Assembly: GCF_000526315.1 (NCBI RefSeq)
Contig: NZ_JAFV01000001.1
Location: forward strand, 1,612,001-1,676,000
Direction: 5' to 3'
Source of the DNA: Methylopila sp. 73B
Lineage (GTDB): Bacteria; Pseudomonadota; Alphaproteobacteria; Rhizobiales; Methylopilaceae
DNA: 64,000 bases
Shown: in pieces, positions 1 through 64,000 of the stretch
Layout of the letters: every line of letters begins with the position of its first letter
Position numbering within the stretch: position 1 is the stretch's first letter
Translations under genes and position numbers: made by a program
Notes under the pieces: generated by a model
Databases searched by the model: none
The model's input: the letters and a program-made list of their open reading frames with translations, nothing else
Told to the model about the DNA's origin: nothing

Positions 1-21
1 GGACAATCGGGGGTCTGTCCG

Positions 22-975
22 ATGCTTCTCTACATCCTGAAGCGGATTCTCTACGTCGCGCCGGTCGCGCTCGGCGTCAGCGTGGTCTGCTTCATGCTGG
101 TGCATCTCGCGCCCGGCGATCCGCTCACCGCCATCATGCCGGTGGACGCGACCGCCGAGCAGCAGGCGGAGATGCGCGTGATCTACGGCTTCGACAGGCC
201 CCTGCCGGTGCAGTTCGGGCTCTGGTTCGGCAAGGTCGTGACCGGCGATCTTGGCAAGTCGATCGCGACCGGAAGGCCCGTTCTCGACGAGGTTGCGCGG
301 GCGGTGAAGAACTCGCTGATCCTCGCCTGCGCCGCCACGCTGATCGGCTTCGCGCTCGGCTCGTTCTTCGGCTTCGTCGCCGGCTACTTCCGCAACAGCC
401 CGCTCGACAGGCTCGCCTCCGCAATCTCGGTGCTGGGCGTCTCGGTGCCGCACTACTGGCTCGGGATGGTGATGGTCATCATCTTCTCCGCCCAGCTCAA
501 CTGGCTGCCGCCGACCGGCGCCGGGCCAGGCGGCTCCGCGGACTGGCGGCCGGACCTCGAGCACCTGCGCTACATCATCCTGCCCGCGATCACGATGTCG
601 GTGATCCCCATGGGCATCATCGCGCGCACCGTGCGGGCGCTCGTGGCCGACATCCTCGGCCAGGAGTTCGTCCAGGCTTTGCGGGCGAAGGGCCTCGGCG
701 AATGGGGCGTGTTCAAGCACGTCGTCACCAACGCCGCCCCGACCGCGCTCGCCGTCATGGGCCTCCAGCTCGGCTACCTGCTCGGCGGCTCGATCCTGAT
801 CGAGACCGTGTTCGCCTGGCCCGGCGCGGGCTTTTTGCTCAACGCCGCGATCTTCCAGCGCGACCTGCCGCTGCTGCAGGGCACGATCCTCGTGCTGGCG
901 ATGTTCTTCGTGAGCCTCAACCTGATCGTGGACGTCGCCCAGACGGCGCTCGATCCGCGCATCCAGAGGGCCTGA
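22..975 (+). CDS. Peptide-type ABC transporter permease (DppB/OppB family)
   Basis: Inner-membrane permease of a family-5 (di/oligopeptide, nickel or glutathione) importer. The 317-residue protein starts with a membrane anchor (LLYILKRILYVAPVALGVS) and has the N-terminal LAPGDPL motif typical of DppB. The EAA cytoplasmic loop near residue 215 (LRAKGLGEWGVFKHVVTNA) contacts the ATPases. It ends LDPRIQRA, the usual DppB tail. The next permease starts 4 bases later and two ATPases follow, so this is the second or later gene of an operon whose binding protein is probably just left of the window. The substrate cannot be told from the permease. The downstream amidohydrolase and racemase hint at amino-acid derivatives. 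Confidence 0.93.
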   Translation: MLLYILKRILYVAPVALGVSVVCFMLVHLAPGDPLTAIMPVDATAEQQAEMRVIYGFDRPLPVQFGLWFGKVVTGDLGKSIATGRPVLDEVARAVKNSLILACAATLIGFALGSFFGFVAGYFRNSPLDRLASAISVLGVSVPHYWLGMVMVIIFSAQLNWLPPTGAGPGGSADWRPDLEHLRYIILPAITMSVIPMGIIARTVRALVADILGQEFVQALRAKGLGEWGVFKHVVTNAAPTALAVMGLQLGYLLGGSILIETVFAWPGAGFLLNAAIFQRDLPLLQGTILVLAMFFVSLNLIVDVAQTALDPRIQRA

Positions 976-979
976 CGCC

Positions 980-1870
980 ATGGCCGCCATCGCCGACAGC
1001 GTCGCCCTCGAACCAGCCCCCACGAAGCCGAGCCGAGGCTACTGGGGCAGCGTGCTCCAGCGCCTGCGGCGCGACCCGGTGGCGATGGTCGCGCTCGGCG
1101 TCATCCTGCTGATCGTGTTCGCCGCCGTGTTCGCGCCCTGGATCGCCCCCGCGGACCCGTTCAAGGGCTCGATGATCCGCCGCCTGAGGCCGGTCGGCAC
1201 GCCCGGCTACCTGCTCGGCTCCGACGAGCTCGGCCGCGACATGCTGAGCCGCCTGCTCTGGGGAGGCCGGCTGTCTCTGTTCCTCGGCATCACGCCCGTT
1301 ATCCTCGCCTTCGGTATCGGCTCGGCGATCGGCATCGTCGCCGGCTACCTCGGCGGCTGGATCAACACGGTGACGATGCGCACCATCGACGTGTTCTTCG
1401 CCTTCCCCTCCGTGCTGCTGGCGATCGCGCTGTCGGGGGCGCTGGGCGCCGGCATCCTGAACTCGATCGTCTCGCTCACCGTGGTGTTCGTGCCGCAGAT
1501 CGCCCGCGTGGCGGAGAGCGTGACGACGCAGATCCGCACCCGCGACTATGTGGAGGCCGCCCGCATCTCCGGCGCCAGCGGCTTCACGATCGTCCGCGTG
1601 CATGTGCTCGGCAACGTTCTCGGGCCGATCTTCGTCTACGCGACCAGCCTCATCAGCGTGTCGATGATCCTGGCCTCCGGCCTCTCGTTCCTCGGCCTCG
1701 GCGTGCGCCCGCCGGAGCCGGAATGGGGCCTGATGCTAAACACGCTCCGCACCGCGATCTACAACCAGCCGCTGGTGGCCGCGCTCCCCGGGGCGATGAT
1801 CTTCCTGACCTCGATCTCGTTCAACCTGTTCTCGGACGGCCTGCGCTCGGCCATGGAGGTCCGCCAGTGA
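980..1870 (+). CDS. Peptide-type ABC transporter permease (DppC/OppC family)
   Basis: Second permease of the same importer, 296 residues. A cytoplasmic N-terminus is followed by a membrane segment near residues 34-54. The DppC hallmark LLGSDELGRDMLSRLLWGGR lies near residues 75-94. The EAA loop is AARISGASGFTIVRVHVLGN, and the C-terminal PPEPEWGLML segment is typical of the family. The 296-residue length is normal. Its stop codon overlaps the GTG start of the downstream ATPase, indicating translational coupling. Confidence 0.93.
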   Translation: MAAIADSVALEPAPTKPSRGYWGSVLQRLRRDPVAMVALGVILLIVFAAVFAPWIAPADPFKGSMIRRLRPVGTPGYLLGSDELGRDMLSRLLWGGRLSLFLGITPVILAFGIGSAIGIVAGYLGGWINTVTMRTIDVFFAFPSVLLAIALSGALGAGILNSIVSLTVVFVPQIARVAESVTTQIRTRDYVEAARISGASGFTIVRVHVLGNVLGPIFVYATSLISVSMILASGLSFLGLGVRPPEPEWGLMLNTLRTAIYNQPLVAALPGAMIFLTSISFNLFSDGLRSAMEVRQ

Positions 1871-2922
1871 TCATCGGCGAACCCGCCCCGCCCCCCGGCG
1901 GCCCGACCCGCGACCGCGGCGGGCCCGGCCAGCCCCTGCTGTCGGTCAAAGGCCTCATCAAGCACTTCGGCCAGAAGAAGGGCTTCCTCACCAAAGCCGG
2001 CCCGGTGGTGCGCGCCGTCGACGGCGTCGACTTCGACGTCGCCAAGGGCGAGACGCTCGGCATCGTCGGCGAGAGCGGCTGCGGCAAGTCCACCACGGCG
2101 CGCCTCGTCATGCAGATCATCCGGCCGGACGCCGGCGAGATCCTGTTCGACGGCGAGGCGGTCGGCTCCCGGGCGCTGGAGCTGAACGCCTTCCGCCGTC
2201 AGGTGCAGATGGTGTTCCAGGACAGCTACGCCTCGCTCAACCCGCGGCTCACGGTCGAGGACACCATCGCCTTCGGGCCGCGCGTGCACGGCGCGACACG
2301 GCGCGCGGCGGCGACCCGGGCCCACGACCTGCTCCACCGCGTCGGCCTCGAGCCCGCACGCTTCGCCGGGCGCTACCCCCACGAGCTTTCCGGCGGCCAG
2401 CGCCAGCGCGTGAACATCGCCCGCGCGCTGGCGCTCGACCCGCGGCTGCTGATCCTCGACGAGGCGGTGTCGGCGCTCGACAAGTCGGTGGAGGCGCAGG
2501 TGCTGAACCTGCTGCTCGACCTCAAGGACGAGTTCGGCCTGACCTACATGTTCATCAGCCACGACCTCAACGTCGTGCGCTTCATGTCGAACCGCGTGAT
2601 GGTGATGTACCTCGGCAAGGTCGCCGAGTTCGGCCCGTCCGAAGCGCTGTTCGAGACCCCGCGCCACCCCTACACCGGCGCGCTGCTGGCCTCGATGCCG
2701 TCGATGGATCCGGACGCCCGCACCGAGGTGGCGCCTCTGGCGGGCGACCCGCCGAACCCCATCAACCCGCCGCCCGGCTGCCGCTTCAATCCCCGCTGCG
2801 CCAAGAGCGCGGCGCTCTGCGCGCACCAGGAGCCGACCCTGCTTGCGGCCGGCGAGGGCGATCACCGCGCGGCGTGCTGGCTCGTCGACCCCTCCTCCGG
2901 CCACCCGAGGCTTGCGGCATGA
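1867..2922 (+). CDS. Peptide ABC transporter ATP-binding protein (DppF/OppF-like)
   Basis: ATPase that powers the importer from the cytoplasmic face, 351 residues from the chosen start. GTG at 1867 is chosen because it overlaps the TGA of the permease; an upstream in-frame ATG at 1723 lies deep inside that gene. Seen in order: Walker A GESGCGKST, Q-loop QMVFQDSYASLNPR, signature LSGGQRQRV, Walker B LLILDEAVSALD, the switch histidine FISHD, and the C-terminal oligopeptide-family zone PPGCRFNPRC. The Walker B glutamate is present, so it should hydrolyse ATP. ATGA overlap with the next ATPase. Confidence 0.92.
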   Translation: MIIGEPAPPPGGPTRDRGGPGQPLLSVKGLIKHFGQKKGFLTKAGPVVRAVDGVDFDVAKGETLGIVGESGCGKSTTARLVMQIIRPDAGEILFDGEAVGSRALELNAFRRQVQMVFQDSYASLNPRLTVEDTIAFGPRVHGATRRAAATRAHDLLHRVGLEPARFAGRYPHELSGGQRQRVNIARALALDPRLLILDEAVSALDKSVEAQVLNLLLDLKDEFGLTYMFISHDLNVVRFMSNRVMVMYLGKVAEFGPSEALFETPRHPYTGALLASMPSMDPDARTEVAPLAGDPPNPINPPPGCRFNPRCAKSAALCAHQEPTLLAAGEGDHRAACWLVDPSSGHPRLAA

Positions 2923-3920
2923 GCGACGCCCTGATGGTCGACGTCGCCGGGCTGACCGTCGACTTCAAAGGGCCGAAAGGCCCGATCCGCGCGGTCGACG
3001 GCGTCGACCTGCACCTGAAGCGCGGCGAGACCGTCGCGTTGCTGGGCGAATCCGGCTCGGGCAAGAGCGTGACGCTACGCTCGCTGATGCGGCTCCACCC
3101 CTCCTCCGCCAGGATCGGCGGCAAGGTGGAGGTGGACGGCCGCGACGTGCTCAAGCTGTCGTCGCGGGAGCTCGCGGGCCTGCGTGGGCCGATCGTCTCC
3201 ATGATCTTCCAGGATCCCGGGCTCGCCTTCGATCCGGTCTACCGCATCGGCGACCAGATCATGGAAGCCGTCCGCCGCCATGAGACACTCTCGAAGGCCG
3301 AGGCGCGGGCGCGGGCGCTCGCGTTGTTCGAACGGGTGCGCATCCCCTCGCCCGACAAGCGGCTCGACAACTACCCCCACGAGATGTCCGGCGGCATGCG
3401 GCAGCGCGCGATGATCGCGCTCGCCCTCGCCTGCCGTCCGAAGGTGCTGCTCGCCGACGAGCCGACGACGGCCCTCGACGCCACAGTGCAAATCCAGGTG
3501 CTGCTGCTGCTCCGCGAGCTGCAGCGGGAGCTTGGCCTTGCGGTGGTGTTTGTGACCCACGACATCGGCGTCGCGGTCGAGGTCGCGGACCGGATCGCGG
3601 TGATGTACGCCGGCCGCATCGTCGAGATGGGCCCGGCGCGGGACGTGATCCGCGAGCCGCGCCACCCTTACACGCAAGGGCTCCTGCTCTCGCGCGCGAG
3701 CCATGCGCCGACCCCCGGGGCCCGGTTGGCCGCGATCCCCGGCGCGCCGCCGGACCTCGCCGACCTGCCGCCGGGCTGTTCCTTCCGCCCGCGCTGCGGG
3801 CACGCCATCGACGATTGCGCGGAGGTCCAGCCCGAAGCGGTCTCGGTCGGCGCCGCCCACTTCGCGCGCTGCATCCGCACCCGGACGACGGCCGAGGCTT
3901 ACGAAGCCGTGGTCGCATGA
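2919..3920 (+). CDS. Peptide ABC transporter ATP-binding protein (DppD/OppD-like)
   Basis: Second ATPase of the importer, 333 residues from ATG 2919, which overlaps the preceding TGA. It has Walker A GESGSGKSV, Q-loop SMIFQDPGLAFDP, signature MSGGMRQRA, Walker B VLLADEPTTALD, the H-loop VTHD, and the C-terminal motif PPGCSFRPRC found in peptide-importer ATPases. Together with the preceding genes it makes a permease-permease-ATPase-ATPase set. It is the last plus-strand gene before a convergent racemase-like gene 17 bases away. Confidence 0.92.
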   Translation: MSDALMVDVAGLTVDFKGPKGPIRAVDGVDLHLKRGETVALLGESGSGKSVTLRSLMRLHPSSARIGGKVEVDGRDVLKLSSRELAGLRGPIVSMIFQDPGLAFDPVYRIGDQIMEAVRRHETLSKAEARARALALFERVRIPSPDKRLDNYPHEMSGGMRQRAMIALALACRPKVLLADEPTTALDATVQIQVLLLLRELQRELGLAVVFVTHDIGVAVEVADRIAVMYAGRIVEMGPARDVIREPRHPYTQGLLLSRASHAPTPGARLAAIPGAPPDLADLPPGCSFRPRCGHAIDDCAEVQPEAVSVGAAHFARCIRTRTTAEAYEAVVA

Positions 3921-3937
3921 CCCGGGCGGCGCGGCGT

Positions 3938-4597
3938 TCAGCTCCCGCGCCGCGCGTCCAGGGCCGCCTCGACCGCAGCCGCCACGCCGTCGAGCACCAG
4001 CGCGCCGGCCTCCGCCGCGATCTCCTCCGCAAAACCCGCGAAAGGCGCGCCGCCCAGCAGCACCGCCTCGGCGCCGTCCTGCTCCACGCAGGCGCGCACG
4101 GCCGCCAGAACCTCCGCGCGATGAGCCGCGCGGTCGGAAATCAGATCCCGCACCCCGGCGCGAACGAGACGAAGGCCCACGAGCTGCCGCGACAAGCCGA
4201 GGTCGTCGATGCGCGCGCGCACCGCGTCCTCCATCGCCGCGCCGGCGGTGACCAGCGCGAAACGTCGCCCGCCGGCGCCTGCGGCGCGCAGGCCGGCGCG
4301 GCCGAAGCCCACCACGGGCATGATCCCGAGCGCCGTCGCCTCTTCAAATCCTGGATCGAGGAACGCGGCCGTGATAGCCGCGTCGCATCCGGCGTTCGCG
4401 CGCAGGGCGTCGACGACGGCGCGGACGGCGGCCTTCGCCTCCTCCACCGTCTGGATGCCCGGCGCGCCGAAGGCCGCCGTCACGGCGACGATCTCCGCCC
4501 TGGGCCCCGCCGCGCGGCGCGCTTCGGCCGCAAGCAGGGCCGTAACGGATTCTGCAGTGTTGGGATTGATCAGTAAGATGCGCGTTTCGCCCGCCAC
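3938..4597 (-). CDS. Asp/Glu/hydantoin racemase superfamily protein lacking both catalytic cysteines
   Basis: About 219 residues from GTG 4597; the in-frame upstream ATG at 4837 lies inside the oppositely oriented amidohydrolase. The fold is recognised from the N-terminal ILLINPNTAESV, the central TAAFLDPGFEEA, the PVVGFGRAG segment and the C-terminal LLGGAPFAGFAEEI. In hydantoin and allantoin racemases the catalytic cysteines sit in the ACF-DPG and LGC-G motifs; here these positions are Ala and Gly. Two-base racemisation by thiols is therefore unlikely, and the protein may act as a lyase or isomerase, or bind ligand only. It is head to head with the amidohydrolase, 22 bases apart. Confidence 0.8.
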   Translation of the reverse strand: MAGETRILLINPNTAESVTALLAAEARRAAGPRAEIVAVTAAFGAPGIQTVEEAKAAVRAVVDALRANAGCDAAITAAFLDPGFEEATALGIMPVVGFGRAGLRAAGAGGRRFALVTAGAAMEDAVRARIDDLGLSRQLVGLRLVRAGVRDLISDRAAHRAEVLAAVRACVEQDGAEAVLLGGAPFAGFAEEIAAEAGALVLDGVAAAVEAALDARRGS

Positions 4598-4619
4598 GAC
4601 GTCTGCCTTCGATCCTGAG

Positions 4620-5894
4620 ATGCTCACGCCTCCTAGCACGACTTCGACCTCCCCCGGCGCCTTGGCCCCCATGGGCGCCCGCATCTGCGAGCGGGTGGAC
4701 GCCCTCGCGGCGATTTCCGCCGAGAAGGGCGCGATCACGCGCGTCTTCATGAGCCCCGAGCAGAAGCGCGCGAGCGAACTGGTTCTCGGCTGGATGACGG
4801 AGGCGGGCATGGACGCCCGCGTCGACGCGATCGGCAACGTCGTCGGCCGCTACGAAGGCGCGACGCCCGGAGCCCCGGCGATCCTCGTGGCCTCGCACCT
4901 CGACACGGTGCGCAACGCCGGACGCTGGGACGGCATCCTCGGCGTGGTGACGGGCATCGAGTGCGTCGCCGCGCTGGCGCGCGAGGGCCTGCGCCTGCCC
5001 CATGCGATCGAGGTCGTCGGCTTTTCCGACGAGGAGGGCGCGCGGTTCGGCGCCACAATGCTGGGAAGCAAGGCGCTCGCGGGGGCCTTCGATCCGGCCT
5101 TGCTGAAGCTGCGCGACGGGAACGGCGTCGCCATGGCCGACGCGATCCGGGCCTACGGGCTCGACCCGGAGCGGATCGGCGAGGCGAGGCGCGATCCGTC
5201 CGAGATCGCGGCCTATCTCGAGGTCCACATCGAACAAGGCCCGGTGCTGGAGAACTGCAAGCTGCCGATCGGCTGCGTCAGCGCCATCTGCGGCGCGACG
5301 CGGCTTGCCGTGACGCTCACCGGCGCCGCGGGCCACGCCGGCACCGTGCCCATGAACCAGCGCGCCGACGCGCTCGTGGGCGCGGCGGCGGCAGTCCTCG
5401 CCGTCGAGCAGGCCGCGACCGCGACCCGAGGGCTGGTGGCGACCGTCGGCCGGCTGATGGTCGAGCCCGGCGGCGCGAACGTCATCCCCGGCCACGTGGC
5501 CTTTACCGTCGACGTCCGCGCGCCGCAGGACAACCAGCGCTTCTCGACGCTGAAGCGCATCGAGGAGTCGATCGTCGCGATCGCCTCGACGCGCGGCCTC
5601 GGGGTTTCGATCGAACGCATCCACGAGGAGCCGGCGGCGCTTTGCGACCGGGCCCTGCAGGACCGCATCGACGCCGCAATCGAGGCCCAGCGCTACGAGC
5701 CGCTGCGGCTCGCGAGCGGCGCCGGCCACGACGCCATGGTGATGAGCCGGATCGCCCCAATCGGCATGATCTTCGTCCGCTGCCGCGCCGGCCTCAGCCA
5801 TCATCCGGACGAACACGCCGAGCCCCGCGACGTGGACGCCGGGGCGCGCGCGCTACTGCACGTGCTCAAGAGCTTCGAAACGTCCCCGCTTTGA
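4620..5894 (+). CDS. M20-family allantoate amidohydrolase / N-carbamoyl-L-amino-acid hydrolase
   Basis: Cytoplasmic metal-dependent amidase, 424 residues from ATG 4620. The family releases ammonia and CO2 from carbamoylated amino acids or allantoate. Metal-binding and catalytic motifs are visible: HLDTV near residue 92, GFSDEEGARFG, EVHIEQGPVLE, GHAGTVPM in the dimerisation lid, and LSHHPDEHAE near the C-terminus. The bi-metal DEE motif is intact. Sequence alone does not separate allantoate, ureidoglycine, beta-ureidopropionate and L-carbamoyl-amino acids. The adjacent hydantoin-racemase homologue favours a hydantoin or carbamoyl-amino-acid role. A start at 4578 would overlap the divergent gene and is less likely. 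Confidence 0.85.
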   Translation: MLTPPSTTSTSPGALAPMGARICERVDALAAISAEKGAITRVFMSPEQKRASELVLGWMTEAGMDARVDAIGNVVGRYEGATPGAPAILVASHLDTVRNAGRWDGILGVVTGIECVAALAREGLRLPHAIEVVGFSDEEGARFGATMLGSKALAGAFDPALLKLRDGNGVAMADAIRAYGLDPERIGEARRDPSEIAAYLEVHIEQGPVLENCKLPIGCVSAICGATRLAVTLTGAAGHAGTVPMNQRADALVGAAAAVLAVEQAATATRGLVATVGRLMVEPGGANVIPGHVAFTVDVRAPQDNQRFSTLKRIEESIVAIASTRGLGVSIERIHEEPAALCDRALQDRIDAAIEAQRYEPLRLASGAGHDAMVMSRIAPIGMIFVRCRAGLSHHPDEHAEPRDVDAGARALLHVLKSFETSPL

Positions 5895-6015
5895 AGCCGC
5901 GCCTCACGGCTACGTGACCTCGAACTGCTCAACAATGCGCCGGATTGCCCAAAAGTCGTAGGCACTTCGTCAACGAGCCCTGCAGCGAACGCCTCGGTTT
6001 AGGGCGTCTGCCGTT

Positions 6016-6031
6016 TGGCATACCGCTTGCT
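6016..6031 (+). promoter_or_regulatory. Sigma-54 (RpoN) -24/-12 promoter
   Basis: The sequence TGGCATACCGCTTGCT matches the sigma-54 consensus TGGCAc-N5-TTGCw, with GG and GC separated by exactly 10 bases. It is on the coding strand, about 85 bases before the ATG of the binding-protein gene at 6116. It predicts nitrogen- or effector-controlled expression of the second peptide importer and possibly the gamma-glutamyltransferase. A short palindrome TCACG-GCTA-CGTGA at 5904-5917, about 100 bases upstream, is a weak candidate activator site. Confidence 0.75.
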
Positions 6032-6115
6032 CCTCCGATCCTGAAACGCGGGGCTTACCCCGCATTTTTAGCGCCCGCCTCCAGGGCCGCGCAGGACAGC
6101 GGAGACGTTTCTCTC

Positions 6116-7711
6116 ATGACGGACCACAAGGCGATCCTGGCCGAACGTTTTCTCGGAGGCCTCAACCGCCGCGATCTCATGAAGGGCCTCGCGGCCGGCG
6201 GCGTGGTGATGGCGGCCGGCGGCCTCAGCCGGCCCGCCCAGGCGGCCGGCAACGAAATCAAGCTCGCCTGGGTCGATCACATCGACACGCTCGACCCGCA
6301 TTTCACCGGCTTCCTCGGCGCCGTGAAGGTCCACAACAACATCTACAACGGCTTGCTCAAGGTCACCTACGACGGGCAGAAGGTCGCCTTCGTCCCCGAC
6401 CTCGCCGAGACCTGGGACATCACGGACGGCGTGATCCACACCTTCAAGCTGCGCCCGAACGTCAAGTTCCACGACGGCACCCCTTGCGACGCGGAAGCCG
6501 TGAAGTGGAACGTCGAGCGGGTGTGGAAGGGCGAGCCCAAGTCGCCGCACGGCTGGAAATTCAAGTCGCTCGAAAAGGTCGAGGTCGTCGATCCGCTCAC
6601 CGTCAAGCTGACCTTCAAACAGCCCTACGCGTTCCTGCCCGTGGCGTTGACCGGCTCGACCGGCCGCGCGGGCACGATCGTCTCGCCGGCGGCCGTGCAG
6701 AAGTTCGGCGCGAGCTTCGGCCGCAACCCGGTCGGCACCGGCCCGTTCAAGTTCGTCTCCTGGAAGGAGAACGACTCGATCGTCCTCGAGAAGAACCCTG
6801 ACTACTTCGAGGCCGGCCTGCCCAAGCTCGACAAAATCACCATCCTGATCATGAAGGAGGCCTCCTCCGCGATCGCCGCCGTCATGTCCGGCCAGGTCGA
6901 CGGCATGAGCGACAGCCCGGTGCAGTTCATCCCGCAGCTCAAGGCGAACCCGAACCTGCAGGTCTTCGGCGAGATCGAGGGCAACTACGTCTATATCGCC
7001 ATGAACTGCCGCAAGGCGCCGTTCGACGACATCAACCTGCGCCGCGCGGTCGCCTTCGCGCTGAACCGCGAGCAGATCATCAAGCAGGCGTTCTTCGGCC
7101 AGGGCATCCCGGCCTACACGCCGATCTCGCCCCCGATGACCGACTTCTACGATCCGAACGTGGCGAAGACCGGCCGGGGCCAGCGCTTCGACCTCGCCAA
7201 GGCCAAGGAGTTCCGCGCCAAGGCCAAGGTGCAGGACGTGATCGAGCCGAAGTTCATGGTGACGGAGGAAGGCACCTACGGCTCGCGCCTCGCGCAGACC
7301 GTGCTGCCGATGCTGGCCGAGATCGGGATCAAGCCGAAGCTGGAGCTCGTCGAGCGCGCCGCCTGGGTCAGCCGCCGCAACTCCGGCGACTTCGAGATGC
7401 TGGACTTCAACTGGTGGGCCGACCTCGACCCGGACGAGACGCTGTTCCCGGAGTTCCACACCGGCGCCGCCTGGAACTACCCCGGCTGGTCGAACAAGCG
7501 CTTCGACGAATGCGTGGAGCAGGCGCAGGTCAGCCTCGACATCCCGACCCGCAAGGCGCTCTACACCGAGGCCAGCGACATCATCATGGACGAGGCGCCG
7601 ATCGCGATCACCTCGCACATGCCGGTGTTCAAGATCTTCGCCAAGAAGGTCCAGGGCTTCAAGTACATCCCGGTCGACAGCCTGAACCTGCACACCGTGA
7701 CGGTGTCGTAA
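6116..7711 (+). CDS. Peptide-type ABC transporter substrate-binding protein (SBP family 5, Tat-exported)
   Basis: Periplasmic binding protein, 531 residues. ATG 6116 is chosen because it puts a twin-arginine-type leader at the N-terminus (NRRDLMKGLA, hydrophobic stretch, then AQA); the longer reading frame to 5945 would bury it and would include the sigma-54 promoter. Family-5 features include FKLRPNVKFHDGTP, NPVGTGPFKFVSW, the LRRAVAFALNREQI segment and the C-terminal ADLDPDETLFPEF. It is followed after two hairpins by two permeases and two ATPases. The ligand is unknown; gamma-glutamyl peptides or glutathione are suggested only by the gamma-glutamyltransferase at the end of the run. Confidence 0.92.
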   Translation: MTDHKAILAERFLGGLNRRDLMKGLAAGGVVMAAGGLSRPAQAAGNEIKLAWVDHIDTLDPHFTGFLGAVKVHNNIYNGLLKVTYDGQKVAFVPDLAETWDITDGVIHTFKLRPNVKFHDGTPCDAEAVKWNVERVWKGEPKSPHGWKFKSLEKVEVVDPLTVKLTFKQPYAFLPVALTGSTGRAGTIVSPAAVQKFGASFGRNPVGTGPFKFVSWKENDSIVLEKNPDYFEAGLPKLDKITILIMKEASSAIAAVMSGQVDGMSDSPVQFIPQLKANPNLQVFGEIEGNYVYIAMNCRKAPFDDINLRRAVAFALNREQIIKQAFFGQGIPAYTPISPPMTDFYDPNVAKTGRGQRFDLAKAKEFRAKAKVQDVIEPKFMVTEEGTYGSRLAQTVLPMLAEIGIKPKLELVERAAWVSRRNSGDFEMLDFNWWADLDPDETLFPEFHTGAAWNYPGWSNKRFDECVEQAQVSLDIPTRKALYTEASDIIMDEAPIAITSHMPVFKIFAKKVQGFKYIPVDSLNLHTVTVS

Positions 7712-7715
7712 CAAC

Positions 7716-7770
7716 GACGCCCGTCTCGCGACAGGCGTCTCGACGCGCCCGGACCCAAGGGTCCGGGCGC
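7716..7770 (+). other. Two intercistronic hairpins after the binding-protein gene
   Basis: Hairpin 1 pairs GACGCC (7716-7721) with GGCGTC (7734-7739). Hairpin 2 pairs GCGCCCGGACCC (7745-7756) with GGGTCCGGGCGC (7759-7770). No T-run follows, so these look less like a terminator than like a processing or 3'-end-protecting structure. Such structures keep binding-protein mRNA more abundant than the downstream permease mRNA. Partial termination cannot be excluded. Confidence 0.6.
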
Positions 7771-7860
7771 CCAATGACTTCACCGACGCCTCCCGCCCGC
7801 CTGTCCGGTCCCGCCGGACATCGCGATCGGCTCGTCGCCGCATGAGGGCCGCTTCGCCTG

Positions 7861-8808
7861 ATGGCCTGGTTCGTCTCCAAGAAAATCCTGCAGACCCTGA
7901 TGGTTCTGCTGATCGTCTCGATCGCGAGCTTCGCGCTGCTGAAGTTCGCGCCGGGCGACCCGGTGCAGCTGATGCTGGGCTCCGAATACTCCGCCGAGGC
8001 CCACGCCTCGCTGGTGAAGCAGCTCGGCCTCGACCGGCCGATCGCCGAGCAGTACGTCCGCTGGCTCGCGGGCTTCCTCAGCGGCGACTGGGGGACCTCC
8101 TTCGTCAGCAAGGCGCCGATCTTCCGCTACGCCTTCCTCGAGGCGCTGCCGGTGACGCTGACGCTCGCCGCCTCCGCGCTCGGGCTCGCGATCGTCATCG
8201 GCGTGCCGCTCGGCGTGCTGTCCGCCACTCGCAAGGACACCAGCTGGGACGCGGCCGTCGCGACGCTTACGCTGACCGGCACCTCGTTCCCGAGCTTCTA
8301 CCTCGGCATCCTGCTGATCTGGCTGTTCGGCGTGCAGCTCGGCTGGTTCCCGACTCTCGGCTTCGTCGCGCCATGGGACGACCTGTGGGGCGGGATCGTG
8401 CACATGACGTTGCCTGCGATCACGCTCTCCACCTACTTCCTCGCCATGATCGTGCGCCTCACCCGCGCGAACCTGATCGAGCAGCTCGAGCAGCCCTACG
8501 TCGCCGCCGCACGCGCCCGCGGCGAGCCGCGCTGGCGCGTCGTGTGGGTGCATGGCCTGCGCAACGTCATGCTGCCGCTCGTCACCATCCTCGGCCTTCA
8601 GCTCGGCGCGTTGCTCCAGGGCGCGGTGCTGACCGAAACCGTGTTTTCGCTGCCCGGCGTCGGCCAGATGATGACGAGCGCGGTGCTGAACCGCGAGTAC
8701 GGCGTGGTGCAGGCCGGGGTGATGATGACCGCCTGCCTGTTCGTGCTGACCAACCTGCTGGTCGACCTCGCCTATCCCTTCCTCGATCCGCGTCTGAGGC
8801 CACGCTAA
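7861..8808 (+). CDS. Peptide-type ABC transporter permease (DppB/OppB family), second system
   Basis: Inner-membrane permease of the second importer, 315 residues. The DppB-type N-terminus WFVSKKILQTLMVLL is followed by KFAPGDPVQLMLG. The EAA loop is AARARGEPRWRVVWVHGLRN and the tail is YPFLDPRLRPR. Its TAA overlaps the ATG of the next permease (TAATG), so the two are translationally coupled. It is separated from its binding-protein gene by about 150 bases containing two hairpins. Confidence 0.93.
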   Translation: MAWFVSKKILQTLMVLLIVSIASFALLKFAPGDPVQLMLGSEYSAEAHASLVKQLGLDRPIAEQYVRWLAGFLSGDWGTSFVSKAPIFRYAFLEALPVTLTLAASALGLAIVIGVPLGVLSATRKDTSWDAAVATLTLTGTSFPSFYLGILLIWLFGVQLGWFPTLGFVAPWDDLWGGIVHMTLPAITLSTYFLAMIVRLTRANLIEQLEQPYVAAARARGEPRWRVVWVHGLRNVMLPLVTILGLQLGALLQGAVLTETVFSLPGVGQMMTSAVLNREYGVVQAGVMMTACLFVLTNLLVDLAYPFLDPRLRPR

Positions 8809-9695
8809 TGGCGGACGTCGTTCTCTCGTCGCCGCCCCGCCCGGCGCCCTCCCGCGGCGCCATGGCCTGGGACTATGTGCGCACCCACGTCTGGTTCGTG
8901 ATCGCGGCCGTCGTCGTCGGGGCCTACGTCTTCGCGGCGGCCTTCGCGCCCTTCGTCGCGCCCTTCGCCCCGACCGAGCAGGACATGATGAGCTTCATGG
9001 CCCCGCCGGCTTGGGGCCCGCATCTGCTCGGCACCGACAGCTTCGGTCAGGATTTGCTGTCCCGCACCATCTACGGCGCGCGGTACGCGCTACTGATCGG
9101 CCTCGGCGCGGTCGCGATCGGCGCCGGCGGCGGCCTCCTGATCGGCCTCGCCGCCGGCTTGATCGGCGGTCGCGTGGAATGGGCGCTGATGCGCCTCGTG
9201 GATTCGCTGCTGGCGCTGCCGTCGCTGATCATGGCGATCGCCTTCATCTCGATCCTCGGCCAGGGCGTCGACAAGGTGGTGCTCGCGGTCGGCGTGGCGC
9301 TGATCGGGCCGTTCTCGCGCACCGTGCGCGGCGACGTGCTGCAGGTGAAGGCGCAGCCTTTCGTAGAGGCCGCGCGTCTCATGGGCGTCGGCACGCTCGC
9401 CATCGTCTGGCGGCACATCATCCCGAACGTGATCTTCCCGCTCGCGGTGCAGGCGACGATCCGCGTGAGCTACGCGATCCTCGTCTCCTCCGGCCTCTCC
9501 TTCATCGGCATCGGCGTGACCCCGCCGACGCCGGACTGGGGCCTGATGATCGCGGAGGGGCGCAGCTTCGTCAGCTTCGCGCCGTGGATCGCCGGCGTGC
9601 CGGGCGCGGCGCTCGCCGTGCTGCTGATCGCGCTCAGCGTCGTCGGCGACGGCGTGCGCGAGCAGTTCGATCCCAAGCTCAGGAAGGAGGGGTGA
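8808..9695 (+). CDS. Peptide-type ABC transporter permease (DppC/OppC family), second system
   Basis: Partner permease, 295 residues from ATG 8808, which overlaps the stop of the previous gene by one base. It shows a DppC-type N-terminal membrane segment, LLGTDSFGQDLLSRTIYGAR, the EAA loop AARLMGVGTLAIVWRHIIPN and PPTPDWGLMIAEG. A strong AAGGAGG sequence near its 3' end serves the next ATPase gene. Confidence 0.93.
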   Translation: MADVVLSSPPRPAPSRGAMAWDYVRTHVWFVIAAVVVGAYVFAAAFAPFVAPFAPTEQDMMSFMAPPAWGPHLLGTDSFGQDLLSRTIYGARYALLIGLGAVAIGAGGGLLIGLAAGLIGGRVEWALMRLVDSLLALPSLIMAIAFISILGQGVDKVVLAVGVALIGPFSRTVRGDVLQVKAQPFVEAARLMGVGTLAIVWRHIIPNVIFPLAVQATIRVSYAILVSSGLSFIGIGVTPPTPDWGLMIAEGRSFVSFAPWIAGVPGAALAVLLIALSVVGDGVREQFDPKLRKEG

Positions 9696-9697
9696 CC

Positions 9698-10708
9698 ATG
9701 GCGCTCGCTCTCGCCCGCACCTCCTCCACGCCACCGGAAACGCCGCGTGAGGCGCCCGCTTCCGCGCCGCTTCTGACCGTCGAGCGCCTCTCGCTCAGCC
9801 GCGGCGAGAAGCTGATCCTCGACGAGGTGTCGTTCACGCTGAAGCGCGGCGCCACGCTTGGCCTCGTCGGCGAGTCCGGCGCCGGAAAATCCACAATCGC
9901 ATTGGCTCTCATAGGCTTGCTGCAGAAGCCTCAGGTCGGTCTTGAGGGTCGCATGGCCCTCGATGGCTCCGCCAATCTGGTCGACGCGACCGAGAAGGAC
10001 TGGCTGAAGCTGCGGGGCCGCCGGGTCTCGATGATCTTCCAGGACGCCTCTTCGGCGCTGAACCCGTGCTTCACAGTCGGCAGCCAGCTGATGTCGCCGC
10101 TGCGCCGGCTGCTCGGCATGGCAACGAAGGACGCGCGCTCACGGGCGATCGAGCTGCTGGAAAGCGTCGGCCTGAACGACGCGGCCTCGCGCCTCGACGC
10201 CTACCCGCATCAGCTTTCCGGCGGCATGCAGCAGCGCGTGATGATCGCCATCGCGCTCGCCACCAACCCGGAGCTGCTGCTCGCGGACGAGCCGACCAGC
10301 GCGCTCGACGTCACCATCCAGGCGCAGATCGTCCGGCTGATCCTCGACGAGACCCAGAAGCGCGGCGCGAGCTGCATTTTCGTGCTGCACGACCTCGCGC
10401 TGGCCAGCCAGGCCTGCGACGAGATCGTGGTGCTCTATGGCGGGCAGGTGATGGAGGCGGGCCCGAGCGACGTGCTGCTGGCCGAGCCGCTCCACCCCTA
10501 CACGCTCGGCCTCAAGGCCTGCGTGCTGGAGCTCGACACCGAGGAGCTGACGCCGCTCCCGAGCGGGGCGCCGTCGTTCGCCTCGAGGACGCCCGGCTGC
10601 CGCTTCGCGCCCCGTTGCGGCAACGCCCTGGCGAAATGCGTCGACGAGAAGCCGCCGCTCGAAACCGTGCGCGGCCGCAAGCTCGCCTGCTGGAACCCCG
10701 CCGCATGA
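9698..10708 (+). CDS. Peptide ABC transporter ATP-binding protein (DppD-like), second system
   Basis: ATPase of 336 residues. ATG 9698 follows a good ribosome-binding site (AGGAGG, 9685-9690); an in-frame GTG at 9692 overlaps the permease stop and is the alternative. Walker [11 protein letters not shown]-loop [13 protein letters not shown], signature LSGGMQQRV, Walker [14 protein letters not shown]-loop VLHD, and the C-terminal [11 protein letters not shown] motif are all present. It overlaps the next ATPase by ATGA. Belongs to the importer whose promoter is the sigma-54 site at 6016. Confidence 0.92.
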
Positions 10709-11700
10709 GCACGCCGCCCGAACTGTTTCGCCTGCTCGACGTAGAAAAGGCCTACGATGTCGGCCGCAAGGGCGGCCTGTTCGCCTCCGGCCCGCGGCGG
10801 CGGCTGGCCGCGCTCGACGGCGTGCGGCTGTCGCTGAAGGCCGGCGAGAGCGTCGCGATCGTCGGCGAAAGCGGTTCGGGCAAGACCACGCTGCTGCGGG
10901 TGCTGCTTGGCCTCACCTCGCCCACGGACGGGCGCGCGCTGTACCGGGAGAAGGACATCACCCTGCTCCAGGGCGACGACCGCGACCGCTTCTGCCGCGA
11001 AGTCGCGATGATCTACCAGGACGCCCGCGGCTCGCTGAACCCGCGGATGAGCATCCTTGACCTCGTTGCCGAGCCGCTCGACCACCATGGTCTGTGCGCG
11101 GCCTCGGAACGGCGGGAGCGGGTGGCGGCGCTGCTGTCGCGCGTGGGCCTGCCGCCGGAGATGATGGAGCGCTACACCTCCGCGCTGTCCGGCGGGCAGG
11201 TGCGCCGCGTCGCGATCGCCCGGGCGCTCGCCTCCGCGCCCGCCGTCCTGGTCGCGGACGAAGCCGTATCCGGCCTCGACGTCTCGACCCAAGCTCAGCT
11301 CCTCAAGCTGCTGCGCGACCTGCAGCGCGAAATGGGGGTGAGCCTGCTGTTCATCACCCACGACCTCGGCGTCGCGGCCTATCTCTGCGAGCGGATCGCA
11401 GTGATGTACCTCGGTCGCATCGTCGAGACCGGCCTGACCAAGGACGTGCTCTCGGCCCCGGCGCACCCCTACACCCGCGCCCTGCTTAACGCCGCCCCGA
11501 AGTTCTTCGAGCCGATCGCGGAGCCGCTCGGCGGCGAGATCCCGAGCCCGATCGACCTGCCGCCCGGGTGCCGTTTCGCCGGCCGCTGCCCCGAGGCGCG
11601 CGACGATTGCCGGGCCCGCGACCCGGAGCTTGTGGCCGGCGCGCCGAACCGCGAATTCGCCTGCCTCCACCCGCTGATCGGCGAACCCGCATTGGCCTGA
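10705..11700 (+). CDS. Peptide ABC transporter ATP-binding protein (DppF-like), second system
   Basis: Last ATPase of the importer, 331 residues from ATG 10705. Walker A GESGSGKTT, Q-loop AMIYQDARGSLNPR, signature LSGGQVRRV, Walker B VLVADEAVSGLD, H-loop ITHD, and C-terminal PPGCRFAGRC are intact. The signature reads QVRRV rather than the common QRQRV, a conservative variant. The gamma-glutamyltransferase starts 85 bases downstream on the same strand. Confidence 0.92.
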   Translation: MSTPPELFRLLDVEKAYDVGRKGGLFASGPRRRLAALDGVRLSLKAGESVAIVGESGSGKTTLLRVLLGLTSPTDGRALYREKDITLLQGDDRDRFCREVAMIYQDARGSLNPRMSILDLVAEPLDHHGLCAASERRERVAALLSRVGLPPEMMERYTSALSGGQVRRVAIARALASAPAVLVADEAVSGLDVSTQAQLLKLLRDLQREMGVSLLFITHDLGVAAYLCERIAVMYLGRIVETGLTKDVLSAPAHPYTRALLNAAPKFFEPIAEPLGGEIPSPIDLPPGCRFAGRCPEARDDCRARDPELVAGAPNREFACLHPLIGEPALA

Positions 11701-11785
11701 TAGACAGGGCGGCCGGCCTGTAAGGTCGCGTCCCGAAGCGCGCGCCGCGCCGCCGCCACACTGACCGACGCTCAAGGACTTCGAA

Positions 11786-13375
11786 ATGAGAGACCTGTTC
11801 CGCCCCGGCCGCAGCACGCTGCTCGCCCCGAACGCCGCGATCGCGACGTCCCACCCGCTGTCGACCGCGGCCGGCCTCGCCGTGCTGCGCGAGGGCGGCA
11901 ACGCCGTGGACGCGGCGCTTGCGGCCGTCTCGGTGCAGTGCGTGGTCGAGCCGCACATGACGGGCATCGCGGGCGACTGCTTCGTGCTCTACGCGCCGGC
12001 CGGCGGCGAGGTGATCGCGCTCAACGGCAGCGGACGGGCGCCGGCGGCCGCCACCGTCGAGGCGCTGAAGGCGCTCGGGCTCTCCGACATCCCGCCGACC
12101 AGCGCCCTCGCCGTCACCGTTCCCGGCGCGATCTCGGCGTGGATGAAACTGCACGGCGACTACGGCTCGCTGCCGCTGGACCGCCTGTTCCGGGACGCGA
12201 TCGCCTACGCCGAGAACGGCTACCCCGTGACGCAGCGCGTGGCGTTCGACTGGGCCCGCGCGGTTCCGCTGCTCGCGCTCGACGAAGGCGCGGCCGAAGT
12301 GATGCTGGTGGACGGCGGCCGCGCGCCCCGCGCCGGCGAGCGCCACGCGCAGCCGAAGATCGGCGCGCGCCTGCGCGAGATCGCCAAGGACGGCGCGGCC
12401 GCGTTCTACACCGGCGCGGTGGCCGAGAGCCTGGTGAAGCGGCTCAACGCCCTCGGCGGCCTGCACACGATGGACGATTTCGCCGCGGGCATGACGGTGG
12501 CGGACTACGTCACCCCGATCCATTCGAACTACCGCGGCTACGACGTCTACGAGTGCCCGCCGAACGGCCAGGGCGTGGCCGCGTTGATGATCCTGAACGT
12601 GCTCGGCGGCTTCGATCTCGGCCCGGACGTGCCGATGGCGGAGCGCATCCATCTGCACGCCGAGGCGACGAAGCTCGCCTATCACCACCGCGACCATCTG
12701 ATCGCGGACCACGACCACCTCCCCCATCCGACCGAGACGCTGCTCTCGGACGAGACAACCGCGGCCCTGCGCAAGCGCGTCTCGCGCGAGACGGCGCGCC
12801 CGGCGACGCTCTGGACCGAGCCCGAGCACAAGGACACCGTCTACCTCTCGGTGGTCGACCGCGACGGCAACGCAATCTCCTTCATAAACTCGATCTTCAA
12901 CTCGTTCGGCTCGACCCGGCTTGACCCCGAAACCGGCATCCTGCTGCACAACCGCGGGGCGTCGTTCCGCCTGATCGAGGGCCACCCCAACGCGATCGGC
13001 CCGCGCAAGCGCCCGATGCACACCATCATCCCCGGCATGCTGCGCAAGGACGGCCAGACCGTCGCGCCCTTCGGCGTCATGGGCGGGCACTATCAGGCGG
13101 CGGGTCAGGCGGCGTTGCTGTCGGGCTTGCTCGACCGCGGGCTGGGCGTGCAGGAGGCGATCGACGCGCCTCGCTCCTTCGCCTTCGACGGCCTGCTCGA
13201 GGTGGAGCCGACGATCGATCCGATCGTGCTGGAACGTCTCGGCGCCCTCGGCCATCGCATCCAGGTGGCGGATTCGCCGATCGGCGGCGCCCAGGCGATA
13301 TGGATCGACCGCGCCAACGGCCTGTTGCTGGCCGGTTCCGACCCCCGCAAGGACGGCTGCGCGCTCGGGTTTTGA
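11786..13375 (+). CDS. ggt: Gamma-glutamyltransferase family protein
   Basis: Ntn-hydrolase of 529 residues that would cleave or transfer gamma-glutamyl groups (glutathione or gamma-glutamyl peptides). The proenzyme self-cleaves before the conserved Thr, here the Thr of HKDTVYLSVVDRDGN near residue 350. The downstream FINSIFNSFGS and the ligand-binding LHNRGASFRL segment fit the family. No clear signal peptide is seen, so a cytoplasmic location is likely, unlike E. coli Ggt. Its position directly behind the second peptide importer suggests that imported gamma-glutamyl compounds are hydrolysed for nitrogen. Related cephalosporin acylases share the fold, so the substrate is inferred. Confidence 0.88.
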   Translation: MRDLFRPGRSTLLAPNAAIATSHPLSTAAGLAVLREGGNAVDAALAAVSVQCVVEPHMTGIAGDCFVLYAPAGGEVIALNGSGRAPAAATVEALKALGLSDIPPTSALAVTVPGAISAWMKLHGDYGSLPLDRLFRDAIAYAENGYPVTQRVAFDWARAVPLLALDEGAAEVMLVDGGRAPRAGERHAQPKIGARLREIAKDGAAAFYTGAVAESLVKRLNALGGLHTMDDFAAGMTVADYVTPIHSNYRGYDVYECPPNGQGVAALMILNVLGGFDLGPDVPMAERIHLHAEATKLAYHHRDHLIADHDHLPHPTETLLSDETTAALRKRVSRETARPATLWTEPEHKDTVYLSVVDRDGNAISFINSIFNSFGSTRLDPETGILLHNRGASFRLIEGHPNAIGPRKRPMHTIIPGMLRKDGQTVAPFGVMGGHYQAAGQAALLSGLLDRGLGVQEAIDAPRSFAFDGLLEVEPTIDPIVLERLGALGHRIQVADSPIGGAQAIWIDRANGLLLAGSDPRKDGCALGF

Positions 13376-13434
13376 AGGCGATCGTGATCTTCGACGTTAC
13401 GCTGGCGCAGTCCGGCGTGACGTCGGGAGCGCGT

Positions 13435-14220
13435 TCAGGACGACGCCGCGAGCGCGTCGACCTTCTCGGCGGCGGCCAGAACGACGCGGTTGCGCCCCGC
13501 CCTCTTCGCCTCGTAGAGCCGCGCGTCGGCGGAGGTGTAGGCGTCGCGGACCGGCAGCGCCGGATCGATCGCCGCGCCGCCGACGCTGATCGTGACGTTC
13601 AATCTGACGTCGCCCTCGACCAGGATCGGCGTCTGGGCGACCGCCGCGCGCAGACGCTCCGCCGCGTCCGCCGCATGGTCTTCGTCCGCGGACGCCAGGA
13701 CCACTGCAAACTCTTCGCCGCCGAGCCGACCAACTGCGTCGCCCTCGCCAAGTCCAGACGACAACCGGGACGCCACCTGCGTCAGCACGTCGTCGCCGGC
13801 CGCATGGCCGTAGCGGTCGTTGATCGCCTTGAAGTGGTCGAGGTCCGCGACGAGCAGCCACGCCGCCTCAGGCGACGAGCGCGCCTGCTCCACGACGGCC
13901 AGCAGGCTCTCGCGGTTGAGCAAACCGGTAAGGCCGTCGCGGCGCGCGGTCTCGGCCAGCGCGTCATGCGCCCGCTGAAGCTCCTCATGCGCCGCCACGA
14001 GCGCGGCGCGCGCGGCGCGCAGTTGCTCATGCTGCCAGAACTGCCACGCGCTGGCGGGCCAGGCGATCAGGAGGGGGCACAGAACGCACATCAGCCAGGC
14101 GTTGCCGTCGACGACGCCGCCGAGGGCCGGAACGAGGGTCACCGCGAGGCCGAGCGAGAGCGCGACCGAGAGGATGGCGACGCCGGTCGACCGCAACAGC
14201 ACCCGCCGCATCGCTGCCAT
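13435..14220 (-). CDS. Membrane-anchored GGDEF diguanylate cyclase
   Basis: Protein of 261 residues predicted to make cyclic di-GMP. Two N-terminal membrane segments (about residues 12-34 and 41-60) are followed by a short coiled linker (LRAARAALVAAHEELQRAHD). The GGDEF domain runs to the C-terminus, with signature GGEEF near residue 165. The inhibitory I-site, normally RxxD five residues before the signature, reads GEGD here, so product inhibition is probably lost. There is no periplasmic sensor domain. It is convergent with the gamma-glutamyltransferase, so no operon partner is evident. Confidence 0.9.
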   Translation of the reverse strand: MAAMRRVLLRSTGVAILSVALSLGLAVTLVPALGGVVDGNAWLMCVLCPLLIAWPASAWQFWQHEQLRAARAALVAAHEELQRAHDALAETARRDGLTGLLNRESLLAVVEQARSSPEAAWLLVADLDHFKAINDRYGHAAGDDVLTQVASRLSSGLGEGDAVGRLGGEEFAVVLASADEDHAADAAERLRAAVAQTPILVEGDVRLNVTISVGGAAIDPALPVRDAYTSADARLYEAKRAGRNRVVLAAAEKVDALAASS

Positions 14221-14355
14221 GGTATCCCCCGCCCCATCCCGACGGCGCCCCGGCGGTCAGCGATCCCTTAGCGCGTTAGGTCACGGTTGTGGAGCGGCGG
14301 AGCGCCCGCGACGCCGCGGCATGAGGCCCGTGCGCGACGCCGCTCCCCCAACCGA

Positions 14356-14805
14356 TCAATACCGCTTGTAGCTCAGGAACTTGCCGGACATGCCGATCTT
14401 GACGCGGTCGCCCTTCTGGTCGGGCTGGCGCTCCAGCGTCATGTCGAAGTCGATCGCCGACATGATGCCGTCGCCGAACTCCTCGTGGATCAGCTCCTTC
14501 CACGTCGTGCCATAGACCTGGATGAGCTCATAGAACCGGTAGATCACCGGATCCGTCGGCGGCACTTCGGGCAACGATCCGCGATACGGGATCTCGGTCA
14601 GCAGGATCTCGGCCTCCTTGGGCAAATCGAGCAGTTCGGCGGCCTTGGCGGCCTCGTTCGGCTCCAGCCGCATCTGCCCGAGCATTGCGGCGGTGATCAC
14701 GATCTGCGAGGTCGAGATCGACACCTTCTCGTGGATCTGCTTCCAGGTCAGGCCCTTCATCCGCTTGGCGGACAGCACAAGTTCGGTCACTTCGGCGCGG
14801 GTCAT
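14356..14805 (-). CDS. cynS: Cyanase (cyanate hydratase)
   Basis: Decomposes cyanate with bicarbonate to ammonia and CO2, in the cytoplasm as a homodecamer. The 149-residue length is close to the E. coli enzyme. An N-terminal helical domain (KRMKGLTWKQIHEKV) precedes the catalytic region PVIYRFYELIQVYG, which supplies the conserved Arg and Glu, and GDGIMSAIDF, which supplies the catalytic Ser. It is the last gene of a minus-strand operon with a NitT/CynABD-type importer, 46 bases after the ATPase. The arrangement matches cyanobacterial cynABDS, and it strongly suggests that the importer carries cyanate. Confidence 0.97.
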   Translation of the reverse strand: MTRAEVTELVLSAKRMKGLTWKQIHEKVSISTSQIVITAAMLGQMRLEPNEAAKAAELLDLPKEAEILLTEIPYRGSLPEVPPTDPVIYRFYELIQVYGTTWKELIHEEFGDGIMSAIDFDMTLERQPDQKGDRVKIGMSGKFLSYKRY

Positions 14806-14851
14806 GGCGCTTCCTCCTTCAGGGATGGCGTTGGGGTCGAGCGCTGCCGCC

Positions 14852-15742
14852 TCAGACGGAGGCGGCAGCCGGCAGCGGGTCTTCGGCCGCGGCGCGCGGA
14901 CGCACCACAGTCGGCTTGCGTGGATCGTAGGGTCGGCCCTCGATCTCGCTCGCGAAGCTCTTCGAGCGGGTCACCAAAAACTCCAGCAGGTGGTTCCGCA
15001 GCGGGTAGTAGTCGGCGTGCCGGTGCATCGAGGCCGCCAGCCGGTCGCGCGGCAGCGGGTTCTCGACAATCTCGGCGATCTTCGCCTGCGGCCCGTTGGT
15101 CATGAGCACGATCCGGTCGGCCAACAGCATGGCCTCGTCGATGTCGTGGGTGATCATGAACACGGTCTGCCCGGTCTCGCGGCAGATGCGACGCGCCTCC
15201 TCCTGCAGCGAGCCGCGGGTCAGCGCGTCCAGCGCCGAGAACGGCTCGTCCATCAGCAGCATCTTGGGCTCGATCGCGAGCGCCCGGGCGATGCCCACGC
15301 GCTGCTTCATGCCGCCGGACAGCTCCGAGGGCTTCTTGTGCTCCGAGCCCGAGAGGTGGACGAGGTCGACGTAGCGCTGGCAGTGCGCCCGGATCGTCTC
15401 GCGCGACCACTCCGGGCGTCGGGACGACACCGCGAAGGCGATGTTGCCCAACACCGTCATCCAGGGCAGCAGCGAATGACCCTGGAAGATCACTGCGCGG
15501 TCGAGGCTGGGACCGGAGATCTCGCGGCCGTCGACGATGACGGAGCCCGAGGAGGGCTGGTCGAGACCCGCGAGCACGTTGAGGATGGTGGTCTTGCCGC
15601 AGCCGGAATGGCCGATCAGGCAGACGAACTCGCCCTTCTGGATCGGCAGCCACAGGTCCTCGAACACCGTGGTCTCGCCGCCGCCGCGCTTGGGATAGCG
15701 GCGGGCCAGCGCTTCGATGGAGATGAGGGGCTTGTCCGTCAT
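14852..15742 (-). CDS. Cyanate/nitrate ABC transporter ATP-binding protein (CynD/NrtD-like)
   Basis: ATPase of 296 residues starting at ATG 15742; the open frame extends upstream through the permease but no better start exists. Walker A GHSGCGKTT, Q-loop VIFQGHSLLPWMTV, signature LSGGMKQRV, Walker B LLMDEPFSALD and the H-loop ITHD are present. The SLLPWMTV form of the Q-loop is typical of the NitT/TauT class. It lacks the NrtA-like C-terminal domain of NrtC, so it is the NrtD/CynD type. The gap to the permease is 5 bases. Confidence 0.92.
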   Translation of the reverse strand: MTDKPLISIEALARRYPKRGGGETTVFEDLWLPIQKGEFVCLIGHSGCGKTTILNVLAGLDQPSSGSVIVDGREISGPSLDRAVIFQGHSLLPWMTVLGNIAFAVSSRRPEWSRETIRAHCQRYVDLVHLSGSEHKKPSELSGGMKQRVGIARALAIEPKMLLMDEPFSALDALTRGSLQEEARRICRETGQTVFMITHDIDEAMLLADRIVLMTNGPQAKIAEIVENPLPRDRLAASMHRHADYYPLRNHLLEFLVTRSKSFASEIEGRPYDPRKPTVVRPRAAAEDPLPAAASV

Positions 15743-15747
15743 CCCGC

Positions 15748-16596
15748 TCACTCCCGGTAGGCCACGAGGCGCGCGGCGCGGGCGAGCGCGAGGTCGAGCG
15801 CCATGCCGACGAGGCCGATCAGCAGGATCGCGGTGATGATGTTGCCGATCGAGAGGTTGTTCCACTCGTTCCAGACGAAGTAGCCGATGCCGGTGCCGCC
15901 CACGAGCATCTCGGCCGCCACGATGACGAGCCAGGCGATACCGATCGAGATCCGCATGCCCGTCATGATGGTGGGGGCCGCGGCCGGCAGGATCACGAGG
16001 AACGCCTTTCGGAAGGCGCCCACCTCGAGCGTGGCGGCGACGTTCAGCCACTCCTTGCGGACGCTCGCGACGCCGAAGGCGGTGTTGATCAGCATTGGCC
16101 AGAGCGAGCAGATGAAGATCACGAAGATCGCGGAGATCCCGCTGTCCTTGATCGTGTAGAGCGCGAGCGGCATCCAGGCCAAAGGCGAGATCGGCTTCAG
16201 GATCTGGATGAACGGGTCGAGCGCGCGGTAGGTCAGCGGCGACATGCCGATCAGGAAGCCCAGCGGGATCGCGACGGCGGCCGCGAGCAGATAGCCGATC
16301 AGAACCCGGCCGAGCGAATAGGCGAGCTGGATCCCGACGCCCTGATCGTTGGCGCCGCGGACGTAGAACGGGTCCTTCAGGTGCCCCCAGAGCGTCGCGG
16401 CGACGTCCGCGGGGGTCGGGAACGCGCTCTTCGCCCCTTGCGCCGCAGCCCCCGAGACGAGCGCCGCGTACTCCGGGTCGACGGCGCCGCCGCCCGGGCC
16501 CGCGCCGGGCAGCGTCGCCCACTGCCAGGCCCCTATGAACGCCGCGAAGATCAGCAGCGACAGCAGCCCCGCGCGCAGGGTGAGCGACGAGGTCAT
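15748..16596 (-). CDS. Cyanate/nitrate ABC transporter permease (CynB/NrtB-like)
   Basis: Inner-membrane permease, 282 residues from ATG 16596; a longer frame to 16797 runs through a palindromic repeat and is unlikely to be translated. The NrtB-type segments QLAYSLGRVLIGYLLAAAVA, ILKPISPLAWMPLALYTIKD and ISIGIAWLVIVAAEML are present. The EAA loop near residue 180 is VAATLEVGAFRKAFLVILPA. It sits between the binding protein (181 bases upstream) and the ATPase (5 bases downstream). Confidence 0.92.
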   Translation of the reverse strand: MTSSLTLRAGLLSLLIFAAFIGAWQWATLPGAGPGGGAVDPEYAALVSGAAAQGAKSAFPTPADVAATLWGHLKDPFYVRGANDQGVGIQLAYSLGRVLIGYLLAAAVAIPLGFLIGMSPLTYRALDPFIQILKPISPLAWMPLALYTIKDSGISAIFVIFICSLWPMLINTAFGVASVRKEWLNVAATLEVGAFRKAFLVILPAAAPTIMTGMRISIGIAWLVIVAAEMLVGGTGIGYFVWNEWNNLSIGNIITAILLIGLVGMALDLALARAARLVAYRE

Positions 16597-16611
16597 CGCG
16601 AGCCCCGTGTC

Positions 16612-16759
16612 GTCATCCCGGCCGAAGCGAAGCGGAGAGCCGGGATCGTCACCGGAGTACGGCGCGCGCCCTCGCCTCTCTTCTCCGAGGAAAAAGCAAA
16701 GATCAGCGCCTCGATCGGGTGGCGATCCCGGCTCGCGGCGTCGCCGCGTTCGGGATGAC
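16612..16759. repeat. Inverted pair of intergenic palindromic repeats (REP-like, family A)
   Basis: The 37-base arms 16612-16648 (starting GTCATCCCGGCCGAAGCG) and 16723-16759 (ending CGCGTTCGGGATGAC) are imperfect inverted copies of each other. Each can fold by itself (CATCCCGGC with GCCGGGAT). The pair lies between the binding-protein gene and the permease gene of the cyanate operon. It could stabilise or process the transcript, acting like the hairpins at 7716-7770. The motif resembles dispersed repeats common in Hyphomicrobiales genomes. Confidence 0.7.
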
Positions 16760-16777
16760 GGCTGCGGTCCATCGTCC

Positions 16778-18136
16778 TCAGCCCCGCTTGATCGCAAAGG
16801 AGGCGACGTACTCGTCCGGCTTTGTAGGGTCGAACGGCTTGCCCATGACAGAGAAGGTCTTGGTGGTCGTCTCGGGCGGCGTGAGGCCGGCCTCCGCCAT
16901 CAACTTCTTGGCGTCCGTCGCGAGGAACACGTCGTTCGCAACCTTGGCGTAGTCGACGTCGCCCTTGATCTGGCCCCAGCGCTTCATCTGGGTGAGGATC
17001 CAGACCGCGAAGCTCTCCCACGGGAAGGGATCGAAGGCGATGCGGTTCGGGTCCTTCTTCACGCCGCCGAGGCCGTCCGCGTAGGTCCCGGTGAGCACCT
17101 GCTCCACCACCGTCTGCGGCTGGTTGAGGTAGTTCGTCGGCGCAATCGCAGCCGCGATCTCCTTGCGGTTCTGCGCCTTCTGCGCGAAGGCCGTGGCTTC
17201 GATGATCGCCTTCAGCAGCGCCTGGTAGGTTCCCGGCATCTCGGTCACGAACTGCTTCGAGGCCGAGAAGGCGCAGCAGGGGTGGCCGTCCCAGATCTCC
17301 TTCGACAGCATATGGATGAAGCCGACGCCGTCGTAGACCGCGCGCTGGTTCACGGGGTCCGGCGCCAGAAAGCCGTCGATGTTGTCGGCCCGCAGGTTCG
17401 CGACCATCTCGGGCGGCGGCACGGCGCGGATCTGCACGTCGCGGTCGGGGTCGATCCCGGCTTCCGCGAGGTAGTAGCGCAGCAGGTAGTTGTGCATGGA
17501 GTAGTCGAAGGGCACGGCGAACTTCATGCCCTTCCATTCCTTCGGGTCGCGCTTGTCCTTGTGCTTGACCGCGAGCGTGATCGCCTGGCCGTTGACGTTC
17601 TCGACCGCCGGCATGGTCCAGGGGATCGGGTTCGAGCCGACGCCCATGGAGATCGCCAGCGGCATCGGGGAGAGCATGTGCGCGGCGTCGTATTCCTTGT
17701 TGATCGCCTTGTCGCGGATCACCGCCCAGCCCGCGGTCTTCACAACCTCGACGTTCAGACCCTGCTTCTCATAGAAGCCCATCGGCTTCGCCATAATGAT
17801 CGGCGTCGCGCAGGTGATGGGGATGAAGCCGACCTTGAGGTCGGTCTTCTCGGGCTTCGCCCCTTGGGCGAAGACCTCGGTGGCGGAGGCCAGCGGGAAC
17901 AGCGCGTTCACCGCCGCGAAGGCCGTCCCGGCGCCGACCGCGCTCAGGAAGGCGCGTCGGGTGGCGTCGTGCGGAAACAGCGCGCGCATCACCGCGCCCT
18001 CAACGACGCGGCCCGTCCGCGCGTCGTCGGAGGCCTGCGCCTCGGCGTGCTCGGTCTCGCTGCCGTGCTGGCCGCACGAGCAGCCGCGGCTGTTGAGGCG
18101 ATAGCGGGCGTCGAACGGGTCTTTGAAGGTGGTCAT
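16778..18136 (-). CDS. Cyanate/nitrate ABC transporter substrate-binding protein (CynA/NrtA family)
   Basis: Periplasmic binding protein, 452 residues. A twin-arginine leader (TRRAFLSAVGAGTAF) begins only after about 58 residues. The preceding segment holds a GCSCGQH cysteine motif and VEGAVMRALFP. NrtA-type body motifs are LKVGFIPITCATPIIMAKPM, FDYSMHNYLLRYYLAEAGI and the C-terminal DPFPWESFAVWIL. It opens the operon that ends in cyanase, so cyanate is the likely cargo; nitrate or nitrite remain possible. A sigma-54 promoter lies 40 bases upstream, and a sigma-54 activator is divergently encoded. Confidence 0.92.
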   Translation of the reverse strand: MTTFKDPFDARYRLNSRGCSCGQHGSETEHAEAQASDDARTGRVVEGAVMRALFPHDATRRAFLSAVGAGTAFAAVNALFPLASATEVFAQGAKPEKTDLKVGFIPITCATPIIMAKPMGFYEKQGLNVEVVKTAGWAVIRDKAINKEYDAAHMLSPMPLAISMGVGSNPIPWTMPAVENVNGQAITLAVKHKDKRDPKEWKGMKFAVPFDYSMHNYLLRYYLAEAGIDPDRDVQIRAVPPPEMVANLRADNIDGFLAPDPVNQRAVYDGVGFIHMLSKEIWDGHPCCAFSASKQFVTEMPGTYQALLKAIIEATAFAQKAQNRKEIAAAIAPTNYLNQPQTVVEQVLTGTYADGLGGVKKDPNRIAFDPFPWESFAVWILTQMKRWGQIKGDVDYAKVANDVFLATDAKKLMAEAGLTPPETTTKTFSVMGKPFDPTKPDEYVASFAIKRG

Positions 18137-18175
18137 CGGCGCGGGCTCCGGGTGAACGGTCGTGCCGGATCCATA

Positions 18176-18191
18176 GCAGGCGCCGTGCCAA
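18176..18191 (-). promoter_or_regulatory. Sigma-54 (RpoN) -24/-12 promoter of the cyanate operon
   Basis: On the minus strand the sequence is TGGCACGGCGCCTGCT. It matches TGGCACG-N4-TTGCw with one mismatch (C for the first T of the -12 box) and has the required 10 bases between GG and GC. It lies about 40 bases before the start codon of the binding-protein gene, giving a short leader with a GGAG ribosome-binding site. The divergent neighbour encodes a sigma-54 activator, which supports the call. Confidence 0.8.
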
Positions 18192-18248
18192 GCGCGTCGT
18201 CACGCACAAGGGCCTGAGATCCGAACGAACTTGCACCGTCCGTGGATT

Positions 18249-18279
18249 CACGAAATATCGTCAGTCGCGACTTTTCGTG
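18249..18279. promoter_or_regulatory. Inverted repeat, candidate activator or autoregulatory site
   Basis: CACGAAA (18249-18255) and TTTCGTG (18273-18279) form a perfect 7-base inverted repeat across a 17-base spacer. It lies between the sigma-54 activator gene and the cyanate promoter, about 60-100 bases upstream of the latter's -24 element. That is a suitable position for an enhancer site. No second copy was found before the other sigma-54 promoter, so the assignment is tentative. Confidence 0.35.
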
Positions 18280-18297
18280 CGAGAAGGACGAGATCTC

Positions 18298-20160
<1,863 letters not shown>

Positions 20161-20200
20161 GAGTTCAGCCGGAGGTTGAGACTTGCGCGCGTTGACGCCG

Positions 20201-20321
20201 TGCGTGCTTCGAGACGCCTCGCTGACGCGAGGCTCCTCAGCATGAGGAGGTCATCCTGTCGAATAGCTCAGAACGTCCTTATGCTGAGGAGCAGCCGCCA
20301 GGCTGCGTCTCGAAGCACGCA
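20201..20321. repeat. Inverted pair of dispersed palindromic repeats (family B)
   Basis: The outer 17-base arms TGCGTGCTTCGAGACGC (20201-20217) and GCGTCTCGAAGCACGCA (20305-20321) are perfectly complementary. Inner arms GCTCCTCAGCAT (20232-20243) and TATGCTGAGGAGC (20280-20292) are also complementary. Between the outer and inner arms on each side is a unique self-complementary stem (CTCGCTGACGCGAG left, CAGCCGCCAGGCTG right). A half-unit of the same family occurs at 56872-56920. It lies between two convergent genes. Confidence 0.75.
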
Positions 20322-20335
20322 GTCGGCGGGGGCGG

Positions 20336-20366
20336 CGTCATGCCCGCTCGTTCGTCGGGCATGACG
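20336..20366. terminator. Hairpin between convergent genes
   Basis: CGTCATGCCCG (20336-20346) pairs perfectly with CGGGCATGACG (20356-20366) across a 9-base loop. It lies between the sigma-54 activator and the convergent DUF4394 gene. There is no strong T-run, so it is either a weak bidirectional terminator or another REP-like hairpin. Confidence 0.45.
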
Positions 20367-20398
20367 ATCAGTCTTTCAGAGACAGTTACGCTTCAAGC

Positions 20399-21202
20399 TC
20401 AGCTCTTCGGCCACCAGGCGATGTCGGTGACGTCCTTGCCGCCCGCGACGTCGCCGGCCTTGGTGGTCTTGCCCGAGGCGAGGTCGATCGAGTAGAGCGC
20501 GCCGCCCGTCATCAACCAGCCCGTGTTCTTGCCGTCCGCCGAGGCGGCGATCTCGAAGCCCACCGGGCCGGAGAGCTTCACGTCGATCTTGCCGATGGCG
20601 GAGAGGATGCCGTCGTTCGGCGGGGCCTGCTTCACGAGCGCCGGGATGGTGGCGTCGATGTCGTAGAGTTCGGTCTTCTCGGCCTTCTTGCCGTTCACCG
20701 AGTTGGTGTAGGCGCCGGCCACGATGTTGGGCTTCTCGCCCTTGTGCATGTCGGTCTCGGCGTACTTCAGCGACCCATCGACCGTCGCCTTGCCGTCGTC
20801 GACGTTGGCGCGGAGGCTCATGCCGCCGTCGGTCAGGATGCGCAGGCGATCCGCCATCGGGTTGAAGTCCACCGTCACCTTGGCGCCCGCGGGGATTTTC
20901 TCGCTCAGCGCGCTCTTCTTCGTCGCCGCGCCGGACTTCGGATCGATCGTGACGATGTCGCCGGCGGCGGTGACGCCGTAGAGCATGCCGTCGGCCGGGC
21001 GGACGTCGATGCCGACGAGGTCGCTCGCGCCGGTCAGCTCGACCGTGCCGGAGACCTTGAGCGTCGAGGCGTCGACCAGCGCCAGCGCTTTGCCGCCGAC
21101 CAGCGCGATCACGGTGTCGGCGGACGCGGGCGCCGCGGCGGCGAGGCTGAGGGCGCCGACGGCGGCGGCGAGGCGGAGCTTGGACGAAAGGGCGAAGGAC
21201 AT
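20399..21202 (-). CDS. Exported DUF4394 domain protein
   Basis: 267 residues from ATG 21202; the open frame continues much further upstream but only because of high GC. A Sec signal peptide (LRLAAAVGALSLAAAAPASA, cleaved before DTVIAL) is followed by a beta-propeller-like repeat domain: DTVIALVGGKALALVDASTL, VGIDVRPADGMLYGVTAAGD, VDFNPMADRLRILTDGG and IAWWPKS. DUF4394 proteins have no assigned enzymatic function. It is divergent from an ECF sigma/anti-sigma pair and shares its promoter motif, so it is probably a target of that sigma factor. Confidence 0.85.
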   Translation of the reverse strand: MSFALSSKLRLAAAVGALSLAAAAPASADTVIALVGGKALALVDASTLKVSGTVELTGASDLVGIDVRPADGMLYGVTAAGDIVTIDPKSGAATKKSALSEKIPAGAKVTVDFNPMADRLRILTDGGMSLRANVDDGKATVDGSLKYAETDMHKGEKPNIVAGAYTNSVNGKKAEKTELYDIDATIPALVKQAPPNDGILSAIGKIDVKLSGPVGFEIAASADGKNTGWLMTGGALYSIDLASGKTTKAGDVAGGKDVTDIAWWPKS

Positions 21203-21259
21203 CGGGTTGCGTCTCCTGTCGTGTCGTGGCGCGCCGCCGAACGCGACCCGCACTGGCCC

Positions 21260-21287
21260 TACCCGCGGGACGCCCGCGGCGGATGCA
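21260..21287 (-). promoter_or_regulatory. Putative ECF-type promoter of the DUF4394 gene
   Basis: On the minus strand, TGCATCC (21287-21281), a 15-base spacer and CGGGTA (21265-21260) reproduce the motif found in the opposite direction before the ECF sigma gene. The -10-like element is about 55 bases before the ATG at 21202. Confidence 0.55.
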
Positions 21288-21332
21288 GCGGATGCGATGT
21301 CTTTTGCGTGAGCGGAGATTTTTGGCCGTCCC

Positions 21333-21361
21333 TGCATCCCCGACGCGGTCGCTCGGGTATG
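21333..21361 (+). promoter_or_regulatory. Putative autoregulated ECF-type promoter
   Basis: TGCATCC (21333-21339), a 14-base spacer, then CGGGTATG (21354-21361), about 45 bases before the ATG of the ECF sigma gene. The same two boxes occur on the other strand for the divergent gene, as expected for autoregulation with a shared target. Confidence 0.55.
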
Positions 21362-21406
21362 ACTTGGGACCCGCCCGCGGACCGCGGCTCCGGAGATCGA
21401 ACGAGC

Positions 21407-21967
21407 ATGACGGCCGACGCTTTCGCCACCGACCGGACCGACCCCTGCGCCGCCGACCTCGCCGCCTGCGCGCGCGGGGACCGCGCGGCGCTGCGAGCGA
21501 TCTACGAGCGCGAGGCCGCGACGCTGATCGCGGTCGCGGCGCGCATCGTGCGCCGGCGCGAGGTCGCCGAGGAGGTGGTGCAGGAGGCCTTCGTCCAGAT
21601 CTGGCGGCGCGCGGGAAGCTTCGATCCCGCCCTCGGCTCCGGCCGCGGCTGGGTCTTCGCCATCGTCCGCAACCGCGCGCTCAACGCCGTGCGCGACGAG
21701 CGGCACGTGCCGGTGGAGGACGAGGCGCTGGCGGCCTATGCGGAGGCCGCGACCGACGTGGACGACGCCTTCGGCCGGCTCGCCGCCTCGAGCGCGCTTC
21801 GCCGCTGTCTCGGCGGGCTGGAGCCCCGGCGGCGCGCGAGCCTGCTGCTCGCTTATGTGGCGGGCCTCAGCCATGGCGAGATCGCCGAGCGCCTCAACGT
21901 GCCGCTCGGCACCGCCAAAGCCTGGGTGCGCCGCTCGCTGCTCGCGCTGAAGGAGTGCATGGCGTGA
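21407..21967 (+). CDS. ECF-family RNA polymerase sigma factor
   Basis: 186 residues from ATG 21407. Region 2 is LRAIYEREAATLIAVAARIVRRREVAEEVVQEAFVQIWRRA, of which the EVVQEAFVQIWRRA helix contacts the -10 element. Region 4 is LLLAYVAGLSHGEIAERLNVPLGTAKAWVRRSLLALKECM, with the helix-turn-helix GEIAERLNVPLGTAKAWVRR. Its stop overlaps the GTG of the anti-sigma gene, so the two are coupled and made in balance. A TGCATCC-N14-CGGGTA motif upstream suggests it transcribes itself and the DUF4394 gene. Confidence 0.92.
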   Translation: MTADAFATDRTDPCAADLAACARGDRAALRAIYEREAATLIAVAARIVRRREVAEEVVQEAFVQIWRRAGSFDPALGSGRGWVFAIVRNRALNAVRDERHVPVEDEALAAYAEAATDVDDAFGRLAASSALRRCLGGLEPRRRASLLLAYVAGLSHGEIAERLNVPLGTAKAWVRRSLLALKECMA

Positions 21968-22707
21968 GCCCACGGGAGAGCGATCTCGCCCTTGCCGGCG
22001 AATACGTCCTCGGATTGCTGCCCCCCGCCGAGCAGGAGGCGTTCGAGCTCCGGCTCGCGACCGACCGGACCCTGGCGCTCGCCGTCGCCGCGTGGCGCGA
22101 CCGTCTCCACGAGCTTGACGCGGCGGCGCCGCCGATCCCGCCGTCGCCCGATCTCTGGGCGAAGATCGAAGGCGCGGTCGAAGCCCCGCCCGGCGTCGCC
22201 GCGGCCTCCCCTGCCCCCTCCGTCCGGACGCCGGAGCGCGCCAAAGCCCGCCCGTCGCTCTTTGCCGGTCTCTGGGAGAGCCTGACGCTCTGGCGCGGCG
22301 TGGGTCTTGCCGGCGCTGCGGCAAGCGTGGCGCTCGGCCTCGTGCTGGTCGCGGCGCCGAAGCCGCGCGCGCCGATCGCGATCGCCGTCCTGCTGACATC
22401 AGACGGCGTCCCCGGCGCGGTCGTCGACATCTACGCCGACGGAGAGTCGCTGGTCGCGCCGCTGCAGGACGTCTCCGTGCCGGACGGGCGGACGCTGCAG
22501 GTGTGGACGCTGCCGGACGTCCAGCGCGGCCCGGTCTCCCTCGGCCTGATGCCGCGGGCGGCTCGGACGCGGCTCGCGTCCATGGAGCTCCCGGCCCCGA
22601 AGCCGCGCCAGCTTTACGAGATCACCCTCGAGCCCGCCGGCGGATCGCCGACCGCCCGGCCGACCGGCCCGATCCTTTACAAGGGCTACGCCGAACCCCC
22701 GCGTTGA
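21964..22707 (+). CDS. Membrane anti-sigma factor (RskA-like)
   Basis: 247 residues from GTG 21964, overlapping the sigma stop codon. The N-terminal anti-sigma domain carries LAGEYVLGLLPPAEQEAFELRLATD, typical of RskA/anti-SigK proteins. After a Pro-rich linker there is one membrane segment near residues 113-132 (GVGLAGAAASVALGLVLVAA). A periplasmic beta-rich domain follows, with VPDGRTLQVWTLPD and a final GPILYKGYAEPPR. It should hold the sigma factor inactive at the membrane until an external signal releases it. Confidence 0.9.
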   Translation: MSPRESDLALAGEYVLGLLPPAEQEAFELRLATDRTLALAVAAWRDRLHELDAAAPPIPPSPDLWAKIEGAVEAPPGVAAASPAPSVRTPERAKARPSLFAGLWESLTLWRGVGLAGAAASVALGLVLVAAPKPRAPIAIAVLLTSDGVPGAVVDIYADGESLVAPLQDVSVPDGRTLQVWTLPDVQRGPVSLGLMPRAARTRLASMELPAPKPRQLYEITLEPAGGSPTARPTGPILYKGYAEPPR

Positions 22708-22762
22708 CGCGCCCTTCCGGGTGTCGGAGGTTCCGCGCCCCGACTGTTGAAGGAGACACGCC

Positions 22763-23602
22763 ATGCGCGCAGCGCCGTTCGGCCCCACCGGCCGCGAGGT
22801 CTCCGCCATCGGCCAGGGCACCTGGCTGATCGACGAGGAGGACCGCGCCGGCCCCGTGGAGGCGCTTCGCGCCGGCCTCGACGCCGGCATGACGCATGTC
22901 GACACCGCCGAAATGTACGGCGACGCCGAGGTGATGGTGGCGGAGGCCCTCGCCGACCGCCGCGACGAAATCTTCCTGGTCTCGAAGGTCCTTCCGGAAA
23001 ACGCCTCCGCGCGCGGGACCATCGCCGCCTGCGAGCGCTCGCTGAAGCGGCTGAAGACCGATCGGCTCGACTGCTACCTGCTGCATTGGCGCGGCTCCTA
23101 TCCGCTCGCCGAGACCGTCGCGGCCTTCGAGCGTCTGGTCGAGGCCGGCAAGATAGCCTCATGGGGCGTCAGCAACTTCGACGCCAAGGACCTCGACGAG
23201 CTCCTCGCCGTCACGGGGCCCGGCCGCATCGCCTGCAACCAAGTGCTCTACCATCTCGGCGAACGCGCCATCGAGCACCGCGTCCTCCCGTGGTGCGAGG
23301 CGAACGGCGTCGCGCTCGTCGCCTACAGCCCGTTCGGCCACGACGATTTCCCGCCCCCGAACTCGCCCGGCGGGCGCGCGCTGGCGGAAATCGGCGCGGC
23401 GCATGGCGCGACGGCCCGGCAGGTGGCGCTCGCCGCTCTCTCCCGGCGACCGTCGGTGTTTGTCATCCCGAAGGCGTCCAGCGTCGCCCACGCCCGCGAC
23501 AACGCGGCCGCCTCCGACCTCGAACTGACCCCCGCCCAGCTCACCCGGATCGACGCGGTGTTTCCGCGCGGCCGGGAGCCGCGGCGCCTGCCGATGATCT
23601 GA
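22763..23602 (+). CDS. Aldo/keto reductase
   Basis: Cytoplasmic NADPH-dependent oxidoreductase of 279 residues, a single (alpha/beta)8 domain. The catalytic tetrad is visible: Asp and Tyr in HVDTAEMYG, Lys in VSKVLPENA and His in LLHWRG. The C-terminal cofactor segment VFVIPKASSVAHARDNAAA binds the 2'-phosphate of NADPH. It has a GGAGA ribosome-binding site and follows the anti-sigma gene by 55 bases, so it may belong to the ECF-controlled transcript. Substrate unknown. Confidence 0.93.
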   Translation: MRAAPFGPTGREVSAIGQGTWLIDEEDRAGPVEALRAGLDAGMTHVDTAEMYGDAEVMVAEALADRRDEIFLVSKVLPENASARGTIAACERSLKRLKTDRLDCYLLHWRGSYPLAETVAAFERLVEAGKIASWGVSNFDAKDLDELLAVTGPGRIACNQVLYHLGERAIEHRVLPWCEANGVALVAYSPFGHDDFPPPNSPGGRALAEIGAAHGATARQVALAALSRRPSVFVIPKASSVAHARDNAAASDLELTPAQLTRIDAVFPRGREPRRLPMI

Positions 23603-23735
23603 CATTGGCAGCCATGCGCGGCCGCAAGGACGCGCCCGCGGCGCGCGCGCTTGCCGCGGCCGTCGCGCCAGCTAGCTTTGAGCTCGCGATCAGGCCCGCG
23701 CCGCCCGCGGGCAGCTCTCATCCAAGGAGGCCGCA

Positions 23736-24449
23736 ATGGCCGAAGTGACGACGCCGCCGATCGACCTGTTCTACTGGCCGACGCCGAACGGCTGGAAGAT
23801 CACCATCATGCTGGAGGAGTGCGGCCTGCCCTACGCGCTTCACCCCGTGAACATCGGCAAGGGCGACCAGTTCAAGCCCGAGTTCCTGCAGATCTCGCCG
23901 AACAACAAGATGCCGACGATCGTCGACCCCGACGGGCCCGGCGGGCAGCCGATCTCGGTCTTCGAATCGGGCGCCATCCTGCAGTATCTCGGCCGCAAGA
24001 CCGGCAAGTTCTATCCGTCCGACGAGCGTCGCCGCGTCGAGGTCGACGAGTGGCTGTTCTGGCAGATGGGCGGTTTCGGCCCGATGCTCGGCCAGACGCA
24101 TCACTTCCGCCAGTACGCGCCGGAGAAGGTGCCCTACGCGATCGAGCGCTACACCAATGAGACCCACCGGCTCTACGGCGTGCTGAACGAGCGCCTGAAG
24201 GACCGCGAGTTCATCTGCAGCGACTATTCGATCGCCGACATGGCGGTCGTCGGATGGGCGAAGCTCTGGGAGCGTCAGGGCCAGGACATCGCCGAGTTCC
24301 CGCACGTGAAGCGCTGGCTCGACGTCATGCTCGCCCGACCCGCGGTCGCGCGCGGCTTGGAAGTCAAGGTCGACCAGCCGCCGATGGACCTCGCGACGGA
24401 CAAGGACGCGCAGAAGATGCTGTTCGGCCAGCGCGCCCGCGCGGGCTGA
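23736..24449 (+). CDS. Nu-class glutathione S-transferase / disulfide reductase (YfcG/YghU-like)
   Basis: 237 residues. The thioredoxin-like N-terminal domain starts LFYWPTPNGWKITIMLEE, with the TPNG motif of YfcG/YghU enzymes in place of a Ser or Cys catalytic site. The conserved cis-Pro segment KMPTIVDPDG and the glutathione-contacting VFESGAILQYL follow. The C-terminal helical domain has FGPMLGQTHHF and IADMAVVGWAKL. Family members bind two glutathiones and reduce disulfides, so a thiol-redox role is likely. An AAGGAGG ribosome-binding site precedes the ATG. Confidence 0.92.
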   Translation: MAEVTTPPIDLFYWPTPNGWKITIMLEECGLPYALHPVNIGKGDQFKPEFLQISPNNKMPTIVDPDGPGGQPISVFESGAILQYLGRKTGKFYPSDERRRVEVDEWLFWQMGGFGPMLGQTHHFRQYAPEKVPYAIERYTNETHRLYGVLNERLKDREFICSDYSIADMAVVGWAKLWERQGQDIAEFPHVKRWLDVMLARPAVARGLEVKVDQPPMDLATDKDAQKMLFGQRARAG

Positions 24450-24587
24450 CGTCCGCCGCGGCGCCGTTTCGGCGCGTTCCGGGCCCCCATGGCGTTTTTC
24501 CGGCCGCCCCCCGCTCGACGGGGAGACCGCGCGATCCAGTTATGCGCTCAGGCGCGAACCGCTTCACACTCTCCAGGAGTAGACCTC

Positions 24588-24872
24588 ATGTCCGAAACCA
24601 CCGGAACCGGAACCGGCGCCGCCGCCATCGAGAACGATCTGGCGACCCTTCGCGAAGACGTCTCCCGGCTCGCCGACACCATCTCGACCCTCGTCGCCGA
24701 CGGCGCCGCGACCGCCAAGGGGGCCGCCGCCGACGCCGCCAACACCGCGCGCGACAAGGCGGTCTCCGCCGTCGACGACGTCAGCGCCTCGATCGAGCAG
24801 AACCCGCTGACCGCCGTGCTGATCGCCCTTGGCGTGGGCTACGTGGTCGGCGCGCTCGGGCGTCGCCGCTGA
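24588..24872 (+). CDS. Small DUF883/YqjD-ElaB-like membrane-anchored protein
   Basis: 94 residues from ATG 24588, which has an AGGAG ribosome-binding site. A long helical coil (ENDLATLREDVSRLADTIS, then Ala-rich turns) is followed by a C-terminal membrane anchor PLTAVLIALGVGYVVGAL and an arginine end. E. coli YqjD and ElaB share this layout, are induced in stationary phase and tether ribosomes to the membrane. It overlaps the following gene by one base, giving a yqjD-yqjE-like pair. Confidence 0.85.
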   Translation: MSETTGTGTGAAAIENDLATLREDVSRLADTISTLVADGAATAKGAAADAANTARDKAVSAVDDVSASIEQNPLTAVLIALGVGYVVGALGRRR

Positions 24873-25309
24873 TGTGGCGTTTCCTGCTTCAGGCCGGCAT
24901 GGGGGCTGCGACGTTGAACGTCGCCGGCCGCATCGCGCGGCTGAAGCGCATGGCGATCTACTTCGCGATCGCCGGGGTGCTGGGGCTCCTCGCCCTCGGC
25001 GCTCTGCTGTTCGCGCTGGGCGCCCTGCTTGAGCCCCGCTTCGGCGCCGCCGGCGCCGCTGGGATCGTCGGCGGCGTCACGCTCGTCGTCGCGGCGTTCG
25101 TCGGCTGGGCCGCGACCTGGACTCCGAAGCGGACGGCGCGACCGACCGCGGCGCCGATCGCCGACCGCGTGCGGTCGGAGCTCAGCGCGGTCGGATCGGC
25201 GTTCTCCGGTCCGGACCGCCCGCGCCTGCCAGGCGAACGGCGCGCCCGCGGGGTCAACATGATCCTGATCGCGGCGCTCGCCGGAATCGTGCTCGGCCGC
25301 CGGTTGTGA
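24872..25309 (+). CDS. Phage-holin-family / YqjE-like inner-membrane protein
   Basis: 145 residues, ATG 24872 overlapping the previous stop. There are two strong central membrane segments (about residues 27-50 and 58-83) and a weaker one at the C-terminus (MILIAALAGIVLGRRL). The family is widespread next to YqjD-like genes and has no proven enzymatic role, despite the holin name. Nothing suggests a prophage here. A hairpin follows seven bases after the stop. Confidence 0.75.
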   Translation: MWRFLLQAGMGAATLNVAGRIARLKRMAIYFAIAGVLGLLALGALLFALGALLEPRFGAAGAAGIVGGVTLVVAAFVGWAATWTPKRTARPTAAPIADRVRSELSAVGSAFSGPDRPRLPGERRARGVNMILIAALAGIVLGRRL

Positions 25310-25315
25310 CCGAGC

Positions 25316-25347
25316 TTCCGTCCGCGGCCTGCCGGGCGCGGACGGAA
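25316..25347 (+). terminator. Strong hairpin, probable terminator of the YqjD-YqjE-like pair
   Basis: TTCCGTCCGCG (25316-25326) and CGCGGACGGAA (25337-25347) are an 11-base perfect inverted repeat with a 10-base loop, followed by CCTT. The T-run is short, so termination may be partial. Confidence 0.6.
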
Positions 25348-25376
25348 CCTTCCGGTCACCCGACCGTTCCGTCGCT

Positions 25377-25583
25377 ATGAAAAACCCCTGGATGAGTCTC
25401 TGGCTGAGCGCGGCGAACGCGCAGGCCTCCTCCGCACGCGGACTGTTCGTCGCAAATCTCGCGCGCGCCCAGAAGACGGCGATCGAGGACATGACGCGCC
25501 AGACGCTGGCGTTCTGGACGACGGGCGCTGCGCCCGCAGCGGCGAAGAGCGCGCCGAAGAAGCGCCGGCGCGCTTGCGCCTGA
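25377..25583 (+). CDS. Small conserved basic protein, unknown function
   Basis: 68 residues, starting MKNPWMSLWLSAANAQASSARG and ending in a lysine/arginine tail (PKKRRRACA). The amphipathic N-terminal helix and Ala-rich body recall short proteins annotated as phasin-related in rhizobia and methylobacteria. No catalytic motif is visible. It begins about 67 bases after the holin-like gene and ends three bases before the convergent DUF2147 gene. Confidence 0.65.
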   Translation: MKNPWMSLWLSAANAQASSARGLFVANLARAQKTAIEDMTRQTLAFWTTGAAPAAAKSAPKKRRRACA

Positions 25584-25586
25584 CGT

Positions 25587-26020
25587 TCAGTCTGCGGGCG
25601 TCCAAACCTGCGTCTTGCAGACCAGACCGGCCAGCGCGCACCCCTCGATCTTGAGTGCGCCGTCGCCCTGCGGCGTCATGTAGGCCTTATACGTCTTGCC
25701 GTCCTCGGGGTTGTAGATCTGGCCCGTCCAACGCTCGCCCTCCGGCTTCATGCCGCTGAGGAGCGAGAGCCCTACGATCGGGCGCCCCTGCTTCGTCTTG
25801 TCGACGTTGTTGACGTCCAGTTTGGTTCTGCCGGTCTCGTCCGTCGGCTCGCGTAGCGACACGATCGCGCCGCAGAGCGCGGTTCCGCACGCGCTGATTT
25901 TGACCCTCGCCTTCCCTCCCGGCGTGCTCCAGAGACCGAGCGGATCCGAAAGCGCCGGCGCGCCCCGAACGCTCCGAGGATGGCGGCGGCTGTCGCGATG
26001 CGGCGGCACAGGGCGGACAT
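25587..26020 (-). pseudogene. DUF2147 exported protein, frameshifted between signal peptide and mature domain
   Basis: The mature domain is clear: SDPLGLWSTPGGKARVKISA, then GRPIVGLSLLSGMKPEGERW and a C-terminal CKTQVWTPAD. DUF2147 proteins are small periplasmic proteins of unknown function. In that frame there is no signal peptide. In the next frame, ATG 26020 with a GGAG ribosome-binding site encodes MSALCRRIATAAAILGAFGA, a good Sec leader. The two frames meet near 25955-25966, beside a run of four C on the plus strand. Adding one base there would join leader and domain as GAFGA-APALSDPLG. This is either a real inactivating frameshift or a sequencing error. Confidence 0.75.
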
Positions 26021-26433
26021 GTGGATCTCCTGAAAGCCAGTTGCGTCGGACGTCGCGGTCGCCGCGACGCCGGACGATCGCGCCTCCACCCAATCCCCAA
26101 TCGCACGCCGCGCCAACCCCGCCTTTTGCTGCGAGCGGTCTCGTCGCGTCTTCGTCCGTCGTGGTTCACGATCCCTGAAGACGTCGCCGCACGTCTTCGC
26201 GTTCAGCTACCTGGATTTGCTCGGTTCTGAACGGCTCACTCGGTAAACGGCGCTCTAATTTAACGTCCGGTTTTCATTTCATTGATCTCTCATTTACGTC
26301 GACTTTTAATGGCATTGTAGAAATCTGCTGCGATCCTTCGATCAAGCCGGACGCTGCAAAGCAAACCGGAGATCAACGCCCGAGGCGACGGCTTAAAGCT
26401 TGGCGCCCGACCACAGGACGAAGGTTCGCAGAG
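26021..26433. other. Intergenic region, AT-rich in its second half
   Basis: No convincing gene. The first part (to about 26220) is ordinary high-GC sequence. 26245-26335 is markedly AT-rich for this genome (TTTTCATTTCATTGATC) and probably holds the promoter of the small Sel1-type gene at 26434. A 10-base string, ATCTCTCATT at 26285-26294, recurs at 62355-62364 before the chemoreceptor gene. Confidence 0.5.
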
Positions 26434-26700
26434 ATGGCTCGTTATGACATGTCCTCGGTGGACTGCGGCGCGCTCGGCGCCGTCGCGACCGGCACGGTGC
26501 TCTTCCAGCTCGGCCTGATGTACGCGGTGGGCCGTTCGGTGCCGACCGACCGGGTCGCCGCGCACAAGTGGTTCAACCTCGCGGCCCGCGAGGGCGTGGC
26601 CGAAGCCGCCCGTCTCCGCAAGGAGCTGGCGCTCGAGATGACCTCGGACGAGGTCGCCGAAGCCCAGCGCGCCGCCCGCGCCTGGCTCGCGCAGGGCTGA
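26434..26700 (+). CDS. Small Sel1-repeat protein
   Basis: 88 residues. One clear Sel1-like (TPR-related) repeat spans about residues 27-55 (LFQLGLMYAVGRSVPTDRVA, then AHKWFNLAAREG), followed by a helical tail EVAEAQRAARAWLAQG. Single-repeat Sel1 proteins of this size are common in Hyphomicrobiales. The repeat is a protein-interaction module, with no enzymatic role implied. There is no signal peptide. The upstream AT-rich segment is a plausible promoter. Confidence 0.8.
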   Translation: MARYDMSSVDCGALGAVATGTVLFQLGLMYAVGRSVPTDRVAAHKWFNLAAREGVAEAARLRKELALEMTSDEVAEAQRAARAWLAQG

Positions 26701-26800
26701 GCCGGACCGCCGCCCGCCCCGCCGGCGCCAGGCCCGCGCCCCCTTCGGCGCCGCAGGCCCGTTGACCCGCCCATCCGACGCGTGTACCCCTCCCTGCGCC

Positions 26801-26892
26801 GGAGACGTGGCCGAGAGGCTGAAGGCACTCGTTTGCTAAATGAGCAGACCTGGAAACGGGTCTCGAGGGTTCGAATCCCTCCGTCTCCGCCA
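26801..26892 (+). tRNA. tRNA-Ser (anticodon GCT)
   Basis: The class II tRNA has acceptor arms GGAGACG (26801-26807) and CGTCTCC, a D-arm GTGGCCGAGAGGCTGAAGGC and an anticodon loop TTGCTAA. A long variable arm (CAGACCTGGAAACGGGTCTC) and a T-arm GGGTTCGAATCCC follow. The encoded CCA is included. The GCT anticodon reads AGC and AGU serine codons. Confidence 0.97.
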
Positions 26893-26923
26893 CCTGCCTC
26901 CCGCTTCGGCTGAAGGTCTCCTT

Positions 26924-28984
26924 ATGCCGTCCCATCGTCCGGACTTTTCCGCGCTTCACGGGCACGGCTTCGTCAGGGTCGGCGTAGCGACGCCCGCGGT
27001 GGCGGTGGCGGACCCCGAGCGCAACGCCGCCGCGATCCTGCAGGCGATGACGCGGGCGGCGGACGACGGGGTCGACCTGCTGATCTTCCCGGAACTCGCG
27101 CTGTCGGGCTACGCCATCGACGACCTGCTGTTGCAGGACGCGCTGCTCGAAGGCGTGGAGCGGGCGCTGGAGGATCTCGCGGCGCGGACGCAGGCGCTCG
27201 CCACGACGGCCTTGATCGGCGCGCCGATCCGGCGCAACGGGCGCGTCTACAACTGCGCGGTGGCGCTCGCGCGCGGCACGATCCTCGGCGTCGTGCCGAA
27301 GACCTTCCTGCCGAACTACCGCGAGTATTACGAGAAGCGCTGGTTCGCCTCCGGGGCGGGGCTCACGGGGCTCGCGGTCGAGGTCGCCGGGCAGACAGCG
27401 CCGTTCGGGACGGACCTGATCTTCGCGGCGGAGGACCTCGCTGACTTCACGTTCCACGTCGAGATCTGCGAGGACTACTGGGCGCCGACGCCGCCCTCGA
27501 CGCAAGGCGCGCTCGCCGGGGCGCTGATCCTGTGCAACCTCTCGGCCTCCAACATCGTGATCGGCAAGGCCGAAGATCGGTCGCTGCTGTCCGCCTCACA
27601 ATCCATGCGCTGCGTGGCGGCCTACGCCTATTCGGCGGCGGGCGCCGGCGAGAGCACGACCGATCTCGCCTGGGACGGACAGGGCTCGATCCACGAACTC
27701 GGCGAGCTTCTCGCCCAGTCCGAGCGCTTCGCGCGTGAGCCGCAGTTGATCGTGGCCGACGTGGACGTGCAGCGGCTGCGGCTCGAGCGGGCGCGGTTCG
27801 GCACCTTCAACGACGCCGCCGCGCTCGCCGGCCATCCGGAGCAGAGTTTTCGCACCGTGGGGTTTCGCCACCAGCCGAGCTTCGCGGACCTGGGACTGAA
27901 GCGCGCGCTCCGCCGCTTTCCCTACGTGCCGGACGCGCCCGCCCGACTCGACCAGGACTGCTACGAGGCCTTCAACATCCAGGTCCACGGGCTCGTGCGC
28001 CGGTTCGAGGCGACGCGCGCGCGGACGATGGTGATCGGCGTCTCCGGCGGGCTCGACTCCACCCAGGCGCTGATCGTGGCGGCCAAGGCCTGCGACCTGA
28101 TGGGCCTGCCGCGAACGGCGATCCTGGGCTTCACCATGCCGGGCTTCGCCACAGGCGAGGACACCCGCGCCAACGCTTGGAGCCTGATGCGGGCGCTCGG
28201 CGTCGCCGCGGAGGAGATCGACATCCGCCCGGCCGCGAAGCAGATGCTGACGGATATGGACCATCCCTTCGCCCGCGGCGAGGCGGTCTACGACATCACG
28301 TTCGAGAACGTGCAGGCGGGCCTGCGCACCGACTATCTGTTTCGCCTCGCGAACCAGCGGAACGGCTTCGTGGTGGGCACCGGCGACCTGTCGGAGCTCG
28401 CGCTGGGGTGGTGCACCTACGGCGTCGGCGATCACATGAGCCACTACGCGGTCAACGCAGGACTGCCGAAGACGCTGATCCAGCACCTGATCCGGTGGAC
28501 GGTGCGGACCGGCGAGTTCCGCGACGCTGTGGCCGAGGTGCTCGAAGCGATCCTCGGCACCGAGATTTCGCCGGAGCTGGTGCCGGCGGATGCCTCGGGC
28601 GCGATCCAGAGCACCCAGTCCAAGATCGGCCCCTACGAGCTGCACGACTTCTTCCTGTTCCACATCCTGCGCTACGGGCTGCCGCCGTCGAAGGTGGCGT
28701 TCCTCGCCTGGCGCGCCTGGGTTGAGCTCGAGGCCGGCGAGTGGCCGGCGGGCTTTCCGGAGGAGGAGCGCCGCGCCTACGACCTGCCGACGATCGTTCG
28801 GTGGCTGGAGGCCTTTATCATGCGGTTCTTCGCCACCAGCCAGTTCAAGCGCAGCGCGATTCCGAACGGCCCCAAGATCTCGCCCGGCGGGGCGCTCTCG
28901 CCGCGCGGCGACTGGCGCGCGCCCTCCGACGGGCTGCCGGACGCCTGGCTGAAGGAGCTGCGCGACGCTTTGCCCCCGCGGTGA
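26924..28984 (+). CDS. nadE: Glutamine-dependent NAD+ synthetase
   Basis: Last step of NAD biosynthesis: amidates nicotinate adenine dinucleotide using ATP and glutamine. The 686 residues match the long two-domain form. The N-terminal nitrilase-type glutaminase has the Glu-Lys-Cys triad in FPELALSGY, VPKTFLPNYREYY and HVEICEDYW. The C-terminal synthetase has the P-loop-like GVSGGLDSTQALIV near residue 370. An ammonia tunnel links the two in the family. ATG 26924 is used; the reading frame extends back through the tRNA gene, which cannot be coding. Confidence 0.97.
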   Translation: MPSHRPDFSALHGHGFVRVGVATPAVAVADPERNAAAILQAMTRAADDGVDLLIFPELALSGYAIDDLLLQDALLEGVERALEDLAARTQALATTALIGAPIRRNGRVYNCAVALARGTILGVVPKTFLPNYREYYEKRWFASGAGLTGLAVEVAGQTAPFGTDLIFAAEDLADFTFHVEICEDYWAPTPPSTQGALAGALILCNLSASNIVIGKAEDRSLLSASQSMRCVAAYAYSAAGAGESTTDLAWDGQGSIHELGELLAQSERFAREPQLIVADVDVQRLRLERARFGTFNDAAALAGHPEQSFRTVGFRHQPSFADLGLKRALRRFPYVPDAPARLDQDCYEAFNIQVHGLVRRFEATRARTMVIGVSGGLDSTQALIVAAKACDLMGLPRTAILGFTMPGFATGEDTRANAWSLMRALGVAAEEIDIRPAAKQMLTDMDHPFARGEAVYDITFENVQAGLRTDYLFRLANQRNGFVVGTGDLSELALGWCTYGVGDHMSHYAVNAGLPKTLIQHLIRWTVRTGEFRDAVAEVLEAILGTEISPELVPADASGAIQSTQSKIGPYELHDFFLFHILRYGLPPSKVAFLAWRAWVELEAGEWPAGFPEEERRAYDLPTIVRWLEAFIMRFFATSQFKRSAIPNGPKISPGGALSPRGDWRAPSDGLPDAWLKELRDALPPR

Positions 28985-29062
28985 GGCGCAGCCCGTGACT
29001 TTCGGGCGTGTCCCCCTAGTTTGCGATCGCCGCCACCTCCGCGTTGAAGACCGCGTTTGCCG

Positions 29063-31672
29063 ATGACTGATGGCTCCCTCGCTACCGATCCTCTCCGCGG
29101 CTTCTCCGGCGAGGTCGCGACCCTGCTCAGAGGCATGGATCTCGCGGCGACGCCGCTCGGCGATCGGGAGGGATGGCCGCAGAGCCTTCGGACGACCGTA
29201 GGGCTCATGCTTTCGGCCCGGGCGCAGATCGTGCTGTTCTGGGGCCCCGACTATCTGGCGCTGTACAACGACGCCTACGCCCCGACGATCGGCGACAAGC
29301 ACCCGCGCGCCCTCGGCCGGCCGGCGCGCGAGAACTGGAGCGAGCTCTGGGACGATCTGGAGCCCCTGCTGCGCAGCGTGCGGGAGACCGGCGAGACCTA
29401 CCATGCCGAGGATCGCCCGTTCTACATCGAGCGCGGCGAGCGCCCCGAGACCGTCTGGTTCGACATCTCCTACCAGGCGGTGCGGGACGAAGCCGCCGCC
29501 GTCGCGGGCATCCTCTGCATCGTCAGCGAGCAGACCAAGCGCGTGCTCACGGAGATGCGCCTCAACTTCATGGTCGAGCTGTCGGATCGCCTGCGCGCCC
29601 ACTCCGATCCAGTCAGCGTCAAGCGGTCCGCGGCGGAGCTGGTGGGCCGGAAGCTGGGCGGCGGCCGCGCGGGCTACGCCGAGATCGTCGACGAGGCGCG
29701 GGCCTTCGTCATCGACGAAGACTGGACGGACGGCGTCATGGCGAGTCTCGCGGGCCGCCACGACCTGTCGGCCTTCGGCGAGCCGCTGCTCGACCGGCTG
29801 CGGTCGGGCGCCGTCATCCGCATCGACGACGTCGCCGCGGACGCGGTCGCGCAGGGCGGCCAGGAAGCCTTCGCCCGCCTGGGCGCTCCGGGGATGGTCG
29901 CCGTGCCGCTGGTCAAGGACGGCGCGCCCCGCGCCGTGTTCTATCTCCACGCCGCGGCGCCGCGGCTCTGGACCGACGACGAAGTCGAGATCGTCGCGGG
30001 CGCGGCGGAGCGCACCTGGGCGGCGGTCGAGCAGGCGCGCGCGGAACAGCTCGTCGTCGCGAGCGAGGCGCGCTTCCAGGCGATCGCCAACTCGATCGAC
30101 CAGATGATCTGGTCGACCCAAGCCGACGGCTATCACGACTATTACAACGACCGCTGGTACGAGTTCACCGGCGTGCCCTACGGCTCCACCGACGGCGCGG
30201 CCTGGAACGGCATGTTCCATCCCGAGGACCAGGAGCGCGCCTGGTCCACATGGCGACGCTCGCTCGAAACGGGCGCGCCCTACCACATCGAGTATCGGCT
30301 GCGGCATCGGTCCGGCCAATACCGCTGGGTCATCGGCCGCGCGCAGTGCGTTCGGGACGCGGCCGGCGCGATCGTCCGCTGGTACGGCACCTGCACCGAC
30401 ATCCACGATCTCAAGACCGCCGAGGCGGCTCTGCGCGAGCTGAACGAGACGCTCGAGGCGCGCGTCGCCTCCGCGATCGCCGAACGCCGGACGGCGGAGG
30501 ACGCGCTGCGCCAGGCGCAGAAGATGGAGTCGCTCGGCCAGCTCACGGGCGGCGTCGCCCACGACTTCAACAACCTGCTGCAGGTCGTCGTGGGCAATCT
30601 CGAGATCCTGCGGCGCAATCTGCCGGAGGAGTCCGGGCGGTTGCGCCGCGCCGCGGAGAACGCCACCACCGGCGCAAACCGCGCGGCGACGCTGACGCAG
30701 CGGCTCCTCGCCTTCTCACGACGGCAGCCGCTTGCGCCCCAGCCCATCGACGCCAACCGGCTGGTCACCGGCATGGCCGAGCTGCTGGCCCGAACGCTCG
30801 GCGAGACCATCCACCTCGAGACCGTTCAGGGCGCCGGCGTGTGGCGCGTCGAGGCCGATCCCAACCAGCTCGAAGCGGCGATCCTCAACCTCGCGGTCAA
30901 CGCCCGCGACGCCATGCCGAACGGCGGAAAGCTCACCATCGAGACCTCGAACACCCACCTCGACAAGGCCTACGCCGCCGAACATGTCGAAGTGCCGGTG
31001 GGCCAGTACGTCGTCGTGAGCGTGTCCGACAACGGGTCGGGCATGACGAAGGAGACCCTCGCCAAGGCCTTCGAGCCGTTCTTCACCACCAAGGAGGTGG
31101 GCAAGGGCACCGGCCTCGGCCTGTCAATGGTCTACGGCTTCGTGAAGCAGTCCGGCGGGCACGTGAAGATCTATTCGGAGATCGGCGAAGGCACGACCGT
31201 GAAGATCTATCTCCCGCGCCTGATGGGCGAGACGCCGGAGGAGGCGGCGGCCGCCGAGGCCATTGTGCCGGAGGGCTCGCGCTCGGAGACGGTCCTCGTG
31301 GTCGAGGACGACGACGACGTTCGCATGTACTCGGTCGAGGTGCTCCGAGAGCTCGGCTACCGCGTGCTCGAGGCCTACGACGGCGCCTCGGCTCTCCGGT
31401 TGCTCGAGCGCCCGGAGAGCCGCGTGGACCTGCTGTTCACGGACGTCGTGCTGCCGGGCGGCATGAACGGCGAGCAGATCGCGAAGCAAGCGCGCGAGCT
31501 CAGGCCGGATTTGAAGGTGCTGTTCACCACCGGTTACGCCCGCAACGCGATCGTGCACCACGGGCGGCTGGACGTCGGCGTTGAGCTCATCACCAAGCCG
31601 TTCACTTACGCCGATCTGGCCGCCCGGATCCGCGACGTGCTGGACGCGCCACGGAAGCCGCCGCGCGGCTGA
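29063..31672 (+). CDS. Hybrid sensor histidine kinase (PAS-GAF-PAS-HisKA-HATPase-REC)
   Basis: 869 residues from ATG 29063; a TTG at 29057 is the alternative start. A PAS-like N-terminal domain ([19 protein letters not shown]) is followed by a GAF domain (about 170-330) and a PAS/PAC domain ([20 protein letters not shown]). The kinase core has the phosphoacceptor His in [12 protein letters not shown], an N-box [12 protein letters not shown] and G-box [10 protein letters not shown]. The C-terminal receiver has Asp in [11 protein letters not shown]. There are no membrane segments, so it is cytoplasmic. No response-regulator gene adjoins, so phosphotransfer targets are elsewhere. It lacks the LOV cysteine motif, so light sensing is not supported. 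Confidence 0.92.
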
Positions 31673-31676
31673 GACC

Positions 31677-32510
31677 TCAACGCGGCTCGTAGTAGTTCGG
31701 CTCCGCCGCATAGGACCGGTCCGCAACGGTGGACCGATCCGGGCCGAGGCTCGCCTGGGCCTCGCAGGCGTAGGGGTCGAGGGCGCGGCCGGCGGGGGCG
31801 AACACGTAGCGGCCGGGACAGGCGCCGACGCGCGGCGGGCGGCCGGTCGCCGCGAACATGTCGTGGCCCTGCTTCAGCATGACCCAGAACGGCATGTTCG
31901 GGTTGTCCGCGTGCCGGATCATGTTGCTCTCGGTCATGCGGAACGGAAACGCCTGGATCGGCACGCTGGTCTGGCCGTTCAGCAGCGCCTCGCGCACGAG
32001 CCCGTAGATCTCTTCCATGTTCTTATGGGTCATGGCGTAGCAGCCGACCGACTTGCAGCCGCCGTGCACCATCAGATGGCTGCCGGTGCGGCCGAGGGAG
32101 CGATCGAAGGCGTTGGGAAAGCCGACGTCGAAGGCGAGATGGTTGCGCGAGAACGGATTCAGGCTCTTCGCCGAGATCTCGTAGAAGCCCTCGGGCGCCT
32201 GGCGGTCGCCTTCGCGGATCTTCGGCCCGAGGGCTCCGGAGAACTTGCAGATCTCGTACGACCGCAGGAGGCCGTAGTGGCCCGCCCTCTCCTGCTTCCA
32301 GACCTCGAGGACGCCCTCCTCCTTGAACACGCGGATCAGGATCGGCGCCTGCCGCGGCATGTCGCGGTCCTTCATCAGGCTGACCGTGGCGTAGGAGACC
32401 GACCCGGTCTTCACGCGGCGCGCGCGATCGGAGGAGCAGCCGGCGATCGCGAGGGCGAGCCCCGCGAGCATCAGGAGGACGAGCGGATTGCGGCGCGACG
32501 AGGCGGCCAT
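31677..32510 (-). CDS. L,D-transpeptidase family lipoprotein (YkuD/YafK-like)
   Basis: 277 residues from ATG 32510. The leader ends LALAIAGC, a lipobox, so it should be a lipoprotein. The catalytic domain is recognised from VHGGCKSVGCYAMT, which carries the active-site His, Ser-equivalent glycines and Cys of L,D-transpeptidases, and from FDVGFPNAFDRSLGRTGSHL. YafK-type enzymes work on peptidoglycan cross-links or lipoprotein attachment. It is convergent with the hybrid kinase, four bases apart. Confidence 0.9.
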   Translation of the reverse strand: MAASSRRNPLVLLMLAGLALAIAGCSSDRARRVKTGSVSYATVSLMKDRDMPRQAPILIRVFKEEGVLEVWKQERAGHYGLLRSYEICKFSGALGPKIREGDRQAPEGFYEISAKSLNPFSRNHLAFDVGFPNAFDRSLGRTGSHLMVHGGCKSVGCYAMTHKNMEEIYGLVREALLNGQTSVPIQAFPFRMTESNMIRHADNPNMPFWVMLKQGHDMFAATGRPPRVGACPGRYVFAPAGRALDPYACEAQASLGPDRSTVADRSYAAEPNYYEPR

Positions 32511-32763
32511 GACAAGCTCCGTGCTACGCGGCCGCACAGTGCGGCCAACGGAGAGACGCGCCGCGGACACAACACGCCCACGGCCCCTTTTCCGGCCTTT
32601 ACCGAGACCGAAAACCAAGTCCGAAGCTTTCCTAGAATCTTTAACGAACGATGAAACTTTCGTGTTGCGCCGCCACGGCGCGCCGCTGTCCGCTGGCGCC
32701 TCACGCTGTTAAGAAAGCAGCGAGCGCTCGGGGCCTATATCAAGACGTTACGAGAGGTCGCCG

Positions 32764-34422
<1,659 letters not shown>

Positions 34423-34429
34423 GACCGCG

Positions 34430-36148
34430 CTACTGCACGTCGGGCGTTTCTTCGGTCCGGGCGGCTGCGGTCTGGGTGCTGAGCGCCGCGATCAGCGCCT
34501 CCATGAACGGCCTCGGCTTCCTGTCGAGATCGAGCACGCCGGACGGATTGTGCAAAGCGGCGGCCTTGGGCTGCGACAGCCCCATCTCCCAGCCCCAGGT
34601 GTCCAGCAGGGGATAGAGCGTATAGCCGAGCAGTGGCACACCCTGCTCCATCGCGGCCGCGCACTCGAGCAGCATCTGCTGATGCCAGCGCGCGCCGTAG
34701 CTGTAGTAGGGCGTGCCCGTCTCGCCGATCATCATCGGCAGCCGATAGCGGTCGTAGTAAGCCATCAGCAGGGGATAGAGCCCGACCCGTTCGCCGGACT
34801 GCACCTGCGCGGCGTAGAGCTGCGGCTCGGGCGACAGCCAGGCGCCGCTCGCCGCGCCGGCGGCCTCGTTGTGCGCGTAGTAATCCGCTGCGAACACCGT
34901 CTCCGACGTCATCGTCTTGCCGAACGCGCGCCGCAAATCATTGTGAAGGGCGCGGAGATCGCGCAGCCGCTCGACGAGACGGTCCCGAGCACGGGACTGC
35001 GCGGCCGGGTCCTCCTCCGCTCCGACGTAGTGAAGCGCGAGCCAATCCAGCGGGGTGTGCGCCGTCTCGGGCTTCAGCCGGGCGACCGCGACGAGCCGTG
35101 ACGGCGCCGCCGCGGCGAAGCGGTCGAGGTCGGCGTCCATCAGCCAGGGGTGACCGAGAATGAGGTCGCTCGGGAAGAAACGGACGACGCGGTCGAACGC
35201 CACCCGGGCGGGCTTCGTCACCACCGCCTCGGTGTGCATGAACACCACGTCCTGCGGCCGGCGGCGGCGTTCAGCCTCGATGGCGATCCGCGCCTTCAGC
35301 GCGCCGATGGCCACCTGGAACGCGCGCTCGACATAGATCACGTCATGTTCGGCCGATCCCCAGCCGGGAAAGCCGCCGTGCCACATCTCGCTGTTGAAGC
35401 CGATGGTGGTCTCGGGCTCGTTCACAAGCGTCACCGCCTTGATCGCGCCGCCATAGCGCGCGAAGGCCGCGCCTGCGAACCGCGCGAAGTAATCCGGCCA
35501 TTCGGGATGCAGGTAGTAGCTCGCACGCGGGTCGGTTCGGCCGTCCGGGCCGATCATCCGGAAGCGGTCTTCGACCCCGAAGTGATGCATGTCCAGGCTG
35601 ACGTTGATCCCGGCGCCCACGAAGTCGCCGATCAGCGCGTCGTGCTCCGCCCAGCTCTCGGGATGGTCGAGGTCGATGTCGTGGTTCGCGAGGCCGAGGC
35701 GCACGTTCGTCAGCCCGAGCGTCTGCAGTTCGTCCGTCACCGCGCGGCGGACCGACGCGTCGAACAGGTCCTGATCCCGCAAGGCGTTCCAGCGGTAGTC
35801 CTCGGACCGGGTCAGCGGGTTCGCCGTCTCGACGCCGGTCCAGAGCAGGCTGCGCGACGTGTTCTCGCCGATCAGACGCTCATAGGCCTTGATCGTCGCG
35901 TCCTGGAGCGCGCGCTCCCACCGGGACGAGCGCTGGAGCTCGATCTTCGGAAAAGACAGCGGGGTCGGATCCACGAACGGGTTCGTCTCGGCCGGCGCGG
36001 CGAGGGCGTCCTGTTTTTGTGAGGCCCAGTCGGCGAGCCAGGCGTGCTGAGCCGCGGCGGGAGAGCTTGCGGCGACGGCGCACGCCAGCACGACCGCCGG
36101 GAAGGTCGAATATCCAGACGTCAAAAAGGGGCTTCCACAACACGTCAA
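34430..36148 (-). CDS. Exported glycoside-hydrolase-like protein (GH-A clan, beta-glucosidase-like)
   Basis: 572 residues. The signal-peptide-like N-terminus TFPAVVLACAVAASSPAAAQ precedes a TIM-barrel domain. The GH-A pattern is visible: an acid/base Glu in TLVNEPETT near residue 243 and a nucleophile Glu in MMIGETGTPYYSYG near residue 474. NVRLGLANHDIDL and VSLDMHHFGVEDRF fit early barrel strands. The classic GH1 ENG nucleophile motif is replaced by GETG, so the family cannot be fixed. No carbohydrate transporter or regulator is adjacent, and the substrate is unknown. Confidence 0.7.
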   Translation of the reverse strand: MTCCGSPFLTSGYSTFPAVVLACAVAASSPAAAQHAWLADWASQKQDALAAPAETNPFVDPTPLSFPKIELQRSSRWERALQDATIKAYERLIGENTSRSLLWTGVETANPLTRSEDYRWNALRDQDLFDASVRRAVTDELQTLGLTNVRLGLANHDIDLDHPESWAEHDALIGDFVGAGINVSLDMHHFGVEDRFRMIGPDGRTDPRASYYLHPEWPDYFARFAGAAFARYGGAIKAVTLVNEPETTIGFNSEMWHGGFPGWGSAEHDVIYVERAFQVAIGALKARIAIEAERRRRPQDVVFMHTEAVVTKPARVAFDRVVRFFPSDLILGHPWLMDADLDRFAAAAPSRLVAVARLKPETAHTPLDWLALHYVGAEEDPAAQSRARDRLVERLRDLRALHNDLRRAFGKTMTSETVFAADYYAHNEAAGAASGAWLSPEPQLYAAQVQSGERVGLYPLLMAYYDRYRLPMMIGETGTPYYSYGARWHQQMLLECAAAMEQGVPLLGYTLYPLLDTWGWEMGLSQPKAAALHNPSGVLDLDRKPRPFMEALIAALSTQTAAARTEETPDVQ

Positions 36149-36303
36149 TCATGATCGGGCGACAAACCTGTCATCCCGGTCCCGGCCGCGAAACCCTCGG
36201 GCGGCCGCTCTCACGGCATTGCGAAGGGCTTTTGCTGCGACGCAGCGTCGCGAAACCGAACGCGTCGGCGCGCGTTCAGCAATCGTGACAAAAAGAGGGC
36301 GAT

Positions 36304-37455
36304 ATGGCGAAGACCGGCGGACGCGGCGCAAGCGCCGACATGGTGGCGGCGGGAGCGGCGCTGGTGGCGATCGGGACCGTCGCGCGCGCGGCCATGGCGC
36401 AATGGCCGCACCTCGCGCCGCCGTTCGCGCGCCGTGGACGGGCTGCGGCCGCCTCCGATCGGCGTCTGCCGGCGGAGCCTACGGACGCCCCAGCCGCCCG
36501 GACTGAAACGCGCGGCCCGGTCGATCCGCGCGGCAAGACCGCGGACGCCCCGATCCGCATCCCGCCGCGGGGCTGGAAGGAGATCGGTTTCCGGGTGTTC
36601 CAGCAGATGACCGAGGATCGCCTGCTCGCGGTCGCCGCGGGCGTGACGTTCTACGCGCTGCTCGCCCTGTTCCCGGCGATCGTCGCACTGGTGTCGCTCT
36701 ACGGCCTGACCGCGGATCTTACGACCCTGGACGGCCATCTCGACGCCTTCGCCGGCGTGGTGCCGGCGTCTTCGCTCGGCTTCGTGCGCGAACAGGTGGC
36801 GCGGATCGTGACGAAGAGCGACGGCGCGCTGGGCTTCGCCTTCGCCTTCGGTCTCGGCGTAGCGCTCTGGAGCGCGAACGCCGGCATGAAAGCCATGTTC
36901 GACGCGTTGAACGTGGTCTACGGCGAGCGCGAGAAGCGCTCCTTCGTCATGCTCAACCTGCTGTCGCTGCTGTTCACCGCCGGCGCGCTGGTGTTCGTCC
37001 TGCTGGCCTTCAACGCCGTCGTGGTCCTGCCGATCGTGCTGTCCTACGTCGGCCTCGGCGGCGCGGAGCCGCTGCTCTCGCTCGGCCGTTGGCCGGCTCT
37101 CCTGCTGGTGGTGATCCTCGGGCTGTCGGTGCTCTACCGCTTCGGACCAAGCCGTAGCCCGGCGCGGTGGCGCTGGATCACGCCGGGGTCTTTGCTCGCG
37201 TCGGGGCTCTGGATCGCCGGTTCGCTCGCCTTCTCCTGGTACGCGGAGAACATCGCGACCTACAACGAGACCTACGGCTCGCTCGGCGCGGCGATCGGCT
37301 TCATGACCTGGATCTGGATGTCGGGGATCGTGGTACTGCTCGGCGGGGAACTCAACGCCGAGATCGAGCACCAGACCGAGGTGGACAGCACGACGGGCCG
37401 GCCGCGCCCCCTCGGCGCGCGCGGCGCGCAGATGGCGGACACCGTCGCCCCCTGA
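36304..37455 (+). CDS. YihY/virulence-factor BrkB family membrane protein
   Basis: 383 residues with about six membrane helices. An extended Pro/Ala/Arg-rich N-terminus (to about residue 90) precedes family motifs. These are VFQQMTEDRLLAVAAGVTFYALLALFPAI, FALGVALWSANAGMKAMFDALNVVYGE-like helices, and the C-terminal AAIGFMTWIWMSGIVVLLGGELNAEIEHQT. Family members were once called ribonuclease BN; that activity is not supported by current knowledge. Function is unknown, possibly transport or envelope related. Confidence 0.88.
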   Translation: MAKTGGRGASADMVAAGAALVAIGTVARAAMAQWPHLAPPFARRGRAAAASDRRLPAEPTDAPAARTETRGPVDPRGKTADAPIRIPPRGWKEIGFRVFQQMTEDRLLAVAAGVTFYALLALFPAIVALVSLYGLTADLTTLDGHLDAFAGVVPASSLGFVREQVARIVTKSDGALGFAFAFGLGVALWSANAGMKAMFDALNVVYGEREKRSFVMLNLLSLLFTAGALVFVLLAFNAVVVLPIVLSYVGLGGAEPLLSLGRWPALLLVVILGLSVLYRFGPSRSPARWRWITPGSLLASGLWIAGSLAFSWYAENIATYNETYGSLGAAIGFMTWIWMSGIVVLLGGELNAEIEHQTEVDSTTGRPRPLGARGAQMADTVAP

Positions 37456-37539
37456 GCGAAGACGGAACGGAACGCCGAAGGCGCGGGTTCTTCAAGGTAG
37501 GGCGCGAAAGACGCCCCCTTTAGAACCCGGGAGACCCTC

Positions 37540-38052
37540 ATGCGCACCAGCGCCCTTCTCGCCGCGGCCTTGCTTGCAAGCTCGACCGCGGCCGGAAACG
37601 CCGCCCCGCCGAAGGTGGCGGCCTTCGACTTTGAACTCTACGACACCAGCACCGAGGGCGATCTCAACGGCCCACGCGCCGACGAGGCCCAGCGCATCGC
37701 CGAGGTGACCGAGCAGATTCGCGACTTCCTGAAGTCCCAGAAGCTCGATCTGGTGGACACCGCGCCCGCCAAGGCCCAGGTCGACGCGCAGGTGTTGCGC
37801 ACCTGCGGCGACTGCCCGGCGGAGATCGCCAAGTCGCTCGGCGCCGACTACGCGCTGATGGGCTACGTCCAGAAGGTCTCGAACCTCATCCTGAACATCA
37901 ACGTCGAGATCCGCGACGCGAAGACCGGCGAGGTCGTGCGCAAGGGCAGTGTCGACATCCGTGGCAACAACCACGAGTCGTGGCGTCACGGCGCCAGCTA
38001 CCTCATGCGCAACCAGATCTTCAAGACGCCGCTGGCGCCCGCGGCGGGTTAG
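37540..38052 (+). CDS. Exported DUF2380/DUF3280-type protein
   Basis: 170 residues with a signal peptide (LLAAALLASSTAAGNA) and a domain starting KVAAFDFELYDTSTEGDLNG. A CGDCPAEIAKSLGADYALMG segment could form a disulfide in the periplasm. The family is found in methylotrophs and rhizobia near quinoprotein genes, without a proven function. It resembles CsgG/LpoB-like lipoprotein folds in its AAFDFEL and GADYALMGYVQKVSN segments. Convergent with the dehydrogenase, 22 bases apart. Confidence 0.75.
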   Translation: MRTSALLAAALLASSTAAGNAAPPKVAAFDFELYDTSTEGDLNGPRADEAQRIAEVTEQIRDFLKSQKLDLVDTAPAKAQVDAQVLRTCGDCPAEIAKSLGADYALMGYVQKVSNLILNINVEIRDAKTGEVVRKGSVDIRGNNHESWRHGASYLMRNQIFKTPLAPAAG

Positions 38053-38074
38053 CCGCCGGCCGCTCCGTCGGCCC

Positions 38075-39571
38075 TCACTTCATGGTCGGGATCGAGAATT
38101 CCGCGCCCGCCTTGACGCCGCTCGGCCAGCGCGAGGTGACGGTCTTGGTCTTGGTGTAGAACCGGAACGCGTCCGGGCCATGCTGGTTCAGGTCGCCCAT
38201 TCCCGAGCGCTTCCAGCCGCCGAAGGTGTGGTAGGCGATCGGCACCGGGATCGGCACGTTGACGCCGACCATGCCGACTTCGACCCGCGCTGCGAAGTCC
38301 CGCGCGGCGTCGCCGTCACGGGTGAAGATCGCGACGCCGTTGCCGTAGGAATGCGTCGTCGGTAGCGCCAGCGCCTGTTCGTAGTCCTTGGCGCGGACCA
38401 CCGAGAGCACCGGGCCGAAGATCTCCTCCTTGTAGATCGTCATCTCGGGCGTCACGCGGTCGAACAGGCAGCCGCCGAGATAAAACCCGTTCTCGTAGCC
38501 CTGCAGCTTGAAGCCGCGGCCGTCGACGGCGAGCTCTGCGCCTTCCGAAACGCCGGTCTCGACGTAACGCGTCACGCGCTCCACCGCCTCGCGGGTGACG
38601 AGCGGGCCGTAATCGGCCGAGCCGTCCGTCGAGGGCCCGATTTTCAGCGACTCCACCCGCGGAACCAGCCGCTCCATCAGCGCGTCGGCGGTCTTCTCGC
38701 CCACCGGCACCGCGACCGAGATCGCCATGCAGCGCTCGCCGGCCGAGCCGTAGCCGGCGCCGATCAGCGCGTCGACCGCCTGGTCGAGGTCGGCGTCCGG
38801 CATGACGATCATGTGGTTCTTGGCGCCGCCGAAGCACTGGGCGCGCTTCCCCGTCTGCGCCGCGCGGACGTAGATGTACTCCGCGATCGCCGAGGAGCCG
38901 ACGAAGCCGACCGCCTTGATGTCCTGGTCCTCCAGGATGGCGTCGACCGCCGTCTTGTCGCCGTTGACGACGTTCAGCACGCCGGCCGGCAACCCGGCCT
39001 CGAGGAACAGCTCCGCGATCCGCATGGGCACGGAGGGGTCGCGCTCGGAGGGCTTCAGGATGAAGGCGTTGCCGCAGGCGAGGGCCGGGGCCGCCTTCCA
39101 CAGTGGGATCATCGCCGGGAAGTTGAACGGCGTGATGCCGGCGACCACGCCCAGGGGCTGCCGCATGGAGTAGACGTCGATGCCCGTACCGGCGCTGTCG
39201 GTGTACTCGCCCTTGAGCAGGTGCGGCGCGCCGATCGCGAACTCCACCACCTCGAGGCCGCGCTGGATGTCGCCCTTGGCGTCCGGCACCGTCTTGCCAT
39301 GCTCGCTCGCGAGCAGCTCGGCCAGAGCGTCGTACTCGTCGCGCACGAGCTCCAGGAACCGCATCATGACCCGCGCGCGCTTCTGCGGGTTCTGGGCCGC
39401 CCAGCCGCGCTGGGCCTCCTTGGCGTTCTCGACCGCGGCGCGCATCTCGGCGGCGCTCGCCAGCGCCACCTGGGCCTGCACGTCGCCGGTGCTCGGATGA
39501 AAGACGTCGGCGAAGCGCCCGCTGGTCCCCTCGACGCGACGGCCCCCGATGAAATGACCGATCTGACGCAT
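38075..39571 (-). CDS. mmsA: CoA-acylating methylmalonate-semialdehyde dehydrogenase
   Basis: Oxidises methylmalonate or malonate semialdehyde to propionyl-CoA or acetyl-CoA in valine, myo-inositol and beta-alanine breakdown. The 498 residues match the family. The NAD-binding region GVVAGITPFNFPAMIPLW, the PFVGSS-type segment VGFVGSSAIAEYIY and the active-site GERCMAISVAV (Cys near 280) are present. The C-terminal FGGWKRSGMGDLNQHGPDAF is typical of MmsA. It shares an upstream region with the DUF971 gene, transcribed the other way. Confidence 0.95.
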   Translation of the reverse strand: MRQIGHFIGGRRVEGTSGRFADVFHPSTGDVQAQVALASAAEMRAAVENAKEAQRGWAAQNPQKRARVMMRFLELVRDEYDALAELLASEHGKTVPDAKGDIQRGLEVVEFAIGAPHLLKGEYTDSAGTGIDVYSMRQPLGVVAGITPFNFPAMIPLWKAAPALACGNAFILKPSERDPSVPMRIAELFLEAGLPAGVLNVVNGDKTAVDAILEDQDIKAVGFVGSSAIAEYIYVRAAQTGKRAQCFGGAKNHMIVMPDADLDQAVDALIGAGYGSAGERCMAISVAVPVGEKTADALMERLVPRVESLKIGPSTDGSADYGPLVTREAVERVTRYVETGVSEGAELAVDGRGFKLQGYENGFYLGGCLFDRVTPEMTIYKEEIFGPVLSVVRAKDYEQALALPTTHSYGNGVAIFTRDGDAARDFAARVEVGMVGVNVPIPVPIAYHTFGGWKRSGMGDLNQHGPDAFRFYTKTKTVTSRWPSGVKAGAEFSIPTMK

Positions 39572-39812
39572 GCCGTTCTCCCTTGGCGGTTCTTGACGCG
39601 TTGGGACGGACCTTAGCCCGGCCTGTGCGGCGGCTGAACAGCGGTTCTCGACGATCGGCCATGACCGATCACACCACGTGGATGCTTTTAGCGCCCTCTC
39701 CGCCGAAGGCGCGCCTCCGCCAAACGGGCCGATGCGGCAACTAATTGCTGTCGCGCGATAACCCCCTCCTGTCTCCTCACCTCAAGGACATCGCGTTCAG
39801 GAGCGAACCCCC
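39572..39812. promoter_or_regulatory. Divergent promoter region of mmsA and the DUF971/Apr-like operon
   Basis: Holds an inverted repeat GATCGG-CCATGA-CCGATC (39653-39670) and a GGCAACTAAT string (39736-39745) 68 bases before the DUF971 start. Both GGCAACTAAT and the embedded ACGATCGGCCAT (39651-39662) recur before the binding-protein gene at 44453, at 44338-44347 and 44353-44364. The shared strings suggest one regulator for the two halves of the cluster. Confidence 0.4.
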
Positions 39813-40181
39813 ATGGATCACGGCCTCGCCGCGCTGGTCGCGCCGCCGCCCTTCGACCCGGCCGACGCGCCGGAGGCCGTGACCGTCGCGCGCGGCGGGC
39901 TCGACCTCCGGCTGACGTTCCGCGACGGCGCGGAGGCCACGGTCGCCGCCGAGGCGCTGCGCCTGAACTGCCGCTGCGCCTGGTGCACCCGCGCCCGGAT
40001 CGAGGATCGCTTCCCCGCGCGCTTCGAGGCGGTCGCCGTGACCGACGTGAAGCTGATCGGCGGCTACGCCGCGCACCTCAGCTTCTCCGACGGCCACGAC
40101 CGGGGGATCTACCCCTGGACCTACATCCGTCGGCTGGCCGAAGGCGACGCCGCGGCGCCTGCGCCCGCCCGCGCCGCCTGA
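39813..40181 (+). CDS. DUF971 domain protein
   Basis: 122 residues. The DUF971 fold, also the N-terminal domain of gamma-butyrobetaine hydroxylase, is recognised from LRLTFRDGAEATVAAEALRL, the cysteine cluster NCRCAWC and the C-terminal HDRGIYPWTYIRRLAEGD. Stand-alone versions occur near Fe-S assembly and redox genes, and the Cys-x-Cys-x2-Cys cluster may bind zinc or iron. It is the first gene of the Apr-like operon, 36 bases before the flavoprotein, and may help to assemble its cofactors. Confidence 0.85.
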   Translation: MDHGLAALVAPPPFDPADAPEAVTVARGGLDLRLTFRDGAEATVAAEALRLNCRCAWCTRARIEDRFPARFEAVAVTDVKLIGGYAAHLSFSDGHDRGIYPWTYIRRLAEGDAAAPAPARAA

Positions 40182-40217
40182 GACCGCCACGCCCTCACCA
40201 GACAGACGAGACGCCCC

Positions 40218-41957
40218 ATGACCGACATCAAGACCGAGATCATCGAGGCCGACATCCTGGTCATTGGCGGCGGCACCGGCGGCCCGATGGCGGCCATCAA
40301 GGCCAAGGAGGCGAATCCCGGCCTCAAGGTCGTGCTGATGGAGAAGGCCAACGTGAAGCGCTCCGGCGCGATCTCCATGGGCATGGACGGGCTGAACAAC
40401 GCCGTCGTGCCGGGCTACGCCACGCCCGAGCAATACGTGAAGGAGATCACCGTCGCCAACGACGGCATCGTCAATCAGAAGGCGGTGATGGCCTACGCCA
40501 CCGGCTCCTTCCCGATGATCCAGTATCTCGACAAGCTGGGCGTCAAGTTCGAGAAGGACGGCTCCGGCGAATACAACATGCGCAAGGTCCACCACATGGG
40601 GACCTACGTTCTGCCCATGCCGGAAGGTCACAACGTCAAGAAGGTGCTGTACCGGCAGCTTCGCCGCCTGCAGGTGGCGGTGACCAACCGCTACATGGCC
40701 ACACGCCTGCTCAAGAGCCCGGACGGCCGCATCGCCGGCGCGGTCGGCGTCAACACCCGCACCTCCGAGTTCCTGGTGGTGAAGGCCAAGGCCGTGGTGC
40801 TCGCCTGCGGCGCCGCCGGCCGGCTCGGCCTGCCGGCCTCCGGCTACATGTTCGGCACCTACGAGAACGCGGCGAACTGCGGCGACGGCTACGCCATGGC
40901 CTATCATGCCGGCGCCCAGCTCGCGAACCTCGAGTGCTACCAGATCAACCCGCTGATCAAGGACTACAACGGCCCGTCCTGCGCTTACGTCACCGGCCCG
41001 TTCGGCGGTTACACCGCCAACAACAAGGGCGACCGCTTCATCGAGTGCGACTACTGGTCAGGCCAGATGATGCTGGAGTTCTGGCGCGAGCTGCAGAGCG
41101 GAAACGGCCCCGTCTACCTCAAGATGGACCACCTCGCCGAGGAGACCATCTCCGAGATCGAGACCATCCTGCACACCAACGAGCGCCCCTCCCGCGGCCG
41201 CTTCCACGAGAAGCGCGGCAACGACTACCGCAAGCGGCCGGTCGAGATGCACATCTCGGAGATCGGGTTCTGTTCGGGCCACTCGGCCTCGGGCGTGTGG
41301 GTCGACGAGAACGCCCGCACCACGATCCCCGGCCTCTACGCGGTCGGCGACATGGCGAGCGTGCCGCACAACTACATGCTGGGCGCCTTCGTGAACGGCG
41401 GCATCGCCGGCCGTGACGCCGCCGAGTACTGCGCGAACGTCGCCATGGCCGATTTCGACGAGGGCTATCTCGCCGCCGAGCAGGAGCGCGTGATGGCGCC
41501 GACCCGCCGCTCGGACGGGCTCACGCCGAACGAAATGGAGTTCAAGACCCGCCGTCTCGTGAACGACTACCTCGAGCCGCCGAAGGTCACGGCGAAGATG
41601 GAAATCGCGCAGCGCCGCTTCGCGGAGATCCGCGACGACCTGTCGGAGCTCTGCGCCCGCGATCCGCACGAGCTGCTGCGCGCGCTCGAGATGCAGACCA
41701 TCCTCGACTGCGCCGACATGGCCGCCGCCGCCTCGCTCTACCGCACAGAGAGCCGCTGGGGCTTCTACCACCTCCGCGTCGACCATCCCGAGACCAACGA
41801 CGACGAGTGGTTCTGCCACACCGTTCTTTACAAGGACGATGAGGGCCGGGTGGCCCACGCCAAGCGCGAGGTCGACCCCTACGTCGTCGCCGTCGAGGCC
41901 GACGAGATGGCCGCCTACCACCAGCTCCGCGTCAAGACGCCGGCCGCGGCCGAGTAA
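40218..41957 (+). CDS. AprA-like FAD flavoprotein (fumarate reductase / APS reductase alpha superfamily)
   Basis: 579 residues. The N-terminal FAD-binding fold is ADILVIGGGTGGPMAAIKAK, and EKANVKRSGAISMGMDGLNN resembles the EKA-xx-RSGA stretch of adenylylsulfate reductase alpha. HSASGVWVDENARTTIPGLY and GDMASVPHNYMLGAFVNGG form the second FAD contact. The C-terminal domain (RRFAEIRDDLSEL to HREVDPYV-like) matches the family's helical cap. It is shorter than canonical AprA (about 620-660 residues). An AprB-like ferredoxin follows 11 bases later, so the two probably form one enzyme. No sat or dsr genes are nearby, so true dissimilatory APS reduction is not supported; the substrate is unknown. 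Confidence 0.85.
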   Translation: MTDIKTEIIEADILVIGGGTGGPMAAIKAKEANPGLKVVLMEKANVKRSGAISMGMDGLNNAVVPGYATPEQYVKEITVANDGIVNQKAVMAYATGSFPMIQYLDKLGVKFEKDGSGEYNMRKVHHMGTYVLPMPEGHNVKKVLYRQLRRLQVAVTNRYMATRLLKSPDGRIAGAVGVNTRTSEFLVVKAKAVVLACGAAGRLGLPASGYMFGTYENAANCGDGYAMAYHAGAQLANLECYQINPLIKDYNGPSCAYVTGPFGGYTANNKGDRFIECDYWSGQMMLEFWRELQSGNGPVYLKMDHLAEETISEIETILHTNERPSRGRFHEKRGNDYRKRPVEMHISEIGFCSGHSASGVWVDENARTTIPGLYAVGDMASVPHNYMLGAFVNGGIAGRDAAEYCANVAMADFDEGYLAAEQERVMAPTRRSDGLTPNEMEFKTRRLVNDYLEPPKVTAKMEIAQRRFAEIRDDLSELCARDPHELLRALEMQTILDCADMAAAASLYRTESRWGFYHLRVDHPETNDDEWFCHTVLYKDDEGRVAHAKREVDPYVVAVEADEMAAYHQLRVKTPAAAE

Positions 41958-41968
41958 GGACGAGACCC

Positions 41969-42202
41969 ATGCCGATCATCACCCAGGCCAAGAGCGCGGC
42001 GGTCGTCATCGACGACGCGAAGTGCATCGCGGAAAAAGGCTGCACCGTCTGCGTGGACGTGTGCCCGCTCGACATCCTCGCGATCGACGAGGGGCGGAAA
42101 AAGGCGTTCATGAAGTACGACGAGTGCTGGTACTGCATGCCCTGCGAGGCCGACTGCCCCACCGGCGCGGTCAAGGTCAACATCCCCTACCTGCTGCGCT
42201 GA
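41969..42202 (+). CDS. AprB-like 2[4Fe-4S] ferredoxin
   Basis: 77 residues with eight cluster cysteines: C19, C25, C28, C32 (KCIAEKGCTVCVDVCP) and C53, C56, C59, C63 (ECWYCMPCEADCP). The aromatic ECWYC and the CIAEKGCTVC spacing recall the beta subunit of APS reductase rather than a simple bacterial ferredoxin. The protein is much shorter than AprB, lacking its C-terminal tail. It lies directly after the flavoprotein and should pass electrons to or from its FAD. Confidence 0.9.
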   Translation: MPIITQAKSAAVVIDDAKCIAEKGCTVCVDVCPLDILAIDEGRKKAFMKYDECWYCMPCEADCPTGAVKVNIPYLLR

Positions 42203-42215
42203 GGGACCAGAACCC

Positions 42216-43175
42216 ATGCCCGCGTTCGACGCCTTCGACGACGATCTCGACGACCTCCGGGAGCGCTGCTCCGACCCCGACGCCGGCGTGCGGCGGGTCG
42301 CCATGATGGAGCTCGCCGAGCAGGTGGGCCCGGAGGCGACCGTGCTGCTGCTGAAGGGCCTTGGCGACCCCGACGCGCAGGTGCGCGCCGCCGCCGCCAA
42401 GGCGCTCGACGAGCACGACGGCCCCGAGGTCGTCGAAGGCCTCGTCGGCTCGCTGGAGGACCCGGACGACGCGGTGCGCCATGCGGCGGCCGAGACGCTC
42501 GCCGACAAGAAGGAGCCCGCCTGCGGCCCGCTGCTGATCGAGCGGGCGGAGCACTCCGATCCCTTCGTGCAGGCGGCGGCGTTGCGGGCGCTCCGTGAAC
42601 TGACGCTTCCAGACGCGCTGGCCGCGGCGCTGAAGGCGCTCCGCAACCCCTCCCCCGACGTCCGCCGAGAGGGTCTTGGCGTCATCGGCTGGCTGAAGGC
42701 CGAGGAGGCAATGCCGGCTCTGATCGCGACCGCCTCCGACTCGGACCCGTCGGTCCGCCGCGCCACCATGTCCGCGCTGGTGTTCGTGCGGCCGGGCGGC
42801 CCCGGCGCGACGACGCTCGTGGCGGGGCTCGCCGATCCACACTGGCAGGTGCGCGAGGAGGCGGCGATCGTCTCCGCGAAGATCCGGCTGCCGGAAGCGA
42901 CGACGGCGCTCATCGGCGCCCTGTCCGACGACGCCTGGCAGGTCCGCGTGAAGGCCGCGAACGCCCTCGGCCGGCTGCGCGCGGAGAGCGCGGTCGAGCC
43001 GCTGGCCAAGGGCCTCGACAGCGAGATCCCGAACCTGCGCAAGGAATCCGCCGCGGCCTTGGGCGAGATCGCCGCTCCCGCCGCGCTACCCTGGCTGGAG
43101 CGCGCGATGGACGATCCCGACCCCGACGTCCGCAAGCTCATCCGCTGGGCGATCGGCCGCTGCCAGGGCGCCTGA
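42216..43175 (+). CDS. HEAT-repeat (PBS-lyase type) protein
   Basis: 319 residues made of about nine consecutive 30-residue HEAT-like repeats. Examples are LRERCSDPDAGVRRVAMMEL, LGDPDAQVRAAAAKALDEHD, LEDPDDAVRHAAAETLADKK and LSDDAWQVRVKAANALGRLR. Such repeats form superhelical protein-binding scaffolds and are also found in phycobilin lyases and cofactor-handling proteins. Placed 13 bases after the ferredoxin and followed by a terminator, it closes the first operon. A chaperone or scaffold role for the flavoprotein-ferredoxin pair is the simplest inference. Confidence 0.9.
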   Translation: MPAFDAFDDDLDDLRERCSDPDAGVRRVAMMELAEQVGPEATVLLLKGLGDPDAQVRAAAAKALDEHDGPEVVEGLVGSLEDPDDAVRHAAAETLADKKEPACGPLLIERAEHSDPFVQAAALRALRELTLPDALAAALKALRNPSPDVRREGLGVIGWLKAEEAMPALIATASDSDPSVRRATMSALVFVRPGGPGATTLVAGLADPHWQVREEAAIVSAKIRLPEATTALIGALSDDAWQVRVKAANALGRLRAESAVEPLAKGLDSEIPNLRKESAAALGEIAAPAALPWLERAMDDPDPDVRKLIRWAIGRCQGA

Positions 43176-43202
43176 TCCCGCTAAGCGACGCTTGAAATGA
43201 AA

Positions 43203-43236
43203 AAGCCGTCGGAGCGCCCCTCCGGCGGCTTCTTCG
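43203..43236 (+). terminator. Rho-independent terminator after the HEAT gene
   Basis: AAGCCGTCGGAG (43203-43214) pairs with CTCCGGCGGCTT (43220-43231) over 12 bases with a 5-base loop, followed by CTTC. It ends the DUF971-AprA-AprB-HEAT transcript and separates it from the regulator gene. Confidence 0.85.
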
Positions 43237-43307
43237 CATCGGCGCGGTCACGAAGCCGCGCCGCGCGCTGCGGCTCATTGGAATCAAAACAATCCTATGC
43301 TCTGCTG

Positions 43308-43326
43308 CGTCGCACCACGTGCGACG
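43308..43326. promoter_or_regulatory. Perfect palindrome before the Crp/Fnr gene, candidate operator
   Basis: CGTCGCAC-CAC-GTGCGACG is a perfect 8-base inverted repeat with a 3-base centre, 14 bases before the ATG at 43341. It could be an autoregulatory operator. It does not resemble the classic FNR box TTGAT-N4-ATCAA. No second copy was found in the cluster. Confidence 0.45.
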
Positions 43327-43340
43327 TCGGGAGATCCGCG

Positions 43341-44126
43341 ATGCAGCAGACCGTCCCTCTGGCCTGGCCTCCCCAGCTCCGCCCGCAGGCCGCCGCGGAG
43401 CCCGCGCGCGCCTCCGCGCTTCTGCTCGCCGACAGCGAGGCTCCCGAGCGCGGCCCCAAGCCGATGCTCAATGGGCTGACGGACCGCGAGACCGCGCTGG
43501 TGATGGAGCGCGCCCGTCGCCGGGTGCTCTACCGCGGCGCTACGCTGTTCACCCAGGAGACCCCGCACGACGGCATCTGGTTGATCGAGACCGGCCGCAT
43601 CCGCGTGTTCTACGCCGCCCCCACGGGTCGCGAGATCACCCTCGCGTACTGGTACCCCGGCAATTTCGTCGGCGGCCCCGAGGTGTTCGGCGCCGGCCAG
43701 CACTGCTGGTCCGGCATGGCCGCCAGCAACAGTTCGGTGCTGCACCTGCCCGGCCGCACGCTGAAGGAGCTTGTCACCCAGATCCCGACGCTCGCCGTCA
43801 ACGTGATCGAGGGCGTCGCGTTCAAGGGCAAGTGCTACTCGGCGCTGGCGCAGATGCTCGGCACCCGCTCGATCACCGAGCGGCTGTCGCACCTCCTGCT
43901 CCACCTCGCCGACCTCTACGGCGTCGAGGAGGAGGACGGCGGGGTCGCGATCGCGGCCGCCTTCACCCATGCCGACCTCGCCCACATGGTGGGCGCGACG
44001 CGGCAGTGGATCACGATCAGCCTGAAGCGCATGAGCGCTCAAGGCGTGCTGGAGGTCCGCCGCTCGCAGATCGTGCTGCGCAAACCCGACGTGCTGGCGC
44101 AGATGAAGAGCGGCGGCGACGCCTGA
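43341..44126 (+). CDS. Crp/Fnr-family transcriptional regulator
   Basis: 261 residues from ATG 43341; the open frame runs back to 43197 but its upstream ATG lies inside the terminator. A cyclic-nucleotide-binding fold (DGIWLIETGRIRVFYAAPTG, EITLAYWYPGNFVGG) and a dimerisation helix lead to the helix-turn-helix FTHADLAHMVGATRQWITISLKRM. It has only two cysteines, and they do not form the N-terminal FNR [4Fe-4S] motif, so it is not a classic oxygen-sensing FNR. Placed between the two operons, it is the likely local regulator of the cluster. Confidence 0.92.
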   Translation: MQQTVPLAWPPQLRPQAAAEPARASALLLADSEAPERGPKPMLNGLTDRETALVMERARRRVLYRGATLFTQETPHDGIWLIETGRIRVFYAAPTGREITLAYWYPGNFVGGPEVFGAGQHCWSGMAASNSSVLHLPGRTLKELVTQIPTLAVNVIEGVAFKGKCYSALAQMLGTRSITERLSHLLLHLADLYGVEEEDGGVAIAAAFTHADLAHMVGATRQWITISLKRMSAQGVLEVRRSQIVLRKPDVLAQMKSGGDA

Positions 44127-44452
44127 CCTCTTTGAAGACGGCGGCGACGGAGCGCTGACGACGCCGGGCCGCCGTTTTCGGTTTTGACCGAAGCGACAAA
44201 CGCCACAGCTGCTTTCGGACAACGGGTTCGACGGCCGCGGCGGTCGTTCGGGTCGCGTGCGGCGCGCCCCAAGCCTTGCCCCAACCACGCACGTCCATCC
44301 AGCAGGACGGCGCGTTTTTAGGCGGGCCCGCTTTCTTGGCAACTAATCAACCACGATCGGCCATCTCCGTTTGATCCTCGGCGGGTTCGGACCGGATCAT
44401 CCCTGTGTCGGGACGCCCCGGCGGATGACCCCAGCTTCCAACGAGGTGAGCC
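44127..44452. promoter_or_regulatory. Regulatory intergenic region before the NosL-fused binding-protein gene
   Basis: Contains no gene. A small hairpin TTCGGT-TTTG-ACCGAA (44177-44192) may end the regulator transcript. GGCAACTAAT (44338-44347) and ACGATCGGCCAT (44353-44364) repeat strings found before the DUF971 operon. The intervening CCGTTTGATCCTC region probably holds the promoter of the transporter operon. Confidence 0.45.
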
Positions 44453-45877
44453 ATGGCCTTCCCGACCTTCTCCCGCACGGCGGCCTCGCTCGCCGCGCTG
44501 ATCGCGGCGGGCGCCAGCCTCGCCGCGCCCGCCTCCGCCGAAACGCTGATCGTCGGCATCGGCACGCAGGACACCACGACCAACACCGTCACCACCGGCG
44601 TGGTGCTCCGCGAGCTCAAGCTGATCGAGAAGCACCTGCCGAAGGACGGCAAGTACGCCGGCCTCGACATCAAGCTCGACTGGCAGAACTTCACCTCCGG
44701 ACCGCCGGTGACCAACGGCATGATGGCCGGGAAGCTGCAGTTCGGCGCCATGGGCGACTATCCGCTCGTCGTGAACGGCTACACCTTCCAGTCCAATCCC
44801 GAGAGCAAGACCCAGCTCATCTCGGTCGCGGCCTACAACCTCGACGGCTCCGGCAACGGCGTCGTGGTGCACGAGGACTCGCCCTACTTCGCGCTCGCGG
44901 ACCTCAAGGGGAAGGTCGTCAGCGTCCCCTTCGGCTCCGCCGCCCACGGCATGCTGCTGAAGGCGATGCAGGACGCCAAGATGCCGAAGGACTTCTTCAC
45001 GCTGGTGAGCCAAAGCCCCGAGGTCGGCTCCACCAACCTGAAGGAGCAGAAGATCGACGCCCACGCCGACTTCGTGCCCTTCGCCGAGCTGCTGCCGTTC
45101 CGCGGCTTCGCCCGCAAGGTGTTCGACGGCGTGCAGACCAACCTGCCGACCTGGCACGGCGTGGTCGCGCGCACCGACTTCGCCGAAAAATACCCGGAGA
45201 TCGTCGACGCCTATCTGCAGGCGGTGCTCGACGCCAACGAGTGGGTGAAGAGCGACCCGAAGCGCGCCGCCGAAAAGATCTCGGAGTGGACCGGGACCGA
45301 CAAGGAGGTCGTCTACATCTTCCTCGGCCCCGGCGGCATCATGACGCTCGACCCCACGCTCAAGGCGCCGCTGATCGCGGCCGCCAAGGAGGACGTGAAG
45401 GTCCTGCAGAGCCTCGACCGCATCAAGACGCCGTTCGACGTCGACCCCTGGGTCAACGACGGCTATCTCCGCGCCGCCTTCAAGGCCCGCGGCCTCGACT
45501 ACAACGCCGCCGTGGCGAGCACCGCGAACTACGAGGTGACCGGCGAAGACGCCTTCTGCAAGAAGCCGATCTCCGAGCCGCGGAAGGCCGGAGAGATCTG
45601 GGTGAAGGACGGCGACATCCTGGCGTTCTCCAGCGCCTCCTGCACGCTCGCGGCCTACCGCGACATGCAGACCAAGGGCACGGCGATGAACGTCGCCTAC
45701 GTGTTCGACGCCGCCCGCGGCATCAAGCTGTTCGCCGACAAGGCGTTCTACGTGATCGATCCGAAGGCGGGCGTCACCCCCTTCATGCTGAAGCAGGACG
45801 CCGAGGCCTTCGCGACGACGTCCGGCGGCAAGGTCGCGCCGTTCGAAGACGCGCTGACCGCCGCGACCGCGGGTTGA
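44453..45877 (+). CDS. NitT/TauT-type ABC substrate-binding protein with C-terminal NosL-like domain
   Basis: 474 residues. A Sec signal peptide (SLAALIAAGASLAAPASA) precedes a SsuA/TauA/NrtA-like domain: ETLIVGIGTQDTTTNTVTTG, FGAMGDYPLVVNGY, SVPFGSAAHGMLLKAM and LPTWHGVVARTDFAEKYPE. From about residue 370 a second domain begins, EIWVKDGDILAFSSASCTLA, then AYVFDAARG, AFYVIDPKAGVTPFM and TTSGGKVAPFEDAL. This pattern matches NosL, the periplasmic copper-binding nitrous-oxide-reductase helper. The CGM copper motif of NosL is replaced by SCTL. The fusion implies a ligand or metal handled together with uptake. Ligand unknown. Confidence 0.85.
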   Translation: MAFPTFSRTAASLAALIAAGASLAAPASAETLIVGIGTQDTTTNTVTTGVVLRELKLIEKHLPKDGKYAGLDIKLDWQNFTSGPPVTNGMMAGKLQFGAMGDYPLVVNGYTFQSNPESKTQLISVAAYNLDGSGNGVVVHEDSPYFALADLKGKVVSVPFGSAAHGMLLKAMQDAKMPKDFFTLVSQSPEVGSTNLKEQKIDAHADFVPFAELLPFRGFARKVFDGVQTNLPTWHGVVARTDFAEKYPEIVDAYLQAVLDANEWVKSDPKRAAEKISEWTGTDKEVVYIFLGPGGIMTLDPTLKAPLIAAAKEDVKVLQSLDRIKTPFDVDPWVNDGYLRAAFKARGLDYNAAVASTANYEVTGEDAFCKKPISEPRKAGEIWVKDGDILAFSSASCTLAAYRDMQTKGTAMNVAYVFDAARGIKLFADKAFYVIDPKAGVTPFMLKQDAEAFATTSGGKVAPFEDALTAATAG

Positions 45878-45882
45878 GGCGC

Positions 45883-46773
45883 ATGCAGACCGCCGCCCTC
45901 TCATCGTCCCGCGAGACGCCTCCCCCGGCGGCGCGCGAGACGGCCCGTCCGGCCGCGGCCCCCACGGCGCCACGGCCGGCCCCCCTTCTGCGCATGGTCC
46001 GCCGGCACCGCGGCGAAATCCGCGCCGTCCTGGTCGGCGCGCTCTCGGTCGCGGCCTTCGTGCTGGCCTGGCACCTGCTCACCACCTACCGGGTGAACCT
46101 CTACGTCCGCTTCATGAACGTGCCGTCCCCCGCCGACGTGCTGGAGAGCGCGCGGACCGCCTTCGCGACGTCGACCTTCTTCCAGCACGTCGCCATCAGC
46201 TGCCGGCGCATCCTCTATGGCTTCCTGCTCGCAGCGGCCGTCGCCGTGCCGCTCGGCCTGCTGATGGGGCGCTTCAAGCTGCTCAGCGAGATCGTGTTCC
46301 CGGTCACCGAGGTGCTGCGGCCGATCCCCGCCATCGCCTGGGTGCCGATGGCGATCATGCTGTGGCCGACCAACGAGCAGTCGATCGTGTTCATCACCTT
46401 CCTGGGCTCGTTCTTCCCCATCCTGCTCAACACCCTGCACGGCATGGCGACCGTCGATCCCGTGCTGGTGCGCGCCGCCCGCTGCCTCGGCGCGACCGAG
46501 GCCGCGACCTTCCGTGAGGTCTACCTGCCGGCGACCCTGCCGCAGATCTTCACCGGGCTCACCGTCGGCATGGGCGTCGCCTGGGTGTCGCTGATCGCGG
46601 CGGAGATGATCTCCGGCCAGTTCGGCATCGGCTATTTCACGTGGGAGGCCTACAGTCTGGTCCAATACTCCGACATCGCGCTCGGCATGCTGGCGATCGG
46701 CGTGCTCGGCCTCGCCTCGAGCTGGGCGATCCGGCTGGTCGGCCGGCTCCTGATGCCATGGAGCGCACGATGA
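45883..46773 (+). CDS. NitT/TauT-type ABC transporter permease
   Basis: 296 residues from ATG 45883, five bases after the binding protein. The Pro/Ala-rich cytoplasmic N-terminus is followed by about six membrane helices. Family motifs are VPSPADVLESARTAF, LRPIPAIAWVPMAIMLW, the EAA loop AARCLGATEAATFREVYLPA and GMGVAWVSLIAAEMISGQFG. The last resembles SsuC/TauC. It overlaps the ATPase start by ATGA, so the three importer subunits are coupled. Confidence 0.92.
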   Translation: MQTAALSSSRETPPPAARETARPAAAPTAPRPAPLLRMVRRHRGEIRAVLVGALSVAAFVLAWHLLTTYRVNLYVRFMNVPSPADVLESARTAFATSTFFQHVAISCRRILYGFLLAAAVAVPLGLLMGRFKLLSEIVFPVTEVLRPIPAIAWVPMAIMLWPTNEQSIVFITFLGSFFPILLNTLHGMATVDPVLVRAARCLGATEAATFREVYLPATLPQIFTGLTVGMGVAWVSLIAAEMISGQFGIGYFTWEAYSLVQYSDIALGMLAIGVLGLASSWAIRLVGRLLMPWSAR

Positions 46774-47678
46774 CCGCCGCGGCTCAACTGCTCGACTCGG
46801 GTCCGACGCCCTACGCGCCGCCCAAGACCACCAAGGGACGCGTGGAGGTCCGCGGCTTCGGCCTGACCTACGACACCGCCGACGGCGCGACCGACGCCGT
46901 CTCCAGCGTCGATCTGACGGTGGAGCCCGGCGAGTTCGTCTCGATCATCGGCCCTTCCGGCTGCGGCAAGTCCACGCTGCTGAACGCGCTCGCCGGGTTC
47001 CTGAAGCCCACGCGCGGGATCGTCACGGTCGACGGCGAGCCGATCACCGGCCCCAGCGCCGACCGCGGCATGATCTTCCAGCAGTACTCGCTGTTCCCCT
47101 GGAAGACCGTGCGGGAGAACGTCGAGTTCGGGCTGAAGATGAAGGGCATGGGCCGGTCCGAGCGGGCCCGTGCGGCGCGCACGCTGCTGGGGCTCGCAGG
47201 GCTCACCCCGTTCGAGAACCACTACCCCGACCGCCTGTCCGGCGGCATGAAACAGCGCGTCGGCATCGTCCGCGCGCTCGCCACCGGCCCACGCATCCTG
47301 CTGCTCGACGAACCCTTCGGCGCGCTCGACGCCCAGACGCGGCTGATCATGCAGCAGATCCTCACCAACATGTGGCAGCGGCTGAAGATCTCGGTGCTGT
47401 TCGTGACCCACGACCTCGACGAGGCGATTTTCCTGTCGGACCGCATCTATGTGATGACCGCGCGGCCGGGCGAGATCAAAGCCGAGATCGCGGTTCCGCT
47501 GCCCCGACCGCGCCTGCCGGCGATGACCATGTCCTCCGAATTTCTGGCGCTCCGCCGCGGCCTGATGTCGCTCATCCGCGAGGAGAGCCTGAAGGCCATG
47601 GGCGGCGAACTTACGGCCGACGGCCTGCAGGGCCTCGCGATCAACCTCGAGGGCCAGGACGTGTTCCGCGCGCTGTGA
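46770..47678 (+). CDS. NitT/TauT-type ABC transporter ATP-binding protein
   Basis: 302 residues from ATG 46770, overlapping the permease stop; ATG 46758 is a possible earlier start. Walker [11 protein letters not shown]-loop [14 protein letters not shown], signature [10 protein letters not shown], Walker [12 protein letters not shown] and H-loop VTHD are all intact. The LFPWKTV form is typical of SsuB/TauB/NrtD ATPases. Completes the importer; the ferredoxin gene follows 43 bases later on the same strand. Confidence 0.93.
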
Positions 47679-47721
47679 GCGGAACCGATCTGCATTCTTC
47701 GCCATTGGAAAGCGATGCGCG

Positions 47722-48060
47722 ATGACGTATGTCGTCACCGAAAATTGCATTCGGTGTAAGTATATGGATTGTGTGGAGGTCTGTCCGGTGGACTGCTTCT
47801 ACATGGGCGAGACCATGCTGGTGATCGCGCCCGACGAATGCATCGACTGCGGCGTGTGCGAACCCGAGTGCCCGGCGGAGGCCATCAAGGCCGACACCGA
47901 ACCGAACCTGCAGGGCTGGATCGCGCTCAACGCGAAATACGCGGCCGTCTGGCCGAACGTGACCGAGAAAGGCGAGCCGCCCGCGGACGCCGCCGTCTGG
48001 GACGGCGCGTCGGGCAAGCTCGAAGCCGTGTTCGGAGCGTCCGATCCGGCGGCGGCGTGA
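47722..48060 (+). CDS. fdxA: 7Fe ferredoxin (FdxA / Azotobacter FdI type)
   Basis: 112 residues. The first cluster motif is [17 protein letters not shown] (C9, C17, C21, C25) and the second [12 protein letters not shown] (C40, C43, C46, C50). This pattern gives one [3Fe-4S] and one [4Fe-4S] centre in Azotobacter FdI. A C-terminal [18 protein letters not shown] extension also matches FdI. FdI is a low-potential carrier and regulator of its reductase in Azotobacter. Here it lies 29 bases before the matching reductase gene and probably feeds the Apr-like enzyme. Confidence 0.93.
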
Positions 48061-48089
48061 CGACGCGAGCTTGAGAGACCGAGAGACCG

Positions 48090-48863
48090 ATGAGCAAGTA
48101 TCTTGAAGAGCGCGTGACCCACGTGAAGCACTGGACGGACACCCTGTTCAGCTTCCGCACCACGCGCGATCCCTCGTTCCGCTTCCGCAACGGCGAGTTC
48201 ACGATGATCGGCATCGAGGTCGAGGGCCGGCCGCTGGTGCGCGCCTATTCGGTGGTCTCGGCGAACTACGACGAGGAGCTCGAGTTCTTCTCGATCAAGG
48301 TTCAGAACGGCCCGCTCACGTCGCGGCTGCAGCACCTCAAGGTCGGCGATCCGATCCTCGTCGGCAAGAAGCCGACCGGCACGCTGGTGCTCGACAACCT
48401 GCTGCCGGGCAAGAATCTCTATCTGCTTGGCACCGGCACCGGCCTCGCGCCGTTCCTGTCGATCATCAAGGACCCCGAGACCTACGAGCGCTTCGAGAAG
48501 GTGGTGCTGGTCCACGGCTGCCGCCAGGTGAGCGAGCTCGCCTATGGCGAGCTGATCACCGAAGGCCTGCCAAAGGACGAGCTGATCGGAGAGCTCGTGA
48601 GCGAGGGTCTGATCTACTATCCGACCGTCACCCGCGAGCCCTTCCGCAACCGCGGCCGCATCACCGACCTGATGGCCTCCGGCAAGCTCTTCGAGGACAT
48701 CGGACTGCCGATGATGTCCAAGGAAAACGACCGCTTCATGCTGTGCGGCAGCCCGGACATGATCCGCGACACCCGTCAGTTGCTCGTCGACGGCGGCTAT
48801 GAAGAGGGCAACCACGGCGAGGCCGGACACTTCGTGATCGAGAAGGCCTTCGTCGAGAAGTGA
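48090..48863 (+). CDS. fpr: Ferredoxin-NADP+ reductase (bacterial Fpr type)
   Basis: 257 residues. FAD-binding RAYSVVSANYDEELEFFSI, NADP-binding GTGTGLAPFLSII and the family C-terminus HFVIEKAFVEK closely follow Azotobacter and Rhodobacter Fpr. It would reduce FdxA with NADPH. It is the last gene of the cluster and is followed by a strong terminator, so it is co-transcribed with the importer and FdxA or only with FdxA. The clustering implies that the cluster's reaction consumes reduced ferredoxin. Confidence 0.95.
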   Translation: MSKYLEERVTHVKHWTDTLFSFRTTRDPSFRFRNGEFTMIGIEVEGRPLVRAYSVVSANYDEELEFFSIKVQNGPLTSRLQHLKVGDPILVGKKPTGTLVLDNLLPGKNLYLLGTGTGLAPFLSIIKDPETYERFEKVVLVHGCRQVSELAYGELITEGLPKDELIGELVSEGLIYYPTVTREPFRNRGRITDLMASGKLFEDIGLPMMSKENDRFMLCGSPDMIRDTRQLLVDGGYEEGNHGEAGHFVIEKAFVEK

Positions 48864-48881
48864 GCCTTGATCTTTGAACGA

Positions 48882-48917
48882 AAAAGGGGCCGCGTGATCG
48901 TTCGCGCGGCCCCTTTT
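48882..48917. terminator. Strong Rho-independent terminator after fpr
   Basis: AAAAGGGGCCGCG (48882-48894) pairs with CGCGGCCCCTTTT (48905-48917) over 13 bases. The A/T-flanked stem works in both directions, serving fpr on the plus strand and the chemoreceptor gene on the minus strand. Confidence 0.92.
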
Positions 48918-48930
48918 CGTTGACGCCTGC

Positions 48931-48960
48931 GATCAGGCGATCAGGCGATCAGGCGATCGA
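48931..48960. repeat. 8-base tandem repeat spanning the chemoreceptor stop codon
   Basis: GATCAGGC occurs three times in tandem (48931-48954), followed by a partial GATCGA. The last two codons and the stop of the minus-strand chemoreceptor gene lie in it. Extra units would only add further TGA codons, so it is not an obvious phase-variation switch. Confidence 0.8.
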
Positions 48961-50436
48961 GCGCGACGCCGCCCGCACCTGCTGCGTCGCGGCGTCGATG
49001 TCGGCGGCCGAGCGCGCGATCGAGTTGAGGCTTTCCGTCACGGTCTCCACCGCCCGCGCCGCCTCGTGCATGTTCGCCGACATGTCCTGCGTCACCGCGG
49101 ACTGCTCCTCCACCGCCGAGGCGATGTTGGTGGACGCGTTGTGGATCTGCTGGATCGTCGCCACCACGAGCCGGATCGCCTCGACGACGCCGGAGGTGGA
49201 GCTTTGGACGGTCGCGACGTTCCGGGAGATCTCGTCGGTGGCCTGGGAGGTCTGGGCGGCCAGGTTCTTCACCTCCGCCGCGACGACCGCGAAGCCGCGT
49301 CCGGCCTCGCCGGCGCGGGCCGCCTCGATCGTCGCGTTGAGCGCGAGAAGGTTGGTCTGGGCCGCGATGTCGCGGATCAACTCGGTCACGGAGCCGATCT
49401 CGGTCGCGGAGCTCGCGAGCCCGCCCGCGGTGTCGGACGCGCGGTTCGCCGCATCCACGGCCTCGACGGTGGTCTTCAGCGCGTAGTCGAGCTGCCGGCT
49501 GATCTCTGACACGGAGGCCGCAAGCTCCTCGGCGCCGGCTGCGACGTTCTGCACATTGGCGGTCGACTGCGTCGCCGCGGCGGCCGCGCTCGACGCTTCG
49601 CCGTTCGTCGCCGTAATGCGGTCGCCGATCTCGTTGAGGTCGCCGTCGATCGCGACCTGAACGGCCGCACGACGCGCCCGCTCGGCGACGTCCTTGGTGA
49701 TGTCCATGGCGAACTTCACCACGCTCAGCGGCCGACCGTCAGAGTCCATCACCGGGTTGTAGGTCGCCTGCAGCCAAACCTCGCGGCCACCCTTGGCGAG
49801 ACGGAGGAACTCGCCCGCCTGGTATTCGCCCCGCGCCAGCGCCTCCCAGAACAGCTTGTAGCTGTGGCTGGACTTGGCTTCCGCGCTCATGAACAGGCTG
49901 TGGTGACGCCCGACAACTTCCTCCAGGCGGTAGCCGGTGGCGGCGAGGAAATTCTCGTTCGCCTCGATGATCGTGCCGTCGAGGTTGAAGCGGATGACCG
50001 CCTGGGACCGCCGGATCGCCGCGATCTGGCCGGCGTCCTCGGCCGCCTTGATCTTCGCTGCCGTGATGTCGGAGGCGTACTTCACCACGCCGAACGGCTT
50101 GCCGTCGCGGCCGATCAGCGGGTTGTAGGAGCCGTTGATCCAGACCTCGCGGCCGCCCTTGGCGATGCGCCGGAACTCGCCGGCGCGAAAGTCGCCTTTG
50201 CCGAGCGCTTCCCAGAAGGCCCTGTATTCCGGCTTGGAGGCCTCGACCGGGTCGACGAACATGCTGTGGTGCTTGCCGCGGACTTCATCGAGTCCGTAGC
50301 CGACCACCGCCAGGAAGTTGGCGTTCGCGGTCTTAATGATCCCATCCAGCCCGAACTCGATCGTGGCCTGAGACCGATCGAGCGCCGCGAGCTTCGCGGA
50401 GGCTGCTGAATCGGATGAAAACGAAAAGAGCGACAT
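48949..50436 (-). CDS. Soluble dual-PAS methyl-accepting chemotaxis protein
   Basis: 495 residues from ATG 50436. Two PAS/PAC domains in tandem (about 18-130, [20 protein letters not shown]; and 140-250, [20 protein letters not shown]) share the motifs [12 protein letters not shown] and [12 protein letters not shown], suggesting a duplication. The C-terminal signalling domain has the hairpin tip [20 protein letters not shown]. There is no membrane segment and no HAMP domain, so it senses an intracellular or redox signal, like Aer2-type receptors. Each PAS has a GKHHSMF or GRHHSLF motif that might contact haem or flavin. Confidence 0.92.
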
Positions 50437-50763
50437 TAATCTGCCCTCGGCCGGCGACAGCGCGTCCCGGCGCGGTTGATCTATGGGGGTAAGATGCGCC
50501 GCGTCGCGTCGTTCAAGGCGCACGACCACGGATTGGAAATGCGAGACGAAAATGAGACGTCGTTTAACGTCGCCGTCACGTGGCGACGGGCCGTCCACCA
50601 GCCTCTCACCCCACCTCGGCGCTCGCCGGTAGAATGCTTGGCGATGATTAACCGTGGGTTGATTTCGGCTGGGTACGTAGTTCCACGCGGGCTTGACCGC
50701 GCAGGCGGTTGACGCGAGGTGTGCGCTCCCCCGCCTCGAGCGTCGTTCCCGGATACGCCCCCT
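50437..50763. other. Intergenic region between chemoreceptor and cobQ
   Basis: No gene and no B12-box or conserved adenosylcobalamin-riboswitch core was found on either strand. Moderately AT-enriched stretches (AAAATGAGACGTCGTTTAAC, GATGATTAACCGTGGGTTG) probably hold the divergent promoters. The in-frame ATG at 50719 is rejected as the cobQ start in favour of 50764. Confidence 0.5.
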
Positions 50764-52239
50764 ATGCGCCGCACCCCCGCCGTGATGCTGCAGGGCACCG
50801 GCTCCAACGTCGGCAAGTCGCTGATCGTGGCTGGGCTCTGCCGCCTGTTCGCCCGGCGAGGCGTTAGGGTCGCGCCGTTCAAGCCGCAGAACATGTCGAA
50901 CAACGCCGCCGTAACCGTCGACGGCGGCGAGATCGGCCGCGCCCAGGCGCTGCAGGCGCGCGCCGCGGGGCTGCGGCCCCTGATCGACATGAACCCCGTC
51001 CTGCTGAAGCCCGAGAGCGAGACCGGCAGCCAGGTGGTGGTGCAGGGCCGGCGGCTTGGAAGCTACCGCGGCAAGGCCTATGGCGCGCTGAAGCCGAGCC
51101 TGATGCCCGCCGTGCTGGAGAGCTACCACCGGCTCGCGGCCCGCGTGGATCTCATGGTGGTCGAAGGCGCCGGCAGCGCCGCGGAAGTGAACCTCCGCGC
51201 CGGGGACATCGCCAACATGGGCTTCGCCGAAGCCGCCGACGTGCCGGTCGTCCTCGTCGGCGACATCGATCGCGGCGGGGTGATCGCGACGCTGGTGGGC
51301 ACGCACGCGCTGTTGCCGCCGGCCGATCTCGCCCGCGTAAAAGGCTTCCTCATCAATCGGTTCCGCGGCGACGTCACCATGTTCGACGAAGGCTTGCGGG
51401 CGATCGCGGACCGCACGGGCTGGGCGTCGCTCGGGATCGCGCCCTGGTTCGCGGACGCCTTGAAGCTGCCGGCCGAGGACTCCGTCGACCTCGCCTCCCG
51501 CACGGGCCGGCGTGAGGGCGCGGTGCGCATCGCCGCCCTCGCGCTGCCGCGGATCGCGAACTTCGACGACCTCGACCCGCTCCGGCTCGACCCGTCCGTC
51601 TCCCTCACCCTGATCGCCGACGGCGCCCCGCTGCCGCCCGAAACCGACCTCGTGCTGCTCCCCGGCTCGAAGGCGACCATCGCCGACCTTGCGGCTCTTC
51701 GGGCCTGGGGTTGGGACGCGGACATTCGCGCCCATGTGCGCCGCGGCGGACGCGTGCTCGGCCTCTGCGGCGGCTACCAAATGCTGGGGCGCACCATCGC
51801 CGATCCCGACGGCGTCGAGGGCGCGCCCGGAATCGTCGCGGGGCTCGGCCTGCTGGCGGTCGACACCGTGCTGGGGGCCGAGAAGCGGCTCGCGCTCGTC
51901 ACGGGCCGGCACGTCGCGAGCGGCGAGGAGGTCGAGGCCTACGAGATTCACATGGGCCGCACCGACGGGCCGGACACGGCCCGCGCCCCGTTCGAGGTGG
52001 CGGGTCGCCCCGAGGGCGCGGTCTCGGCCGACGGCCGGGTTGCGGGCGCCTACCTCCACGGCGTCTTCGCCCGCGACGGTTTCCGCCGCGCCTATCTCCA
52101 AGCGCTCGGGGGGACCGGCGAGGTCTACGGCTACGACGCGACGGTGGACACGACGCTCGACGCGCTCGCCGACCACCTGGAGGCGCACCTCGACGTCGAC
52201 GCGCTGCTCGCAATCGCCCGGCGCGAGAGCTTCAGATGA
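50764..52239 (+). CDS. cobQ: Cobyric acid synthase
   Basis: ATP- and glutamine-dependent amidation of four side chains of adenosylcobyrinic acid a,c-diamide. The 491 residues match the family. An N-terminal P-loop amidoligase domain starts [20 protein letters not shown] and has [13 protein letters not shown]. The C-terminal class I amidotransferase-like domain has the nucleophile Cys in [13 protein letters not shown] and the EIHMGRT motif. ATG 50764 gives the normal N-terminus [15 protein letters not shown]. It overlaps the convergent cobD by eight bases. Confidence 0.96.
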
Positions 52240-53203
52240 ACACCGCGAGCGCGACCGCCCAGAGCGCGGCGTGGACCGCGCAGGCTGTCAGGTAGAGCCG
52301 CAGCGCGCGGCCGATGTCCTGCGGCGTCGCCTGCGGATCGCCGTCGCGGTTCATGTAGGGGTCGTCGACCAGACGTCCGCCGTAGCTGCGTGGGCCCCCG
52401 AGCGCGAGGCCCAGCGCCCCGCCGGCAGCAGCTTCCGGCCAGCCGGCGTTCGGCGAGGCGTGCAGCGGCGCGTCCCGGCGCATCGCCGTCCAGGCGTGCC
52501 GCCAGGGCCGGCGCGTCAGCAGCGCCGCCACGACCACGATCGCGCCAGACAGCCGCGCCGGCGCGAGGTTGACGTAGTCGTCGAGCCGCGCCGCCGCGCG
52601 GCCGAAGGCGAGATGCCGCTCGGTCTTGTGGCCGATCATGCTGTCCGCGGTGTTGATGGCCTTGTAGGCGATGATCCCCGGCAGCCCGAGCGCCACGCCC
52701 CAGAGCGCCGGCGCCACCACGCCGTCCGCGAAGTTCTCGGCGAGCGATTCGATCGCGGCGCGCGACACGCCGGCCTCGTCGAGGCGCTTCGGATCGCGCC
52801 CGACAATCATCGAGACCGCCTTGCGGGCGGCCTCGAGCCCGCCGGCGGCGAAGGCGCGGCGCACCGCGGCGACGTGGAGGTAGAGGCTCTTCTGCGCCAG
52901 GAACACACTCGCCACGGCGCCTTCCGCGAAGACGCCGAAGGGAATGTCCGTGAGGGTCCAGGCGATGAGCGCGCCCGTCGCCAGGGCCGCGAGCGCCACG
53001 ATCGTGATCGCGACCACGCCCCGCCTGCGACGCTCGCTCTCGTCGAGGTCCAGCCGGTTGAGCCTGCGATCGAGCGCCGCGACGCCGCGTCCGATCAGCA
53101 CGACGGGATGGGCGATCCGGCGCCACACCGTGTCGGGGTCGCCGACCAGCGCGTCAATCGCGAGCGCGATCAACACCACCAGCGCATTGTGCGCGAGATC
53201 CAT
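52232..53203 (-). CDS. cobD: Adenosylcobinamide-phosphate synthase (CobD/CbiB)
   Basis: Membrane enzyme that attaches aminopropanol (phosphate) to adenosylcobyric acid. The 323 residues carry several membrane segments. Family motifs are [19 protein letters not shown] near the N-terminus, [38 protein letters not shown] and [20 protein letters not shown]. The last carries the conserved NAGWPEA. It is convergent with cobQ and divergent from the DUF1636 gene. Confidence 0.95.
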
Positions 53204-53307
53204 TCGCTTGCCGTCTCCCCGTCCCCGCAGACGATGGCCGCAAACCGCACAGGGCGCGCCGCTTGGTCAAGTGGTCGGACGGCTAGGTTTGATGCTAGGA
53301 GCGGGCC

Positions 53308-53739
53308 ATGAGCATGCCGGTCACCCTCACGATCTGCCGCACCTGCCGTCCCGAAGGCGCGCCCGAAGACGTCGAACGTCCCGGCGCCGTTCTGCTGCGC
53401 GAGGTCGTCGCCGCGGTCGCCCTGCGCGAGGCGGCAGCGACGGTGGAGGTGAAGGCCATCGCCTGCCTCTCCGCCTGCTCGCGCGCCTGTTCGGCCACGG
53501 TCTCGGGCGAGGCCAAGTTCGGCTATGTGGTCGGCAACCTGTCGCCGCTCGACGCCGCCGACCTCGTCGGCTTCGCGCTCGCCCACGCCGAGAGCGCGGA
53601 CGGAGTCCCGTCGTGGCGCGCGCGCCCGCAGGTGGTGCGCAAGAACACCATCGCCCGCCTGCCGCCGCATGGCGTATCCCACCCCTTGGTGGAGGAACCG
53701 GCGTCAGCCGCCGTCGATGAGGTGCAGGAAGGAGCCTGA
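53308..53739 (+). CDS. DUF1636 metal-binding protein, cobalamin-cluster associated
   Basis: 143 residues. Conserved cysteines are in LTICRTC near the N-terminus and ACLSACSRACSATVSG in the middle, a pattern typical of thioredoxin-like [2Fe-2S] proteins and of DUF1636 (COG5469). The family is recurrently found in alphaproteobacterial cobalamin clusters, and a metal-supply or electron role has been suggested only from context. Its 3' end overlaps the convergent cobB gene by 36 bases. Confidence 0.85.
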   Translation: MSMPVTLTICRTCRPEGAPEDVERPGAVLLREVVAAVALREAAATVEVKAIACLSACSRACSATVSGEAKFGYVVGNLSPLDAADLVGFALAHAESADGVPSWRARPQVVRKNTIARLPPHGVSHPLVEEPASAAVDEVQEGA

Positions 53740-54999
53740 CACCGGTCCTGCGGCCAGGCCGCAGCGGGTTCCGTCGGGAAGCTGGAACAGCGGGTCGCCC
53801 GTCTCGGCGAGCACCGAGGCGTAGTGGAACTCGTGCGCCCGGTAGGCCGCGCCGTGAGCGCCGAGCGCGCTGTCCGCGACGAGCGTCGCGTGCCGGTAGC
53901 CCAGATGCAGCCTTCGCATCGCGAACGAGGTCTCGAGCCGGAGCAGGCCGAGCATGGCGTGGCGGACGCCGTCCGCGTCCACGAGGCCGTCGCCGAGCGC
54001 CATGTAGCCCCCGCACTCGCCGAACACGGCCGCCCCGCGATCGACCGCGTCGGCCATGCCGATCCGGAAACGCCCGGCCGCCGCCAGCCGGCCGGCGTGG
54101 AGTTCGGGGTAGCCGCCGGGCAGGTAGACCGCGTCGGCGTCCGCGGCCGGCGCTTCGTCGGCCAGCGGCGAGAACGGCATGAGCTCGGCGCCGCTCTCCC
54201 GCCAGGTTTCCAGCAGGTGGGGATAGGCGAAGCGGAACGCGACGTCGGAAGCGACGGCGATGCGGGAGCCCAGCGGCGGAACCGCCGGGCGGCCGACGTG
54301 AGAGACGGCGCGCGGCAGGGGCCGCGCCAGCGCCCGGATCCCGTCGAGGTCCACATGGGCTGAGACCAGCGCCGCGGCGCGGTCGAGGAAGCCCTCGAGG
54401 TCCGACATCTCCTCAGCCTGGACGAGGCCGAGATGCCGCGACGGCGTCTTGAGCTCCACACGGCGCGGCAGCGCGCCGAACACCGCGACCCCCGCCTCCG
54501 CGCAGCCCTCGCGCAGCAGCGCCTCGTGGCGGGGGCTCGCGACCCGGTTCAGCACCACGCCCGCGACCTCGGGGTAGCGTCGGCGAAACCCGTCGACCAG
54601 CGCGCCGACCGATTGCGCCATGCCGCCCGTGTCGACGACCATCACGACCGGCGCGTCCAGCATGCCGGCGACCTCCGCAGTGCCGCCCCGCCCCTCCACG
54701 CCGGTCTCGGCCGCGCGGTCGAACAGGCCCATGACGCCCTCGACGACCAGCAGCTCGGCCCCCTCGCCCGCCTCCGTCGCCAACGTCAGCACCCGGTCGC
54801 GGCGCATCGCCCAGCCGTCGAGGTTGAGGCAGGGCCGTCCGGTCGCGGCCGCGTGGAAACGCGGATCGATGTAGTCCGGCCCGATCTTCGCGGAGCCCAC
54901 CGCGACGCCCGCCGAGCGGAACGCCCGCAAGAGGCCGAGCGTCAGCGTGGTCTTGCCCGAACCGCTGGCCGGCGCGGCGACGACCAGCGCGGGCGTCAT
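53704..54999 (-). CDS. cobB: Hydrogenobyrinic/cobyrinic acid a,c-diamide synthase
   Basis: Amidates the a and c carboxylates of the corrin ring with glutamine and ATP. The 431-residue protein starts with a P-loop PASGSGKTTLTLGLLRAF. The DAP-type SAKIGPDYIDPRFHAAATGR and VVEGVMGLFDRA segments follow. The C-terminal glutaminase has Cys in VFGECGGYMALGDGLVD and the EFHYASV motif. It overlaps cobA upstream by ATGA, so the two are co-translated. Confidence 0.95.
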   Translation of the reverse strand: MTPALVVAAPASGSGKTTLTLGLLRAFRSAGVAVGSAKIGPDYIDPRFHAAATGRPCLNLDGWAMRRDRVLTLATEAGEGAELLVVEGVMGLFDRAAETGVEGRGGTAEVAGMLDAPVVMVVDTGGMAQSVGALVDGFRRRYPEVAGVVLNRVASPRHEALLREGCAEAGVAVFGALPRRVELKTPSRHLGLVQAEEMSDLEGFLDRAAALVSAHVDLDGIRALARPLPRAVSHVGRPAVPPLGSRIAVASDVAFRFAYPHLLETWRESGAELMPFSPLADEAPAADADAVYLPGGYPELHAGRLAAAGRFRIGMADAVDRGAAVFGECGGYMALGDGLVDADGVRHAMLGLLRLETSFAMRRLHLGYRHATLVADSALGAHGAAYRAHEFHYASVLAETGDPLFQLPDGTRCGLAAGPVSGSFLHLIDGG

Positions 55000-55853
55000 C
55001 CGCCAGCCTCATCCGAAGGCGCGGCGTAGCCGCCGACGCCGAGCACGGGCGCCAGCGCCACGACCCCGCCGACCACCACCAGCACCGGCGGCTCGAGGCC
55101 GCCCGCGTCCTCGCCTGCGGCGAGCCGGCCCAGCGTGGTGCGCACCACCTTCTGGCGCGGGGTGGTGGCCTGCGCCACGATGGCCGCGGGCTCGGAGGCC
55201 GGACGCCCGGCCTCCATCAGCTTCTCGGCGATCACCCGCATGAGGCGGAACCCCATGTAGACCACCAGCACGGGCGAGCCCGCGGACAGCGCGGCCCAGT
55301 CGAGCCTTGCGGACAGGCCGCCCGAGGCGTCGTGGGCGGTGAGGAAGGTGACGGACTGGTTGACGTCGCGGTGCGTCACCGGGATGCCGGCTGCGGCCAG
55401 CCCGCCGACGCCGGCGGTCACCCCCGGCGCGACCCGGAACGGCACGCCGGCCGCGACGAGCCCCTGAGCCTCTTCGGCCCCGCGCCCGAAGACGTAGGGG
55501 TCGCCGCCCTTCAGTCGCAGCACGCGCTTGCCCGCGCGGGCGGCGTCGATCAGCCGGGCGTTGATCTCGGACTGCTTCGGCGAGGGACACCCGGCGCGCT
55601 TGCCGACGAAGGCGAGCTCGGCGGCGGGCGCGGCGAAGTTCAGCACGGCGTCGTTGACGAGCGCGTCGAAGAAGACGACATCGGCCTGTGACAGTCCCCA
55701 GGCGGCCTGAAGCGTCAGCAGGCCGGGATCGCCCGGGCCTGCGCCGACCAGCCAGACGGCGCCTGGGGCGAACACGGGCAGCGCGCGCGCGAAAGCGGGA
55801 TCGAAGGCGACGGGGGCGGAATGAACGCGCGCGGGATCAGAGGCAGTCGACAT
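54996..55853 (-). CDS. cobA: Uroporphyrinogen-III C-methyltransferase (SUMT)
   Basis: S-adenosylmethionine-dependent methylation of uroporphyrinogen III at C2 and C7 to precorrin-2. From ATG 55853 the protein has 285 residues; ATGs at 55865 and 55889 are earlier candidates. Family motifs are WLVGAGPGDPGLLTLQA, FFDALVNDAVL, RLKGGDPYVFGRGAEEAQGL and VYMGFRLM. There is no fused CysG-type dehydrogenase/chelatase domain. It is divergent from cobK and coupled to cobB. Confidence 0.94.
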   Translation of the reverse strand: MSTASDPARVHSAPVAFDPAFARALPVFAPGAVWLVGAGPGDPGLLTLQAAWGLSQADVVFFDALVNDAVLNFAAPAAELAFVGKRAGCPSPKQSEINARLIDAARAGKRVLRLKGGDPYVFGRGAEEAQGLVAAGVPFRVAPGVTAGVGGLAAAGIPVTHRDVNQSVTFLTAHDASGGLSARLDWAALSAGSPVLVVYMGFRLMRVIAEKLMEAGRPASEPAAIVAQATTPRQKVVRTTLGRLAAGEDAGGLEPPVLVVVGGVVALAPVLGVGGYAAPSDEAGG

Positions 55854-55930
55854 GCGCGGGACCATGGCGGTTCGGACGGCGCCGCACAATCCCGCGCCGC
55901 CACGTCGTTTCGGATAAAGGCGGCGCTGTG

Positions 55931-56692
55931 ATGGCGGCCTGTCCGCGCGTTCTGGTGCTTGGCGGCTCGTCCGAGGGCTTCGCCGCGGCTGAGCGCTTTT
56001 CGAAGCTCGGCTATGACGTCACCACCTCCTTCGCCGGCCGCACCGGCGCGCGGCGCCAGCCCGTGGGACACGCGCGCGTCGGCGGATTCGGCGGCGCGGA
56101 GGGGCTCGCGGCCTATCTCAAGGCCGAACGCGTGGCGCTGGTGATTGACGCCACGCACCCTTTCGCCGCCCGCATGAAGGCCAACGCCGCCGCGGCCTGC
56201 GGGACGACCGGGACTCCGCTGATTCATGTGGAGCGGCCGGCGTGGCGGCCTCAACCCGGCGACGACTGGCGGACGGCGCCCGACGTGACGGCCGCCGCCG
56301 CGCTGGCGCCGGCGACGGACGGCCCCTGCTTCGTCACCGTCGGCCGCCAGGAGATCGCGCCCTTCGCCGCCCGCCGCGACCTGACGCTTCTGCTCCGCGT
56401 GATCGACCCGCCCGACGCGCCCTTCGACCATCCGGCGGCGACCTTCCTCTGCGACCGCGGCCCCTTCGCGCTGGAGGCGGAGCGCCAGCTGTTCGCGACA
56501 CGGGGGATCGGGTCCGTCGTCTCGAAAAACAGCGGCGGCCCGGCGGCGGAGGCGAAACTGGTGGTCGCGCGGGAACTGGGGCTGCCGGTCGTCATGGTGG
56601 AGCGACCGCCCCGCCCCGAAGGTGTGACGGCGGAGAGCGTCGAGGAGGCCGCGCGGCTTGCGAGGGAGATGCTCGGGTTGAGATCCGACTGA
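55931..56692 (+). CDS. cobK: Precorrin-6A reductase
   Basis: NADPH-dependent reduction of the C18-C19 double bond of precorrin-6A. 253 residues from ATG 55931; the adjacent GTG 55928 is the alternative. An N-terminal Rossmann fold VLVLGGSSEGFAAAERFSKL, VIDATHPFAARMKANAAAAC, and the C-terminal VVSKNSGGPAAEAKLVVARE match the family. It is divergent from cobA, and its transcript is separated from cobL by 256 bases holding two palindromic repeats. Confidence 0.93.
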   Translation: MAACPRVLVLGGSSEGFAAAERFSKLGYDVTTSFAGRTGARRQPVGHARVGGFGGAEGLAAYLKAERVALVIDATHPFAARMKANAAAACGTTGTPLIHVERPAWRPQPGDDWRTAPDVTAAAALAPATDGPCFVTVGRQEIAPFAARRDLTLLLRVIDPPDAPFDHPAATFLCDRGPFALEAERQLFATRGIGSVVSKNSGGPAAEAKLVVARELGLPVVMVERPPRPEGVTAESVEEAARLAREMLGLRSD

Positions 56693-56717
56693 CGCAACCT
56701 CCTGGGCCACCCTCACC

Positions 56718-56805
56718 CGTCGTCCTCCGGCTCGACCGGAGGACCCATCTGCGGCGTAGAGATCGACGTCGGACATGGATGGTCCGGTCAAGCCGGACCA
56801 TGACG
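56718..56805. repeat. Inverted pair of palindromic hairpins (REP-like, family C)
   Basis: Hairpin 1 is GTCCTCCGG-CTCGA-CCGGAGGAC (56722-56744); hairpin 2 is ATGGTCCGG-TCAAG-CCGGACCAT (56779-56801). The 32-base regions around them are inverted copies of each other. Differences in the stems compensate: TCC/GGA in one, TGG/CCA in the other. This indicates selection for base pairing. They lie just after cobK. Confidence 0.7.
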
Positions 56806-56871
56806 GCGAGGGTGACATGACGGTTGCGAGCGGCGACGACGGTCCGCGCGCGCCCTAAACCTATCTCTCAC

Positions 56872-56920
56872 CTCCTCATGCTGAGGAGCATGCCGTAAGG
56901 CATGCGTCTCGAAGCACGCA
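56872..56920. repeat. Dispersed palindromic repeat, half-unit (family B)
   Basis: CTCCTCATGCTGAGGAGC, a unique stem GCATGCCGTAAGGCATGC, then GCGTCTCGAAGCACGCA. The outer blocks match the right half of the repeat at 20280-20321 and the central stem differs but still pairs. It lies 29 bases before cobL. Confidence 0.75.
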
Positions 56921-56948
56921 CTCCCCCCAGAGCCGGCGCCCGGATCCC

Positions 56949-58187
56949 ATGACCCGCTCCCCTGATCACCCCCGCTGGCTCACCGTGGTCGGCGTCAATG
57001 AGGACGGCCTCGACGGTCTCGGCCTCGCGGCCCGCGCGGCGCTCGCGACCGCGGAGAAGGTCGTTGGCGGCGCGCGCCACCTCGCGCTGATCCCGGCCGA
57101 GGCGTCTCCGAAGGCCGAGCGCCACGCCTGGCCCTCGCCCATGCTGCCGTTCCTCGACGTGCTCGTCTCCTGGCGCGGCCGGCCGGCCGTCGTGCTGGCG
57201 AGCGGCGATCCGCTGCTCCACGGCGTCGCCGCCACGCTGCTCGGGCGGGTGGGGCCTGAGGAGATGACCGTGCTGCCGGCGCCCTCCGCCTTCCAGCTCG
57301 CCTGCGCGGCGATGCTGTGGCCGGTCGCCTCCACCGCCCTCGTCACCGCCTGCGGCCGGCCGGTGGAGACGCTCGCGGCCGAGCTTCACGACGGCGCCCG
57401 CATCGTGCTGTTCTCCGCCGACGGCGCGACACCCGCCGCGGCCGCCGCGCTGCTGGTCGCCCATGGCTACGGCGACAGCGCGGTCACAGTGCTCGAGCGG
57501 CTCGGCGGGCCTCACGCCGCGGCGACGTCGCTGCCCGCCCATGCGGTCGGCGACCGCAGCTTCGACGCGCTCACCACGATCGCGATCGCCTGCGTGGCGG
57601 GGCCGGACGCGCGCCTGCTGCCGCGCGTGCCGGGCCTGCCCGACGACGCCTTCGCCAACGACGGCCAGATCACGCGCCGCGAGGTGCGGGCGCTGACGCT
57701 GGCGCGGCTCGCTCCCCTCCCCGGCGCTTTGCTCTGGGACGTCGGCGCAGGCTCGGGCTCGATCGGAATCGAATGGATGCGCGCCGCCCGCGGGGCGCGC
57801 GCCATCGCGCTGGAGCCGCGCGCAGACCGCGCCGCCCGCGCCCGCGCCAACGCCGCCCGACTCGGCGTCCCCACGCTCGACGTGCGCGAGGCCGCCGCGC
57901 CGGAAGGCCTCGCCGGCTTGCCCCGGCCCGACGCGGTGTTCCTCGGCGGCGGCGCGACGGCGCCCGGCGCGTTGGAGATCTGCTGGGCCGCGCTGAAGCC
58001 CGGCGGGCGGCTCGTCGCCAACGCCGTGACGCTGGAGACTGAGACGAAGCTGCTCGCAGCGCGCGGGACGCTGGAGGGCGACCTCGTCCGCCTCCAGATC
58101 GCGAACGCCGAACCGGTGGGCCGCATGACCGGCTGGCGGCCAGCGATGCCGGTCACCCAGTTCGTCGCCACCAAGCCGCGTGGCTAA
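56949..58187 (+). CDS. cobL: Precorrin-6Y C5,15-methyltransferase (decarboxylating)
   Basis: Bifunctional enzyme (CbiE-CbiT fusion) of 412 residues that methylates C5 and C15 and removes the acetate carboxyl at C12. The N-terminal tetrapyrrole methylase domain (about 10-205) starts VVGVNEDGLDGLGLAARAAL, with VLASGDPLLHGVAATL. The C-terminal class I methyltransferase (about 235-405) has LLWDVGAGSGSIGIEWMRAA and VFLGGGATAPGALEICW. It overlaps the start region of cobM. Confidence 0.95.
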   Translation: MTRSPDHPRWLTVVGVNEDGLDGLGLAARAALATAEKVVGGARHLALIPAEASPKAERHAWPSPMLPFLDVLVSWRGRPAVVLASGDPLLHGVAATLLGRVGPEEMTVLPAPSAFQLACAAMLWPVASTALVTACGRPVETLAAELHDGARIVLFSADGATPAAAAALLVAHGYGDSAVTVLERLGGPHAAATSLPAHAVGDRSFDALTTIAIACVAGPDARLLPRVPGLPDDAFANDGQITRREVRALTLARLAPLPGALLWDVGAGSGSIGIEWMRAARGARAIALEPRADRAARARANAARLGVPTLDVREAAAPEGLAGLPRPDAVFLGGGATAPGALEICWAALKPGGRLVANAVTLETETKLLAARGTLEGDLVRLQIANAEPVGRMTGWRPAMPVTQFVATKPRG

Positions 58188-58197
58188 GGAGACGGGC

Positions 58198-58959
58198 ATG
58201 ACCGTCCATTTCATCGGCGCAGGCCCTGGCGACCCGGACCTCATCACCGTGCGCGGCCGCGACCTGATCGCCCGCTGCCCCGTCTGCCTCTACGCCGGCT
58301 CGCTGGTGCCGAAGGCGGTGGTGGCCTACGCGCCGCAGGGCGCGCGCGTGCGGGACACCGCCGGCATGGCGCTGGAGGAGATCGTCGCCGAATTCGAGGC
58401 GGCGCACGCGGCGGGGCTGGACGTCGCGCGCGTGCACTCGGGCGACCCCTCGCTCTACGGCGCGACGGCCGAGCAGTTCTCGGCGCTCGCCGCCCGCGGC
58501 ATCCCGTACGAGATCACCCCCGGCGTGCCGGCCTTCGCCGCCGCCGCCGCGCGGCTCGGGGTCGAGCTGACGGTGCCCGAAGTCGTGCAAACGGTCGTCC
58601 TGTCCCGGCTCTCCGGCCGCGCCTCGCCGATGCCCCCGGCCGAGACGCTTGCGAACGTGGCGGCGTCCCGCGGCACGCTCGCCCTGCACCTCGCCGCGAA
58701 GCAGCTTCCCCGCATCGCAGCCGAGTTGACCCCGCTCTACGGGGCGGACTGCCCCGTCGCGCTGGTCGCCCGCGCGACCTGGCCCGACGAGGTCATCGTG
58801 CGGGGGACGCTCGCCGACATCGTCGAGAAGGTCGCGCCTTATGGCGTGGAGCGCACGGCGCTGGTGCTGGTGGGCTGGGCGCTCCGGGGCGCAGGCGACG
58901 CGACAAGCGCGCTCTACGACGCCGCCCACGACCGGCATCTGAAACCGGCGACGGAGTGA
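58198..58959 (+). CDS. cobM: Precorrin-4 C11-methyltransferase
   Basis: 253 residues from ATG 58198, preceded by AAGGA; an in-frame GTG at 58180 overlaps cobL. Tetrapyrrole methylase motifs are VHFIGAGPGDPDLITVRGRD, VARVHSGDPSLYGATAEQ, YEITPGVPAFAAAAARLG and LALHLAAKQLPRIAAEL. It methylates C11 of precorrin-4 to precorrin-5. It is co-transcribed with cobL and convergent with cobJ. Confidence 0.95.
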   Translation: MTVHFIGAGPGDPDLITVRGRDLIARCPVCLYAGSLVPKAVVAYAPQGARVRDTAGMALEEIVAEFEAAHAAGLDVARVHSGDPSLYGATAEQFSALAARGIPYEITPGVPAFAAAAARLGVELTVPEVVQTVVLSRLSGRASPMPPAETLANVAASRGTLALHLAAKQLPRIAAELTPLYGADCPVALVARATWPDEVIVRGTLADIVEKVAPYGVERTALVLVGWALRGAGDATSALYDAAHDRHLKPATE

Positions 58960-58995
58960 GGCGTACTCAGCCCGCCGCATCGGCCAAGAACCACG

Positions 58996-60669
58996 TCAGC
59001 CCGCCTCGTCAGCGAAATAACTGCGGGGCGTGTAGACCCACGTCTTGCCGTCGGCGCGGGCGAAGGCGCGGGTTTTGGACGATCCGATCAGCACCAGCGT
59101 GCGCATGTCGACAAGGTCGGGGTCGAGGTCGCCCAGCGTCGTCAGGGTGAAGCCTTCGCCTGTCCGACCGACGCTGCGCGCCAACGCCACCAGCGTCTCC
59201 GGCGCGCGCCGGGCGCGGAGGATGTCCAGCGCACGGAAGAGCTGCTCGCGGCGGGTCTTGGAGGCCGGGTTGTAGAGCGCGATGACGAAGTCGCCCTCGG
59301 CCGCGGCGGAGAGCCGCTGGGCGATGATCTCCCAGGGCTTCAGGTAGTCCGACAGCGAGATGGTCGCAAAATCGTGGCCGAGAGGCGCGCCGAGGCGGGC
59401 GGCGGCGGCCTGCATGGCGGAGACGCCGGGCGTGACCTCGACCGCGACCGAGGGCCAGCCCGCGGGCGCCGCCTCCAGCGCCTCCATCACGGCCGCCGCC
59501 ATGCCGAACACGCCGGCGTCGCCGGAGGAGACCACCGCCACCTCGCGCCCTTGAGCCGCGAGCGTCAGCGCCGCCTGCGCGCGCTCGACTTCGACGCGGT
59601 TGTCGGAGCCGTGGCGGCGCTGGCCGGCGCGCTCCGGCGCCATGGCGAGATAGGGCTCGTAGCCCACGAGATCGGAGGCGCGGTCGAGCGCCGCCGCCGC
59701 CTCCGGGGTCAGCCAGCCGCGCGGGCCGGGGCCGAGGCCGACCACCGTCACGCGGCCGGGCGCGCGCCCAAAATCCTCGGGCGCGACGGGCGCCGGAAAG
59801 CGATGGATGCGCAGGCCGGGCTCGGCGTGGATCGTCTCGCCGTCCTCCAGCCGCTGCTCGACGATCCTGAGCGGAACGCCGCGCGCGGCGAGCGCCTCGA
59901 CGAAGAGGTGGTGCAGCGGCGCGCCTTCCGGCGCCAGCGCCGCCCCCAACGCGGCCGGCGCCAGGGCGAGCCGCGCCACCGCGGCGTCGAAGGCCTCGAG
60001 CGTCGCCATGTCGGGCCGGTCGAAGGCCGCGACCAGCACCTGCGGGTGGAACAGCAGGCCGTCGGCCGGCGCGGGAACGTCCTCCGCGGTCACCCGCAGC
60101 AGCACCGCGCCGTCGTCGCCCTGCGGCAGGTCGGACGCGCGGAGCCAGGGCGCCTCGCCCTCGATCCGGGCGCGGGCGCCGGCCAGCAGGTCGGAGGTGG
60201 CGCGCTTGGCGTCCTGCGGGTTCGCCAGCACGTAGCCGTGCGGCGGGCTTTCCAGCACGAGACCGAAGCGGCGGGCGCCCGCGCCGGTGATGGCCGCCGC
60301 GCCGCCCAGCGCCGCGGCGACCGTCCGCGCCAGAGCATCCGCGCCGGCGAGGCCGCCGAGCAGCGGGACCACCGCCGCGCCGTCGTCGGACACCGCCAGC
60401 ACCGGCGGCTCCACATGCTTGTCCCGGAGAAGAGGCGCGATCAGGCGGATCAGGATGCCCGCGGCGCAGACGCCGAAGATCGGCCGGCCCGCGCGAAACG
60501 CCTCCGCCACCGCGCTGGCGGCGTCCTCGAAGACGCCGTCGAGACCCGTGACGCGGCCTGCGAGGCCCGCCGTCTCCCCGCCCACGGCCGAAGCCGTCCG
60601 CCGCGCGGTCTCGGCGCCGGAGGCGTTGAAGGCGAAGACGATCGGCCGAGGCGCGGCGTCGCGCGTCAC
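58996..60669 (-). CDS. cobJ: Fusion of CbiG-like domain and precorrin-3B C17-methyltransferase
   Basis: 557 residues. The C-terminal half (about 310-557) is CobJ/CbiH: VTVVGLGPGPRGWLTPEAAA, VVSSGDAGVFGMAAAVMEAL, VEVTPGVSAMQAAAARLGAP and IALYNPASKTRREQL. It carries out C17 methylation linked to ring contraction. The N-terminal half contains CbiG-type sequence (FGVCAAGILIRLIAPLLRDK, VLAVSDDGAAVVPLLGG). CbiG opens the delta-lactone in the anaerobic route, while CobE is its aerobic relative. The segment after it, where a CbiG_C/CobE domain is expected, is weakly conserved. ATGA overlap with cobI. Confidence 0.92.
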   Translation of the reverse strand: MTRDAAPRPIVFAFNASGAETARRTASAVGGETAGLAGRVTGLDGVFEDAASAVAEAFRAGRPIFGVCAAGILIRLIAPLLRDKHVEPPVLAVSDDGAAVVPLLGGLAGADALARTVAAALGGAAAITGAGARRFGLVLESPPHGYVLANPQDAKRATSDLLAGARARIEGEAPWLRASDLPQGDDGAVLLRVTAEDVPAPADGLLFHPQVLVAAFDRPDMATLEAFDAAVARLALAPAALGAALAPEGAPLHHLFVEALAARGVPLRIVEQRLEDGETIHAEPGLRIHRFPAPVAPEDFGRAPGRVTVVGLGPGPRGWLTPEAAAALDRASDLVGYEPYLAMAPERAGQRRHGSDNRVEVERAQAALTLAAQGREVAVVSSGDAGVFGMAAAVMEALEAAPAGWPSVAVEVTPGVSAMQAAAARLGAPLGHDFATISLSDYLKPWEIIAQRLSAAAEGDFVIALYNPASKTRREQLFRALDILRARRAPETLVALARSVGRTGEGFTLTTLGDLDPDLVDMRTLVLIGSSKTRAFARADGKTWVYTPRSYFADEAG

Positions 60670-61394
60670 GGCGTCTCGAGACCGGGCAAGACGATGATGG
60701 AGAAGTAGGGCACGGAGGCCGGGTCAACCTCGGCGGCCGGCAGCACGCGCTCGCGCTCCTGGCTGGCGCGCTCGACGTAGAACGCCCGCTCCAGCACGCC
60801 GGCGGCGTCCAGCGACGCGCGGACCTTTGCGAAGGTGCGGCCGAGCTTCATGACGACGGCGGCGTCGGCGGCGGCGAGCCGTCGCGTCAGCTCCTCCGCC
60901 GGCAGCGTGCCGGGGATGACGGTGACGGTGTCGCGGCGGAGCACCAGCGGACGGCCGAGCGCGACCGGGGCCGCCATCACCGAGGAGACGCCCGGCGTCA
61001 CCGTGGTCTCGTAGCGGTCCTTCAGGCGGTGGTGCCAATAGATGAAGGAGCCGTAGAAGAACGGGTCGCCCTCGCACAGCACGCAGACGTCGAGGCCACG
61101 GTCCAGGCGGGAGGCGATGTCCTCGGCGCTCGCGTTGTAGAAGTCGCGCATCACCTGCGGGTAGGACGGCAGATCCGCCTCCGGGCTCGCCGTCACCGGA
61201 TAGACCAGCGGCAGCAGCTCCTGGTCGGGGCGGAGATGCGGGCGGGCGGCGGCGAGCGCCACGCCGTTGCCGGCCTTGGCGGCGGGATAGGCGATGACCT
61301 GCGCCTGCTGGATCAGGCGCAGCGCCTTCAGCGTCAGGAGCTCCGGATCGCCGGGCCCGACGCCGACGCCGGAAAGTCGTCCGGGGGCGGTCAT
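60666..61394 (-). CDS. cobI: Precorrin-2 C20-methyltransferase
   Basis: 242 residues. Tetrapyrrole methylase motifs: LSGVGVGPGDPELLTLKALR, VLCEGDPFFYGSFIYWHHRL, TTVTPGVSSVMAAPVALGRP and VVMKLGRTFAKV. It methylates precorrin-2 at C20 to precorrin-3A. It overlaps both neighbours by four bases (ATGA), in the order cobH-cobI-cobJ. Confidence 0.95.
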   Translation of the reverse strand: MTAPGRLSGVGVGPGDPELLTLKALRLIQQAQVIAYPAAKAGNGVALAAARPHLRPDQELLPLVYPVTASPEADLPSYPQVMRDFYNASAEDIASRLDRGLDVCVLCEGDPFFYGSFIYWHHRLKDRYETTVTPGVSSVMAAPVALGRPLVLRRDTVTVIPGTLPAEELTRRLAAADAAVVMKLGRTFAKVRASLDAAGVLERAFYVERASQERERVLPAAEVDPASVPYFSIIVLPGLETP

Positions 61395-62014
61395 TCCTTC
61401 GGGTCCGCGACGGCGTTGATTGCGGCCACCGTCATCGCGCTGCCGCCGCGCCGTCCGAGCAGCGTGAGGAACGGGACGCCGCGGGGGTTCGACGCCAGTT
61501 CGTCCTTCGATTCGGCCGCCCCAATGAAGCCGACGGGCAGGCCGAGGATCGCCGCGGGCTTCGGCCAGCCGGCGTCGAGCCGCTCAAGCAGGTGAAACAG
61601 CGTCGTCGGCGCGTTGCCGATCGCGACCACCGCCCCGTCCAGCCGATCGCGCCACAGCTCGACGGCGGCGGCGGAGCGCGTGGTTCCGAGGTCGGCCGCG
61701 AGCCCCGGCGTGCGCGGGTCGTCGAGGAAGCACAGCACCTCGTTGTCGGCCGGCAGGCGGGATCGCGTGACGCCGGAGGCGACCATCTTGGCGTCGGTGA
61801 TGATGGGCGCGCCGTTGCGCAGCGCGGCGCGGCCGGCCGCGACCACGGCGGGGTCGAACCGGACGTCGGCGGGCAGATCGGTCATGCCGCAGGCGTGGAT
61901 CATCCGCACCACGGCTCCGGCGACGTCGTCGGGCAGTCCCCCAAGATCGGCCTCCGCCCTGATCGTCGCGAACGAGCGGCGATAAATCTCCGCCCCGTCC
62001 TTCACATAGTCCAT
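61391..62014 (-). CDS. cobH: Precorrin-8X methylmutase
   Basis: Moves a methyl group from C11 to C12 to form hydrogenobyrinic acid. From ATG 62014 the protein has 207 residues, the family's usual length; the frame extends to 62119 without sequence resembling CobH. The catalytic His is in VVRMIHACGMTDLPADVRF near residue 43. PIITDAKMVASGVTRSRLP, IGNAPTTLFHLLERL and LPVGFIGAAESKDELA are typical. First gene of the cobHIJ transcript. Confidence 0.95.
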   Translation of the reverse strand: MDYVKDGAEIYRRSFATIRAEADLGGLPDDVAGAVVRMIHACGMTDLPADVRFDPAVVAAGRAALRNGAPIITDAKMVASGVTRSRLPADNEVLCFLDDPRTPGLAADLGTTRSAAAVELWRDRLDGAVVAIGNAPTTLFHLLERLDAGWPKPAAILGLPVGFIGAAESKDELASNPRGVPFLTLLGRRGGSAMTVAAINAVADPKE

Positions 62015-62427
62015 CACGCCCGCCCTGAAGCCTCGCGACAGCCTTGTGACGGGGGCGGCGCCGGCTGGCAAGGGGGCAATCCGACGGGCGTCCCGAGCTC
62101 CGACGTCGGCGCGCGCCATTGACGGAATGGGCCGATAGGAGATGGCCGAAGGCGCGACGTCGATCCGCCGACGGACGATGCTTGTGGCGATAACGCATCG
62201 TGACCGACCGCCCTGAGACCTTCCGTTCCAGAACGACGCGGCCGAATGCTGTGCGGAAATGACGCAAAACTATTTTCTGGCGACAACAGCGCAGCTAACC
62301 TTCACATCGATCGATGCAATCCTCATACGATTATCGATTGATTACTTCATTTTAATCTCTCATTAGCCACATCATGACACGTTCACGCCAGCGCGGTAGG
62401 ACACGGGCTGTTTCGGGGACTGGTGGA
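62015..62427. other. Intergenic region between cobH and a chemoreceptor gene
   Basis: No gene or B12 riboswitch core was recognised. The half next to cobH is high-GC. 62260-62370 is AT-rich (ACGATTATCGATTGATTACT) and probably holds the chemoreceptor promoter. ATCTCTCATT (62355-62364) also occurs before the Sel1-type gene at 26285. Confidence 0.5.
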
Positions 62428-64000
62428 ATGCACAAATTTGATCTTTCGATAAGCAAGAAGCTCATCGGCGGCTTCGGCCTTCTCATCGCCTCCCTGGCCG
62501 CGCTCGGCGTCGCCGCGATCATGGGCGCGCAGACGCTCTCCAGCGCGAACGACCTGCTCGGCGCGCACATGCTGCCGAGCGTCCGCTCCGCCGCGACGCT
62601 GCGCGCCTCGGTCATCGACGTCCGCCTGAGCGTGGCCAACATCATCAGCTTCGACGACAAGGCCGATCTTGCCAGCGAGAGCGCTCGCCTGAAGGACAAG
62701 ATCGCAGCCATCGAAAAACGCGCCAAGGATCACGAGTCGCTGGTCTCGCTTCCGGGCGAACGTGAGCTGTTCGACACCTTCAAGACCCAGTGGAAGAGCT
62801 ACGCCGCCAAGCTTCCCGATGTCGTGGCCGCCGCCGTCGCCGGCCGGAAGGGCGACGCGGTCGCGGAGAACCTCGTGAACCGGGTCAGCGCGCGCGAAGC
62901 CATGGACGCTCTGGACAAGATGGTGACGCTGAACGACGTGGCCGCCGACGCCGTCGTCAAGGAGAGCGCGGAAAGTTCGGACTCGGTCAGGACGATGATC
63001 CTGACCATCGCGATCGTCGCGGCGCTCTCGGCTTTCGCCCTCGCGTTCTTCATCATCCGCGGCGTCAACAAGGGCATCGCCTCGATCGTCGACCCGATGA
63101 AGCGGCTGGCCGCCGGCGACCTGACCGCGGAGGTGCCGCATCAGGGCGCAAACACCGAGATCGGCCTGATCGCCGACAACGTGCAGATCTTCAAGGGCGG
63201 CCTGATCCGCATCAGGCAGCTCGAGGAAGAATCCGTGCTCGCCCGCGCCTCGGCCGAAGAGCAGCGCAAGAAGACCATGCGCGACATGGCCGACGGATTC
63301 GAGATGGCCGTGTCCGGCATCATCTCGATCGTGACGTCAGCCTCCACCGAGCTCGAAGCCACCGCCCGCTCGATGTCGTCGACGGCGACCGAGACCGCCG
63401 CCCAGTCGAACACGGTCGCAGCGGCCGCCGAAGAAGCCGCCGTCAGCGTCCGCACGGTGGCGGCCGCGGCCGAGGAGCTCGGCGTCTCCGTCGGCGAGAT
63501 CCGCCGTCAGGTCGCGGGGTCGGCCAGCCTCGCCCACACCGCCGTCGCCGAGGCCGATGAAACCGGGCTGGTGGTCGAGAACCTCGCTGACGCCGCCACC
63601 AAGATCGGCGACGTCGTCGCGATGATTTCGACGATCGCGGGCCAGACCAACCTGCTCGCGCTCAACGCGACCATCGAGGCGGCCCGCGCCGGCGAGGCCG
63701 GCAAGGGCTTCGCGGTCGTCGCCGCGGAGGTGAAGGATCTCGCCAGCCAGACCGCCAAGGCGACGGAGCAGATCTCCAGCCAGATCGCCCGCATCCAGTC
63801 CTCGACCGGACAAGCGGTCGGCGCCATCGGCGGCATCGCCAGCCGCATCAAGGAAATCAGCCATGGCGCGTCGCAGATCTCGACCGCGGTCGAGCAGCAG
63901 GGCGCGGCGACCCAGGAGATCGCCCGCAGCGTCTCTCAGGCTGCAAGCGGCGCGAACGAAGTGACGAGCAACATCGCGGGCGTCTCCCAGGCGGCGGACG
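62428..64000 (+). CDS. Membrane methyl-accepting chemotaxis protein (truncated by window edge)
   Basis: Open from ATG 62428 to the right edge, 524 codons visible. TM1 is near residues 12-34 ([20 protein letters not shown]). A four-helix-bundle-type periplasmic domain follows ([20 protein letters not shown]). TM2 is near residues 190-213 ([20 protein letters not shown]), then HAMP ([19 protein letters not shown]) and the signalling domain with tip [20 protein letters not shown]. The last visible residues are in the helical return arm, so only the C-terminal end is missing. Ligand unknown. Confidence 0.93.

Follow-up and report, generated by a model that had tools for sequence, protein, structure and literature searches.

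The question raised by this locus of Methylopila sp. 73B is what compound is taken up and converted by a gene set that joins an AprA-type flavoprotein and ferredoxins to an ABC importer. Our answer, which we think has roughly an even chance of being right, is that the importer brings in a sulfonated compound (R-SO3-), from which the flavoenzyme reductively frees sulfite in the cytoplasm. The ten genes of the module lie on the plus strand at 39813-48863 of the window (the whole 64,000-nt stretch of DNA that was analysed), and profile searches bear out the places, strand and families given for them in the original prediction:

39813..40181, plus strand: DUF971 (GBBH-like_N) protein, 122 aa (PF06155, 64.9 bits)
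40218..41957, plus strand: AprA-type flavoprotein, 579 aa, candidate catalytic subunit (NF006131/PRK08275)
41969..42202, plus strand: AprB-like 2[4Fe-4S] ferredoxin subunit, 77 aa (CWxCxxCxxxCP motif)
42216..43175, plus strand: HEAT-repeat protein, 319 aa (HEAT_2, 208.5 bits)
43341..44126, plus strand: Crp/Fnr-family regulator, 261 aa (cNMP_binding 51.4 bits, HTH_Crp_2 50.9 bits)
44453..45877, plus strand: periplasmic binding protein, 474 aa (SsuA/TauA-like domain and C-terminal NosL-like domain)
45877..46773, plus strand: ABC importer permease, 298 aa (BPD_transp_1, 89.9 bits)
46758..47678, plus strand: ABC importer ATPase, start at 46758 or 46770 (ABC_tran, 121.2 bits)
47722..48060, plus strand: ferredoxin FdxA, 112 aa (NF045490, FdxA_Protbact, 161.6 bits against a cut-off of 135)
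48090..48863, plus strand: ferredoxin--NADP+ reductase-like Fpr, 257 aa (FAD_binding_6, NAD_binding_1)

The 77-aa ferredoxin ORF is shorter than the length limit of the ORF list and was found separately, and an alternative upstream start at 43197 is possible for the regulator gene. The binding protein has an NMT1 match besides its C-terminal NosL match (family search), and the best NCBIfam model for Fpr is NF008178 (ferredoxin--NADP+ reductase), at 175.2 bits and under the strict cut-off of 390. The claim that sat, dsr, qmo and sox genes are missing nearby was checked by family search in only the seven flanking ORFs within 34430-53203 of the window.

The gene arrangement recurs far more often than chance would allow and marks a genuine module with a scattered distribution. 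Genes for the flavoprotein, the ferredoxin and the HEAT protein are found together in all 88 related loci, and the binding protein is at most 9 kb away in 64 of the 72 loci that span at least 18 kb. In a sample of 249 genomes from the phylum, the flavoprotein is present in 14 and the NosL-type binding protein in the identical 14 (P 4e-23, assuming independent genomes), including one genome (G131) in which 2.9 Mb of the contig lie between the two. Conservation of the neighbourhood extends well past close relatives, to several proteobacterial classes, Cyanobacteriota and Actinomycetota, and at least 593 coding stretches of relatives were confirmed. The binding protein is absent from the locus in seven genomes and from the whole genome in five of these, two Caballeronia and three Paraburkholderia (Burkholderiaceae), which means that function of the enzyme does not require this importer. 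Control by a Crp/Fnr regulator, proposed originally for the module, applies here but is not universal: the 88 loci divide into 29 with a Crp-type ORF, 45 with a GntR/UTRA-type ORF (an assignment family-tested on one member), none with both and 14 with neither.

The public names of the flavoprotein point elsewhere. It belongs fully to NF006131/PRK08275 (1067.5 bits; cut-off 587), a family that, as with the Actinomycetota fusion PRK13800, is named only generically, as fumarate reductase/succinate dehydrogenase, and plasmid records label it in the same way. That it is an ordinary flavoprotein of this kind, as the database name and the fold that it shares with FrdA and SdhA would have it, is nonetheless very improbable. 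The SdhA, FrdA, TfrA and NadB models score at most 168 bits, with cut-offs above 450, among the best 25 of 55 models (NadB model TIGR00551, 119 bits against 452.75). The dicarboxylate-binding segment around NRLGSNSL, with its Arg, occurs in the SdhA/FrdA rows but is missing here, and Asn244 stands in place of the QxHPT His of fumarate reductase/succinate dehydrogenase; two of the comparison rows (L001 and L039) were confirmed by passing the SdhA and FrdA cut-offs. The flavoprotein thus falls outside fumarate reductase and L-aspartate oxidase by its scores, and outside SdhA and FrdA also by its residues and by a tree that has no confirmed NadB row. This placement and the conserved neighbourhood run counter to both outcomes that would have refuted the original prediction of an uncharacterised uptake-plus-redox module, which is supported, and no printed description of the module turned up in literature searches directed at it.

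In the tree, the flavoprotein rows form a clade of their own beside the APS reductases (AprA) and PAPS reductases, and Foldseek places 8a8o, 1jnr and 2fja on top with FrdA next. The AprA model TIGR02061, whose cut-off of 641.75 bits was passed by 5/5 AprA rows scanned, gives the flavoprotein 157 bits, and the closest AprA-type model, NF005331, gives 293 against a cut-off of 557. The active site was compared on the basis of the residue roles described for AprA (PMC2211403). The catalytic Arg265, kept in 14/14 AprA rows and 2/2 PAPS reductase rows, is Leu246 in 95/95 module rows, and Trp234, a Trp in 14/14 AprA rows, is Tyr215 in all 95. The sulfur-oxygen contacts Asn74 and His398 are kept throughout the module rows as Asn60 and His355, and the His446 equivalent is also kept. 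Since the His355 equivalent occurs in 6/6 SdhA/FrdA-type rows, its retention says little about sulfur; the Asn60 equivalent occurs in 2/6. The AMP-binding residues looked for in this AprA-type site have been replaced along the channel: Tyr95 by Glu76 and Gly274 by Cys255 (both kept in the PAPS reductase rows), Trp144 by His125, Gln145 by His126 (Arg in 6 rows), Phe277 by Val258, and Leu278 by Thr, Ala or Gly.

The description of an AprAB-like flavoenzyme is therefore correct by descent, from the neighbouring clade, but loss of the catalytic Arg contradicts APS chemistry as known, and the AprA mechanism is not transferable unchanged. A modified assimilatory reductase of APS or PAPS would account for the fact that the nearest solved relative by both sequence and fold is the PAPS reductase of Methanothermococcus thermolithotrophicus (8a8o, PMC10322725), which likewise pairs a flavoprotein with a small 2[4Fe-4S] ferredoxin bearing a cluster-adjacent, electron-relay Trp. 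As that enzyme is itself altered in the AMP channel at Trp144, Gln145, Phe277, Leu278 and His446, an altered channel would by itself still be compatible with a nucleotide. It keeps the catalytic Arg, however, has ~26% identity and belongs to a separate clade, and its genes are accompanied by those for sulfate activation (PMC10322725) and not by a sulfonate importer. With Leu246 in place of Arg265, Tyr95 and Gly274 lost, the AprA-type models under cut-off, and a CysH-type PAPS reductase already encoded in the Methylopila genome (beside a NIR_SIR protein), we find this reading scarcely credible. Judged from its sequence, the flavoprotein is not an APS reductase, and not a fumarate reductase either.

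The small subunit has the CWxCxxCxxxCP motif, two [4Fe-4S] sites and the second-motif Trp in 88/88 loci; its PDB profile matches are polyferredoxins first and then the AprB/PAPS reductase beta chains 3gyx_B, 8a8o_C and 1jnr_B. Compared with AprAB (2fja, 1jnr, 3gyx), the module has equivalents of Asn74, His398 and His446 but not Arg265 or the AMP-channel residues, and a ferredoxin of 77 aa rather than an AprB of 150-166 aa. The HEAT protein probably either partners the flavoprotein or helps to assemble it, and the two are one fused protein in Tsukamurella (fusion model PRK13800). The DUF971 gene is found in 66/88 loci, and three cyanobacterial loci have an Mrp/NBP35-type iron-sulfur carrier after HEAT instead (family-tested in one); DUF971/Mrp proteins may have a role in loading Fe-S clusters.

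The binding protein bears on the ligand of the importer. Its score to TIGR01728 (SsuA), 123.6 bits, is under the cut-off of 163.5, but in its predicted model (pLDDT 90.8) it folds most like sulfonate binders, and a sulfonate ligand is predicted: the top eight Foldseek hits are chains of four taurine/alkanesulfonate binders (TauA, SsuA), with the nitrate binder NrtA at rank 11 and the bicarbonate binder CmpA at rank 21. The importer was originally called NosL-fused, and the C-terminal match to PF05573 is indeed above cut-off (28.1 against 24 bits). The domain is only NosL-like, however, given this weak score and the missing CxxCGM, the copper motif of NosL, which is found in 0/35 module binding proteins; a cyanobacterial binding protein scores 24.1 bits, and no match is seen in the one from Tsukamurella. 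As to sensing, the LysR regulators at two cyanobacterial loci contain a domain that shares 30-37% identity with module binding proteins and 22-26% with two Nostoc sulfonate-type binding proteins.

It may be asked whether the substrate is instead a sulfur-free anion (nitrate, cyanate, bicarbonate, a thiamine precursor or similar), with the sulfite genes described below as bystanders. NitT/TauT importers take many ligands; the permease here has about the same score (145 bits) with the SaoP and nitrate models and 125 with taurine, and the ATPase reaches 254 bits with the SaoA model, 242 with that for taurine and 231 with that for nitrate, all under their cut-offs. We consider this quite unlikely in view of the eight nearest folds and of the sulfur genes around the module. 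YeiH, a sulfite-resistance membrane protein, occurs in 19/88 loci and is within the operon in Halomonas, Stutzerimonas, Xanthobacter and Pseudanabaena; it is at the module in 13/44 loci tested, across 10 genera, against 0.20 expected. The Nostoc locus has MetX and O-acetylhomoserine sulfhydrylase ~4 kb downstream of the HEAT gene. The module probably acts on an organosulfur compound.

That the product is sulfite is suggested also by genes for sulfite resistance and export that sit in the operons of relatives. Both YeiH and TauE lie beside the enzyme in three of four plasmid loci from cyanobacteria, and Xanthobacter has a Crp-SBP-permease-ATPase-FdxA-Fpr-YeiH unit apart from the flavoprotein. 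Against this reading, YeiH is not found in 69/88 loci, some of them short contigs, nor at the Methylopila module, the host genome's single YeiH being 1.5 Mb away, and TauE is only mildly enriched (5 against 1.03 expected, P 0.004). SsuD-type matches over cut-off occur at two places in the Methylopila genome, one with an internal stop.

The electron supply bears on the direction of the reaction. FdxA occurs in 35/88 loci and Fpr in 31/88, and relatives have a one-chain NfnAB-like protein (7 loci), an Rnf-type complex (one locus) or ETF (4 loci) beside the module; ferredoxin reductases of unrelated types replace one another there. Ferredoxin, Fpr, NfnAB-like, Rnf-type and ETF proteins could in principle also run oxidatively. 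The flavoenzyme might then dehydrogenate an imported organosulfonate, for which taurine dehydrogenase is a precedent in principle, with electrons leaving via ferredoxins and Fpr to NADP+ or via ETF or Rnf to the respiratory chain, and another enzyme later releasing sulfite; SCO1 and cytochrome c in one Rhodobacteraceae locus (L070) fit such an electron outlet. This appears unlikely to us, as no desulfonating enzyme was recognised among the recurrent neighbour families identified (a minority of the list) and no Xsc over cut-off was found in the Methylopila genome. Kinship with APS/PAPS reductases and the kept Asn60 suit sulfur chemistry, and unrelated NAD(P)H:ferredoxin reductases at one place suit a demand for reduced ferredoxin.

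Reductive release of sulfite could proceed as follows. The sulfonated compound would be taken up by the importer with its SsuA/TauA-like binding protein, and NAD(P)H electrons would travel via Fpr (in relatives, the NfnAB-like or Rnf-type enzymes) and FdxA, or directly, to the AprB-like ferredoxin, which would feed the FAD of the AprA-type subunit. N5 of the reduced flavin would attack the sulfonate sulfur, with Asn60 and His355 holding the oxygens and the R group held by a pocket unlike that of AprA, and the FAD-sulfite adduct would decay to sulfite. This may go to the host sulfite reductase for assimilation or leave via YeiH/TauE-type exporters; HEAT and DUF971/Mrp proteins would aid enzyme building. 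The parts, linkage, clade, residues and YeiH association are read from the sequences, and from these we infer what class of substrate is used, that the reaction is reductive, that it goes through N5, and what each accessory protein does. A plain alkyl sulfonate would be chemically hard for such an enzyme because carbanions leave poorly in an N5 attack.

The module resembles SsuABC/TauABC with the SsuD/TauD monooxygenases in binding-protein fold, importer layout and proposed biological task; it differs in its NosL-like C-terminal domain and in that a ferredoxin-fed redox flavoenzyme replaces the oxygenase. More tentatively, and on balance doubtfully, it may encode an oxygen-independent sulfonate reductase, a third APS-reductase-type branch in which ferredoxin-driven C-S cleavage yields sulfite and the desulfonated compound; this would be a widespread alternative to SsuD/TauD oxygenases and to glycyl-radical and thiamine-dependent desulfonating enzymes. 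With plasmid records naming the flavoprotein fumarate reductase/succinate dehydrogenase, and at least 593 coding stretches of relatives confirmed, an entire pathway may be masked by an incorrect name. If sulfite is indeed released reductively, bacteria would be able to mine organosulfonates for sulfur without oxygen, which would bear on sulfur cycling in soil, on plant surfaces and in waters, and the flavin chemistry of APS reductase would have been turned to a new substrate.

The module occupies ten genes of the window, and reading of the open reading frames together with family models recovers the gene set and the common strand of the original prediction:

39813-48863, plus strand: ten-gene module (DUF971, flavoprotein, 77-aa ferredoxin, HEAT protein, Crp/Fnr regulator, binding protein, permease, ATPase, FdxA, Fpr)

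From the coordinates, the start of the permease gene overlaps the stop codon of the binding-protein gene. A family scan of the seven flanking open reading frames found an aldehyde dehydrogenase, a DUF3280 protein, BrkB and one frame without a family upstream, with a PAS chemotaxis receptor and two cobalamin genes downstream; the DUF3280 protein (37540-38052) lies directly upstream of the aldehyde dehydrogenase gene. Elsewhere in the window, translations judged by eye indicate a second NitT/TauT-type ABC importer on the minus strand (binding protein, permease and ATPase, 14852-18136) and, divergent from it, a PAS sigma-54-type regulator (18277-20160). The host genome is 4.38 Mb and close to Methylopila and Hansschlegelia, and among the matches listed the best named relative is 98% identical in the flavoprotein.

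To describe the conservation of this gene set we use 88 loci, namely 8 from plasmids and 80 from genomes, the latter being the best of at least 593 confirmed coding stretches in a flavoprotein scan of named genomes. Flavoprotein, ferredoxin and HEAT protein occur together in all 88, while DUF971 is found in 66, FdxA in 35 and Fpr in 31; in this tally the numbers for ATPase, permease and Crp may take in paralogues from the flanks. A binding protein more than 33% identical to the window's copy is present in 75 of the 88, and among the 72 loci at least 18 kb long it lies within 9 kb in 64. The neighbourhood extends well beyond close relatives, as the set is also found in Cyanobacteriota and Actinomycetota, and the order of its genes has been rearranged from lineage to lineage, an argument for selection acting on the set itself. 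In Tsukamurella the flavoprotein is fused to HEAT repeats.

The distribution of the module is patchy. Within the window's genus 12 of 13 genomes carry it, one of them in two pieces, and it is absent from the 48 other relatives searched alongside. In that genus, the flavoprotein of G007 (C1:1265664-1267380) consists of two overlapping pieces in different frames, which indicates either that the gene is broken or that the assembly is at fault. Among 249 evenly sampled genomes of the phylum, the co-occurrence of the AprA-like and NosL-fused genes is exact: 14 genomes carry the flavoprotein (E ≤1e-150) and the identical 14 carry the NosL-type binding protein (E ≤1e-60). Poisson and Fisher values throughout the analysis count related genomes as independent. 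Six other genomes of the order carry the module in this sample. The two genes can be well separated, as in one genome (G131) where they lie 2.9 Mb apart along the contig. Seven genomes have no binding protein at the locus; two of these encode it elsewhere and five, all Burkholderiaceae, do not have it, which counts against the phyletic match. These are Paraburkholderia (L104, L109, L117) and Caballeronia (L081, L082), where flavoprotein, ferredoxin and HEAT protein occur in genomes that encode no NosL-type binding protein at all; in L104 and L109 an MFS-like and a flavin-monooxygenase-like gene were seen nearby by eye. The flavoprotein, whole or partial, also appears on 55 plasmid records, one of which, from Fusobacteriota, carries a relative of PAPS-reductase type. 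On an Ilyobacter plasmid (L129, 7408-10887) a PAPS-reductase-type AprA/AprB pair sits between cysC and cysD and is probably an assimilatory relative of the methanogen PAPS reductase.

The databases name the flavoprotein fumarate reductase, yet its scores against the SdhA, FrdA, NadB and AprA models are far under the cut-offs (best 25 of 55 models). In a tree of 48 proteins, obtained by a quick search with SH-aLRT support only, a midpoint root and long branches flagged by its own check, the 26 module rows form a single clade (SH-aLRT 99) that adjoins AprA and PAPS reductase and is separate from six SdhA/FrdA-type rows. The flavoprotein stands outside the fumarate reductases and aspartate oxidases in which it might have been placed: aspartate oxidase is rejected on model scores, and fumarate reductase on model scores, residues and tree. 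The comparison rows were checked by family model for 5 of the 14 AprA rows, all 5 of which passed, and for 5 of the 6 SdhA/FrdA-type rows, where L001 and L039 passed the SdhA or FrdA cut-offs, L040 and L042 reached none, and L002 gave no match at the E-value used. One row, L038, is grouped among the AprA rows by tree and family model.

The active-site residues show how far the likeness to AprA extends. In AprA, PMC2211403 describes a sulfate group held by Asn74, Trp234, Arg265 and His398 and a channel that holds the nucleotide. Across 95 module rows (a set that counts the window's gene twice, again as L003, and omits L013-L024, 12 loci of the window's genus of which one is the window itself), the equivalents of Asn74 and His398 are retained in all 95, while Arg265 is replaced by Leu and Trp234 by Tyr in all 95. 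This catalytic-site Arg is retained in 14/14 AprA and 2/2 PAPS reductase rows, unlike the module rows. The channel positions carry a largely invariant set of replacements, and Glu76, His125, Tyr215, Gln242, Asn244, Cys255 and Val258 are each present in 95/95 rows. Since the His is also present in SdhA-type rows, sulfur chemistry is better indicated by the Asn and by the clade. As PAPS reductase itself has part of the AprA nucleotide channel altered, loss of the Arg argues more strongly than the channel for a substrate other than APS or PAPS. The AprAB-like reading stands in its tree position and retained Asn and His, but not in the Arg or the channel residues, and a function as APS or PAPS reductase is rejected on model scores, residues and tree. 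In 88/88 loci the ferredoxin retains the relay Trp together with its two cluster motifs. Methanogen PAPS reductase and AprA are the closest solved structures by sequence and predicted fold; the predicted structure of the flavoprotein is of low confidence in several parts of the active site (pLDDT <50 at 45-55, 200-221, 243-254 and 349-354). The flavoprotein, whose family bears only a generic name, adds a new branch to the APS-reductase flavoenzymes. In searches of open-access literature, represented mostly by titles and the starts of abstracts, we found no description of the module; as excerpted, PMC8557817 calls CysH an adenylylsulfate reductase, a protein different from the flavoprotein, and PMC5011921 is unrelated.

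The binding protein is modelled with a pLDDT of 90.8 and is structurally most like TauA and SsuA, with a nitrate binder ranked 11th and the bicarbonate binder CmpA 21st, so that its predicted fold hints at a sulfonate as substrate. Copper import through its NosL-like domain is rejected as the main role: the NosL copper motif occurs in 0 of 35 binding proteins, which also share no invariant Cys. In Thalassococcus (Rhodobacteraceae; L070, 17086-18260) the stretch from the importer ATPase to the module's Crp gene holds SCO1/SenC and a cytochrome c, and L074 and L083 have a similar-sized gap there. A NifA-controlled sulfonate transporter with SoxCD is reported in PMC8305402 and could not be matched to the module.

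Crp-type and GntR/UTRA-type regulators are mutually exclusive at the module, the former being found at 29 of 88 loci, the latter at 45, both at none and neither at 14. Two cyanobacterial LysR regulators adjoining the module (L124, 9403-11439; L125, 9676-11676) carry a fused C-terminal domain homologous to its binding protein. This domain shares 30-37% identity with binding proteins of the module and 22-26% with two sulfonate-type ones from Nostoc. The regulators are apparently cytoplasmic sensors derived from a periplasmic one, and this likeness suggests sensing of the imported ligand inside the cell as well.

Of the 88 loci, 19 encode YeiH. In Halomonas, Stutzerimonas and Alloalcanivorax its gene has Fpr on one side and DUF971 or FdxA on the other, in Bradyrhizobium it adjoins the importer ATPase, and in Xanthobacter it is 3' of Fpr, in a Crp-importer-FdxA-Fpr-YeiH unit distant from the flavoprotein. 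In 44 genomes, selected among the 80 for their long contigs and their spread when the YeiH-bearing loci were already visible, 52 matches in about 248 Mb (counting two pieces of one gene) give an expectation of 0.20 in the loci against 13 observed, from 10 genera, with genome matches taken by the Pfam model and local ones by a model of the local family. YeiH is the primary driver of Salmonella sulfite resistance in vitro, its transport function still being inferred there (PMC12880088). TauE/SafE, which bears the name of a sulfite exporter, adjoins YeiH in 3 of 4 cyanobacterial loci; in proteobacteria its enrichment is only mild (5 observed vs. 1.03 expected). The binding-protein fold, YeiH, TauE/SafE and the LysR domain are four hints toward sulfonate and sulfite.

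FdxA and Fpr adjoin the flavoenzyme, and some loci have other partners: a single-chain protein of about 1190 aa in seven loci, including Thiobacillus and Acidithiobacillus (the one member scanned, from L120, is similar to both halves of NfnAB, with scores below the model cut-offs); RnfC-type and RnfB-type proteins by domains with a putative RnfE in L058; and an ETF beta family in four loci (one member scanned). Fpr/FdxA, NfnAB-like, Rnf-type and ETF systems are unrelated routes for electron exchange between NAD(P)H and ferredoxin. We read them as electron suppliers, which would make the enzyme reductive; since all of them are also able to work in reverse, this direction is inferred.

In the mechanism we propose, the importer would take up R-SO3-, the ferredoxin chain would reduce FAD, and flavin N5 would attack the sulfur, as proposed for APS reductase, freeing sulfite to be assimilated or exported. 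The genome encodes an NIR_SIR protein beside a CysH-type gene, by which neighbour it is judged a sulfite reductase, and has SsuD monooxygenase matches over the cut-off in two places, one of which (G000:C1:4064642-4065676) has one internal TAG stop. Given these matches, the module would be an additional route. The bond cut may be C-S, S-S, S-N or S-O. Cleavage of S-S, S-N and S-O is chemically easier than that of C-S, and C-S cleavage, if true, would be the most novel of the four.
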